From contig OX344758.2 of assembly GCA_947034885.2 (NCBI GenBank), positions 436,501-500,500 on the forward strand: 64,000 nt of DNA, given 5' to 3'. Position 1 is the stretch's first letter. The number at the start of each line of letters is the position of its first letter. The position numbers were made by a program, and so were the translations under genes. This document shows, one piece after another, positions 1 through 64,000 of the stretch. This DNA is from Thuidium tamariscinum. Taxonomy: Eukaryota; Streptophyta; Bryopsida; Hypnales; Thuidiaceae. The notes beneath the pieces were generated by a model. That model saw only the letters and a list, made by a program, of their open reading frames with translations, was not told the DNA's origin and ran no database searches.

Positions 1-161
1 TCTTGACGCATGAAGCACAGTGGTGACAAGATGTACCCTGAAGTTTTGTACAGATTGTAGAAGACACCAAACGAAGCAAGAGTCTTCGCATCTATATATC
101 GCATAGAACAACAAAGCCCAAGTAATATTTGTGTACCTCCGCCGGTACGTTTCCATTGCAG

Positions 162-429
162 GAATTGAGTGACCCCTACGGTGACGCCCGTGTGGCGCAC
201 AGAACCAAACCAGTTTGTTGAATTCGTGAGGCTTCAAAGTGTTCAGATGTCGAAGATTGTCAACGATATGCTCTCATGCCAAACGGCGATTGTACAAAAA
301 AGATTGTGGAGCTATCAGGACCTGAAGATTGCGGAGCAGCAGAAGCAGAACATCCTGGCACCAAACGGGTTCTGTGGGAGAGATGTTACGATTCGTTTTA
401 GCATGTTATATTATCCTCATTCCAGATGA
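162..429 (+). CDS. possible last exon of a gene cut by the window edge
   Basis: A good acceptor (pyrimidines then GCAG) lies at 158-161, and an open frame from 169 to 429 encodes about 86 residues. The middle part, with MSKIVNDML and AEQQKQNIL, looks like a charged alpha-helical or coiled-coil segment. A stop lies just upstream in that frame (166-168), so the frame is usable only if the exon starts a little later, for example after the AG at 168-169. If splicing is at 161 in the other open frame, the protein ends after about 19 residues. I do not recognise the protein. Base composition here is far less AT-rich than in the next 15 kb, which supports genic DNA. Confidence 0.25.
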
Positions 430-1169
430 TGAAATGGACGAGAGGCAGGTCTGGGGAATTTTTCCCCTTTTATTCTTTTTTATCATGATCAATTCGAGGG
501 TCTGCTCTTCAGGACCCATTATTGGAAATAGGAAAAAAATATAGTTGGATTATCGTACGACAGTCGGAAAGACTTGTCGCCGGAGACTGATTTCCGGTGA
601 ACCATAGCGCTATTACGAAGCTGTCTGAACGAGCACCGAATTGAAGGTGTTGCCTAGGTAACCTCTCTAACTTCAGCATACAGCACCTTCTTGTGACATG
701 TCTCTGGGCTGAGAATGTAGTTAAACAAGGGTGCATTTGAAAGTTTGTATTTAGAAGCTTGGTATTCATATGAAAAGAATCATTCGGTTCGAGAATTGTG
801 TCCAGTTACCAATGCAGGATAATGTCACTGCGAATTTTATGCCGCGTTAATGTCGCCTGTGAGATTCAGGACATGTCTATTTCGAAAGTAGGAGGCATTT
901 CATCAATATATGCTATTTATAGTGAGCTACGAGAAAGATGATGTGTGTCGGACAGCCTTGGTGTTTGTTGGTAATACTCAGTCTGTAATCTAACGGACTA
1001 GTGTCTGATCGGGAGCTCTGCTCAGATAATACAACCAGAGAATGAACACGAATATTTACAGGAAGGAGCTAAACCTAACGAGTCAGGGGAGAGTCATCCC
1101 TGGGATGAAACCCTAAAGTATGTCATCGCTGGTTCGGAATACTAACAGTGCCTAGCCGCTTTGAATGTC
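430..1169. other. probable 3' flank of the first gene, no further gene seen
   Basis: This stretch has balanced base composition and no convincing open frame. The short frames on both strands overlap each other and look like chance. It ends at the target duplication of the foldback element. Confidence 0.4.
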
Positions 1170-1172
1170 TAA

Positions 1173-4100
1173 GGGTACGTCCACACCGGCTGTTAAGTTA
1201 GTAACTTAACTATTTCGGTGTTATTACAGGGGGCTGGTTTGACGCAGTGAGCCTTTTTCGGGGCAAGGCTGGGATGCAGGCAGAAATTGTTTTTAGTTTG
1301 CCTTAAATTGAATTTTTTCCCATCCTTGCACACCCTTTCCTACAATGTCAACCAACAAGAATTCCCCCAAAATTGTCAATCCATACATCCAAGAAACAAA
1401 GTAAAATCCAATCCAATGAAGTGGCTTTTATGCCACATATATCATTTCTTGATCCACTTTCTCATTGGAACTTCATGACCAATCTTGTGAAGAACTAGGA
1501 GAGGAGAGAAGCTCTTTATTCTAGTGGGATAGTGGTAGGTGAAACAAACCATGTGGGATATGTGAATTAGGACAAAGAAGAGCTCCACCACTCATGGTTA
1601 AGTGAAAACGCAGGAATTGTGATAAAACTCAAATTTTAGACCTCATTTAGACATAGTACGATATTTTTTTTCAAAAAACTTCAAACTAAGAAAAGTTGGG
1701 GAATCAAGTGAACTTTTATTTCCAAAAATCTTTTTGATATTTCAATACTCCATCTAAAAGTTATGGACAAATTTTAGAGAGGGGCTTTGAAAATGTCCAA
1801 AAAAATCTCCCTTCCACACACCCTCTAGAATTTTGTCCATAACTCTTACATGAGGCTCCAAAATCCCAAAGTGGATTTTGGGAGATAAACATTAACTTTG
1901 AACATAATTCTTGCATTTTCACTTAATTATTAATAGCTGCATTTAATGTGAAAAAAATTGAAAAGTGTTTAAAATGGTACAATCCTAGAAGTAGAGAATT
2001 CTCTACTTAAGTAAGTGAACCCAATTATGATCCACATATTAAGTTGATAGTCTTTACAAATTTTTATCTATTATATACAATACTATTGTAGGAACACAGA
2101 TTTCTTAGCATTGTGAATTTTTTTGTCCAGTCATACATTGTCTACAAAAATACATTTTAGGATAATTTAGAGTACTCTATTGACTTCTACTAATATCCTA
2201 CAAGAAATTGGTAGTTTCTATAGATGTGCAATCGCATATTTTGTCACATATAAGCATAATTACTTTATGAGAATATAAGTAGTGATGTTTTTATTGTCAA
2301 CCCTCCATTGTAAATATTTGTTTCACATGTATGTGTAATGCATAAGTTTTTTCAATTACAAAATTTTTTCATTCAAGCAATGAAATAAAAATTATATTTT
2401 TCAAATATTTGAAAGGTAGGTGTTTTTCAATTGATTTAACAAAGACTAGTCATTGAAGATATTAGAAGCTTTATATAAATATTTTCTAATCATCAATTTT
2501 AACATTCAAACAAATTAAGAATGTAAAAAACGTTGTACAATATTATACACTATTAATAGTACATTTAGGTTTGGTATGAATTTACTTTCAGCATTTGAGG
2601 AATTAATCCCATTTAATTTGTAGTAAGTTTAGAATAAATAAATAAATTTTACAAAAAAAATTAAATAATTTTTTTTTTCAAAATTTAGGCAATGATTAGT
2701 CTTGAGTACTTTGAAAGGAAAATACAAACAATAGTGGTGTTGAGTTCTACAAACATGTCCCTTCCAGCCCCTCTTTGAAAATTCTCTACCACTAACATTG
2801 TACCATATTCAACAGTTTTCAATTTCATTTACAAAAAATGAAGTCCTTCATATTTACACCTCAAAGTTTCCTCCTTTCTTGTTTCATTATTGTTTCAACA
2901 TTTGGTGCAAGCTATTAGTGCACTTTTTGAAAGTAGTGAGAACAACTAAAAATTGGTCTATTGTTATTTGGAATAGTCATAGAATATTTTGGGATGTTTA
3001 TCTACTGGTTGAAACATATTAAAAAAAAAGTATATTGTTGCAACGCATTGTAGTTAGACCATTAGAATTGAAATCAATCCATATTAGTACAACAACATTT
3101 AGCCATTGGGTCATTGCAAGAAACGCCAGTCCTATTCTCCGTCACAATGGGAGTGACATCATTCTTTTCTACTATAACTTTTGAATCTAAAGATCTAACA
3201 ATATGAAATAATTATTGGACCTCTCTAACTTGATGGTTTTCACATCCCTTATTTTTCAGAAATTAAAAAAAATCATTTTATATTTAAAAATCATTTTTCT
3301 TAATTTGTCACAAACAGAGGTTTAGGGGTTTTTACTACATTCGGAGTCCCCAAATTTAATGATCTAAAGCTGAAATTTTCATGGTGCATTTGCATAGTAG
3401 GAAAGCATATTCCTACCAAAGGGAATCTAAAAATACATTATTTTATGTCCTCCACATGCATGCAAACAGCACTCCCATTGCATGCAATTTCTGAACATTG
3501 ATGATGGTACTAAGATAATTTTTTTGGTAAAATCTCATCACCATCAACTCTACCCAAATGGTCAATTTTTAGATTTGAGAAAAATAACTTTTCCTATTTT
3601 TTACAAATTAAAATCTAAATATGCCCATTTTCATGAGTTTTGACACTTTTCTAATTCTCCTACTTAAAGAATTTTCCAAAGCTTCTCCTTCATAGGGAAC
3701 CTTCTTCTTTAAGGTATATGCATTTTGCATATTTTTCATGTTTTTTTAAAATTGTTTTTCTAATTAAATAGTACTCCCGAAAAAAAAAGCGTCCAAATCC
3801 AGAACGCTACAAAAATGGACACCCTTTCTTGCAATGACCCGCATTGTTAAAACAACGATTAGACAAAATATAAATTATGAGAGCATTCATCTATTATTGA
3901 AACAACAATGAGACATTTTTTAAGTAGAGAAACTTAAGCATCATTAATACAATTATGAAATATTGTTAAAGAATATATTTGTGTAACCATGCTTGATATA
4001 ATATTGAAACAACCTTTCAAAAATTCTATTTACTGACAAAATAACGGCTTGGATAGCCAAAATGTTGGACTACTTGAATTGCACACAAAATTTGTACAAC

Positions 4101-5073
4101 ACTTACAACTTACAATGTACTCAAGCCTTTTCATTTGCTTGACTTGTGATATAGTCAAATTAGTAAGAAGTGACCAAGAGACTTGATCAAATACACCTTG
4201 TACAAGATTTCCAATAGTCTAAAAATAACTTGCAAGACAAAAATTTCCATAGTAAATGAAGTGTCTTACTTGTTGATGCCATGTTTCAATCAATTGTCTT
4301 TGTGCTTCCATTTGTAAAAAAATTGAACTACAAGAAGTTGGAGAACCGAGTTAATGTTTATCTCCCAAAATCCACTTTGGGATTTTGGAGCCTCATGTAA
4401 GAGTTATGGACAAAATTCTAGAGGGTGTGTGGAAGGGAGATTTTTTTGGACATTTTCAAAGCCCCTCTCTAAAATTTGTCCATAACTTTTAGATGGAGTA
4501 TTGAAATATCAAAAAGATTTTTGGAAATAAAAGTTCACTTGATTCCCCAACTTTTCTTAGTTTGAAGTTTTTTGAAAAAAAATATCGTACTATGTCTAAA
4601 TGAGGTCTAAAATTTGAGTTTTATCACAATTCCTGCGTTTTCACTTAACCATGAGTGGTGGAGCTCTTCTTTGTCCTAATTCACATATCCCACATGGTTT
4701 GTTTCACCTACCACTATCCCACTAGAATAAAGAGCTTCTCTCCTCTCCTAGTTCTTCACAAGATTGGTCATGAAGTTTCAATGAGAAAGTGGATCAAGAA
4801 ATGATATATGTGGCATAAAAGCCACTTCATTGGATTGGATTTTACTTTGTTTCTTGGATGTATGGATTGACAATTTTGGGGGAATTCTTGTTGGTTGACA
4901 TTGCAGGAAAGGGTGTGCAAGGATGGGAAAAAATTCAATTTAAGGCAAAATAAAAACAATTTCTGCCTGCATCCCAGCCTTGCCCCGAAAAAGGCTCACT
5001 GCGTCAAACCAGCCCCCTGTAATAACACCGAAATAGTTAAGTTACTAACTTAACAGCCGGTGTGGACGTACCC
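1173..5073. mobile_element. foldback DNA transposon with 0.72-kb inverted arms (PIF/Harbinger-like ends)
   Basis: The left arm (1173-1897) is the reverse complement of the right arm (4349-5073). In the parts I compared I saw about three differences, so the arms are close to identical. The ends read GGGTACGTCCACACCGG and are flanked by TAA at 1170-1172 and 5074-5076. A 3-bp TAA/TTA duplication and a GGG start fit the PIF/Harbinger superfamily. No transposase remains, so it would need help in trans. The interior holds an independent 733-bp element (3108-3840). Similar open frames of 63 residues occur in both arms (1287-1478 and 4768-4959) and are explained by the duplication, not by coding. Confidence 0.85.
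3108..3840. mobile_element. 733-bp inverted-repeat element, family with GGGTCATTGCAAG ends (copy 1)
   Basis: It starts GGGTCATTGCAAGAAA and ends with the reverse complement TTTCTTGCAATGACCC. The same ends and matching internal sequence occur at 35447-36179, also 733 bp, and in a more decayed copy at 6065-6794. It is nested inside the foldback element. No coding capacity. A target duplication is not clear for this copy, so the superfamily is undecided. Confidence 0.75.
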
Positions 5074-5076
5074 TAA

Positions 5077-6064
5077 GATTTACCTCATTCCACTTGCCCC
5101 TTCTTAAATAGATGTCTATTGAAGAGTCACCAATATGACCTCAAACTTTCCAAATGGCTCCTTCTTTACAAGGGGTGCTTCACGGTTCTAATGTAACATA
5201 GTTTTGATGAGAGGTTAAATTTGGATTTTTTCAAGACTCTTCAAATATGCACCTATTGAACACTTTAAAGTTTCTTTTAATCTTAACTTTTAAAATTAAC
5301 AAAAAAAAACAAAAAGAAAATTAATGTTTTTTAGTATCCATGATTTGCATATGTCTATTGGGAAAAAATAACACCCTATTGTGATTTTGACTACATCTAT
5401 ACACACTACTTAAATGAATAAGAAACAATCTTACTAGAGGTTGTTGTGTGGATGTGCTTCAAGTGTCAATTATCCAAGAGGCTTTGATCCATGTAAAAAT
5501 TAGACTAGAAGTTGACATAGTTTGTTTTTTTAATACTTGTGCAACCACTCCAAAATAATATCCCATGTTGGTTTCTTCTTGTTGATATTAAAGGGTGGTC
5601 ATTCCCTGGTAATATGGAGGGTCATGTACATATAGTGCTATGATAAATTTTTATTTGGCAATTTTCAAATGCATGCAATGTTGGTAAAAGATGGTAGAAT
5701 ATTTTACAAAATAAGCTTAATCTCTCCATTCTTGAATAGAAGAAATTGCCAAAAGTCCCCTATTTTTTTCAAAGTACAATGATATTGTGACGTTGAAATG
5801 AATTTGTATACCACCATATATATAGCATAAATAACTAATGTTTCATCCCAAATCATGACGTATATGGCAATGGAAAATGGAGGTCATGATGCAAGGAATG
5901 TTGTTTCATGGCTACTAGAGGGTAACCATTAAAGGAATGAAGACTTGAAAATTAGATATTGATGTGAAATGCATTGTCAATCACTTACTTATAAAAAGTT
6001 TCATTTCTTATTTTTTCTAAAGAATAATTTTGAGCATTTATCATATAGGTGTTTTTAAGCAATA
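5077..6064. other. AT-rich intergenic DNA, nothing recognised
   Basis: No open frame of note, no clear inverted repeat and no RNA gene were seen. Probably old decayed transposon sequence. Confidence 0.4.
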
Positions 6065-6794
6065 GGGTGATTGCAAGAAACATTTGTCCTATTTTTTGTC
6101 CCCTTGGATAGGTGGTTCATTACTCATAACTTTTGCATTGTTTGTTTATTTGGCATTAAATTTGGAATGAATGTATACATGGTAGTTGTAGACATTGGAT
6201 AATTTTTTGCAATTTAAAATTTCATTTTACTATTTTTTACTTGCCTATGATTGGGTATCTACCTTGGCCATTTGAGAGGGGGTAGTTCTATATTGATCCA
6301 AAAATGAAAATTTGAAGCCACAAATTGCATATATTGGAGGTTTACTAACATAATAGGGATTCACAATGAGTTGTTTTTTTGCAACTTGTTAGATGCACAC
6401 ATAGGGTCAAAGTGTCCTTCCTTTGTGCAAAGGCTATGAAGAGGAAAAAAAATTCCTACAAAAATTCTTTTGGTGCAATGCAAGCGCAACCTTCTCTAGC
6501 AAAGTGAATTTTTTGAATTTTTTTTATTACTAAAAATAAAAAGGTTTGTAGACCCCTTTTCTACTATTTTTTGCTTCCAATGGCTTCTGTTATAATTTGT
6601 AGTAGTCAATAGTAACACATAAAACTAAATAGTACTAAATTGATGATTTAATCTGCAAGCACCTTGATCAATGGTTTAGAGTTGGATGAGAATTTGCAAT
6701 AAATAATACTTGTAGTATTGTATGGTATTGCCAATTCTATAGCCAAAAACTGCAATTGTGAGCCAAAAATGTGAAACATTTCTTGCAAACATCC
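6065..6794. mobile_element. decayed copy of the GGGTCATTGCAAG element (copy 2)
   Basis: It starts GGGTGATTGCAAGAAAC and ends TTTCTTGCAAACATCC, the same ends as the 733-bp copies with several changes. Length is about 730 bp. The interior has drifted more than in copies 1 and 3, so this is the oldest of the three. Confidence 0.55.
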
Positions 6795-7872
6795 AACAAT
6801 GTAGTAGAAATGCTATTACTTTTGCTAAAATTTCAACTTTTTCAATTTTAACCAATACAAATCACTAAATCTTTGAAGAACTTAGTTGGCCCCATACATA
6901 GGTAGACATATAGAGAGATAGGATGTGGCATATTTTAAAACATTATCCTTCACCATCTAATTAAAAATTTGGTATGTCATACCAAATTTAAAACAATAAA
7001 TTTATTGAACTTATAAAGAAAAAGATTTAAATTTTTAATTTAAATAATTATAGAACTCAAATAAAATCAACAAGACAATGCAAAGTCTTCATTAATTGTT
7101 GATCTTTTGAAATTGTAAAAGATTCAAAAAATAATTTTATATAAAAACCTTGGACCTCATTTATATTGATTAATATTGAAAATTTGAAAATTATTTTGGA
7201 CACTTGTAATATTTAGATAAATTATTGAAGTCATTGCCTTATCATTATAATTATCCATTTTCTTGGCAATTGTTGCTTTGCTTTTAACACTCTATTATAG
7301 CTTGGAAATGATCTATCTATGACAGCTTGAAGATAGATACCTTTACAAGATGGTTGGAAGGGTAGAGCATTTGGGATTGATGACTAAATCCAAATCCTAA
7401 TTAAATCTTCTTGTGATATTCCTAGACTTTATATAAATTTGATACAAATACAAATTTCTATTGAATCTCATTGATAGCTTGTGATGCAATTATAAAGTTT
7501 TGAGGATGTTTAAATTTCGATCAAAAAGAATCTTGAGAAGATTAATTATTTTTCCCTAGAATCTTTTTTGTCTTATATATTTTTGTTTATATCTTAATTA
7601 TTATATACTCCAAATTATTTACGTCAATATCATCAAATTCATCATATAAAAAATGTTTTTTTTATTTTTAATTCTTTTAAATCGAGCATTGGTTTGAATG
7701 AATGAAAAGTTCTCTGGTAAAAAATTAAAGTCCGTAGAATTTCTTTGCTTATTGTTTAGATTTTGGATGCAATTAGAATGCTAACACTAGTAGAAAATTC
7801 AGCATCCACAGTGACAGAAAAGTGTTGATTTGGTTTGTTAATTTTTCTGTTGATTAGGACGTGTTGACCCGG

Positions 7873-8052
7873 ACATTGCATAGCAAAGAAGTGTTGATTT
7901 GGACGTCCAAATTAGCAGTTTTGTGTTCATTAGGAACTAAAAAGTGTTGATTCGGCAACTAGACATTGCATAGCAAAGAAGTGTTGATTTGGACGTCCAA
8001 ATTAGCAGTTTTGTGTTCATTAGGAACTAAAAAGTGTTGATTCGGCAACTAG
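7873..8052 (+). repeat. 90-bp unit, two identical tandem copies
   Basis: The unit starting ACATTGCATAGC occurs at 7873 and again at 7963 with no difference seen. It carries two copies of the subterminal GTGTTGATT motif, so the duplication raises the number of likely transposase binding sites at the left end of the CACTA element. Confidence 0.9.
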
Positions 8053-8160
8053 AATGTGTTGATTTTCAACAATTTTTTCTATAAAATTTTCCAATTTATT
8101 CTTGAAAAAACTCAAAATTGCCACATAGCAGCCACCACACGGACTGCCACCAAGTGGATG

Positions 8161-8236
8161 GCACTAAGGGGGTTTGATCCCAAGACCTTGGAGATAATAC
8201 TCCAAGGTCCTTGACCACTCAACCACCAAGGTGGTT
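8161..8236 (-). repeat. tRNA-like segment with Pol III box A and box B
   Basis: On the minus strand TGGTTGAGTGG matches the box A consensus fully, and GGATCAAACCC matches box B with one change. Between them lies a 10-bp perfect stem (GACCTTGGAG with CTCCAAGGTC). The acceptor ends do not pair well, so it is not an intact tRNA gene. A tRNA-derived SINE head or a tRNA fossil carried by the CACTA element is most likely. Confidence 0.5.
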
Positions 8237-8305
8237 GCATGTCTTTGGGGAACAAAAATTTACTTTTAACTACTTCTATGTTCTTGTTGCATGTGCCTTG
8301 TGAAG

Positions 8306-8645
8306 TCAGCAGACTTCAGGGTCCGTTTTCACATAGTAAATTAATTTTTTTCTTAGAACTTTGAACTAAGAAAAGTTGAAAAATAAAGTTATCTTTCATC
8401 TCCAAAAATCCGTTTGCGATTTGGAGTTTTCAATAAGAAGTTATGAACAAAATTCAGAAAGGTTGTTAAAAAGTGGAAAAAAAATGGCCCTCTCTGAATT
8501 TTGTCCATAACTTATTATAAAAAACTCCAAATCGCAAAAGGATTTTTGGAGATGAAAGATAACTTTATTTCCCAACTTCTCTTAGTTCAAAGTTTAAAAA
8601 AAAAAGTTAATTTACTATGTGAAAACGGACCCTGAAGTCTACTGA
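8306..8645. mobile_element. 0.33-kb hairpin MITE nested in the CACTA element
   Basis: The two halves are inverted copies of each other around a centre near 8475. Ends read TCAGCAGACTTCAGGGTCCG and its near reverse complement. The interior carries the phrases TTATGAACAAAATTC and CTTAGTTCAAAG, which recur in degenerate copies at about 9790-10080 and 10081-10270 and inside the arms of the foldback element (about 1640-1897 and 4290-4610). The family is therefore older than the foldback arms. Confidence 0.75.
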
Positions 8646-10539
8646 ATTTTGAAAACACCGATTTGTGAATGAAGTTATTAAAAAAAAATTTATATATACT
8701 TTTTTTTCAAACATGAATATGAAATATGCAAGCTTTTGAAGTTTTAAGTATAAATTTTCAACATATTTCTTTAACATATAATAAAAACTTGGAAGTTTTC
8801 AAATTGACATACAATTTTTTAAATAAATTCTTTGAAAGATAGAACATAACCACTAAATTAACCTCAAATTGACCAAATGGCATTTTTTGGAAATAATGAT
8901 ATTTTGGATAGCTCAATGTGGACAAAATTTCAATTTTTTTGCTTTCAAATTTGACAAGACATATGCTGGAAGAGTAGCTTTATGGCACACTAGCTCTTAA
9001 AATTTTTGATCATATGATTGAAAAATTAATGTATGATATGTGACTTTCATTAGTTTTTGGGAAACTTGGAAGTCTCAAAAATAATTTAAAATGTTCAATT
9101 GGTTTTTTTATTTCTTACACCCCAAATAGCCACATTAGATACTTTAAAGTCAAATTGGACTATTAAACCAAATTAATCCTTTTATTTCATTGATGTACAA
9201 ATTTCATATATTTCAAGCTAATAAAAAAATAAATTTTCTATTTATTTTGTATTTATTCAATAATTTTGAAGGAAAAACAAAATTACTTTGATTTTTCAAA
9301 AGTAAAGGTAGAAATAAAATTATATCAATTACAATATATATAAGAATATTTAAAAAAAATATGAATGAAAAGCACACCATTTTGTGTTATTTGGATTTCA
9401 ATTTCAATAAATCTTTCAATTTATGACATTTCTAAAAACTTTAAAATGACAGAGGAACAAAACTTGTCAAGCTTTACTTTCCTAGTTGAAATTGAATTCC
9501 AAAAATAGTTATTTTAAAAGTTGTAATCGAGCTTGGCCAAAACGCATTCATTTTTTGTATGCCACCACGTTAAAGGATTAATGATGATTGGAATTGACAT
9601 TTCAAAATTTTATAACTAAATTTGAAAGGACTTTGAACTTCAAATAATAACAATCCCTTGAAGATGTCAATCCTCCAATCAAAAGTTATGAACAAAATGG
9701 AGATAGGTTTTGGAAATTATTTCCTTGTAAATGTAGCAAACTAGAGGTTGTTTTAGCATATATAGTAGAAGAAATTATTTGAAAACATTTTGAATAAAAA
9801 AACAGTCATTTATTCAAAACAAACTTTCATCACCAAGATCCCATTTAAGATTTTGAGTTTTTACTCAAAAGTTGTGGACAAAGTTCAAAGGAAGGTTGGG
9901 AAAACATTACTTTTGAGATTTTTAAAATTTTTTGAGATTTCTATTCACAACTTTTGATTAGAGGATGTAAACCCTAAACAAATGATTGGAGATGAATTTT
10001 TTTTTGAATTTACAACTTCTTTTAATTTAAAGGTTTTTTCAAAGAATCCATTTACTATACCAAAACGGCCTCCGAAGTCTTCTGAATTTATAAAAAAAAC
10101 AATTTCCAGCACTTCTCTAAATTTTGTCTATAACTTTTGATTGGAGATTTGAATCTCAGAAAAATTATTGGAGATGAAAGTTGATTTAATTCTTCAACTT
10201 TTTTCTGTTGAAAGTTTTTTGATAAATGTTCATTTATTATGTGCAAATGACCTCCAAAGTGTGCTGACTGTAATGAACACCAAATTGTCAATATTTATTT
10301 TTATTTTTAAACTACATTGTATAATGAAGATTTCAAGAGATTCTAAGAGATTCCAAAAGATTCTTGAAGGTTCAAAAAATGTTCAACAAAAATCTGTTGA
10401 TTTTGTTACTTACTGCCCAAATCAACAGAAAAAAGTGTCACCATTTACAAAAAAATGTAAAATTGGACATTGCAGTACCCAAATCAACAAAAAATCAACA
10501 TATTTCTGTTGATTTGGACGTCATTTTCTACTAGTGTAA

Positions 10540-12614
10540 GGGACTAAAGTGACATATAGTGGACAATGAACTTGACAATGAGTGAATATCTTATGAGCCT
10601 ATGATTGAATATAAACTTTTGATTTCATGAAATTTATATTGAAGAATGTCTTTCTTAACTTGTTCAATTCTTTTTATTGAAGAGTATCTCTCTTAATATC
10701 TTGTTCCATTCAATCTTGTACAAGGTATTACGTAGCTCTATGTTATGAACATCAAGTCTACATTTTCTTCCTATAAATTCAATCTATTATTCTATTAGGC
10801 TTTTGAGCATATTATTTGTACACAATAGGTGAGCTTTTTTTCAATCTATCAACTATGCAATGAGAGTCATCCAACTCAAATCAATCAACATAGTATGAGT
10901 CAAACTAGTCAATAGTATTTAAGAAAATCAAATGGATTTCAACAAAGCATAGTTGTAAAAACAATCATTCTCACTAGAAAGGTGTTATAAATGTATATGT
11001 AAGAGTGTGATACCTTTTATAAAGTCTACTATCAAAAGGGAAAATTTAAATGTAAACTATCTATCATGCTTATGCTCGTTGATCTCAGTACTTGCTTGCA
11101 CTTTATAATCTTCACTTTAGAAATCTTGTGCATTACCTTTACTTATATATGAGACCAAACTAATGAAGGGATATAATTTGACATTAAAACTTGAGTCTAT
11201 TGCATTGAGAACTTTAAGATATGTGAATATGGTGCATTGAAATGCTACCAAGATAACTTAATGTCAACCTTAACACCAACACTCTACCTAAACTCACAAC
11301 CAAAGTAATTTGAAAATGACACTAGAATGGTTTGTACTATCAAAAAGGCATAAAAACAATAAGGCCCAATTTTTTGGATGAATTTTGGTTAGTACATGGA
11401 TTGTTTTATCTAGAATATTATTTTTTCAAGCATTGGAATGATTGGATAGCAATAGAAACAATTACAACTCTTGGATTCTAAAGTCTTTATCATTTATCAC
11501 CCTCGCAGTCATGTTCTTCCCCTTAACTTACAAATTGTGGGTTTTTCCTTCAAGAGAACCATTTTCTTAGTCAATTTGTTTTGTCTATGTAAGCCTTCAA
11601 GTTGACACTTGGAAGTCTAGAATCATTTTTCTGTGATTTTTGTTAGTTTTTAGCATAATTTTATGGAAAAAGACATAAAAAGAGTGTTCCTAATTGAATG
11701 AGTGTTTTGGTAGAAATACCTATCAATGTAGTGAAAGATTTTTTTAGAAACTTTTAATACATAAAGTTAAAGTTTTGATTTTTCTTGGAATTACCATAAG
11801 TTGATTTTACACTTATGGACAATTTGAGAAGAAGGTTCAAGGGGAGCTTTAGATGAATTTAGCTCTTTAAAATACAATGGTACAATAAGTTTTTTTAATT
11901 TCAAGTTCTTCCCTAAAAGATAAAGAAAATCAACTCTTAGTTTGACTTTTTAGTTGTAATTTGTGGTAATTCAAATTTAATTTTCAAAATATCTTTGAAA
12001 AATTTGAAGATTTGATTAGGTTAAGACTTCAAATCTTGGATTTAAAAACCATCTTTGAATAAAGAAAGTCTATTGAAGTTAAATATCTTGGAGTTAATTG
12101 CGAAATATTTAGAGTGAATTAGATTAATTTTCAAAATATCTTTGGAAAAATCTTGAATTTGATTTGGTCAAGATTTCTTGGCTAAATGAAGCTTATTCTA
12201 GAAAATTTCTTGATTAAAAAATAATTATTTTGAAAATATCTTATGATAGTTTAGAAAATATCTTAGAGTTAATTAGCATTAATGTAGAAGAATTTCTACC
12301 AGTAAACCAAGGCAAGGGAGGCCTAAGTCTAATATATGAGGCCTCTTCCCTATAGTTTTTGGTACCTTCATTCTTGCTTTGTGCATTCTTGTCCTTTTGT
12401 TTTCATTCTATAATATTGATACATTATTGGAGTACAAATTGAGGCCAAATTTTGACCATTTTTCATTCTATTTGCTCACTTTGAAAGACAAGAAGGACCC
12501 TTCAAGGTGAATTTCTTTAATTCTCTTAAATTTGGGAGGCTTGGCCTCCCAAACTTTGGTTTGTGAGAGTGTTGGGAGGTATAGACTCTAAAACTCTAGC
12601 TTTGTTCAAATTTC
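10540..12614. other. AT-rich intergenic DNA, no gene seen
   Basis: No supported coding region, RNA gene or clear element. A small perfect stem of 10 bp (TTTGGGAGGC with GCCTCCCAAA) lies near 12530-12555. Confidence 0.4.
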
Positions 12615-13148
12615 TTAACCCTTATAGAGTTTTGATTATATTTTTATCAAAATTGCTCCTAAACTATCATTTCTAGGACAATTACCAAATTTAAAATAAT
12701 TTTTTTTGAAATAATGTAACCATAGGATCTTTTAGTGCACTAGTTTGAAAAGATGTAGAAAAAATTTGAGAATTTTTCACCATGTAGATTGCAAGATATT
12801 AGTATTTGAAGTTCAAAATTCCTTTTTTTATCATTGCAAAATCTCGGTAGCTGGGCTTCAGAAGGCCACATTTGTATGAAAAAATGTCTAAAATGGTCGT
12901 AACTCTTTGAATTCATTATTAAATTCAAGTTGGCTACATGCTTGAAAATTTTCAAATCAATAAGAATTGTACAACATCTACAAAAAATATAGTAAGTAGA
13001 AAAAAAATAGATTTTGATTGAAAATACTAAATTGTTAATAGTTTATTTATTGAATTGAAGATGCCAATCCCAATGGATGTAATGTTGTAATAAACAATCT
13101 ACACATAGTGTTTTTATTCTTTTTCAAAAATATCAAAAATATAATTAA

Positions 13149-14090
13149 CCCCTAAAGGTTTTTGACTATGTTTTCACCAAAAATGCTCTAAAACTGTCAT
13201 TTCTAATACAAGTGCAATTTTTTTTTAAAACACATTTTGACTCATGTAACCGTAGGTTCTTGTAGTAAGGTGGTTTTTAAACATGTGGAAAAAATTTCAG
13301 AAATTTCCACCGTGGAGATTGCAAGATATAAGCATTTGAATTGACAAAAATTGTTTTTTTATCCCTGCAAAAATCCAGGCAGCTGCACTTCACAAGGTCA
13401 CATTTGTGTGAAAAGAAATTCAAAATGGTGGTTACTCTTTGAATTCATACTTCAATGCAAGTTGGCTACATTCTCAAAAAATTTCAAACCATTTGGAATT
13501 GTACAACATATAGGAAAAAATAAGTAAGTAGAAAGAAGTAAGAAATGAGCCAAAATACTAAATTGTGAACATTTTATTCATGGAATTGAAAATTTTCAAT
13601 CCCAATGGTTAAAATGTTGTAATAAACAATCTACACCTTCTATTTTTATTTTTTCCAAAAATATGAAAAATTGAATTAAATGAAGAGTTTCAAACCTTTT
13701 TTTTGTACTGTAGACATTTTGTAACTGGCCGCAAACTACCCCAAACTCAAAATCTTCATAACTTTTGACTCATTGATCGGAATGGATTGATTCAAACCTT
13801 CCCATGTCTGTATAAACCTAAAGAACCATTTTGAAATTTCCCTTTTAAAAAAAAAATTTTTTGAAGAAGTTTTTTCAGCTGCCCGGTATGCCTGCCGAGT
13901 AAAGAAAACAATATATCCCGCCATAAGTTTTTAACCGTGAAGTCAAAAGTTATGAAAATTGTCGGGCCTTAAAGCTACTCCTTGGGCACACATTGTATCA
14001 AAATTTCAAAGAAAAAAAATAAAACTCCATCCGTAGTGAGCTGCCCAAAAAATTTATAATCTCAAAAAACGTTGTTCAGGGCTTTAGGGG
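13149..14090. mobile_element. TTAA-flanked element nested in its own relative
   Basis: TTAA at 13145-13148 and 14091-14094 flanks a 942-bp element starting CCCCTAAAG and ending CTTTAGGGG. Removing it joins outer-copy sequence that continues to match the inner copy across the junction (GTAGACATT.. is found at 13708 and again after 14120), which confirms insertion into a TTAA inside a relative. It lacks any transposase. Confidence 0.8.
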
Positions 14091-14163
14091 TTAATAAAGG
14101 ACTTCAAAATTTATTTTAGAGTAGACATTCCATAACTTCCCACAAATTAAAACTCCCATAACA

Positions 14164-14580
14164 ATGTGACAATGTGACGAAAAGTGGCGTACCACCCGAG
14201 TCAATTAATTATCCCCCCCCTTTCTCTCTCAAAAAATTTACAAGCCATTGATTAAAAAAAAAAAAGCTTACCTTTATAATCACCGTTGATTTCTCAAAAA
14301 TTCCCAAGCCATTGATTGTGTAAGATTTAATTTGAACCGTTTAGATACGGATATGGATACGGATACTCTACATATATTATACAGATTATATGGATATGGT
14401 CCAGATACAAATATAAATATGGATACAAATATGGATACAAATACAGGATCACTTGTCCTATAATGTTTGTCAATCAATTGGTTTCAATAAATTATAAGAG
14501 GAGAGGGGGGGGGGGAGGGGGGGGGAGAAGGAAATGAAGATTTAAAAATTTAAAAGTAAAATTTTTTTTTGGATGCACAG
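14164..14580. mobile_element. hexamer-core element with C- and G-tract ends (copy 1)
   Basis: A run of C at about 14212-14220 and a run of G at 14505-14527 bracket an AT-rich unit with a core of GGATAT/GGATAC hexamers (14342-14452). The flanks around the core (GCCATTGATT, AAGATTTAAT) recur in inverted orientation at 32515-32645 and loosely at 55400-55850, so this is a dispersed repeat and not a lone microsatellite. Exact ends and target duplication are not clear. Confidence 0.55.
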
Positions 14581-14682
14581 TGATCGTGCACCGAAAAAAA
14601 ATTAAATTTTTAATATTTATTATTTGGCTTGTAAGAACATGCTAAGTGTACTAAACCTAAATTAAAATTTTAAGTTTTTTAG

Positions 14683-14753
14683 AATTGGTAGTTATTGCCA
14701 CTTTTTGGTACATTGTTCACACAATGTACCAAAAAGTGATAGTAACTACCAAT
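14683..14753. repeat. 33-bp near-perfect hairpin
   Basis: ATTGGTAGTT..CATTGT at 14683-14715 pairs with 14721-14753 across a 5-base loop. The three mismatches I count are all transitions, which an RNA copy would tolerate as G-U pairs. Could be a tiny MITE or a small-RNA precursor; nothing here tells them apart. Confidence 0.7.
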
Positions 14754-15272
14754 CCATATCCAATAATTAAAATGAAATGATTCAAATCTTTCTACATATA
14801 CATAAATCTGAAATACTAATTTCAAATTTTCATTTAAAAAAAAAATGATTTTTGAAGAAGTTTTTGTAGATACTCATGCTAGGATGTCTGCCAAACAATG
14901 AAAATTACACATGATATGATAACTTTTGAATCATACGATTAAAAGTTATGAAAATTGTTGGGCCTTAAAGCTTCTCTTTACGCACATGTGTAAAAACTTC
15001 AAAGAAAATAAACACAAACTTCATCCATAGTGAACTACCCAAAATTACTATGTTGCCAAAAATATAGTTTGGTCCTTTAGAGGTTAAAATACTAACAATT
15101 TGTACTCATTGCAACAAAATTTGGTATTCATAAGCTTAAGATGGCAAAGCTTGCCAAAAGATTACTAAACCAAATTTCAATGATTCCTATTTCAAATTCC
15201 ATTGTATAACAAAGTTTGGAATTTTAATCTTCAATGTTCAATTAAACAATATTATGCATGCCTCTTATAGAG

Positions 15273-15548
15273 ATTAAACATTGAATACCTTGAAATTTTG
15301 GAAAATTAGTTTCTAATGTTCAACTAATCATTATCATATGTATTAAACATTGAATACCTTGAAATTTTGGGAAATTAGTTTCTAATGTTCAACTAATCAT
15401 TATCATATGTATTAAACATTGAATACCTTGAAATTTTGGGAAATTAGTTTCTAATGTTCAACTAATCATTATCATATGTATTAAACATTGAATACCTTGA
15501 AATTTTGGGAAATTAGTTTCTAATGTTCAACTAATCATTATCATATGT
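15273..15548 (+). repeat. 69-bp tandem repeat, four copies
   Basis: The unit ATTAAACATTGAATACCTTG starts at 15273, 15342, 15411 and 15480, exactly 69 bp apart. The last three copies are almost identical; the first differs at a base or two. It is AT-rich and non-coding. Confidence 0.9.
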
Positions 15549-16636
15549 ACCACTGTGGCACCATTAGGAATTAAAGTTTTAAGAAAATACCATACAACTT
15601 ATTTAGCTTGGGATCACCCTCACACAAGAAAGCTTTGATCTTCTTTCTAACTTCTTTAAAAACTAAAAGCTTTCATTAGATTTGAAATAAAAGAAAATTG
15701 TGTTTCACTTGTTGTTTTGAGATGGAATTGAAACACATTAATCCCCCCAAAAATTGATTTAGCTAACAAACCATGTAGAACCTTATTTTCATTTATTTAT
15801 TATTTTCTTAAGATTGAAAAAATTGAATTGAAAAATGTATTCTATAAGTTATTTTTTAAAAACAATTATTTGGATTGCTTTAAAATCAAGACTCTCCACA
15901 ACTTTCTCATCACTATACCAATTAGAATGAACCAAATCTTTTCAAATATACAAAAATAGTTTCTATAAGAAACATAATTCAAAAAATATGTTTTGAATTT
16001 ATGTGATGTTTTCAATCCAATCCAACAAACTCCATTTTGCCTTAGGATAATATAATTATTCCTCATGGGGCATTGATTGAGACAAAAATTATAATCCCCA
16101 AAAGCTAATGTATTTTCTATCTTCAAAAAAAGTTACAAAAAAATCATGCCAAAAACTGTGAATATAAGAAACTACCCAAACTTTCATTTGTCCCTTGACA
16201 CTTTGTCCTTCAAGGGTTAATTGATGCAAGTAGAGATATACCTTTATATTATCTACAAATTCTCTTTCTTGTAGCAACTAATTTTGCACCCTTACTCATA
16301 GGATAAATTAGTATACCCATTTCTTCTGGAGAACAACAATTCTCATAATATGAATAAAGACCATGAAAGACTCTACACTTAATCTCACAAACTGCCTATT
16401 TCTGCCATTCAAAGAGGATGCCAAATCATTTGCTCACTCTATCTTACACCTGGAAACCTTGTTCTTTCTCTTTACACGAATGTGCTTGACAGCATTTGAT
16501 CTATAGTAGAGTACTGAGACGTCTATACAAAATGATAATTCTGTTTGAAAAGGCATGAAATGGGAGATAATAACCAGGTGCCTTTGACTTGTGAAAATTG
16601 CAGATGCGCAGACGCTGTGCCACACTTTGCTTGAAT
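15549..16636. other. AT-rich spacer downstream of the TatB-like gene
   Basis: Left part holds no recognisable feature. From about 16280 the composition becomes gene-like, and 16636 and below is probably the second 3' UTR exon of the TatB-like gene. The polyadenylation site cannot be placed. Confidence 0.4.
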
Positions 16637-16761
16637 CTGCAATAAAGAAGCAATCAATATTAAAGTATTCGTAATTGTAACAGACTTGAGAACTCAGGAG
16701 ATCAATTCCTGCTGATATCAACAAGATGTTATTTGTGGAGGGGGCTTCATTGTTTTCTTAC
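16637..16761 (-). other. probable intron in the 3' UTR of the TatB-like gene
   Basis: On the minus strand GATCCAG then GTAAGA (donor GT at 16761-16760) is followed by TTTATTGCAG (acceptor ending 16637). The stop codon ends at 16820, so the exon junction would lie about 58 bases past the stop. That is just above the distance often linked to nonsense-mediated decay. Confidence 0.4.
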
Positions 16762-16819
16762 CTGGATCAAATACAAAGAAAACGAATGATTGTTGCATAA
16801 TCCAGCAATTTTCGAAAAG

Positions 16820-19800
16820 TTAGGATTCTTTTCCCTCGAGAAACGTTTTGGATTGGAAGGCAACTTTCCTCTCCACGATTGATGCGAACACAATATCAGC
16901 ACCGCCCAAAATGGGCTCTGCATTCAACAGAACTCCAAAGTTAAGAGAAGCTTCTCAAAACACATGAATGAGTCAAAGATGTGAGCAAGTTTACACAGTT
17001 CAAAAAAGAGGGTCATCACCAGGGGAAGTCACGCTAACTAACTACAGTACTGTTGGGCCAGCACCTCAGAAGACAAGGTACAGTACCCAGTAACCTTGAT
17101 ACGAACAATCTACTGTGCCATTCCAATAACCTTGCAAAATATAGAAAACAATTGTAATTTGGTTTTGGTATTTGATCCTTACACTATGACTAATTCTACA
17201 CCTGGGAGCATAATGGTATAATTACTTTGTCAAAATCTAGTTAAAATAGAGAGATATCTAATTACAAAGTTTGGTCTTACAACATCCCAAGTTGCATGGC
17301 TTCATAGGTCATATTTTTATTCCTTAATAGGGTTTCGTTTTAACATGAAAGACATGAGCATGGATGCTTTCGACATCTTTATGCAATCAAATTTTCAAAA
17401 TTCATCACTAATGTTTTTCAATCAATTATCAAGTAAAACCATGTAAAACCATGAGTTTTAAATGAAAAAATTCACCAAAAATGGGATTTTATTCTTTTGA
17501 AACTGATATTTGGAATGCTTGATTGGGATTGCTTAAGAAATGAATGATTATTATGCAAGACCAAAAATAATAATAAATACCAATAGTATCTATGTTGAGC
17601 AAGATTCTTTGAGATGGCACAATACGGTGTCTGTAACATGGTTGCAGGGTACAGTACTTGGAGCACCCCATGAAGTAATACATAAATCATAAAATATTCC
17701 TAAATATCCCATAATAAAGAGAATGTTTCAAGAATGTTATATTATAATTGAGAATATTTCAGATATACTCTCATAATCATTTCAGAATACCCTATACTGT
17801 TTCTAATGATATTGTAAAAATTATGTTATTACAGTCCAACCCATATTTCTTTGCATATCGAATTATAAAATCTAGAATTGACCTCCCTGGGCGTCATCAC
17901 ATACTACTGGCACTTGGAAATTGAGGAGCAGCACCAAAATATGCAAGAAACTAAGTTGCCGTGTACCAAACTGTTAACTCGTGGAATGCACTTGTTTCAA
18001 CGGCTTTACAATTTAGAGAATTTGCAAAATACCTTGATTGGAAGGCAGGAGCCCCGCCTCGACTGCAGAGATAGGTAGCACCACAAGCTCTTGACCTGGA
18101 GTTACTCCAACGTGCCTATTTGGGTGCTTGGATTCTTGCGACCCTCGAATGGCGGAAGCAAGACCAACTTGCCCTCCAACCCGAGCAGCAAAAGCTGACG
18201 CTGTTGAAGCACCAGCGCTCGTAGCTCCTGGTGGCTTATCTTGTTTGGAGGCAGCTTGCAAGGTTTGCATCTGCACGAAAATCTGTAACCAGAGCTCACG
18301 CGATAAGAGCTTGAATTGCAGTGATTTCCAAAGGGATATAAAATCAAAGACATGCAATCGCTCTTCCTTCTACATCTAATGTACCATTCTTTCAAAAGCA
18401 CACCAGCAGAGAAGTAAAACCTCGTTCACATACAAATAAGAAGACATGTGGTCACAGAAAACGACTGACCTGCGTTGGAGAAACTTGACTGGACACGCCA
18501 GAAATGGCATGACTCACCGGTGTACGTTGGTTCAAATCAGGTGGGCTGTCAGTTCCTGCAAAATCAATCCACTTTAGATTGCCACAAGCTTGAAATCCTA
18601 CACCTTGATATGTGCAAAAATCATTCTACTTGTTACACCTCAGCTTGCTCAATGTCAAATATTATCCAGTGGTCCAAATAAGAGTGAGCATGAAGATCTG
18701 ACACTTACATGGCTACTATGTAACATTCTTGAGATAACAAGGTTTCAAGGCAGCCTCTTTTGAGGTTGATCGGACACTTCTTACCTCAAGTACATCCCTT
18801 AGTTTTCTAAAAGAGATGGATTATTTTAAGCATGTTATCTCACCCCCAGTTGCACATGATGTTGGTTCAACTTTCAATGAAGCCTATTGCTTTGACCAGT
18901 GCAGTCTAAAGTAGCCTGGACCCTGAAAGGCATTGCTAGTCTTCAAATGTCACCATTAAAGTAGAAATCTCATAACAAAGTCAGACCCAACCTCTCAACA
19001 CGTCAATAAAATATAGTTTTCTGAAGGTTTCAGAGCCCTCAAAAGATATGAAACCGTAAACAACTTCGGCTTACCATTCTCTGATGATTGCGCAGGATTC
19101 GAAAGAGTAGGAACAGCATTCTCCAATACATGACTCGTCAGGGGACCCGGATTCATTATAGAGATGCCGGTCCTCATCTCATGGCGAATAGCTTCCAGCT
19201 GCGCCATCGTCTCACGCAATTCCTTATGAACCTGTAACAAGCTCATTCCCACTTAGACCCTCCATTATGTGGAGAAACCCCACAGAAAACCAAAAGATCG
19301 AAAAATAGCATTATAACCGCACAAAGTCATTTCCTCTTTCTTCCTTTAATATTATTATCCGATTCCACCTACACAATTTTCAATACTTCAAGCATTCTTG
19401 CACATGAGTCAAATCTAAGTAATCCAATCCCATCTCCAATATCCCTGATAATCATTTTCGTGCAAAAATTGCTTGACAAGAAGTTCCAGTTAACCTCCAC
19501 ATTTCAAAAGTCACGTGCAAGTCTATCAAATTCAGTGTTGAGAAGGAGGGAAGTTTAAGAGATTCTCCATGAAACCCTAAATGTACTGAGCCCTACAGGT
19601 GATGGCCAGTTCCGCTTTGATTTCCACACTCAAGCACTGCAATCCAATGTGCTTCCATAGGATTTCCATGAAAACCCAAACTACCATAAACGCTTGCCCT
19701 GTTCTGCTGCTGATACTCAAGCACTTCAATCCAGTGTGCTTCGATAGAATTTCCATGAAACCCTAAATACACTAAACCCTTGCCCTGTTCCGCTTTGATT

Positions 19801-20202
19801 TCGACACTGAAGCCCTCCAATCCAAAGGGTTCTAATAGCGTACCAAGGAGAAAAAATATGATTAGGGACAAGGAGGAGAAGCACGTACTGTATTGATCTC
19901 GGATCGCTGCATAATAGGAGCGATGTGGCCGCGCGCGCTTTGAATGTAGCCCACCGCTTTGCCTGTCAACCTTCCTGCCGCTCTTCCGATAATAACAATA
20001 TCCTTCGGCCCTACATCAGCCCAATTGCCGTCAAAACATCAGCAAGAAAGCCTCCAAAATGCACAGCACGCAATTGTGAATTGAAACCCTAAATGCAAAA
20101 ACGGAAAGGAAAACGGAATGAAAAGAATGGAATCCCACCGAAGAGCGCCGCACTTGCACCGAGAATGAGCGCCACTTCGCTCCATGTGAAGCCAAACACC
20201 AT
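16820..20202 (-). CDS. TATB: mitochondrial TatB-like twin-arginine translocase subunit
   Basis: Six exons on the minus strand: 20202-20139, 20010-19889, 19231-19075, 18555-18470, 18270-18033 and 16917-16820. All junctions are GT..AG and in phase, giving 254 residues. Residues 5-21 form one membrane helix with a Glu at 9, followed by the FGPKD hinge (21-25) and an amphipathic helix (26-50, GRAAGRLTGKAVGYIQSARG). This is the Tha4/TatB layout. VHKELRETMAQLEAIRHE and ISIMNPGPL then match the plant mitochondrial TatB family (Arabidopsis At5g43680, as I remember it). The C-terminus (GGADIVFASIVE) resembles the conserved tail. In plants TatB works with mitochondrially encoded TatC to move folded proteins. 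There is no long presequence, as expected for a helix-anchored protein. Intron 5 is 1.1 kb. The start is the first ATG that precedes the helix. Confidence 0.85.
19567..19820. repeat. imperfect tandem repeat in TatB intron 2
   Basis: A unit of about 90 bp with the phrases TCCGCTTTGATTTC and TTTCCATGAAA occurs about three times. It explains the open frame on the minus strand here, which shows the same internal repeat (FHGNSIEAHWI). Confidence 0.6.
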
Positions 20203-21126
20203 GATGATTGACGACGAGCTCCTCAAGTCCTAAATAATGCAACTAAATCGACTTTCGACTGCACACCATCGCCACCAAGACGCCGCTAACAGACCCTCTG
20301 AGCTTCCTAAACCTCAGCAATATTCTAAATTCTGAACAATCACGATCAATATACATATACGCAATTACGCACATGGCTCTGACTCATCAGGAATCTCACC
20401 GCGTGCGCGTGTGAATGAGGTTTGACCTGCGAGCACGGATGGATGAGATTTGAAGATTTAAGAAATTATGGAGTGAATATATTGATGAGTTCCGCCGAAA
20501 ATAGATTACAAACCTTTCGAAGTGTTGTACATTGTGCACAAGCAGACACCGAGGGATCTTTTCTTCGCCGCTTTGGAGGAGAATGCAACTTTCGGTGCTC
20601 ACTATCTTCGTCAGTTTGCGGTGTCTTCTTTAGAAAGTTCACATCTCCTTTGCGAAGTGGGTGTTTCTTTGTGCAGCAATTCTGGAGTGAGTACCTGTTG
20701 ATGCTCTTTAGTTTTGTTAGTGATTGATCTACGCTCGCGAATGGCATTGATGTGTTGATGGAGGATTTTGTGTTTTTTTACAGTGGGTGTCTAGTCGAGA
20801 GAGAGGGCTAGCTTGCAGGTGGAATTGGGTTTCGTTTCATGGCTTTTTTGTTGGAATGGTGAATGGCGCGTGATCGGAGGAATTTTAGTTCTGATGGGTG
20901 TGTTGGGTTTTGGCTTGGGGATTGGTTGCAGGAAACGAATTGAATTGAGGAGATAGAGTGGTTCAGGATGGGGCGTGCGAGGGGGAAGGCAAGATACTAA
21001 GGGAAGCACGTGAGGGTAAGAAATTGTGAGCATTACTTCTTTTCAGATCGTGCTTTCTTGCTTGCGGCGTTCTGAATTCCTTCAATGTTTGGAGGATTAC
21101 GAGAGTATAAGGATTGAAGCTTACTC
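20203..21126. promoter_or_regulatory. shared upstream region of the TatB-like and BAC1-like genes
   Basis: The two start codons face away from each other with 924 bp between them, and no other gene or transposon was seen in between. It is much less AT-rich than the flanking repeats. A G-box core CACGTG lies at 21007-21012, on the BAC1 side. The open frames here overlap on both strands and look like chance. A bidirectional promoter is an inference. Confidence 0.5.
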
Positions 21127-23788
21127 ATGCCAGTTGAATGGACAGATTCTAGGATTATGGACGCTACCAAAGACTATATCGCCGGCCTCGCGGCCGGTGT
21201 CGCTACCGTTTTTATTGGGCATCCCTTTGATACCATAAAGGTAAGCACAAGGCTGAGAAGTTCGAGGGATTTTCCTTTAGTATCTTAACCAACATTGATC
21301 GATCCCTGGACAATATATTAGAATAGCACTTGTTTCTTGTGGGAACTTCTGTTTATATCACTGGTTGATAATTGCTTCAATCTATTTTGATCCGTTGTGC
21401 TGCTTGTGCATCGAATCCTTGTAGTTATTAGTTGTTTTTGTTGTTGGTTTTGCATCTGACAAGGTAGCAATTGGTAATGCAGGTGAGGCTACAAACACAG
21501 AATACAGATGCTCACAGTCAGAGGTATCGGAATGCGATGCAGTGCACTTCTCATATTCTGAAAACCGAAGGGGTACGCATTTTGCGTTTATTTCTTTTTA
21601 TTATTTTTATTACTAGTAGTGTGATGGGATTTGATTTAGGGTTTTAGTAATATTCATTCAGTTTTCTGTTTCATTAAGTTTCTCTTGCAGCTGTTTGTGT
21701 GATGCTTGATTTGGAAGGATTCGGGTTCAGTGGCGTTGAGTAAATGATGGTCTATTAGCTTGCACTCTGACATAGCAGAATGAAGATCCAGGGCTGATGT
21801 GTGAACTTTTTTCATCAGCCCAAGGGACTCTACAGAGGAGCTACATCATCGTTTGTGGGTGTTTCTCTGGAAAGTTCTGCTCTATTTGGAGCTTATTCAC
21901 AAATCAAAGCTAGCTTGCAGGTACAAGAGCGATTCAATACTGCTAGAAAAATATGAGGCCAATTATGAGTCTCTTCTTCCTTAAAGAGTTGAGAATGCAT
22001 TACGCAAAGCCCGTGTGGTTGCATCGTATGAAAGTCAGTAGCTTTTCCAAGTGTTTCCCGATCAAGTTTGCTCGTAGATGAGGCCATGTGCAGCAGATGC
22101 TCTTAGTAGCTTGGGATAATATGTGCGGCTTGAAACGCAGGCCTGATGATGCGGTGGCATGGATGGCATTGTTTATGTTTGCTGAAAGGGCGATGAACTG
22201 CTGAACGGGAAGCCTCCACTGCACGTCGTTCTGCCTGCAGCAGGTCTCGCTGGAGCTGGTGTGGGTTTCATTTTATGTCCCACCGAACTGGTCAAGGTGA
22301 ACCTCTCCCTGCTTTGCACTTCACCTTATAGTATTAATAATGCTTGGGCAAGTTTTTCGTCATAACTTTCTTGGGGAGCTGCCTGAACACCCTTGGAATC
22401 AATGAATATTGAGTTAAGAAGTAGTACCTTGATTCCTGTTGTGAACAATCTTGAACTCATGCTATGTTGGCAAAGGGCATGTGTGGCTCATGTTAGATCT
22501 TTTCTTGTCCTTCAACTAGTCCTTATTCTGTCGGCATGTTTGCGTGGGGGCTCATCTGACAGTAATGTCATGCCTGCTAGTGGAATAAATTGTTTCGAAG
22601 GTGGGTCAGTTCTTCAATATTTTTTTGGTCTTCCGATTATTTTCGTGCTTTAGTGGAAAGGGTGTAAACTGTAAACTACTCTAGAATGTTACGTGTCATA
22701 ACTTCTGTGACATTTGCTCTTTGTTTTGTTGCGATAATTAGTAATGCTGAGGGTGTGGTATGTGCAGTGTCGACTTCAAGTACAGTCGAAAGACATGGTG
22801 CAAGCAGTCGGGCAAACTCACTATGCTGGACCGCTAGACTGCGTTCGTAAAATCTTGAAGAATGAAGGAGTGCGTTCCTATACTTCAGTGCTTCTTGCTG
22901 GCTTAATTCCCTGTATCCATGTTGTTCGGGCAGTTTTTCTTAGAAAACTTGTGTGACATTAATACCTTCTGATTGCGGGTTCATTTTTATCAGATCTATG
23001 GACTGTTTCGGGGAGGAACAGCCACAGTGATGCGGGAGACGTGTGGCAATATGCTGTTTTTCACCACCTACGAGACCACGCGCTACCACTTGTTCACATC
23101 GTTTGGCCTTGATCCAAATCGTGCGAAAACATCGCAAACAGAAGAGGCTGCCTCCACTCAGTCAGTGGGGGCCAACACATTATTGGAGACAGGAATTGGC
23201 ATCATCACTGGTGGATTAGCAGGTGTTGCGGTGAGTGCACGTGGATCATATTTTTAATCTCTCTTAGCTCGATAAATTCTACTCATAATCTGTATGAAGT
23301 CACTACAGGTGATGATCATAGAACAACGTTTCTTCCTTGACAGATTTGCTTTTATGTACGATCTCTCCTTTTGTCCTCTTTTCTGTCTATTTTACTCCCT
23401 CAGAGTTTTAGAAAATATGATCTCACAAGCAGTTGTTGGATTGCTCTACAGTTTTGGTCAGGAGTCTTACCGGTTGATGTCGCAAAGACAAGGATACAAA
23501 CAGCTAGGAATTTGAGCACCAGTCGGAATCCTCTGTACCACCTGCAACTGGTACGTTGCAACTGTTTTCTTAACCATTATCTGATTGATTTCATTGTTTT
23601 TCGCATACTCTCTTTGTCATGGCATCCAGTAGTTCTAAGTTCCTTATAATTGCGCTATGCAGATTTACAAGCAGGCTGGCATCCGAGGTTTGTATGCAGG
23701 AATAGGTCCGACTCTGACTCGGGCTTTTCCAGCCAATGCTGCAGCAATTGTTGCCTGGGAATTGACCGCTCGTGTCCTTCACGTGTGA
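21127..23788 (+). CDS. BAC1: mitochondrial carrier (SLC25), basic amino-acid carrier BAC1-like
   Basis: Eight in-phase exons: 21127-21240, 21483-21572, 21819-21920, 22189-22296, 22768-22869, 22994-23230, 23452-23550 and 23663-23788, giving 325 residues (315 from the second ATG at 21157). All introns fall between codons. The three carrier signatures are present: PFDTIK (33-38), PTELVK (133-138) and PVDVAK (258-263), one per repeat of two membrane helices. GATSSFVGVSLESS, LCPTELVKCR and the C-terminal FPANAAAIVAWE match plant BAC1 (At2g33820 type), which exchanges arginine, ornithine, lysine and histidine across the inner mitochondrial membrane. A loop before the third repeat (rich in Thr, Glu and Ser, from about 206 to 232) is longer than I expect. 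A near relative in the same carrier branch cannot be excluded. The gene is divergent to the TatB-like gene. Confidence 0.9.
21138..21152 (+). promoter_or_regulatory. four-codon upstream open frame over the BAC1 start
   Basis: ATG GAC AGA TTC TAG lies between the first in-frame ATG (21127) and the second (21157), in another frame. If translation began at 21127, this frame would be internal. If the transcript began downstream of 21127, it would be a short uORF ending 4 bases before the second ATG. Confidence 0.35.
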
Positions 23789-24309
23789 TCCCTTGTTGCG
23801 CCCTTCGCTCATTAGACTCAGGTTTAGCGATCAGAAAGCATTGTAAGTTTGTCACTTTTCTCTTAACTTGAAGAATGCAAACAACCGGTAAGATCACCAT
23901 ACCATGATCCTTTACGGTGACGCTGAGTTAGCTGTTCTAGGCCTTCAAACAAACTCTCTTTCAAAAGGCGTACCCTCATTCACGCCCCTCATTCAATGAT
24001 AGTCCCAATTGTTGCTATCGATGCCGAGTGTCTAACGATGCCGGGACATCCTCACGATGTTCAAGATCCACCTTAACCCTTCAGAAGGGCCTCAAAGCCC
24101 TTTGTGGCCTTAATATAGTATATTATGAGTATGGTGGTATATTTGATTAGAAAAACATTGACCAAATACTTTTCAATACAAAAGTAAATTAATAATAGTA
24201 TGCATGTAACGATGTCTCACAATTCATGTATTACACTATATTTGAAGAGTTACAACTTGAAACAAAAGGTGAAGACAATTGTTTTACATTACTTTACAAT
24301 CCAATTTCC
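23789..24309. other. 3' flank of the BAC1-like gene
   Basis: Gene-like composition up to about 24110, then AT-rich. No further exon was recognised. Confidence 0.4.
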
Positions 24310-24313
24310 TTAA

Positions 24314-24959
24314 CCCCTAACTGCCCAAGGCACCAGAATCTGGTGTTTGCAAAATTTTGAAGTTAAATAAAACCTAACCAATTTGCTATTTTTAGTAGTT
24401 TGTATTTTTGGGAAGTTCTTCTAGAAGTCTAGTTTTAGTGTCAAAAATCCGATCTGGAAAATGAATGATAGTGATTTTTCTATACAAGATTTTGTACAAG
24501 GGTACCCCTTGCAATCTTGACTTTGTGTAGTGTTGAGAGCTCTTAATAATGAGCCTCAAATACACTAGATCTTGAAGAAAAAATCACATTCAAAATTCAT
24601 TTAAAAAATTGTAGAATAGATTTTGAGGAGCCGTAAATTGATTGGAGTTGTGCATGTTAGGCCCTTTCACCTCATATTTTTTTGGTCACCAACTTTTTAG
24701 ATTTAACTTGCAAAAAGAGGATAAAAACACTTTACATCACTTTTGCAATTTTAACACCCTCACGGTCAAACATTATAATCTTTCACTCCACAAGTGTTAT
24801 TGTCATGTTTTCTTTTCCTATGTAATCTCTAACATGTCTAGTTTGAATTTGTACAATTACAATTCAAAAAAGATTGATACAACTTATCAATATGTTGGCA
24901 TTTTGTTCAACTTAGAGCAAATTCTAAGAAGCTAGAAAAAGGCCTTGGGCAGTTAGGGG
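24314..24959. mobile_element. TTAA-flanked piggyBac-like MITE (family A, reverse orientation)
   Basis: TTAA at 24310-24313 and 24960-24963. The ends are a perfect 17-bp inverted repeat, CCCCTAACTGCCCAAGG. The interior is the reverse complement of the elements at 25851-26485 and 34700-35344. No coding capacity; the 97-residue frame at 24642-24935 is not conserved in the other copies. Confidence 0.8.
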
Positions 24960-25850
24960 TTAAAACATCAAATGTCACCAACATTACAATGTTTCTTCAT
25001 ATAATTAACTAACCCTAGCAACTTTGGTCTCATTAAATGTTCAAATATGCATTAGGAGATCTAAACATTGTATAGATACTAAGCCTCCTTGTCACCATTG
25101 TCTAGGCTTCTTGATCTTTGAGCAAAGCAACTAAAGGAGAATAACAAATACATTTGCAATATTCCTATATTGACTTGTATTTTAATAGAACACAATATAG
25201 AACATGATAACAATGCAAATATACTAAATTCATATAAAATGTTTGCTTCCAAGAAAAGACAAGTTTGTGAAAAATGAGTCTAGGTTTCTATGAGTTTTCT
25301 ACTTACTATGAGAACCTATGTTTTAAGTGACAAATTTTAGTTGATATTCCATGTAACAACACATATTTTTATGCCAATAATGACATCCACAATGACATGT
25401 TCACCACAACAAGATGTTATCGCAAACCTCATTGATCATTTAAAAGTATGTGTTGTTACATAGGATGTCACCTAAGATCTGTCACCTAAAACACACACTT
25501 CTTATAGTGCATGCATTATATTGGGAGGAGAAGAGATATTCAATAAATGGTTTATTGTGATGGAGATTGGGACCAAATGATGAAGTTGGTTGCAATGATA
25601 ATGACATGAAGGAGAGCATGGGATTGCTAGCTTTTAATTCTTCACCTACTTCTAGGTTTGTTGTTGAGGTACCCATCTCCCTTACAAATTTGGTGATTAA
25701 TCCCATTCATGCATGATTAAGGTTGAGGTTTTCATGGAGGCTTCCATTACTACTTTACAACAAAAACATTCAAGCTCTATAGGTGGAGATCCTAGATGAG
25801 GCAATAGATTTGGCGGATATGCCTACACCAAATATCCATAATGTCTTTAA

Positions 25851-26485
25851 CCCCTAAATGTCCAAGGCTTGTTTTGAGCTTCTTGGAATTTGCTCTAAAT
25901 TGAACAAAAATTCAACATTTTGGTAAGTTGAATCAATTTTTTTGAATTGTAACTGTACAAATTCAAAGTACACATGTTAGAGATGACATAGGAAAAGAAA
26001 ACACAACAATATCACTTATGGATTGAAAGATTATAATGTTTGATCATGAAGGTGTAAAAACTATGAAACTCTTTGAGTGCTCTTTTTGCATGTCAAATCT
26101 AAAAAGTTGGTCACCAAAAAAATATGAGGTTGAAGGGCCTAACAAGCATAACTCCAATCAATTTATGGCTTCTTAAAATCTACTCTACAATTTTTTAAAT
26201 GAATTTTTAGTGTGATTTTTCCTCTAAGATCTAGTGTATTTGAGGCTCATTTTCAAGAGTCCTTAACACTACAAAATGTCAAGATTGCAATGGGTACCCT
26301 TGCACTAAATCTTGAATAAAAAAATCATACTCATTCATTTTCAAAATCGGATTATTGATATTAACACGAAACTTCAAAAAGAATCTTTCAAAAATACAAA
26401 CTACTAAAAATAGTAATTTAGAAAGATTTTATTTAACTTCAAAGTTTCTTCAACACCACATTTGGGTGCCTTGGGCATTTAGGGG
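25851..26485. mobile_element. TTAA-flanked piggyBac-like MITE (family A)
   Basis: TTAA at 25847-25850 and 26486-26489. Ends CCCCTAAATGTCCAAGG and CCTTGGGCATTTAGGGG. About 635 bp, same family as 24314-24959 and 34700-35344. It differs from them at many positions, so the copies are not recent. Confidence 0.8.
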
Positions 26486-26489
26486 TTAA

Positions 26490-27380
26490 GCTTCCAATAG
26501 TAGAAATGCTTGGAAATCTTACTTCTTAGAACTTTATAAGAAATATGCGTTTTAGGTGACAGTTTTAAGTGACATCCCATGTAACAATATGTGTTTTTAT
26601 ATCAACAATGATGTCCGCCATAACATCTTGTTATAGTGAACAACATGTTATTGCAGATGTCAATGTTGGTATAAAAACATGTGTTGTTACATTGGATATC
26701 ACTTAAAATTTGTCACTTAAAACATAGTTTTTTTTATTAGTGATGTAGAGAGTACTTGAGAGAATATAGTAATTCAATATATTCAAAATGTACAAAAATA
26801 CCCATTACAGCACATCTTTATCTTGTCTAAAAAAGATAGGATATTCCTAGGATAAACTTCAATACCATTTCTTTAATAACTAAGACACATATAGCATGCA
26901 TAAAATTTAGATAACATGGTCAATCTATAAAAGCCTTTTCCAAATATAGGATATGAAACCTCTCAAGGCTTATTGTCCAACCTATGGGAGGTCATTAAGG
27001 GAGGAGGCTCAAAAACCGCTCATTTAAGAGTTGGTCTATTTTTTTCATGTATTTTCTGAGATGGGAATATTTTTAATGTATTTTTTAGTTGAGGAGAAAC
27101 AGATGAGGAATCTAATACAAGTCATTTCATATTTTTTTGAAGCATTATTGAATTAGTTATGAATTTTCAAACACATTCTGGCATAGGGCCCTATTTGTAA
27201 TCAATAGGCCTTACAAACCCATACATGCATAGTTTGAAAAAAAATCTGGCTTGGTTCTAAAACTAGCATTGCAACATGTAAAAAGTAATAGAATTTGTTT
27301 CTAAATGCGTCCTTTTCTAAAACTAAAATAAATGCTTGAATAAATCATTATTTCAAAAAAATTTAACACTTGAAAGAAGG
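26490..27380. other. AT-rich intergenic DNA, nothing recognised
   Basis: A short inverted phrase around AACATGTTATTGC and neighbouring GATGTCA repeats resemble sequence at 25320-25470, so some old repeat is present. No gene. Confidence 0.35.
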
Positions 27381-27684
27381 TCATTAGATGAAATCTGAGG
27401 GCATTAGGAGACTGTTTCGGGTCTGTTCCCGAAACGGCTCCCAATGCCGCAGATCCTCGTCAGGCCGATTTTTATGGAAAAAAAAAAAAAAAAAAAAAAA
27501 TTTTTTTTTTGGGTCCTGAAATATGAAAATAAGTCCAAAATTTATTTATTTTTTTGAAAAAATATATATATATATTACGTGGCAGTGTCCCGACCACGTA
27601 GGATTCGGGTTCACAGGGCAGAAATTGCGTTCCCGCAGTCCGGGAACCCACAGTCTCCTAATGCCCTCAAATTTCTTCTAATGA
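27381..27684. mobile_element. inverted-repeat MITE with poly-A/poly-T centre
   Basis: TCATTAGATGAAATCTGAGG at the left pairs with the right end at 27650-27684, and the inner arms (GGGCATTAGGAGACTG) pair perfectly. The centre holds a long A run followed by a T run (about 27478-27511). The target duplication is not clear, so the superfamily is open. Confidence 0.65.
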
Positions 27685-27776
27685 GTTCAACAACCAATTC
27701 TTATTTTGAATATAATCAGTAGACACCTATTCACTCAATTAGGAATGAACCCATTGGGACTCTCAAACCATCCATT

Positions 27777-28017
27777 CACTAGAAGAAAAATGTAGAAATC
27801 CCTGTTTATTTCAACAAAACACGTCAGGTAGATTGTGTTGAGACTGCGTTGTTGAAAACGCAAGAAAACGCTGAAAACGCTGAAAAAACTCAAAAAACCC
27901 GCAGAAAAACACAGAACACGCAATTTTTTGTGTTTTTTCTGTGTTTTCAGTAATGCAGTTTCAACACAATCTACCTGACGTGTTTTGTTGAAATAAACAA
28001 GGATTTCTTCTAGTGAT
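27777..28017. mobile_element. miniature CACTA element with about 60-bp inverted repeats
   Basis: It starts CACTAGAAGAAA and ends TTTCTTCTAGTG, flanked by ATT at 27774-27776 and 28018-28020. The inverted repeats extend about 60 bp (through CAGGTAGATTGTGTTGA) with a few differences. The 241-bp element is nearly all hairpin. The open frame across it on the minus strand is a by-product of the A-rich interior. Confidence 0.85.
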
Positions 28018-28020
28018 TTA

Positions 28021-29578
28021 ATTAGTAAAAACCAAATCTTAGCATGCTTCAATGTAATCCACAATTCATTATCTCACAATCAACTATCCATTTCAAAGCC
28101 TCCTAGTGGATAGGTGCAAAATCCTATATGATTTATAAGCCCTCTCCTATAGAGGAGATTTTAGTGAAAAAAAGACTGCAAGTTCCTGCATTGTAGAGAA
28201 CTACGGGAACTACAGAATAACAAAAAGTTGATATAGTCGAACGACAACCACATCAAATTTTTTTTTTCAATTTCAATGGCCCAAATTTTTTTATTTTTTT
28301 AGATTTTGTTGTGAGAATCAAGGTAGATTTACTAGAGTGTGGTATAGGGTGTTCTAGTGAGTTCTACTTTGAAAATTCATAGAAATTAGATGCCTTGTCC
28401 AAAAATTCTCTGTTTTTTATTAAATTGATGATTTTCAGTTGCTGATATTGTAAAAATAATTTTTCTAGAAAAAGATACCCTTAGCTCTACTAAATTGCTT
28501 ATTTTGATGGTTATGGGTGTTCCTACCTTAGTCCTTTAATCCTGGAGCATGTCAAAGTACAAAAACTAGACGATGAACAAAGTTCGGAGCTCCTAGGAGG
28601 CAAAGAATGATGACTTTTCATTCGTCAATTTTTGTAAGAGTGTAGGCTTGGGTTTCTAATGGATTTCTGGTAGCAACATTGGAATTTCTATTAAGAAGAA
28701 GGGAAAAATGGTATTGGTGGAAGGTGTATAGTTTTAATAGAAATTTATATGTGCCCAAGGTGAGAGAATTTGTGTGTTGAAAACTTTCAACAAATAAAAT
28801 GAAGAGGGACAGTGTGTGTGGGTCACTTACATACTCCCTCTATCCCACTAAAAGCTTCCAAATCAAGCAAAATTTTTATTCCACTAAAAAGCTCCTTTTT
28901 GTGATTTTGACCGTTTAGAGAAAGTTGCGTTGAACAACCTCATGGGGGCAAGTGAAACAATCTAAGAGCATGTCATTGGCCTTGCAAGCTTGGCCTCAAA
29001 TGGCAATATGAGACACCTTATACTAATTGCTTCCTCAAATAGTAGTATTCACAACTTGTTTGGTGACTACTTTGAGGCTATTAAAATTTGATCATAAAGT
29101 GAGCTACTTTTTTATTTTTGGATATTTAGAGTGAAGAACATATTATTAGAATCCTATTGTATTTACCACCCTTTTAATCATCTAAAATGACAGAGTTGGC
29201 AACAATTATAAAATATGTCAAATTTTGTACTTTTAACTTGTACTTTGGGGCCCTAAACAATAGACAATGCCTAAACTTCAAAGTTTGCATACATCTAAGG
29301 GATGGATTATTCATTCTTGAATGCATGTGTTTTTGCCACTTTGATAAAAAAAAACATAGTTAATTTCTTGAAGGGAAGAGTTTTGGAAGGTTTTAGTGGG
29401 AGAGAGGGAGTAGTCAGTAGAAACATGAAGGCAATAGTTCAAAATATTTATAAAAAACGGTATGTACCATTGTCTTGCAAACAATGAGTAATGAGGATCG
29501 GTTCCTCTGAAGTACGTAGCAAATGGCATTTGCTCAGGATATTTCATTGTTCAATAAGAATGTCACAGAAGTGGCAGT
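28021..29578. other. AT-rich intergenic DNA, nothing recognised
   Basis: No open frame or inverted repeat that I can support. Confidence 0.35.
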
Positions 29579-29581
29579 TAA

Positions 29582-29852
29582 GGTAGGTACACCCAAAAGT
29601 GCCACTTATTCATACTGAGCCTAGTTCCTGCTATTAATTAGTTCAAATTTTTATGTAGTCTTGTTGACAAGTGAAAGCATGTTCCAACGCACCAAAGAAC
29701 GCAGGATTTGGATACCTTATGCAAAAGTTATTAGCAGTCAAAGTCTGTTTCTGAAAGCGCCATCTACAGTCTGTGAACATGACTGATTTCAGAAATGTAT
29801 GTGCACTGTAGATGGCACTTTTAGGAACAGGGCGCTTTTGGGTGTACCTACC
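29582..29852. mobile_element. inverted-repeat MITE with GGTAGGTACACCC ends
   Basis: GGTAGGTACACCCAAAAG at the left pairs with CTTTTGGGTGTACCTACC at the right. The flanks allow a TA duplication if the ends begin one base further out, which would fit Tc1/mariner. A second inner hairpin (GCGCCATCTACAGT with ACTGTAGATGGCAC) lies near 29756-29820. Confidence 0.7.
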
Positions 29853-29855
29853 TTA

Positions 29856-31388
29856 GATACTGAGCATTTCTTCACAAGTGCTACCGTTTTTCCAGTTCCC
29901 TTCATCATTCATCAAGGGGCATGCTGAGGATTGAAATCCTGATCTCTGTGTTTCAGCGATGGGACAAGGAGACAGGGTAGAGTACTTGAGGGTGCATTGT
30001 TGATGGCTCTCCCAGTCATACCTTGTCACTTCATTTTAGAGATGGCAGTTGATGCTCAGTGATTTGGATTTGCCGAAGGAAGTGTGCCTTATATTAAATC
30101 GGATGCAACAGCTGAATTCATTGGCATGGGAACGTGTATAGCGGAAGTATAAAGCAGACAATCACTTGTATAGAACTTCTCTCATTATTCCATTATTGTA
30201 TGAGACCACGTTTCTGGATTGACGTACAGTAGAAACACCCAAAACTGTCCAAATAAGGAATTCAGCATAGTTGGAGGCAGCTTTTTCTAGAAATGATAAT
30301 TTTTCTAGTATTAGTGAGTGAAAATCATGAATATTGAAAAGAAAAAAAAACTATATTTTTCGGATACAATATGTAATTTCTATAAATTTTCAAAATGTTG
30401 GCTCCCTAGACCTATGGAACCGTCCTATAGGTGTACCCTAAACTGAACTCTGCTAAAATTAACAGTGAGCCAATCAAATATTTATATGTGTCCTTGAAAT
30501 ACGTCAGCCAATTAAAATCAAGCATGTGACAAATATAATAACCCCTCACCATCCGAGGGGAACAAATCCGTCCACACCAAATTACTCATTGGCTCCCACG
30601 TGCCATTGACAAAAGAATTCCACGGTTGCGATTACTAAACATGGATGGCATAGGAATTGGGTACACTGTAGCGTAGTCAATAGCAACAGATGAGGTATAA
30701 TTTGTCCATTTTAGGGTTGTGATTCATGAGATGTCTACAAACGGACATGGCAGTTTGTCTTTGCAATCCGAAAACTGACCGGCATTCAGAGGTCAAGGTT
30801 AGTTGAGCTTTGGATGCGCCTGATTCCACTATGCCGAGGGAGTGCGACGTGGTTCAGTTTTCTCTCACGGTGGTTGCAGTGCAAGCCACATTGCATGAAT
30901 TGATTTCTGAGAGCTCGTCCTAGCGTTGCAAATTTTGTGCTCACTAATTCAGTTGGAGTGCCACTCGCTTAGTTTTCTATCGTCATAGAAGTCCATGAAA
31001 GGCAAATTTGAGGAACTTCAACTTTGGCCAATTCGATCTAATGTGCTTTTCAACTATTTGGGTCACCCAAGTGCTGATAGTAATGTGCATTCTGTAATTG
31101 GGCATGGAAATTTCACGGTCGAGACTTTGTGAATCCTAGTACGTAAGTTGCAGACATGGTCGAGCTTACCTAAGCACCTGGTCACCCCTCCCGTGGCATT
31201 CGGTGCCTTCCGGTGGAGCATCACTGAAAACCCATGCCCTCCCGGCTTTCTTCCTCAGATTGTGATTTTTTTCACTTTGCATTGGTCCTAAAATTTTGCA
31301 GAGGCTATCATAATAGAATTGCGCGAATGCCTACTGATTTTTTTATAATTCCGTTCAGTGCTCTGCTTGGCACAAATCGTGAAGTACT
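29856..31388. other. intergenic DNA of gene-like composition, no gene recognised
   Basis: This stretch is less AT-rich and not obviously repetitive, but I find no exon chain with good splice sites. It may be a decayed gene or regulatory DNA. A CCACGTG motif lies near 30597. Confidence 0.3.
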
Positions 31389-31396
31389 AAGAAAGG

Positions 31397-31635
31397 GGGC
31401 AGGGAGAACTGACCCCCTCGCTCGGCCACTTGGGTAAAACGCTGTAATTTTTTATTTTTCACACAATTTTTTTTTTGCAAATTTTGAATTCATATTTGCG
31501 ATCAGAGACCGCAAATTAGCTAGGGGGTGAAGAAAGTAGTGGTGATCACGGCCCAAACTAGGGGGCTTTTTGTTTTGATTGCACCTCTGGTAAAACATGG
31601 TAAGGCCGAGCGAGGGGGCCAATCCACCCAGATCT
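31397..31635. mobile_element. 239-bp hAT-like MITE with 8-bp target duplication
   Basis: AAGAAAGG at 31389-31396 and 31636-31643 flanks the element, and 8 bp is the hAT length. Inner inverted repeats read CCCCCTCGCTCGGCC at both ends. A second copy of the same 0.24-kb sequence lies at about 59141-59381, next to the hydrolase gene. Confidence 0.75.
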
Positions 31636-32089
31636 AAGAAAGGCAGGTGAAAGTTGCCGGAACACCCTCTTTCTCCTTCATTGGATTGAAATCCTAAAAC
31701 ATCGCACTGTTCAAAAGTCATGAAATTTGTGACCCACCCAGAAAGCTACTTTCCATTCATGTGGTCGTTTTTGCAAGATTCCACAATAATGTGCCAAAAT
31801 TGGTGAATTTTTGACGGGGTCCTCAAAAGCTACTGTAACAATCTGTCAGACCTTGGGCGGTGAGGGTTAAGGGAACTCTACTTACGCATTTGGGTGAGTC
31901 TACAATCCATTGCAAGGAATAGGTTTGGGAATGGGTGTTTTGCCCTTAGGTTGTGCTTTGATGGGCATGAGGTTTTGACATCACTAAAACTAATAAAGTC
32001 TTTTTGTTTTTTTGGAATACAGAGAAGAAGATGGTTGTATTGTATCTTATAAGAATGTAACCTGTCTTTTGAGTAGATAGTGAGGCATG

Positions 32090-32660
32090 ATGCCTCACTA
32101 CCCACCCAAAAGAAATGATTAACTCACCCCCCTCCACCCCCTTCAAAACAAACAAACAAAATTTAAATTTTAAAATTTTAAAATTTTAAGATTAAAATTT
32201 TAAAATTTGCATCCCTTCACTTCTTGTAATTCTCAAAAGCCAATGTGATTGACAATCCATATTGGATTTTACCCATATCCTTATTTAGTATATGTATTTA
32301 ATACCATGTATATATTTTGTACTGTATATGTATTTAGTATTATATATTCAGTACTATATATATTTTGTACTATATATGTATTCAGTATTGTATATATATA
32401 TTATGTACTGTATATGTATTCTATGTTATTTACATATCCGTATCTAATATTTTAGTATTGTATACATATTCAATATTTATATCTATATTTTGTTTCCATA
32501 TATCCATATTTGGATGGCTAAGATTAAATCTCACAAGATCAACGGCTTGTTATATTTTTGAGAAATTGACGGTGATTTCGAAGGTCACCATTTCTTTTTT
32601 TAAACTATCAATAGCCTATAAATTTTTGGAGAGGGGAAGGGGGTCAAATGCAAACTAGGG
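32090..32660. mobile_element. hexamer-core element (copy 2, inverted relative to copy 1)
   Basis: A C-rich tract (32126-32142) and a G-rich tract (32629-32643) bracket a long core of TATGTATTCAGTAxTATATA-like repeats (about 32270-32510). The right part (GATTAAATCTCAC, ATTGACGGTGATTT, AAACTATCAATAGCC) is the reverse complement of the left part of copy 1 at 14210-14340. The core has a different length and hexamer variant from copy 1. Confidence 0.55.
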
Positions 32661-33117
32661 TGGGTCGCATCTTTTCAGAGGATAGCAGAGGATAGTGTCT
32701 TATTACCAAGTTCTGAGAGTACTACACAATTGTTGTTGGTGCTTCGATTTTGCATCACACCTTTGTTGTCATGTACTTGCAGTTTGGTTAGTATGACACC
32801 ACAGGGATTTCAAAATTGTTGAAGGTGGCCTTCCTTGTAGGAATGTGGTTGCTGGCATTTGCTTGCATGACTTTGTTAGAATCACACACATATTTCGAGT
32901 AATGATACAACTATTTTAAAGTTTTTGTGGACCATGTGTTTCATGGAAATCACAAAACAAGTGGATGGTTTATAATTATTAATTAGGTGTTGGGCATGTC
33001 CACAGGCTGGTTTGCACTCAGAGAAATGAGGAGTTCTTCTTGTTCTTGCAAAGCTTCATGTGTTGCAAGCTCCTTGATTCTGTAGATGTGCTTCTATAGT
33101 CATTGAATTTGATATAC
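32661..33117. other. intergenic DNA, nothing recognised
   Basis: No supported gene or element. Confidence 0.3.
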
Positions 33118-33119
33118 TA

Positions 33120-33339
33120 AGGGAGAGGCACCCAATGGCGCACCTGTACCCAATGCTGTCCGTTTCTACAGCACACAATCATTTCAGGCTATAAATGTAG
33201 GTTGGCAGGACATGGCTTATTTCTTTTGACCTAAAACAATAAGCAGTCTACAATCCCGCTACATTTCTGTTCTAGAATGAACGACTGACTTAGAAATGGA
33301 TGGTATTGGGTGCAGGTGCGCCATTGGGTGCCTCTCCCA
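33120..33339. mobile_element. 220-bp MITE with 34-bp inverted repeats
   Basis: GGGAGAGGCACCCAATGGCG at the left (33121) pairs with CGCCATTGGGTGCCTCTCCC at the right (to 33338), and the pairing continues inward. A TA duplication at 33118-33119 and 33340-33341 fits Tc1/mariner (Stowaway-type). Arms are nearly identical, so it is fairly young. Confidence 0.75.
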
Positions 33340-33341
33340 TA

Positions 33342-34000
33342 GTCACTTTTTGCACATCATTCTCTAACAAAAACAATTTTCACTTGTATTTTTTGAAGCA
33401 TTAGCTTGCCAGAACAGACATGAACTTCACAGATCACTGCATTTGCCTCCTTTGCCACAGTCAAACCTCTTGATCTTGACTATCCTTTGGGGCTTTCGTA
33501 AATTTCAACTCACCTTTGAAGAATATATGTCGCAATACACAAGATCTTACGGCTACTTTATTCACCCACAAGATCAGTCTCTCACCACCAGTGATCCCAA
33601 AACTATATTTGAAATTTAGTGCAATATGCTACCTTTGAAGAGAAATAGGCATAAATTTTGGCTATCTTGAGAGTAAGTAGTATCAAAACAAAATAGAAAA
33701 GAAAGGATTTTGCAAGTTGTGAAGGATTATTGGGAATACTATAAGAGAAAACTAACTAAAACATATGCTAATTTTACTATAGAAGAAGTTGCAAATTGGC
33801 TATCAAACTTTATTGTTTGTTGACTAAAATGGCTTCATTAAAATCCCTTTTTTACAATGTAATAGTAGCACAAGGATTTTTGGGGTAGAAATCAAGTGAA
33901 ATTTAGCCAATTTTGGAAACGCTGCTAACCACTTGTCTTCAAAAATTTTGTACTTCGAAGGTGCATTCCTACATCCCCAATGAGTCGCGATACTCTAGGG
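33342..34000. other. AT-rich intergenic DNA, nothing recognised
   Basis: No supported gene, RNA or repeat. Confidence 0.3.
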
Positions 34001-34699
34001 TTAACCCCTAACTGCTTGTGTGACCATATATGGTTGTGCAAAAAATTTCAACTCAAATGTGAATGGACAATTAAATTCCTTTGACCGTTTTGAAAAAAAT
34101 TTCGGGAAGTTTTTAGTGTTAACTATTGGAAACTTTCATTTTTCACTGAAAAAAGTAAATATTTGATTATTTAGGGGTTTTCAAAGGCATGTAAGTAACA
34201 TTAGTGGAGAGTAAAGCTTGCCAATTTTATTTCATTTTCTGCTTTAGTACATAACTTGCCAATTTCACTTGATTTGAGATCTAAGAAATTGTACTTATCC
34301 AAATGATTTGAAAATGGTTCCAGTAGAAAGAGTAAAGTGTTTTCATCACTTTCACCAAAATTGAAAATTTCAACATGCAAGTGTTGATTTGAAGATTTTT
34401 GCGATTTTTAGTTATAGAAAAAAATTGTATTACAACAATTGCAAGGAAGATTGTGTAATGAATTTGATAGCTTTTCAAGTGAAAAGTTTTTGAAAGTACA
34501 TTTTAGTATGCTAACACTATTTGTATTTGTTCATGTCACCATTAATCCCAAAAAACTTTAATATACAAATTTCTAAAACTTTGTGGGGAGAGACAATATA
34601 CTAAAAATAGAAAACACACATTTCTCTTGTTATAATCTCACAACTCCTTTGTAATTTTGCACTCAAAATTGGTAGGTAGACTAATATGCAAGTTGTTAA

Positions 34700-35344
34700 C
34701 CCCAAAATGCCCAAGGCCTATTTTGAGCTTCTTGGAATTTTCTCTAAGTTGAACAAAATGCCAACATTTTGATAAGTTATATCAATTTTTTTTGAATTGT
34801 AACCGTACAAATCCAAACTAGACATATTAGAGATTGCATAGGAAAATAAATGACAACAATAGCATTTATGGAGTGAAAGATTATAATGTTTGACCGTGAA
34901 GGTGTTAAAATTGTAAAAGTGATCTATAGTGTTTCTATCTTCTTTCGCAACTTAAATCTAAAATGTTGGTGACCAAAAAAATATGAGGTGAAAGGGCCTA
35001 ACATGCATAACTCCAATCAATTTATGGCTCCTTAAAATCTACTCTACAATTTTTGTAAATGAATTTTGAATGTGATTTTTTCTCCAAGATCTAGTGTATT
35101 TGAGGCTCATTTTCAAGAGCTCTCAACACTAAGAAAAGTCAAGATTGCAAGGGGTACCCTTGTACAAAATCTTGTATAGAAAAATCACTATCATTCATTT
35201 TTCAGATCAGATTATTGACACTAAAACTAAACTTCTAGAAGAACTTTTCAAAAATGCAAACTATTAAAAATAGCAACTTGGTTAGGTTCTATTTAACTTC
35301 AAAGTTTTGCAAACACTAGATTTTGGTGCCTTGGGTAGTAGGGG
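34700..35344. mobile_element. TTAA-flanked piggyBac-like MITE (family A, nested)
   Basis: TTAA at 34696-34699 and 35345-35348. Same orientation and interior as 25851-26485 and about the same length (645 bp). Ends are CCCCAAAATGCCCAAGG and CCTTGGGTAGTAGGGG. Confidence 0.8.
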
Positions 35345-35446
35345 TTAAAACATCTATGAGGTTGGATTTTGAAAAAAATAATTTTTACCTCATTGAAGAA
35401 GCCAATGTTTTTTTTTCTTAAGAAAAACACACTTGCCAAGGCTTAG

Positions 35447-36179
35447 GGGTGATTGCAAGAAAGACCGGTACTATTTTGCGGCACACTTTGAATGACAGAG
35501 TTGTTATTGCTTATAACTTTTAAAGTATGAACCATATTAACTTGAAATTTTGACTAAAGATTTCTGACATGACAAAAATCAAATTCCTTATTTTTCAGAA
35601 ATTTTCAAAAATCATTTTATAATTAAATTTCAATTAAGCTAATTTGTCACACTTTGTGGTTTAGGGGTTTTTAGTACTGGGGAGCATCCAAAATTAATGA
35701 TCTAAAGCTGAAATTTCTGTGGCCTATTCCCATGCTAGGTAGGCATGTTTCTACCAAAGGAAATCTTTAAAATCATTATTCTCTTTCCTCTACATATGCG
35801 CAAACAGGCCTCCCTTGTGCGCATACTTTTGATCATTTGAGATGGTTTTGAGATCATTCTTTTGGTGAAATCTCTTCATCATAAAGTTCTTCCCAATTTC
35901 CAATTTTTAGTTTTTTTAAAAATTCTTTTTCCTATTTTTTACAAATTAAAATGTCAAAGTAGCTATTTTCATGAAAATTTGCACTTTTCTAGTTCTCCTA
36001 CTTAGAGAATTTTCCTACACTTTTCCTTCCTAGGGTACCTTCTTCTTAGAGGTATATACCTGAAATATATTTTTTACATTTTTTAAAAATTGTTTTTCTA
36101 ATTATATAGTACTCCCGAAAATTTCAGCAGTACTATGGAAAACGCTACATAAATCGGTCGGTCTTTCTTGCAATGACCC
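35447..36179. mobile_element. 733-bp GGGTCATTGCAAG element (copy 3, nested)
   Basis: It starts GGGTGATTGCAAGAAAG and ends CTTTCTTGCAATGACCC, has the same length as copy 1 at 3108, and matches it inside (for example GGTTTAGGGGTTTTTA and CTAATTATATAGTACTCCCG). TTAG stands on both sides (35443-35446, 36180-36183), the best hint of a target duplication for this family. Confidence 0.75.
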
Positions 36180-36977
36180 TTAGGCACTTAGGGGTTAAGG
36201 AGCCAAATTTCATCTAATGAAACCAAGGCACAAAGTAGTGAGGATGTCACAACTAAGGTGTCACAAGCAACGATGCTAGCGCTCGAGCGTGGAGCGGTGA
36301 GCTTGTGAGCTACGAGCATGAAGGTTGCGAGCGGTGAGCCTGAAGCACCTTTTTTTGGAGAAATTTTAGTTGAATTTTGTTTTTGGTTGACTTTTTCAAA
36401 AATTTGAACAAATTTTTTACTATTTATAGTAAATTTTGGTACCTATGACCGTGCCTCCTATAACCGTGGATTGTCATAGAATCCTCTACTTTTGGGCAAT
36501 TATTGTTTAGTGCTATGTATTTAGAGTTTAGGAAATTTTTTTCTGAACCATAGCAAAGAATATGCCAATGACTTTAAATACAAAGACTTGTATCACATTC
36601 CAATAGTGAATTGTATTTTTTTCACTACCCGGAATGTATATGGACAATTCCAAAAGTGAGTGAATTAAAAAAAGGTCAAAAAATAGAAACACATGCCAAA
36701 AAAGATGCCTTCAAAATTAGAATATATCATTTCAATTGCACTATATGTAAAGAAATACAATATGAATGTAATACACACCAAAAACTAACCATACCTACTT
36801 AGAAATAATGATAATCTCTACTTGAACTAGAAATAGCTTCAAGTCATTGAAGCTATATCTAAGTGCATAAATGAATTTGTCATCATCAATATCTATGTAA
36901 ATAGTATAAGTGCTTACAATTTACACATTGCAATTTTCTTTTGACAAGGGACACCACTATATTGATAAAATTAGACC

Positions 36978-39900
36978 TTATACATATAGGATATAAGGAA
37001 ATATACCAATTGTCACTTGATATACATTTTTATTTGGCTCCACCCTAATCTCCAACACCGCTATTGCACCAAGTCCTAGAAGAGGTATAAAGATTACTTC
37101 CAGAATTTGTCCTCTAATATTTCCAACACTTTTTCGTTTGTTTTTTTGTTCTTTAGTTGGATCATTTGCAAGTCTTTTAATTGTTTGGTTGTTCTTTACT
37201 ATTGGATGTGCATTTAGATTTGGTGGACATGATTGGTTGAAAAAGACAAGCTCAAAAATTTTAGCCATTGTAAAGAATTTAGTTGGCAATAATGTGGGCC
37301 AGTTGTAGGGGCAAAAACTTGCATCCTATAAGAGTAAAGTCTTCTCTCGATTGAGATTGGTCCATATTAGTATAGGCTAAATTTCAAGTAGCTCTGGCTA
37401 ATCAATGACTCACTTCATCTTTGTGCCTTCTATACATCATTCAATGTCATTCTAACAGAACAAGAAATCCACGACCTCTCGCTTAGTTCAAAACTCTTGT
37501 TTTCTACTATAATATGTTGGAGCTTGGGTTTCCTTTCTATCCTTTGCAATCCTTGAAGTACACTTGATGTTTGATGTTTGTTGTTGAGCAAAGCATCTTA
37601 CACTCAATTTGTATTTGATCCTTGTAATATGCCACTTCAATGTATTACAATCGCATTTGCATACTACCAAACGTCACATAGTAGAGAGGATTGACATCAT
37701 TGCGATTTTGAGTACCTTTTATTAAATCTTCTATAACCTTTTTAGACTATATTTGAAGTTTTGAACGTAGGGCTACAAAAAGTTGACTTTGTTTGATCTA
37801 TATTAATCTCTTACATCACCAATAGGTACATCAAGTGTCTTCTTTGTGCTTCCAAAAATTCTTCTCCTTCCAGATGTGGTACTCAAGTTCCCGCACCATG
37901 TACTTTTGGCAATGTATTCAATACTTTTCCAATTTTTTTGAGGCATCCATTGCATCTTGCACCTCTCAACTTCAATTCCTCCCTTTGATGATCTTGACCC
38001 TAATGCATATTTGCTTAGGTATGTTCGGTAGTTTGTCATTTGCATCTAGGTGCAAATATTGTCAAAACAAGATGCATCTAACAAATTGTTTTTTCTTCTT
38101 CCTAACATTTATAGCCACTTACTGTTATATACCATTTTAGACAAATTATAGAAAATCATATACGTCATCTTTTCTAAAGTGAGACCCTAAAAATCCAATT
38201 ATAGCAAAAAATGAATACAAAATGGAAACACTATTGACATGCCAATTATATTTCAAATTGCTTTGCATAGTTGCAAGCATTTTAGTACAAGGTTTTAGGT
38301 CTAAAAGAGTATAATTGAACTTAGGAATTTAGACCTAAAACCTTGTACCTTAGGGTATACTTAGAGCCGTCAGATCCGATGGATGTCAAAATGATGGCCC
38401 ATACTAGTCCCATTTTGGAACCTTTCAAATTCTTATTACCATAAATTTTCAATCACTTGCACTAAAATATTTCACTAATTAGATCTAGTTATGAAAAAAA
38501 TTCTTCCACTATCAAATTCAAATCTCTAGTCCTCAATTTCTAATAGAATAAAAAAATATTTTCAGTACCAAAAGAAGATTCAGTTACCATTGTCATGAAG
38601 CCTCTCCATTGTAAATACTGGATATGCCAAAATGTAAGCCAGTGGTCTGAGTAATGAAGTGAATCTTCACTTACAACTCTACATGAGAACCACCACGACC
38701 TAATTGCAAGAGAGCATGTCTTCACTTCATTCAAAGTCTTTGATTCTTTGTATTGTTTACATACTGTAATGTACTATTGTTGGAATGTTTACTTGATGTG
38801 CTTCTATATAAGTTTGTAAATGAATTATTCCTATGTAGTTTACAAGCCCTCTTATGATTTTTTAAGACCTCATTTGCAAGACCACTACCATAAACAATGC
38901 AAACCACATTCCAATTGACCATAGCACTATCTACCATGAACTCCTTAAAATTTGGCATATGCACTCTTTTTTTCTCTACTTTAACGTTCAACAACCTTCA
39001 AAATTACACTTGGATCTCCGTATCTTTTGATTGCATACCACAAATAGCAATAGTCATTTCTTTCTTGTACTGAAAGTTGTACACGTGGCAAGCCATGGTG
39101 GTCAATTGTTCATGTGCTTTGCATGGTCAAACATTATCTACGCATTCTGTAGATCACCTCCAAGTTGCATGTGCCTCATCAAGTCGACTCTACTTCTAGG
39201 TCCTTCAATGAACATTTTGAAGATGTAAACCTTTTCTTTGCTATGGCTTGGAAAGATATTATAGTGTATGAATTCAAACTTGGATTCCCTCTTCATAGTC
39301 ATAATGATGTCAATGAACCCTTTTTGGTTGTTTGAACATAAAGAGGCGATGATATTCCATATACTACTATTTAGAAACTTGAAGCAATCTATGACCCCTT
39401 CTATTTCCTCTCCTTTCAAGATCTACTTTACTCCCTTTCTATGGTGAAATGAGCGGTTTGTGAAATCTATGCTAGCAGACAAGGCAATGGTGGAATTTGT
39501 GGCTATAGAGGTTTTGGCAACTTCATCTACAATGAGTATAGTAATTTCTTTTGTAGAGTCTATATACATGATTTTTTCTATTGAGTGACTATGATTTCCT
39601 AAAAGAATTACAGCCCTACTCAAATTAAGGTTGTCACTACAACAATAGTAAATCTTCGTGTCACAAGTGTCATTTTAGGAATCAATTCAAGAACATTCTC
39701 CAATGTCATTTCAAGAATCTCGTTCATGCTCTAATGCCTTTCCATCTACACTAGCAATACATCCATTTTTTTTGTCAAACTTAAAATGATAAATAAGCAA
39801 AAGCAAAGTCATGCACTATCTTGAAATTTAACTCACCTCTTTAAGGAACTCAAGCCTATTAGAGGGATGAGCCACTACTAATAGTAGTTTGTCCATTTTT

Positions 39901-40040
39901 ACCATCAAAGTATTAGTTCTCTCTTTCGCTCTTGTCTTTACAGCATAAATGACCTCTTTTAGCCTTTTGTTGCTTTTTGGTATGGCATTAATATAATTTC
40001 TCATTGCAACATGTGCTACTTGAAAAATATCTTGGTGCAT
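36978..40040 (-). pseudogene. decayed MULE-type transposase
   Basis: A chain of minus-strand open segments runs from about 40040 down to 36978, in several frames with gaps between them. The segment at 38731-38994 has FMVDSAMVNWN, then KRACKLH, which looks like the Asp and the C-x-x-H of the MULE transposase core (D..CxWH pattern). Upstream segments (39138-39419, DLMRHMQLGGD) and downstream ones (38540-38734, IRSWWFS, HYSDHWLTFWH) read like one continuous protein. The last segment (36978-37289) is basic. The gene has clearly lost function, with many stops and shifts. Its place next to the left terminal repeat fits the Mutator-like call for the large element. The family assignment rests on my reading of motifs by eye. 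Confidence 0.45.
38285..38348. repeat. 21-bp perfect hairpin
   Basis: GTACAAGGTTTTAGGTCTAAA at 38285-38305 is the exact reverse complement of 38328-38348, with a 22-base loop. It lies in a gap between transposase segments, so it is either in a former intron or a tiny inserted element. Confidence 0.8.
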
Positions 40041-40269
40041 GATTACCCCATTTTTTCACTTAGTTATCAAGAAAGTTTCAAAAGCATGCCAAGCAAAAGG
40101 ATTTGAATTTCTTAAAGAACAACGTATTTTTCTTTAAATAAATGATGTAAAAACCTCCATAAGTACAATGTACCATTTCTTGAAAACCATGCTTTCAAAA
40201 CACCTTTTCTTCTTTGTGAGGCTAAATAAGTAGATTTGTGAATCATTCACCAGCAAAAGTCTATACTTT

Positions 40270-41640
40270 TGCACTTGGTACAAAGTGAAGGTTATATTCT
40301 ACTCAATTTCAAAGCTATCTTTTTAGTCATGGTTTCAAAAAAATTTGAAAAATAGACCTTTGAAAAAACCAATGGTATCAAAACTAGAAGTATCTTTTAA
40401 CATCCTATAAAGTTCAATTGGATTCAATAGACCTTTATGGGGTGCTTGGAGGTGCCCCTTCTTTTAGGTACCCTGTTGAATTTCAAAACTATCTTCTTAG
40501 TCATGGTTTCAAAAAATTAAAAAAATACTTTAAAAAAAGTCAATGGTATCAAAATTAGAATTAATTCTAAGAGTACTATAAAGTTTAGTTGTATCCAAGA
40601 GAAATTGGGGGATGCTTGGAACTACCTCTCTTTTTAGATACCCTGCTGAATTTCAAAACTATCTTTTTGGTTATGATTTAAAACACTTAGGAAATTGTTT
40701 AAAAAAAAATTAAAGGATAACAAATTAGGAGTACTATCAGGCACTTCCAATTTCCAAAAGGGCCATCGGTACCCCGAGTTTAGGTACCCTACTAAGTCCA
40801 AAATCAAAGTTTTGGTCATAGTCTTAATTTTTTTAATTTTTTTTCCTATATTAATAATTAATCAAGAGAATTATATGATAAATTAATTTAAAAAAATTCA
40901 AATTTTTTTAAACTATGACAAAAAATTTGATTTTTGACTTAGAAAGGCACCTAAATTGGGGGTACTATGAGGCACCCCAAAAAGGTCCGTCGGATCCGAC
41001 GGCCCTTTTGGAGGTGCCTCATAGTACCCCTAATTTGGGCTCCTTGAATTTTTCGAAAAAAAAATTTCCTAAATTTTTTAAACCATGATCAAAAAGATAG
41101 TTTTGAAATTCAACAGGGTATCTAAAAGAGAGGTAGTTCCAAGCATCCTCCAATTTCTTTTGGATCCAAATAAAATTTATAGGACTCTAATAATTAATTC
41201 TAGTTTTTATACCATTGACTTTTTCAAAAGTATTTTTTCAATGTTTTGAAACCATGAGTAAAAAGATAGTTTTGAAATTCAACAGGGTACCTAAAAGAGG
41301 GGCACCTCCAAGCACCCCATAAAGGTCTATTGAATCCAATTGAACTTTATGGGATGTTGAAATATACTTCTAGTTTTGATACCACTAACTTTTTCAAAGG
41401 TATTTTTTTCAAAATATTTGAAACTATGACCAAAGTCTTAATTTTGAATTCAATTGGATACGTAAAAGAGGGGAGCACTAAGTACCTTAAAAGGTCTGTT
41501 GGATCCTATGGAACTTTATGGGGTGGTTGGATACTTAGAGTTAGAGTACCATGAGATACCTAAAAAAACCCGCTTCTTTTTGGAGTATCTCATGGTATCC
41601 CAATTTTGGATACCATTGAAATATTTTTGTAGAAATCTTG
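40270..41640. mobile_element. large modular palindrome centred on GTCGGATCCGAC
   Basis: The centre at 40984-40999 is CGTCGGATCCGACGG. On each side, modules of about 170 bp repeat in tandem and point towards the centre. They contain AATTTCAAAACTATC on the left (near 40295, 40480, 40650) and GATAGTTTTGAAATT on the right (near 41095, 41265). Arms are imperfect, with about 60 bp extra AT-rich DNA on the left. No coding capacity. Related smaller palindromes with the same core lie at 45418-45500 and 45768-45860. It is probably a foldback-type element built from a repeated hairpin module. Confidence 0.6.
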
Positions 41641-42121
41641 AACTTTCAAAGGATGCTCTTTTGGTGAACATTGATCATTTTAGTTATTCTTTCTATAAGC
41701 TAAGTAATCATTCAAGTGAAATTTTTGAACAGTTGGAGATCTCAAAAATACTGCTCATGTTTTAGAATCAGAGGTCAAATTCAATAAACTAAAACCCTAG
41801 CTACAAAGTGAATGACCATGCCATACTACTTTGCAAAGTGAATACTTGCCATTTTTCAATTTCCGGACTTTGCGCACTCAAGCTTCAATGATTCCATCTC
41901 GCCAATGACAAAAGACTGTAGATGCCTAAAAAACAAGAATCATTTTTTTTTCAGAATATCTGGGTGTACTCAACAGTGCCAATTTCAGATTTTAGAACCC
42001 TTGAAGAAGTTCTTAATGAGATACTTATAGCTATAGGAGGGAATTTAGGAATTGAAATTTTACATTTGATTAAACCTACCAAGGACAATAAATTTGAGCT
42101 TAGTAAAGCTTTGAAATTTCA

Positions 42122-45088
42122 CACTACTAGAAATGGGGGGTATATATGACTGCAGCAAATGACTGGTATATGACTACCTGTCCGATGTGACTCAAAAATG
42201 ACTGACTCTTCCATAATTGCACCACTGGTGGGTCCGAAGCAGTTCTTGAGTCATTTGCAAGTCATTTTCTGCAACTCCTGGATGTAACCAACTTGAAGTG
42301 GCAAGGTCTAGTGGACTTTCATCTGTGTTGACGTCATAGTGTTCATGCAGTCATTTAATCCGACTACGCTTTACTTTTACATGACTAAGAAATGACTGAA
42401 GGGTCTATGGGACCACCTGATGGGATTTTTTTGGCAAAAGCGGGCAGGGCAGCATGTTGACGTGGAATGCAGTCGCAGTATTGCTACTAGGATGCGACTG
42501 TGAATGACTTGGGAATTACTAAGAAATTACTTCAAAGATGTTCTCTATACTTTTTGTGGATTCTAAGCTTTTCAAGGTCTGCTTGCTCCTTCTTGCTGAC
42601 GTGGACATAAGTTACTGTAGAATGACTGCCATGTGACTGTCTAAGTGAAAGAAGAGCAAGCATTTCAGTTGCTCGAGGCAGCACTTTAGGAAAAATTTTA
42701 AAGCATGTACAGATATACATGAAGAACATACACTAATGTTGTACATCTCACGAGACTTCTTGTATAACGTACATTAGAGTATTAGTTGAAGTCTTCTTGT
42801 AAAGCACATGGAGGAGCTTCAACGCTGTGGCGGAATTCCATTAGGCCGCGTCCCATACAGGCTTCTGTCTTCAGTAATATCTTGTGATGCAACTCCTGAC
42901 CTCCTATGTGTTCACAGTTGCTACCTGAGTTTCCTCCTTCTATACATTTTCTAGTCAAGGGCGACTCCACTGAATCTTAAGAATGACTGGTACACTACTA
43001 TAGTACAACTAAGGAATGACTTTCCATGACTTCTGGGCAACACATGTTTGAATGCGCAAATACTGCCACAAATGCTAAGATTTGGTCAAGAAACTGAATA
43101 CAGAAGAAATGTAATTTCGTCTTCAGGTTATACAAACACCTCATGCATGATAGAGTGTTGCAAACACTGCGCCACTGAAGCTGTACTTAAGCCAGACCAA
43201 TGTAATACTTTGGTCCTAATACTCCCCATCAGCTAACAAGTTCGATCTCTTGCTCAGTCAACTCCATGGCTCCAACTAGATTAACCACCTCTTCAGGATC
43301 AGGAAAGCTATTAGGTGCTCTCAAGCCTGGAGTCTCACTTCTTGTAGAGATGAATGCGTCTATTGTGTCCAAAACTTCACGTCTTGCTTGGGCCTCTTTT
43401 ACAACACTACTTTCCAACCAGGTCTACCTACAACATCTGAAAAGAATACTTGTGTCGCTTGGCTTGGGAATATGAAGGGCTCAGATAGGCGAGGTAGCTT
43501 GTGCCAAAAGTTCACCACAAGGAATCCAGACTCATCCCGTGTATATGTTGGATTCCCTCGACTGTCTTGGGGTTTCAACCACTCACAGCGTAATAGAATG
43601 ATACGCATGCTCAATGTACCATAATCTAGCTCCAACACATCTTTCAAAATTCCTACATAGTTCGCAGTCGATTCATCTCCATTCTTTGAGTACTCCTGAA
43701 AAACGGAAGCTATTCTATTGTTGTAGATCAACAGGTGGGTTGTTTGGTTGTCTTCTACTCGAAACTGATTACCAAATGCAAGGACTCGTCCGTACCGAGT
43801 GGCCCTTAGCGATGGCTTCTTGCTTAGTAAAAAGCAATCCATCTCAATCAATTGGATTCCTCAAGTCCATGTTTGCATTTTGCATTGTCCGTTGAATCCA
43901 ATCAGAGAGTGCTAGGGTGTTTGGATTTTGGTCTAATTCATTCCTCCACTTCCTATACACGAAAGGTCAATTAATATTATGAGTTGCTGGCAGGAAAGGA
44001 CATGCACATTAGAAGGCAAGTACAATGGTCACAATGCAGCCGTTGGAACGACTATGACTACATCCCCTTCTATGACTATAAAATCACTTCAATAAGTCAC
44101 GTTCAAGTCATTCTTTAGTTTTAGGTGTTATAACGACTCCTATATGACTTGAACACAACTTTGGCGCTACTGTAGGGCCATCAATTCCTGCATTTTATAT
44201 ACCCCAAATGGTTTGTCTTGCCTTCTACTATCCCAATCCTATAAAGAGCTTCTCATTTCATCTCTGGATACTCACACACTAAGTGCTTTAAGAAGCCATG
44301 TGATACTTGTATCAAATATGATATATGTTGTATAGTGTATTGTATGATTTTTTATTATGTATGGCATATTGTATATGGTGTATAATTATGTATGGCATAC
44401 TGTATATGGTAAATCATTGTAATACTTTGAATGTGCTTATATGTAACTTTAGAATGACTATAAAATGACTTGCCACATGTCAATCCATTTACAAAATGCA
44501 AAAACTCCATCATGACTAAAAAAACATTTCTTTAAATGTACTGACATGTCAGAATAGTCAGATTACTCATTGACATTATCACAACTGCACAATGACTTCA
44601 AAACGACTCTGTAAATGTACTGACACGTCAGACTGTTCACTAACATTATCGCAACTGCACAGTGACTTCAAAATGACTCTGAGATGGCAATCCACGTCAG
44701 CTTCTTAACAACTAAGTTGCAACTTCAGAATGACTTAAAAACCGCTGACGTGGTCGTCCACATCAGCAGGTCTATGACTCAGACCCGACTCGTCCGTGAC
44801 TGTGGATGACTCTGACGTGGACACCTAAGTCCCAAAATTTTCAGGAAAGTGGGCAGATGCTCGCCTTTTTCCATAGCACCTGCCCCAAACCGTCCCTTGC
44901 CACGTGGACCTTGTCATCGATTTTCATCCAAGGTAGATTCAGATGGTGCTAATACAAACGCAGAGTCATAAATAATGACTTGTCCACAATGACTCGGAGC
45001 CTGGAGTCACCGTGAAGTCATTTTTGTCCTAAATGACTCCCCTGCAGTCATATACTGGAGTCATATATACCCCCCATTTCTTGTAATG
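42122..45088. mobile_element. CACTA transposon with remains of its DUF4216 gene
   Basis: It begins CACTACTAGAAATGGGGGG and ends with the matching inverted sequence, where the terminal CACTA has one change (CATTA on the minus strand). TCA at 42119-42121 and 45089-45091 is the 3-bp duplication. Both subterminal regions are filled with ATGACT and AGTCAT motifs, dozens of them, in both orientations. A minus-strand relic of a DUF4216-type protein lies in the middle. The main transposase part is gone, so the element is an internally deleted derivative. Confidence 0.85.
43205..43990 (-). pseudogene. CACTA-associated DUF4216 protein, fragment
   Basis: Minus-strand frames at 43990-43860, 43851-43399 and 43417-43229 read on from one another. 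The long frame has GILKDVLELDYG, LLRCEW, GFLVVNFWH and EPFIFPSQATQVFF, the order of conserved phrases in DUF4216 (usually YxGVIKDIxELDYG, F+CDWV, GFxxVNF, PFxLAxQAxQVFY). This domain sits at the end of En/Spm transposase-type proteins in plants. The frame shifts once near 43400-43417, after GRPGWKVV, and again upstream. The tail (LVGAMELTEQEIELVS) is acidic. About 250 residues remain of a protein that is normally much longer. Confidence 0.7.
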
Positions 45089-45417
45089 TCAATTGATTTT
45101 TGATTCTTCATACATTAATCTTTTGTAGAATTCTTGGATAGCCTTTCTTGGATTAGGTCTTTATACCTTTGATAATTGTATCCGAAAGAATTTGCTTTAG
45201 TTTTCAGCTGAGTTTCTAATTACATATAAATTTTTGATTCCAGACATGCTAGAGTCAAATAAGCTTGTTTGAGGGCATTTTTCTCTTACTTGTGACCCTC
45301 AATCTAATTTTCTATCGAAACTAACTAGAAGTGTTGTACTTCAGCGCATAAACGCACTCTTTTGGTTTGTTTGTTTTTTTCAAAAACGGCTTGTTTAAAC
45401 TGCTTAGTGTACCAATA

Positions 45418-45500
45418 CTGGGGGTACTACGAGATACTCTAGGAAACACCGTCGGATCCGACGGTGTTTCCTAGAGTATCTCGTGGTACCCTTAGTTTTG
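45418..45500. repeat. palindrome with GTCGGATCCGAC core
   Basis: GGGTACTACGAGATACTC..ACCGTCGGATCCGACGGT..GAGTATCTCGTGGTACCC forms a hairpin of about 38 bp per arm with only a couple of mismatches. Same core and module ends as the large palindrome at 40270-41640. Confidence 0.8.
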
Positions 45501-45767
45501 GCATATTGAGAAGTATGTTTTAAGAAAATTTGTGAAACCATTTTTTATTTTGGGTTTTTAGTTCAAATCCCTGGGGTTTTTTGGCTTGCAAAAGCCTTGA
45601 TCTAAACTCAATGCCATATATTAGATCTTCCATGATTGAGTTCTTTGACACTTTATTTTTGAAAATCAATGGCCATGTAAGCAGATTCTTCATAAATGAT
45701 GTTTTCTTAAGAAATTTTATTCTTTGCGAATTTCTAATTTTCTTTGAAATCTCAATTAGGTACCAAA

Positions 45768-45860
45768 AATTGGGGTACCATGGGATACTAGAGAAAGTAC
45801 CGTCGGATCCGATTGTATATTCTAAGATCTCTCATGGTACCCTAGTTTTGGGTACCCTTG
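45768..45860. repeat. decayed palindrome with GTCGGATCCGA core
   Basis: GGGTACCATGGGATACT..GTCGGATCCGA..CTCATGGTACCC, a more diverged copy of the 45418-45500 palindrome, about 270 bp downstream of it. Confidence 0.65.
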
Positions 45861-46199
45861 TGAATTCCATTATTATTATTTTTATTAATTCTCTTATTTG
45901 TGTGCAATTTTTCCAAGTTCCTAACGCTATTTTAGGGCCAACATAAGGTTTTCAATGATTTTTTAGCAAGTATAGAGCATTGAAGTCCAACTTTGTGCGT
46001 GCCATCTCCACGTGTGCATTGCGCGCTGCCTTGTGCGAGGGGACCCCATTTGTGTATACATATTTTGAATCTGTAGTATTAAGCCAAACTTGCTAACCCT
46101 CACTCGGTGTTTTAGAAATTAGCCCAAAGTTGGCACCCAATTGTTTCAAATTTCTTTCATCTCTTGTAGTCAAACCTCTTCATTTTTCTATTTCTAATT

Positions 46200-49100
46200 T
46201 TCTCCATGGTTGGAATGTCAAAGTAAGGGCATTCATGCTCGTGAGGGCGTTGCCGGTGCCAATGGCCAAGTTTTATCCATTCAAGCCTTATATGAAGGAG
46301 GTCCATCCGAGGCAAAGACTTCAAAAGATGTTGAAGAGGTGGTTGGAGAATCCAAAGATGAAGAGATAGAGGAAGAGGAAGAGGATCTACCGATTTGGTA
46401 AGATTTGAGGACATCATGAGTGTAGCAAGTTGTATTGTAGATGCCTTGGATGTCTTTGTGCACACCCGCAATACTAATTGGCCAGGTCACCTTGTCGCGG
46501 GCTTCAATCACAAGCACAAGAAGGTTGAGTTTTCTCCTGAGAGCTTAGAGATCAAGTATAGCTCAGAGCCACAGACATGCACGTCCATTATAAGTCTAGA
46601 GTTGCACGAGTTGAATGACTCAAATGATAGTGGTAGACTGCATTTTGAGGGAGAATTCATCATTATTCTCAGCTCAAACTTAGACACTGACAATAAGGTT
46701 GATGTTGTTAGTATTTGAATGGCACTACAGATTGCCCATCTAGTTCTGAGAGCTCCTTGAGCCTACTACTTAGTGAACTTTTTTTGCAATCAAAACGGCA
46801 GTCATTTTGGACTTCCAATTTGATGTAAAGGGTTCACTATTTTGGCTCATCAATGATCAATGATGTCTTGTGTATTCATTCAATATCCCTTTTTATTTTA
46901 AGTGATGGAATTGGATTTGCAAATGGTTGTCACACCAGTAGCTAAAAGGCAAGAAGATAGAATCATGGAGACTCTTGGAAGAGAAGATAACCTTCAATCC
47001 AACATTAACGGGAATGGAGACTTCAATCAACCTAGAGTGGGGGGTGAAGAAGACGTAGAGATGTTAAAGGGAGATGACATGGGTGACAATGAAGAAAAGG
47101 ACCTCCTTGAAGACAACCTCCAAAGGCTGCAGAAAGTGGACTCCATCACCACCATCAATGCCTCGAGGATGAAGCCCAAGAAGACCTTCCACCTCACTAT
47201 TCCTCTTTGTAGGATGTTTGCTATGCCAATGGTTCTGCCCACCCTCTCATGTGACATCTAGTTCCTAGAGAGGGAATTCATAGGTGGATATTGGGATGAT
47301 GTAGTTGTCTTCTATGTGTCTACCGCCAATGAGGCAAGAGAGTCCTCACAGTTCATCAAGGAGGAAATGGATGAGTGGGACCCTGTATAGAAATGCAAAA
47401 ATGTAGAGTTTGAGAGCTAATTGAATGCCAATCCAGGTCTCAAGTGCCTCAAGAACTCTAAGTTCTTCGTCTATCACGGAAACCATCGACTCCTTGTATG
47501 GATGAATGTCATTTCCAAGATGTATGCCACCAACTATGATTAGTACTATGCAGTGGACAACATTCTCTTAAACACAAAGGGGAAAATTGAGCTTGTTATG
47601 TAGGTCATACACAACATCAATAAGTAGGTGCATGAAAACAACTCTACTCTCTCTTGCTTGTCTTGCATATACTATATTTTCAATTGCATCTTGTTCTACA
47701 CAATGAAAATCAATTCTTATCTTATTTAAATTTGATGGAATGTACAGATCCACGGAGGATTCACACATCAAAACCAACCTTGTACACACTCTCTACTGGA
47801 TGCAAAAGTATGGCCTACTGCCTATGAAAAGGTTCAATGAAATGCTCAGGCCTTTGGAGAGAAAGAAATGTATTGCACTGCCAACAAAAAGGACGTAGTA
47901 CTCCATATCTATAGAGGTCTTCACTTCCTTCATCTTCAGGGTAAGACTTACAAAAGGCCTCTCCTTTACATCCACTCTCTGTTTCTTGTTATTGCCTTGG
48001 TTTCTTTCATTTGCTAAGGTTTGAAAAAAATGTGGGAATAGACAACAAGAGATTGTCATGGCAACTCGTAGATGCAGCGCTTTGAAGATATACAGAGACG
48101 ACATCACTTGAGAATCAAACCATAGAAGGAGAAACTCTATCCACGAGGGTGGAAGCCAAGAAAAAGAATGTCAAATTCTATGTCAAGATGATCAAGCTCC
48201 TCACCATTGCCAATCCCGCTTATGGAATGCGATTCCTTGAAGAGATTAGTTGAATTGCTTCATTGATCATGTCTTCTTTCACTGTCATTCTTCCTTGCAT
48301 TCAAAATGAAATTCAATGGCTTTGTGATTGTCTAGGTGGAGAGGCATTGAAGCTCCAATGAGGTGCCCGAAACGATACTCGAGAAATTGAAGATGCTAGT
48401 CACCTGCAACACGATGCCATACCACAAAATGAAGTTCCTCAAGTGGTAGAACACATCCATTCCATCTCATGATGCTAGGAAGTTCCTAGCCAAACTCGTT
48501 GCTAAATCACATCTCGAACCATTCTTCAACAAGCATGTCTGGTATGTAGGGATAAGTTCATTTGTTCACACCATTTTAGATTCATGTTGTTATTTCTTTT
48601 GGTGGAAGTGCTTATAGGTACTTTCTTTGCATCTCACGTTTTTGTACATGAAATGAATTTCTTATTCTAATCAACATTTTCTACAGATCGAGGATGCTTC
48701 GGTCCAATACTTCGATGGAATGGTCAGACAAAACAATCTCAAGATTGACATGATGGTCCCGCAATAGTGTGAGCGCTCCTAACTGCACCCTCGAGCTAAG
48801 AGTTTTTCACACAGGTCCTGTGTCTAATTGAGTTTTCTTTCTAATTGGGTATTAAAAGAAAACCTTCCAAGCAATGAACTCTTTTAGTCACGTCTTTTAA
48901 GTGTTTTAATCTAATTTTGTGGTTATAATTCTATCTATTCTATTCTAAAATTCAACCAATCGATCCTACTCTATTCTATTCTATCAAATGTTATTGTGCC
49001 TAAATCTAATTCCAAGTATTTGGTAAAAAGAAACTTAACAGTAAAACGATGAGAATGAAAATTAAATGTGAGCGGTTTACCTCCTCTGCGTAAATCTCCA

Positions 49101-52100
49101 TGGTCCCGTCGTCAAACATCATCATGTGCAAATATTCTCCCACAACCTCGCCATCGAAATCATCCCGGCTCTCCATCTAATCCATAATAATTTTCACGTT
49201 GTTGGTCAATTAATTCTATCTTGCTTAAGAAGAAACTAAATGTTATGTAGCGTTAATTTAATTGCGTAATTCCTTTAATTCCTAAATCCCTGGTAATTAG
49301 GAAATACTGCAATTTAATTAGTCTACGTAGGTTGTTAAAGTTCTATTCTAACAAAATCAATGGAAATCTAATGATTCACTATTTGTTGTTTTAGTTTTTA
49401 TTTTAGTTATAAATTGATGTTATAAAATTCCAATTGAATTAAATTAATTTGGATGGAAAATTCCCTTCAAATCTTTTCAAATCCAATTAATTTTTGAAAT
49501 TATTTTAATTCTAATGAAATTGGTTGTCAATTTGTTTGTTTCCTTTTTGGCTTATTAGAATATTTTAATCAAAAACTATCATCAAATCTTTTCAAATCTA
49601 ATTAATTTTAAATTTGCGTTAGTTTGTAAGGAAATTAGTTGTCAATTTGTTTGTTTCCTTTTTGGCTTATTAGAATAATTTAATCAAAAAATCATCATCA
49701 AATCTTTTCAAATCCAATTAATTTTAAATTTGCGTTAGTTTGTAAGGAAATTAGTTGTCAATTTGTTTGTTTCCTTTTTGGCTTATTAGGCCTAATAAAA
49801 CAAAACCAACAAAATCCAAACCTTCTAAGAATCTAATTAATGACTAACTACCAAAGAACAAAGAACATTCCTAAAGAACAAGAATCAACTCAATAGTAAG
49901 ATTCCTAAGAAATTAGTTTTTAAAGCAAACAAAGGTCAAAGCAAGGGAATAAGAACCAAATTCAATAGTGATTATTCTCCAACAATTAGTTTTTTAATGA
50001 ATCTTGAGGTTCCGGTGCCTTAATCTCCTAATCCTCCTTTCTCTCTTTCATTCTTGTTTTTGTCATGAGTTGCAAGTTTGGAGAGAGAGAGTTGGCTATG
50101 GTGGCGGAATGTTGCGGAGAATTTAGTGACCAAGTTTTTGAAATCCCAAATGTTAGATTTTTAGTGAAAATAAAAAATTATGGGGTTGTGGCTTCCACTG
50201 CCAACCCAAAGATTTTCAAAAAAATCAAATTTTTGTGATCAAAATGTGACTTAGTAGCCCTGGACTCACTGAGTCTGTTAGTCGTTGGACCTCATCTCAG
50301 TCGCTGGACCTCCACGCTCAGTCGCTGGACCTCCCGCCCCGTTGCTGGGCTTCCCCGCCCCCGCACCACGTGTCCCGGTGTGAGTGGCCGGCTGGGGGGG
50401 CTCTCACACCAAGGCTACCGCACCAGGGGCTGCCGCACCAGGGGCTGGGTGTCGCACCAGGAGACTGGTGTTCTAATAACTTTTTGGTCTTCTAATACTA
50501 ATAACCTTGCTTTGAAGGTTGACTAATTATTGAGCAATGAGAGGTGAGATGTGATTGGATGAACTAACGGTTCCCAAACTTCAATTACATCCAAAGTTTG
50601 ACCCTTTTTTACCTTCGAGTTTGAGGGATCCTTGTGATGTATTATAATATGAAGATTAGTTGGGTTTTATTGTTCCCAAGTTCAAAGCTTCGCCGTTTAA
50701 TCTACTTTCTTGCCAATGGGTTTGGCTATAATCCATTCCTCTAGTATTTTAGGAATTTTAATCGCAAAAGGAGGTACACATGACAGTGTTTAAATCGAAC
50801 TTTCACTTCAAATTCTTAAAATTTCTTAGTATTTTGGGATTTTGCAACCAAAGGAGGTACACATGACAGTGTTTAAACCGAACTTTGGCGCTCAATGCTC
50901 AAAATTTCCGTGAATGAGTGGCAAAGGAAGTGTTGAGGCTTTACCTCCAGAGAATATGTGAGAAAGGAATGACAAATGAAGGGGCCCTAAGCCTTCAAAT
51001 CTTGGAAAACTAAACACAAAACAAGACTTGGCCAAAATCTTTGGTCCAAGTGGTGCTCCAACCACGCCGGTAGCACGGAAGAATAACAAAGTGTCGGTGC
51101 GAGAAATAAGGGTACTGACAACCTCGAGGGGGGCCCTTTATATACCCGTGGCCGGGCCCCTCTCGGTAATTGCCAGTGAAAACACTTTGTTACTTTCTAC
51201 CCTACACTACCCTAATGTAATTCCAAAATATTAGTTGTTTAATGGTGAAAATTTCTAAAAACATCCCCATTTGGCAAAAGAAATCTTGGCCAAATCAAAT
51301 CCAAGATCTTAACCCAAAATATTTTGGAATTAACCCTAATTTATGTAGATATTTTGCAAATTAACCAAAAGTCACTTTGAAAATGGTCTTTCTTTAGCCC
51401 AAAGATGGCTTTTTATGCAAGAAAGAGATCTTGACCAAATCCAATCTTTGATTTTCCAAGAGATATTTCCAAAATCACTCCTAATTACCCGCAATTAACG
51501 ATTAAAAAGTCAAACTAAGAGCTGACCCTCTCTATCTTTTAGGGAACAACTTGAAACGGAAAACCGTCTGCACCATTGTCTTCAGAAGACCCCAACTAGC
51601 CTGAGAGACCCCTTACCCCTCACTCCTAGGCCATTTGCACGCCCAAATTGGAATTACGGTAACTCCAATTAAAAGTAAAAAATCTAACTTCTAGGATTTA
51701 CGCATTTCGATGAATCTGTCAGGCCAGGGTTGTTAGGAATGTCCGTGAGAGTAAGGAATGACTCCTTATTTGCGACAATCGGACATCATTCGCTCTTGAT
51801 ACGCCGGTCAACCCGCCGCCAACTTGTAACTTCCAGTGAAATTCAATGTCGATGCTGGTTTTGGTAGTTGGGAATGTTGGAATGTCTTCAAACTTGACCG
51901 GGCGCTTATTTAGCACACAAAAACCTATCCTAATTTTTAGTGAGATTTTACCGCATCATACGTAATTTCTATAAATTTACGAACATTTCTATATGCGGTT
52001 GACTTCCCATGGAGTCAACGTGGAATTTCGGAAAAATCCGAAATAAATTGGGTAATATCTAGGGCACTCCTAGATTCTTTGTGTAAGTCCCACGCAACCT

Positions 52101-54360
52101 TGCACCTTTCTAATTTTAGTAATTTAGAATTACTTTGTCCAATTGGACAATTTAATTCCCGATGCCCAGGAATCTTGGACAATTGTTTGATCCTTGTTCG
52201 TTCCTGGCATGCTCCTACCCTTGGAACACCTCTCTGTAGTCTTCAATCTCCAATCCTCCATCTTTTTATCTCGTGAAGTTCGAATTCTCCAAATCCATTG
52301 TAGTGGTTTTACTTTTAAATTCAATTTGTTCCAAAATTGAACTTAAGCCCTGGTAATTCTTCTAGGCTCGTAGTAGACTCTTTCTGCTTAGTTAGTATGT
52401 CATGTGCATCCTTAAAAGGTTGATTTTGCACAGACAATCGCTAAGACTGACTAACTCTCTATTCCTTATTTCTCTTGGAATTACTAAATCTTCACATAAA
52501 CTTGCTTTGGAGCCTTAGAATGATTCAAATTTCTAGGATTAGGAATTTTCCACCTTCTAAGTTGGTTTTCCACCATTTTGGCATAGACTAACACCAAAAC
52601 TCCCTTAACACTCTTTTTATGTCTTTTTCTTGAATATTTTGGATAATTTTCGCTATTTAATCGCGAAAAATGGACTCAGAGTCCTGAGTGCCATCTTGAG
52701 GGCTCACAAATAGCCAGAGATATTTCCTGACTACATTGAGGGATGGAGGAGGAAGATCTAGGACCAAGGATTTGGACCTATCTTCAAAGGTGCTAATTAC
52801 TTTAAGAAAGAAGATTCATTCATGAATTACAAAGGCTCCAACTTAGTGGTCCAAAGAGTTCTTTTCTGGTATACTTTAAACATTGGTCAATGTTTTTCTA
52901 AAGTCATTTGCCTTATGCTTTGACCTTGTTGCTTACAATTCTATCATGTTTGTTGTTGAAGGATATACCATTTGAAGCTCAACAGGATATTGGTTGCTAG
53001 AGTTTGTTAATTCTTTCTATTCATTCAATTGATCGGTGTGGCAAATACTTCAAGTATGAGCTCCAAGAAAAGGGGGCAATTGAATGAAGGGACTTGCCAC
53101 CTTTCTTGTCCTCGTGGTTTGACCGCAACTCCACTGATTGTCTGTTCTCCGCGAGCCAGCTATGCATGTTCACCACTGCTCATCTCAATGGAGGAACCTC
53201 ATATTTGGAATGCTTTCTGGGATTTACCTATGAATCAGAGGCACAACTACAATAATACTTGGAGGGAAAAGGGTCCATTGACTTAGAAGTGGATGAGTTC
53301 ATTGGCTTGACAGATAAGCAGAGGAAGAAAGCCAGAAGAGGGATGCTAACGACATGAAGAAGAAAGCACGAGTCCAAGTTCTACTCAATGCCAAGGAGAA
53401 GAAGGAAGTGGAGAGACTTGCCAAGCTCATGGAAAAAGAGAGGGAAAGGAGAAGGAATAGGCCAACAACAAAGGAAGAAGAAGGCAAAGGCGACCACCCA
53501 AGTCCCAGCATCCTCCACAATTGATCAAGGCTTTCAACTCTAGGTTGGATCTCAGAGTGGAGTCAAGAGGAAGGCCACTTTATCAGAGCTCTTGGAAGAG
53601 GTCATCACTCATGTATCTCAAGGATTTATTCTCACCAACGAAGAGTTCATCAAGTCCAAAGACTTGATCCTCAATGTCTCCATTATGGAACTTTTGGAAG
53701 ACGTGGACTCCAACAAGCCTACTTGTTACAAGTCTTGGCCTTCTTGAAGAAAGTACTCACTTCAAACTTCAAATTGGTCATTGTTCATTTTGTCTCGTCA
53801 ACATCAATAGTGTACATGCTACTTCTTCATTTGCTGATGTACTTCATGTTGGCACTTGGCAGGTGTTCATGACAAAAAACAAATATTTCTATGGGCAGTA
53901 GAGCACTTGATTGGGGGTATACGTTGTCTTCTTCCACTGCCTTGAGAACTTGCCTATCCTAGGGTTGTCTTTTCCTAAAGATGATGTGCCCAATTGGAAT
54001 GGAGACGTTGAAGATGAGGCCCTCCAGTCAACCTTCAGCTTTGCGTGCAAGCATCTCTAAGACGACAGCTATGTCATTGTCTTCTACTCATATGGCATCA
54101 AATTGAGGAGCAACATACTGAAGCAAAGTCTTTTTTTTGAGTCCTCAAAAAACTTTCGACCTTCCCATCTATGCAAAGCAAATGGCAAGTGCCTTTGTGA
54201 GTTTTAGTTCCTCTAAACCAAAACATCATAAAGACATATATGCCCTAAATGTTTTACAGTTTATAGATGGATCAACATATGTGGGTAGAGAGTCTTCTAA
54301 GTCATCAAAGAGTTCTCATTTTGAGATTGAGTCCTCAATGATTTAGACTCACGGAATTGA
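46200..54360 (+). pseudogene. decayed multi-exon gene of the large element, unknown function
   Basis: Plus-strand open segments run from about 46210 to 48766 and, after the inserted block at 48768-52708, from 52709 to about 54340. The two halves meet at the AATAG duplication. Features in order are an acidic stretch (near 46330-46400), an Asp/Glu-rich region (46902-47150), a segment with FIGGYWDD and GNHRLL (47270-47480), a PDYIEGWR segment (52725), and a Lys/Arg/Glu-rich coiled-coil segment (53310-53510) ending in ELLEEVITHVSQG. GNHRLL recalls the GxHRLxA motif of ParB-like nucleases, but this is weak. The segment has several breaks and cannot make a protein. I have the impression that relatives are common in seed-free plant genomes; that is memory, not a search. 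Confidence 0.4.
48768..52708 (-). mobile_element. solo-LTR-like block, LTR retroelement fossil
   Basis: A 3.94-kb block with TG..CA ends and a short terminal inverted repeat (TGTGAGC and GCTCACA), flanked by a 5-bp duplication AATAG at 48763-48767 and 52709-52713. These are the marks of an LTR insertion. No second LTR and no internal coding region were found, so a solo LTR left by recombination fits best. On the minus strand a TATA-box-like GGGTATATAAAGGG lies near 51128-51142. It contains a 115-bp tandem repeat (about 49520-49795) and a GC-rich repeat of the phrase AGTCGCTGGACCTC (50270-50335). The matching duplication suggests moderate age. Confidence 0.6.
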
Positions 54361-54375
54361 CATATTCCGTGAGTC
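54346..54375. repeat. 12-bp perfect hairpin near the end of the decayed gene
   Basis: GACTCACGGAAT pairs with ATTCCGTGAGTC across a 6-base loop. It sits just after the last open segment of the pseudogene; a role is not evident. Confidence 0.6.
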
Positions 54376-54701
54376 AAACTATTGTATGTTGCCTTCTATT
54401 CTGATTGGATTTGTGTGTTTTATAGCTACATCTTGGTACTTTATGGTATTCATTTTCATTTTTCATTGTATGAATTATCTTTTAACCAACAACATTTCAA
54501 CATTCTCCCCTAAACACCAAATTCTAACTCAAAAAGATTGATAAACTTCATCCTAAAACACTAAACCATGGTCATGAGACCCCCTTCACTTATCCACGGT
54601 CATAGGTCCAAAAGGAAATTTTTCCTTAAAAAAAATTCCCGCTCACAAGCTCACAGGCTCACGCTCCTAGGCTTGCCTGCTAGCAACCCTGGTGTCACAA
54701 G

Positions 54702-55390
54702 TAGTTAAAGCATTTCCATATCAATGCACAAGCCCAATTGCATTCAAGAGTGTTCTATCTATAGGAATTTTATAAATCTTATTAGGTGTATGATATGCAA
54801 AAGTGCCTTTGTCAATATTCCTAACCTTGTTAGTAAAATATATCTTGAAAATTGTAATTGTTTCAAAATTAGGTTTAAGGATTTTAGATTTTAAAAATTG
54901 AACCTTCCACTTCATTAATAGATCCTTAGTCAAGTCCACAGATCTTCCATCTAGTTGACAAATCTTGTCTTGAGTTGACAGACCCTTTGTCCAATTGATG
55001 GACTCTCCATCAATTAGACTTATTGAAGGGCAAATTTGACAAACTTCATTTGACCTTTTTAGTCGAAAGTAAACCAAATTTACTAAAACTTTATTTATAT
55101 ATTTAATTTTTAGCCATGAGCATCTAGATTGTTACAATTTTGACAAGTCAAAGCATGTTACAATTGACAATTGACATTAAAGGACATCTTGATGAGAAAA
55201 TTAAATTCCACATTGAGTAATAAGACTTTGGTAGGTGGATGAATAAGATTGCTTCTATACATTTTTTAGTAGTTATCCAAGAAAACATCAATAAATAAAA
55301 AATTTAGAATCTTTTTTTCTACACGAAATGGCTTGCATTGAGTAACTGAGGCAATAACTGCCTCTTTTGAACTCATTGTCATTGTGGCAA
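54702..55390. other. AT-rich DNA with a short internal repeat, no gene
   Basis: The 118-residue minus-strand frame at 54721-55077 contains repeats of a 24-bp phrase around TTGACAGA/TTGATGGA. It looks repeat-driven and not like a protein. Confidence 0.35.
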
Positions 55391-55399
55391 ATTGTGTCA

Positions 55400-55616
55400 C
55401 AATGAGCTCAAAAACTATAAAAAATTAATTATTCCCCCTCCTTTCCAATCTGATTTAAATATTAAATATTACAATTTTTTAACTTCAGAAACCCCCCTCC
55501 CCCCACCTCTTATAATTTTCACAGGGTGGGCTTCAATACAATGGATATGGGATAAATGGTATAATAACCATAAACCATATCCATGTTTAGTAACAATGTC
55601 CATATCTGTATCAATA

Positions 55617-55651
<35 letters not shown>

Positions 55652-55850
55652 GTACCAGTTTGAATATTTGTATTTGATATCAGTATCCATATTCAATATC
55701 CATATTCAATATTCGTATTCAGTATTTGTATCCAATATCTATATCTGTATTTGACGAGTGTTGATTTTTCTTGAAGGGGGGGTGGAATTTTTTTAAATTC
55801 AAATCCAATAGCTATTGATTTTCTTGATAAGGGGGGATCAGGAAAATTAA
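55400..55850. mobile_element. hexamer-core element (copy 3)
   Basis: C-rich tracts (55433-55446, 55494-55505) and G-rich tracts (55776-55785, 55832-55838) bracket a core of ATATCC/ATATTC hexamers with an (AT)n run at 55621-55649. The layout is that of copies 1 and 2, but sequence matching outside the core is loose. Confidence 0.45.
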
Positions 55851-57676
55851 TTAAACAGGCTATGTTGCTTCTTTTTGTCACATTGTTAGAGGTTGAAATT
55901 ACCGTGCATTTTGGGAGCCAAAAGTATATTGCACCTATTTTCAATCTCTAGAATCTTCCAATTTCTATCACTCTAGAACCACTTTCCTACTCACTTCTTT
56001 TGGACAAGTGTCTTAACCTTATTAGTTTCAATGTTGAAAATGACAAAAAAAACTCAAAAAACATTCTAAGCTTCATTTCTATTAGAAGGTCGAAAATAGC
56101 ACATCCTAAGGTAGGAGGTCCTAAAATGGAGCGGGTATTAAGAATGGACCCTATAAATGGTGATTGAATGGACTGGATGTGGTTACTAAATTGACCTACG
56201 TAGTTATTGAATGAATCAAGTGAAATATTATTCATTATTCTAAGAGCCAATCATTTCCTTTGCTTTTCCCATTTTTCTCTAGAAGTTGCAATGAACACTT
56301 TAAGAAGGACCTAGGATCATAAATAGGGACCTACAACACATCTCGTTTGAAAATTCATAACTAATTCAAAAATGATCAAAAAAATGTAAAACAACTTGGG
56401 TTAGATGACAATTCCTCTTGTCTTTCAATAAAAATTTACTGAAAAATATTTCAAGAAGTTTCACCTACCCAAAATTCAAATTCAGTGCTTAGATGGTCCA
56501 TTTCAGGACCTTCTACCTTATAGATTGGTGATTGGGTGTGGTTGGTTAGTGTGCTTCAACCTCAAACAATGGGAAAAAAGAGACCTATAACCAAAAAGAG
56601 ACAAAAAAAATTGGAGCTTGCTTCTGTAGAGCAAATTGAGGAATTACTTAGTTTCCTACATTTAAGGTAGTCTACTTGAAAGGTAGTCTACTTGAAAAGC
56701 GAACATTTAAAGGCTAGTAGCATTTTTGAGGGGTTTATGCGGACAAAAATGTTTTTTCATTTTTTTAGAGAGAAAAATGGATGATGCATGCAACAAAAGT
56801 GGTTTCATAATTTTTAGAGCAATATTGAATTAGTTATGATTATTCTAAGATGTCAATCCTAAGTACCTATTCCTGACTATAGGTTTAACAAAATGTGAAC
56901 ACATGTGAAATTGGGAAATTTAGAAGAAACTTGCTGACTTGCAATGAAGAACAAAGGAGGTTTTTTAAAGCAACCAATAGTACTTTTTAAAGTTCAAGAT
57001 TCTCTATATATTTTTTAGAGGTTGTTCGCTAGCCAAATTTGATTTTAAATACATTAATGTTCACAATCATGTTATAGCTTCAGTCTTAGAATGAACCACA
57101 TTACATGTTAATCCAATCTACACTACAATCCAAATACATTACTGATAGATTTGAATGCACCCTCACTTCTTCTCCATCCCATTTATTGTTGGTTGAAGTT
57201 TTACTTTAAAACTACATCATGTCCATTTTATCCTAAATTCTAGGGTCCATTTGAAGCTAGTGGTCACTTTTAGATCACACTAACTAGGTAGAGGCACCAA
57301 TTGGTGACCACACTGAGTAGCCAATCTATAAGGGTGCAGGATTTCCAATCAAAGCCAGAATAGAGTCAATAGAGTTGCAATTAGAGTTTGAATTGCGTGT
57401 TTTTGGTCTTTTTCAAGGCTGAGACTAATAAGATAATGACACATGTTCCAAATTAGTGAGCAAAAGAAGTGAGTGAAGAGTAGTTTTGGAATGATCAGAA
57501 TTGAAAAACTCTAGAGATTGGCTACTATTGAAATGCATTGTTTGCTTTCCAAAATTCGCTATAAATACAATTTTGGAAATAAATTCTGAAAATTTTGCTA
57601 TTCTCACATTTCTTATCTTCCTACATGGGAAAAATGTTCACCACCTCATATTGTGCACCAGCTGCTCTACAATTGC
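55851..57676. other. AT-rich intergenic DNA, nothing recognised
   Basis: No supported gene or element. Short phrases shared with 26990-27240 (for example TTGAATTAGTTATGA) hint at an old dispersed repeat. Confidence 0.3.
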
Positions 57677-57680
57677 TTAA

Positions 57681-58406
57681 CCCCTAAGTGCCGGTAGAGC
57701 CATTTCATGGCTTTCGGATGACTTCTCCCAGCCACCAGAAGACATGAACAATAGTTTTTTCATCCATTTTTTTCAATGACCTTTCATGTTAAGTTACAAA
57801 GAATGTCCAACTGAATACTTAGTGTAATTGATGTTTTTTTTTCATGTAGTTGAGAAGTAATTAAGAAAAATGGATGGCAAAATTTGTCATTTTAATGTAT
57901 TTTGAGAAATTGAGTAAGTCTAAAATTTCTCCTTGAAAACAACATTTTTTGAATTTGAGCCCCAACTAATGAAATGGAGGTCCTCTATTCTAGTTTCTTC
58001 TCCAATTGAAATTTTGGAAAAATACGTAAAATTGAATATTTTATTGCAGTTTGAACTTTGGCTGAATTTTTAATGTGCACTGCATTTTAATTATAGATGT
58101 ACACGGAAAATTAGTTTACACCATGATGATTTCCATTGTATTTTTTGCACATGGTGAAATTTTCAGATTTTTTGAGATTATTTTCTATTTTCTATAATTT
58201 TTTCTTCAGTTTTTCTTCAAAAAATTTCAGAAAATACAAATTTCCTCGAAAAAATCTGAAATTTGTGTAAAGTACAGAGGACATGCAGTTTCGTCTCTGA
58301 AAAATAAAATAAAAATTTCCATACACATCTGGTTACAAAATGGTAACAAACTGAGTGACAAACAGTGCAGCCTGAAACCAGTGATCGTAGACCCGGCGTT
58401 TCAGGG
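57681..58406. mobile_element. TTAA-flanked piggyBac-like element (third family)
   Basis: TTAA at 57677-57680 and 58407-58410. Ends CCCCTAAGTGCCGG and CCCGGCGTTTCAGGG pair with some mismatches. The interior is unrelated to the other TTAA elements and has no coding region. Confidence 0.65.
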
Positions 58407-58836
58407 TTAAATGATCGGGTACTGGTGCCTCCACCTCAGCCTTGCTACAACCAAACTAACTTAAGTTTCCTGTGATTGATTTGCTACTGGGGGATGGGAA
58501 ACGAGTGTCAGCCGCAGGAGCGCATGTACAGGATCGGCCGGCTGGCCCGAGATACAATCAACCCCATTGATTAAACTGCGTGACGTCAAATGAGTCCCAC
58601 GAAGTCCCTGAGTTTACCACAGGGTAAACGCCGAAATTTTTTATTTTTTGCATAATTTTATTTTTCCAAATTCTGAGTTCATATTTGGCATCAGAGACCC
58701 TCAATTAGTCATTCTACTGAGACCCAAACACAACCAAAAAACCCAACAAAAACATAAACCCCAAACCTCAATCAACCCTTGGTAAAAATAAGTTTCACCT
58801 TACTGGAGCCGCGTTCTGCCCCTCTGTCGCACCTTA

Positions 58837-59137
58837 GGGCCAGCTTCCATGCGAGCCGGGCCGGTAAGAAAGCCGCAAGACGACAAGCAGGAGCTGCCGA
58901 TTCTCTTGCCGGCCTCGGTGAGCGGAGAAGCAGGAGCAGCAGCTTCACCGATATCGGTGGAAGACCGGTGGAAGACAGGATTGGTGGAGAGCGATCAAAC
59001 TTCAGGGAATCGTCACGTGTGCTCTTCTTACTCGACATCTCCCCAGCCACCGGGTTCACATAGAAGTGTATCGCTCACTTGTCACTGTAGCTCTCCCGGG
59101 AAACTTCTACCGGCCCGGCTCACATGGAAGCTGGCCC
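58837..59137. mobile_element. 301-bp GC-rich MITE, PIF/Harbinger-like
   Basis: TTA at 58834-58836 and 59138-59140 flanks ends GGGCCAGCTTCCATG and CATGGAAGCTGGCCC; arms continue as GAGCCGGGCCGGTA. It is strikingly GC-rich against its surroundings. The open frames here on both strands reflect this composition. Confidence 0.8.
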
Positions 59138-59140
59138 TTA

Positions 59141-59381
59141 GTGGGCAGGGAGAACTGACCCCTCGCTTGGCCACTTGAGTAAAATGCTGTAATTTTTTAT
59201 TTTTCACACAAATATTTTTTTGCAAATTTTGAATTCATATTTGCGATCAGAGACCGCAAATTAGCTAGGGGGTGTTGAAAGTAGGGGTGATCACGGCCCA
59301 AACTAGGGGGCTTTTTGTTTTGATTGCACCTCTGGTAAAACATGGGAAGGCCGAGCGAGGGGGCCAATCCACCCAGATCTT
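59141..59381. mobile_element. second copy of the 31397 hAT-like MITE
   Basis: From GGGCAGGGAGAACTGACC to CCACCCAGATCT it matches 31397-31635 with only a few differences over 0.24 kb. The 8-bp duplication seen for the first copy is absent here, probably because other insertions replaced the flank. It ends about 150 bp before the hydrolase start codon. Confidence 0.75.
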
Positions 59382-59533
59382 CGTGGGACTGGTTTAACGT
59401 CTTGCGATTAAACTTAACAGTTTTGTTCACAGAAGTTATCAAATTTGCCAGAGCATCCATGGAGGACACAGAGAATATACACTTTCCGGTCTTGTAGCAA
59501 GGCGGTAACAGACAGGGAGCTTGCAAATTGCAA

Positions 59534-62500
59534 ATGAATGTTGTTGGGTTGCGAGGATTTGGGGTTCGCATCGTCACTAGGGGAAACAGCAACAGCAGCA
59601 GCAGCCCAGCTATGGCGGTTTTGTCGATAATTCCCATTCCGAGTTGTGCGAAGAGCTTCCATGGCATGAACCCTAAACCCAAATTGTGTTCCGCCAGGCC
59701 ATGGAGCTCGCAGGCCATACGTGCTGACGCGGGAGCTGCTGCAGTTTCGGACGCTGCAGCCAAGGTAAGGGTTCGCAGTTGCTAGAAAGTTGGATTATAG
59801 TGCGATTTAGGGAATGGGGTGTGATTATTTTTGGTTGAATGGGTGTCGAGGGTTGAGTGCCGAATTAGAAATTTTGTTGCTCCTTTGCTCCGATTATTGA
59901 AAGATGTTCCATTTGTTTCAATTTTGCTCCATTTGTTCCATTTTGCTGCATTTTGTTCCAAATTGTTCAATGAGCCTGTGTCGTGTTCGTATAGAGAGCT
60001 GCACAGTCGGGTGCTTTCGTGGACGGATTACTGGGGAGCCAGGCTGCAAGCCCGCCCACCACTTCACAGATTCTTTTCTTGGGAACGGGCACCAGTGAAG
60101 GCATTCCTCGCGTTAGTTGTCTCACCAATCTGGCGAAGTCGTGTCCTGTAAGTTTTCAAATTCATGAGCTGGGACTATATCGGGAGTTGGACAATGAAAA
60201 TTTAGCTGAGATTCCAAATGGCTTGGTTAATCGCCAGCAATTTGTAATGAAATTTGCAGAGGGTGCGCAGTTATTGAATAACTTGAATACATGTTAGGCT
60301 GAAATTTTCTGTTCTTTACTTCAGGTTTCGGTTTGGGGGTGTGGATATAGGTTGGGAGTTTTTTTCAGAATGAGAGTGCTGGATGCTGATGGCTCCGTGT
60401 CGTTTGTGTGCACAGGTGTGTCTGGCCGCTGCTCAACTGGGAAACAAAAACAGGCGACGCAACACTAGTTTGATGGTGCGGTATTTGGCTCCTGATGGAC
60501 GTCTGCTCAACATTCTTATTGATGCTGGCAAGTACGACTCCACCTTCCTTTGTCCCCATCCATTGACAGTTTGAAATCGATTCCCTTCCTTTGAGGTTTT
60601 CATATGTCTCCTTTGACATGCTGTAACAGGTTTTTTGATGATTTGCCAGATTCTTCTATCATAGCGCAATGCAATGGTTCCCCTATTACGGGTGCGATTC
60701 TCTACACAATACCTTATCCTTAGTGAAGAGAAAGGCCACCAAAGTTGTTCATTGCTTCATTGAGTTCCAGCTGGTGATCATGTATTGTATGGGGATGATC
60801 AGAAAGTCTTATCCAAAGTGGACATCACGTCAACTGTTTTGCAGGATAAGAAATCTGGATGCAGTGATCATCACACATGCTCATGCTGATGCCAACGGCG
60901 GTAAGTCGTGTGTTCTTACAGTCGGGATGCACGCTGTGAAGAGAGAATTCTGTTGATGTGCATAGTTAACCCGTAAAGAACCGAAGGGTTCAAGTGGGCC
61001 TTATGTTTTTGAGCAGTACTGAGCAGGTCGTACGGGGACTTTCTTTAGTTATTGACCAGCATATGCGGTGTCTGAGCTTCTCCTGGTGGCATTAAATCCG
61101 GTCTCATCTGAATTATATTTTTTACAAAGTGACCAATTGAATTCAAACCCGTGAATCCTTGGTACTTTGGGGGTTCAGGTAGCTTCAGCGCAATTGGACA
61201 GCTTTTTTGTCACAAGGCTGGTTAAGCAACGTGAATTGGCTTGCCCTTTTGTGAATCCTCAATTTGTTACATTGACTGCAGGGTTGGATGATTTGCGGGA
61301 TTGGACCAATAATGTCCAGCCTCACATCCCCATATATGTAGGTCTCCGTGACTTAACGGTAGGTCTTTTCAATCTGTCTCATTTACTGCAGTTCCGTTTC
61401 TGCCTGCAACTGTAGTTGGCATTGTTTCTGTGTACATGAAAGACTTAATTTGCCGTCTCTCTCTTTAGGTCAGAATCGTGCAGCAAATTTCTAACGGAGA
61501 CAAATGATGCAGGTAATGGCCAAATCGCACTACTATTTGGTGGACACAAGCGTGGTCATGAAGGGGACAGCTGTGACCAAATTGCAGTTCATTCCAATGA
61601 GTGAGGAGCCCTTCCAAGTACATGGCCTCAAGGTACGTTCCCAGCTGTGTTTTCTCAATTGCTTGAGGATATTAATCTTGTATGAAAAAATGTTTAGGGT
61701 ACCGATAATTGCTCTTGGGCAGAGACGTGTCTCTCACAGGCTGGTGACTGGGTCTTGACCAGGTGACTCCATTGCCTGTTTGGCATGGACCAGGCTATCG
61801 GTCTCTTGGGTTTCGCATTGGTGGCATTTGTTACATCAGGTAATTTTTATATCAACTTATATTAATATTTTCGCTTACTCGCGCCTTGAACCAGACACCA
61901 TCTCTTGACCCGAGGAACCTCGTGGAGTGTTGAAACAATAAAGTTGTCCATAAATTCTTTAAAAGTGGGGGTGCCGACCTTGTTTCAGTGAAAAAGTAAA
62001 GGTGAATCTAGAATAATGCGGTGCATTTGGTGTTGGCAAGTCATTTCTTGGTGGTTTTATTTCAAGTTTTTGAAATAGTGTTGAATTCTCGAATAACTCT
62101 CATGCAATTATGCACTTGCTATTCTACGATCATTGAAATTTGTTGCTGAAGTGGCGACAATGTTATTGTGCAGTGATGCAAGCGAAATTCCTACTGAGAC
62201 ATACCCCCTTTTGAGAAACTGCGATCTTCTCATTCTGGTACCGTATATGTTCTTGTATGGCCTTAGTCCTACTGCTTATATGTGCTTCTAGTTTGAATGG
62301 ACGTGTATGACGTACTAAAATCTTCAGAAATGCGTATCTAAGCGCATTTGTTATATACATCTAAGATGGAAGCAGCCTTTTTTAGGGTTTTGTTTCGTTG
62401 TTTGCAGGACGCCTTACGACCGGACCGATCTAGTGCAACCCATTTCGGAATGCCTGCGGTGGGCACACTGAAACTTGATGTTTGGTGTCCATATTTAGGT

Positions 62501-63325
62501 TCCATTTTTGTTTGTCCAGACAAGGCACGTTATGCATATATTTATAAAAATCTAGCAATGTGATTGGGAAGTTTCCTTAAGGACTGTACACTCTGTTTAA
62601 ACAGCCATGGAGAAGAATCGTGATATTAGATGATTAAACGATGTGGATGCTTATATGGCAACACTTTTTGTGAGTGGTCTTCATCAGTTTGTGGAGTGCT
62701 CCGAATACCAATGGCCTAAAAAATGGTCCAACAGAGAGGACTACTTAACATTTATTTATTTTTCGTCTTGTCAGCTTGCCCCGTGGGCTTTAATTAACTT
62801 TTCTGGAGAGGTGTAAGCGAGCTCTTAGCTACTTACTGCTGAAAGCTTAGAACTGGTGGTCACGTCCATAATGTTGTCACGGAATGCTCTTTTGTTATGA
62901 GCATTGATCTCTGTTTGTGAGTACGACTTTGCAGGCTCTAGATGAAGTAAGGAAAATTCGACCCAAGAGGACACTCTTTACAGGTATATATGCTTGTCTA
63001 GACTTCCATGTTTATCTGCTGAACTGAAGGCGTTGTCATGTACGACGACGTTCATGGAGACCACGGAGTTTTGGAATTTGAATAACTTGACATTATTGAA
63101 GAGATGTCATGAACATATGTTGACTGGAACGAAACAAGCGCACAGATTGTCTACAATAACGTGAATGCGACGTTTAATTGTATAGTTCTTTACCTTGAAA
63201 TGGCAGGCATGATGCACACGATGGACCACGACAAGATCAACGCTCAACTTGCAAGACTGCTCGATAGTGAAGGTCTGGATGTCCAGCTCAGTTTTGATGG
63301 TATGCTGCTACCAGTCACCTTGTAG
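59534..63325 (+). CDS. metallo-beta-lactamase-fold hydrolase, PhnP-like plant family
   Basis: Twelve exons with GT..AG introns: 59534-59764, 60007-60147, 60416-60531, 60650-60691, 60845-60900, 61282-61358, 61513-61632, 61763-61839, 62174-62237, 62408-62458, 62935-62983 and 63207-63325. They join in phase to 380 residues. Residues 1-85 are rich in Ser, Ala and Arg with few acids, as in a plastid or mitochondrial transit peptide. The fold starts at ILFLGTGTSEGIPR. Metal ligands are HAHAD (His188, His190, Asp192), His269 in VWHG, Asp288 in ISDAS and His345 in MMHTMDH. The usual His after Asp192 is Ala193, which I believe is normal for this plant/fungal branch (At1g30300, SPCC777.06c). GLDDLRDWTNNVQPHIPIYV and DALRPDRSSATHFG are family hallmarks. 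Substrate unknown; a phosphodiesterase is likely from PhnP. Confidence 0.9.
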
Positions 63326-64000
63326 TCACTGTATGACAGCACCTGCAGCGGCATATGCAATATTGAAGCGTGGTCACCTACGGAAAATACAATTTCTACG
63401 TGACCGAAGAGACATGCTCATGATTCTAGTCGAGATTCCATTGTCTCAAGTCCTGAGAAAGATGGTCAGAAGTAGTTCAACTTGCTTTATGTTATGGAAG
63501 ACAGATCTTTCAATCCTTCCTTCCCATTCTTTGATAGTTCAGAGTTGTCCCTGAATTCCGACCCAGAAAGCATTGTTTCGAGGGCACTACAGTAGTTCTT
63601 TTACTTCAATAGTTGCTCTGTTGTTCTTCGGGACCCCAGGTAGGCATGGGGAATCAGTCACCCCGAACTGTAAGATTCATGCGATCGAATTGACCGCGAG
63701 ATAATGAAATGCAATTTCTTCGAGGAGACTTCAGAAACAGTCTCGTGTAACAAACTAATGATACAACTTGAACATCTTAGAAAGCATCTCGTGCAGGGTG
63801 GAGTTCCCCGGTCACTGCAAGAATACTTGCAACATCAGCTACTGTAAGTGGCGCCCAATATTCGAGGACCCACCTGGAAATTAAGTGCTTAAACAGAGTG
63901 ATAGAAAGGACAGCTTGATCTTGGAGCAGTGTAGGGCGGCCCCACGGAGAAGCCGGCCCCGGATATTATTAGCGTGATGATTGAGTACTCTCTAGCTTTT
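63326..64000. other. 3' flank of the hydrolase gene
   Basis: Gene-like composition to the window end. No exon chain recognised; the 101-residue plus-strand frame from 63249 overlaps the true last exon in another frame. Confidence 0.4.

Follow-up and report, generated by a model that had tools for sequence, protein, structure and literature searches.

An 18.4-kb candidate Mutator-like element with short diverged ends, a 10-bp target-site duplication and a module common to its two outward-facing genes in Thuidium tamariscinum

The window analysed in our study is a stretch of 64,000 nt from Thuidium tamariscinum (GCA_947034885.2, contig OX344758.2, positions 436,501-500,500 of the forward strand), and all positions given here are counted from its first letter. 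Between 36268 and 54691 it contains a segment of 18,424 bp with short inverted ends, decayed coding stretches on either side of the middle and a further transposon nested inside, the whole being flanked by a 10-bp direct duplication. The features are as follows.

36258..36267, plus strand: left copy of the target-site duplication, 10 bp, GTGTCACAAG
36268..36486, plus strand: left end, with CAACGATGCTAGC, a GAGC-rich block and then TTTTGGTACCTATGACCGTG
38480..39430, minus strand: decayed coding-like stretch, the transposase-like segments of the first-pass annotation, with no accepted domain
39665..40298, minus strand: left module copy, oriented toward the left end and aligned in three pieces that are taken as exons
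40305..41525, no strand: palindromic array with a unit of about 170 bp
42122..45088, no strand: nested CACTA transposon of 2,967 bp, with ends CACTACTAGAAATGGGGGG and, inverted, CATTACAAGAAATGGGGGG
43399..43860, minus strand: open frame of 153 aa with DUF4216, inside the nested CACTA transposon
46100..48800, plus strand: 5' part of the right gene, its upstream extent taken from open frames only
51202..51556, no strand: dispersed repeat, 74% identical to 12254-11899
52600..54350, plus strand: coding-like frames toward the right end, for which no homologue was found
54472..54691, minus strand: right end, read inward, with CAGGGTTGCTAGC, a GAGC-rich block and TTTTGGACCTATGACCGTGG
54692..54701, plus strand: right copy of the target-site duplication, 10 bp, GTGTCACAAG

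The identical flanking copies reported in the first-pass annotation abut 36268 and 54691 exactly, and the match extends to 11 bp when the preceding base is included, the G on the right side then counting also as the final base of the element within the limits used here. With up to one mismatch, the window has 8 matches to GTGTCACAAG; shuffled sequences had 3.64 on average, and at least 8 in 4 of 100 cases. A third exact copy lies inside the element at 39658-39667; it was considered as a real boundary and was rejected on inspection by eye, as no matching end stands alongside it. When the joined flanks were searched within the window for an empty site, no match spanning the junction was found, because the left-flank match to 3108-3840 stops at 36179.

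Several other repeats are present around the element. The segments 3108-3840 and 35447-36179 are direct copies of one repeat, with 74% identity across 738 aligned positions; 78 bp separate the end of the latter from the left target duplication. Three copies of a repeat of about 655 nt, 84-91% alike and in two orientations, are found at 24310-26489 and 34696-35348, one of them about 0.9 kb to the left of the element. An inverted repeat at 1168-5078, with 730-nt arms that are 99% complementary, start near CTAAGGGTACGTCCACACCGGC and enclose 2,451 nt, looks like a young long-arm element, and in a quick scan around its ends the longest direct match in common did not exceed 7 bases. The Pfam search outside the element covered one plus-strand frame of 1-15,000 and all six frames of 18,500-23,300 and 59,000-63,800. 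It gave mitochondrial carrier domain matches in three plus-strand frames of 18500-23300 (two above the Pfam cut-off and one below), which suggests a host gene or its remnant.

Both ends of the element carry GCTAGC, as had been noted earlier, and 10 of the terminal 13 bases are identical when the two ends are read inward. The inverted blocks are collinear in both ends, in the order of terminal bases, a GAGC-rich block ending in GTGAGCTTGTGAGC, and TTTTGG(T)ACCTATGACCGTG; the spacing between the two aligned blocks is 96 bp longer in the left end than in the right, and the distance from the terminus to the start of the second block is 166 bases on the left as against 78 on the right. The common sequences named in the first-pass annotation stood for GCTAGC and for GTGAGCTTGTGAGC, which is exact at 36297-36310 (plus strand) and 54641-54654 (minus strand), and fell for ACCTATGACCGTGG, which is exact in the right end only. 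Its counterpart in the left end is ACCTATGACCGTGC followed by CCTATAACCGTGG, and the block is better described as TTTTGG(T)ACCTATGACCGTG with one additional base on the left. At up to 3 mismatches GTGAGCTTGTGAGC has 5 matches in the window, of which the third is again in the right end (1 mismatch) and two are elsewhere (3 mismatches each), and 21 of 100 shuffles gave at least 5 such matches. For the 13-mer CCTATGACCGTGG, all three of the window matches at up to 2 mismatches fall within the two ends, and at least 3 were obtained in 2 of 100 shuffles.

The right gene and the left side of the element have a protein-coding module in common. The segment 40298-39665 (minus strand) is homologous to 47776-48416 (plus strand), on which tblastn between the two halves, blastn and a frameshift-aware alignment agree, the last with a score of 212 against at most 52 in 200 shuffles. 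The module comprises about 150 codons in three pieces of 54, 67 and 27 codons, lying in the right gene at 47776-47940, 48059-48259 and 48336-48416 (plus strand), and the pieces are read as putative exons; the spacers between them measure 105 and 76 bp on the left and 118 and 76 bp on the right. No frameshift occurs within the three pieces, and five are present in the whole alignment including the spacers. Thus the gene beside the right end, which had been called unrelated, contains a module homologous to that of the left gene, while the earlier view that the genes run outward from the middle is borne out by the direction of the module on both sides.

Identity at codon positions 1, 2 and 3 was 0.53, 0.62 and 0.33 over 225 codons, with the spacers and five frameshifts included, and 0.50-0.56, 0.61-0.67 and 0.33-0.40 for the three pieces taken separately, in comparison to composition-expected values of 0.29, 0.29 and 0.25; because its score is computed from amino acids, this alignment is biased toward positions 1 and 2. 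When the three pieces were aligned simply as nucleotides, the values by codon position were still 0.67, 0.76 and 0.53 (Fisher p = 3.3e-4). Since the third positions are the most diverged, the copies parted while selection acted on the protein and decayed later, and the left and right modules are old paralogs and not a recent palindrome. A simple palindrome formed in place is ruled out by this codon-position-dependent divergence, and the arms moreover have no convincing similarity apart from the module and the ends. Six in-frame stops are present in the three module pieces, and when two 148-codon copies were simulated neutrally to 0.52 identity (300 runs), the mean was 9.6 stops and the minimum 2, so that the stops alone cannot separate a palindrome from paralogs.

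Beyond the module, five stretches compared with the whole window scored 62, 56, 66, 61 and 61 against null maxima of 56, 53, 57, 55 and 63, four of the five slightly exceeding their 16 null scores. The score of 62 (null maximum 56) is the top match elsewhere in the window of 38480-39430 (minus strand), and it lies at 48612-48374 (minus strand), antisense to the right gene; the 5' part of the right gene has its best match at 37014-37175 (plus strand). These best matches were not counted as homology. When five stretches of the right gene were compared with the left arm alone, all were at or below their null maxima. The frames at 52600..54350 may be the 3' part of the right gene.

Domain searches were of limited help in assigning a function to these genes. 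In the six frames of 36258-54701 Pfam gave only DUF4216, and no MULE transposase domain was found, which is weak evidence because the genes are decayed. The joined pieces of the outer genes gave no Pfam match or matches far below the cut-off (E 0.068 to 0.2), among the sub-threshold ones TnpV (E 0.079) for the left module. A search of the PDB by sequence with the outer genes gave no accepted match (best E 0.17), and Rfam gave none. No relative was found in phage records by tblastn (three records in one search, best E 4, and none in the other) or in viral contigs, where two pattern matches were both unrelated. Single-sequence folds had a mean pLDDT of 37 and 42; they were uninformative and were discarded for low confidence. 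The left gene had been called transposase-like, a description for which the domain search on these decayed genes returned no accepted match; from its position and appearance it may be the transposase gene, the left stretch possibly resembling plant transposase-like proteins. A GNHR motif in the right gene may be similar to that of ParB-like proteins, and no literature linking Mutator-like elements with ParB was found; neither resemblance enters into the reading given below.

The centre of the outer element is occupied by a separate CACTA element. It has a terminus with an inverted partner, the right end CATTACAAGAAATGGGGGG being one base off (CATTA for CACTA), a 3-bp duplication (TCA at 42119-42121 and 45089-45091) and the associated domain DUF4216 (E = 5.6e-10, 40.1 bits against a cut-off of 30.6); 33 of the 70 AGTCAT/ATGACT hexamers of the window fall within it. 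DUF4216 and the central 50-bp inverted pair had been candidates for parts of the outer element and were rejected, as both belong to this insertion. In comparison to CACTA elements with DUF4216, as these appear in the available part of PMC8978399, the nested insertion alone is alike in its 3-bp duplication, closely spaced end repeats and DUF4216, whereas it gave only DUF4216 with no Transposase_21 match and has the CATTA end.

With the CACTA element and one copy of its duplication subtracted, 15,454 bp remains. The palindromic array at 40305..41525 is probably also a later insertion, and hairpins with CCGTCGGATCCGACGG-type cores at 45399-45514 and 45756-45856, across the CACTA element, are related to it. 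The stretch at 48.8-52.6 kb, which contains the dispersed repeat at 51202..51556, is probably inserted DNA as well. An ancestral unit of about 10 kb, after subtraction of nested insertions, had been proposed earlier; the 2,967-bp CACTA element is the one insertion that is established, and a further reduction to about 10 kb would hold if the array and the stretch at 48.8-52.6 kb had both been inserted as well.

The paired ends and the duplication point to an element of 18,424 bp that was inserted once, and the first-pass reading of one element with a 10-bp duplication, decayed outward genes and nested insertions is supported. We consider 36268-54691 to be one decayed Mutator-like (MULE) DNA transposon with short diverged terminal repeats, at a probability of roughly 0.55. 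MULEs have target duplications of 8-11 bp (PMC6446971), and there is an established class of MULEs whose ends are short and match poorly (PMC3903597), according to the excerpts of these two papers. The 10-bp duplication right outside the ends lies in this range, and the inverted terminal repeats are present in the non-TIR form only, being short and poorly matched; a 10-bp duplication together with short diverged ends fits the non-TIR kind of MULE. Ten identical bases would be retained with P = 0.04 at 0.15 substitutions per site per copy, and the ends differ more than the identical duplication suggests if all the differences had arisen after insertion. Given that the two duplication copies have stayed identical, the ends were probably already unlike each other when the element moved, before its insertion, and this suits either a non-TIR element or two related elements joined into a composite.

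The comparison with known systems rests on partial texts of the cited papers. Non-TIR MULEs such as VANDAL (PMC6446971, PMC3903597) are alike in the long duplication and the short diverged repeats, whereas the element here has no recognisable MULE transposase domain, and its left and right genes have a common module of a kind not described in the excerpts of these two papers. Maize MuDR likewise has two genes in opposite orientations (PMC9168764), and maize Mu elements have a 9-bp direct duplication, similar in length, whereas the ends of Mu are strongly conserved and about 220 bp long (PMC3276141). MuDR combines a transposase gene with a second gene whose function is unknown (PMC3276141); here, on the other hand, the module is present on both sides and faces outward, and the MuDR-like pair of unrelated genes once proposed gives way to two genes with a homologous module. 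The barley MULE Hvu_Abermu is also large (8,176 bp), with three ORFs of which one is opposite, and differs in its 138-145 bp terminal repeats, 9-bp duplication and identifiable MURA-like transposase; both it and MuDR have a transposase gene plus others of unknown function (PMC9168764). No case of divergent or composite MULEs was found in the literature at the level of titles and abstract openings.

In the proposed mechanism, the transposase would bind two sites at either end, the terminal GAGC-rich block and TTTTGG(T)ACCTATGACCGTG, excise the element and join it to a staggered cut, leaving the 10-bp duplication, and the outward-facing genes would be carried on either side of the middle. The three-piece module of the left and right genes diverged under selection long before the death of both copies. 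After the insertion, the middle gained the CACTA element and probably also the palindromic array, and the right half probably gained retroelement-like DNA.

A composite origin is doubtful. Here two related elements, head to head, would have moved once by means of their outer ends, each giving one outer end and a paralogous gene. The ends are only moderately alike despite the identical duplication, and the genes of the two sides are paralogs that diverged under selection, as expected of two related families; moreover, in the accessible part of PMC3310237 recombination between related elements is raised as a possible origin of MULEs with additional end repeats, the question being left undecided. 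However, a profile built from the two ends found no inner ends, nor any third place above its inclusion threshold, although such a small profile has a limited reach; its five weak matches below the threshold had E values of 0.34 to 7.7, three of them within the element. Further, only the three-piece module is common to both sides and the rest has no convincing counterpart across. It is also rather unlikely that the locus represents a Mutator-like family whose proteins on the two sides have a common, otherwise undescribed module under selection, whether such a family normally has two related outward genes or arose by head-to-head fusion of two related elements that move as one.

Gene capture is improbable. 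The module fragments would then come from a host gene family and would have been taken up on both sides, as in a Pack-MULE; the similar lengths of the spacers kept in both copies and the lack of an accepted transposon domain in either agree with this origin, but it would require the capture of two ancient paralogs in mirror-image orientation.

A chance pairing, in which each end stems from an insertion of its own and the 10-bp match is an accident, is very unlikely, as the 10-bp repeat stands exactly at both termini and the second block, in order, lifts the match to a score of 68, which only 3 of 3954 pairs of segments drawn at random from this window attained, even though GTGTCACAAG occurs a third time at 39658 and the shared 10-mer with the first block is equalled elsewhere. 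The first block scores 35, whereas random 200-bp pairs (up to 500) reached 34 at most. Of 40 Markov windows, 2 had a shared 10-mer with an equal or better pair (37 and 39), and 10 of the 6390 shared-10-mer pairs of the real window (counted at 500-40,000 bases apart) score higher, the pair of the element being the 11th. Five of these ten are in the listed long inverted repeats, four near 28.46/30.29 kb and one in AT-rich repeat DNA.

Most likely the stretch is a single, long-dead DNA transposon of the plant type, an unusual but not revolutionary representative of a known kind. The locus yields an order of events, namely an insertion with a 10-bp duplication followed by a CACTA insertion within it. 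It also presents a protein module that is common to two genes of one large element and has no accepted Pfam or PDB match. If the module is captured host sequence, the case would be ordinary; if it is a part of the machinery of the element, it would offer a starting point for finding an accessory or transposition protein.
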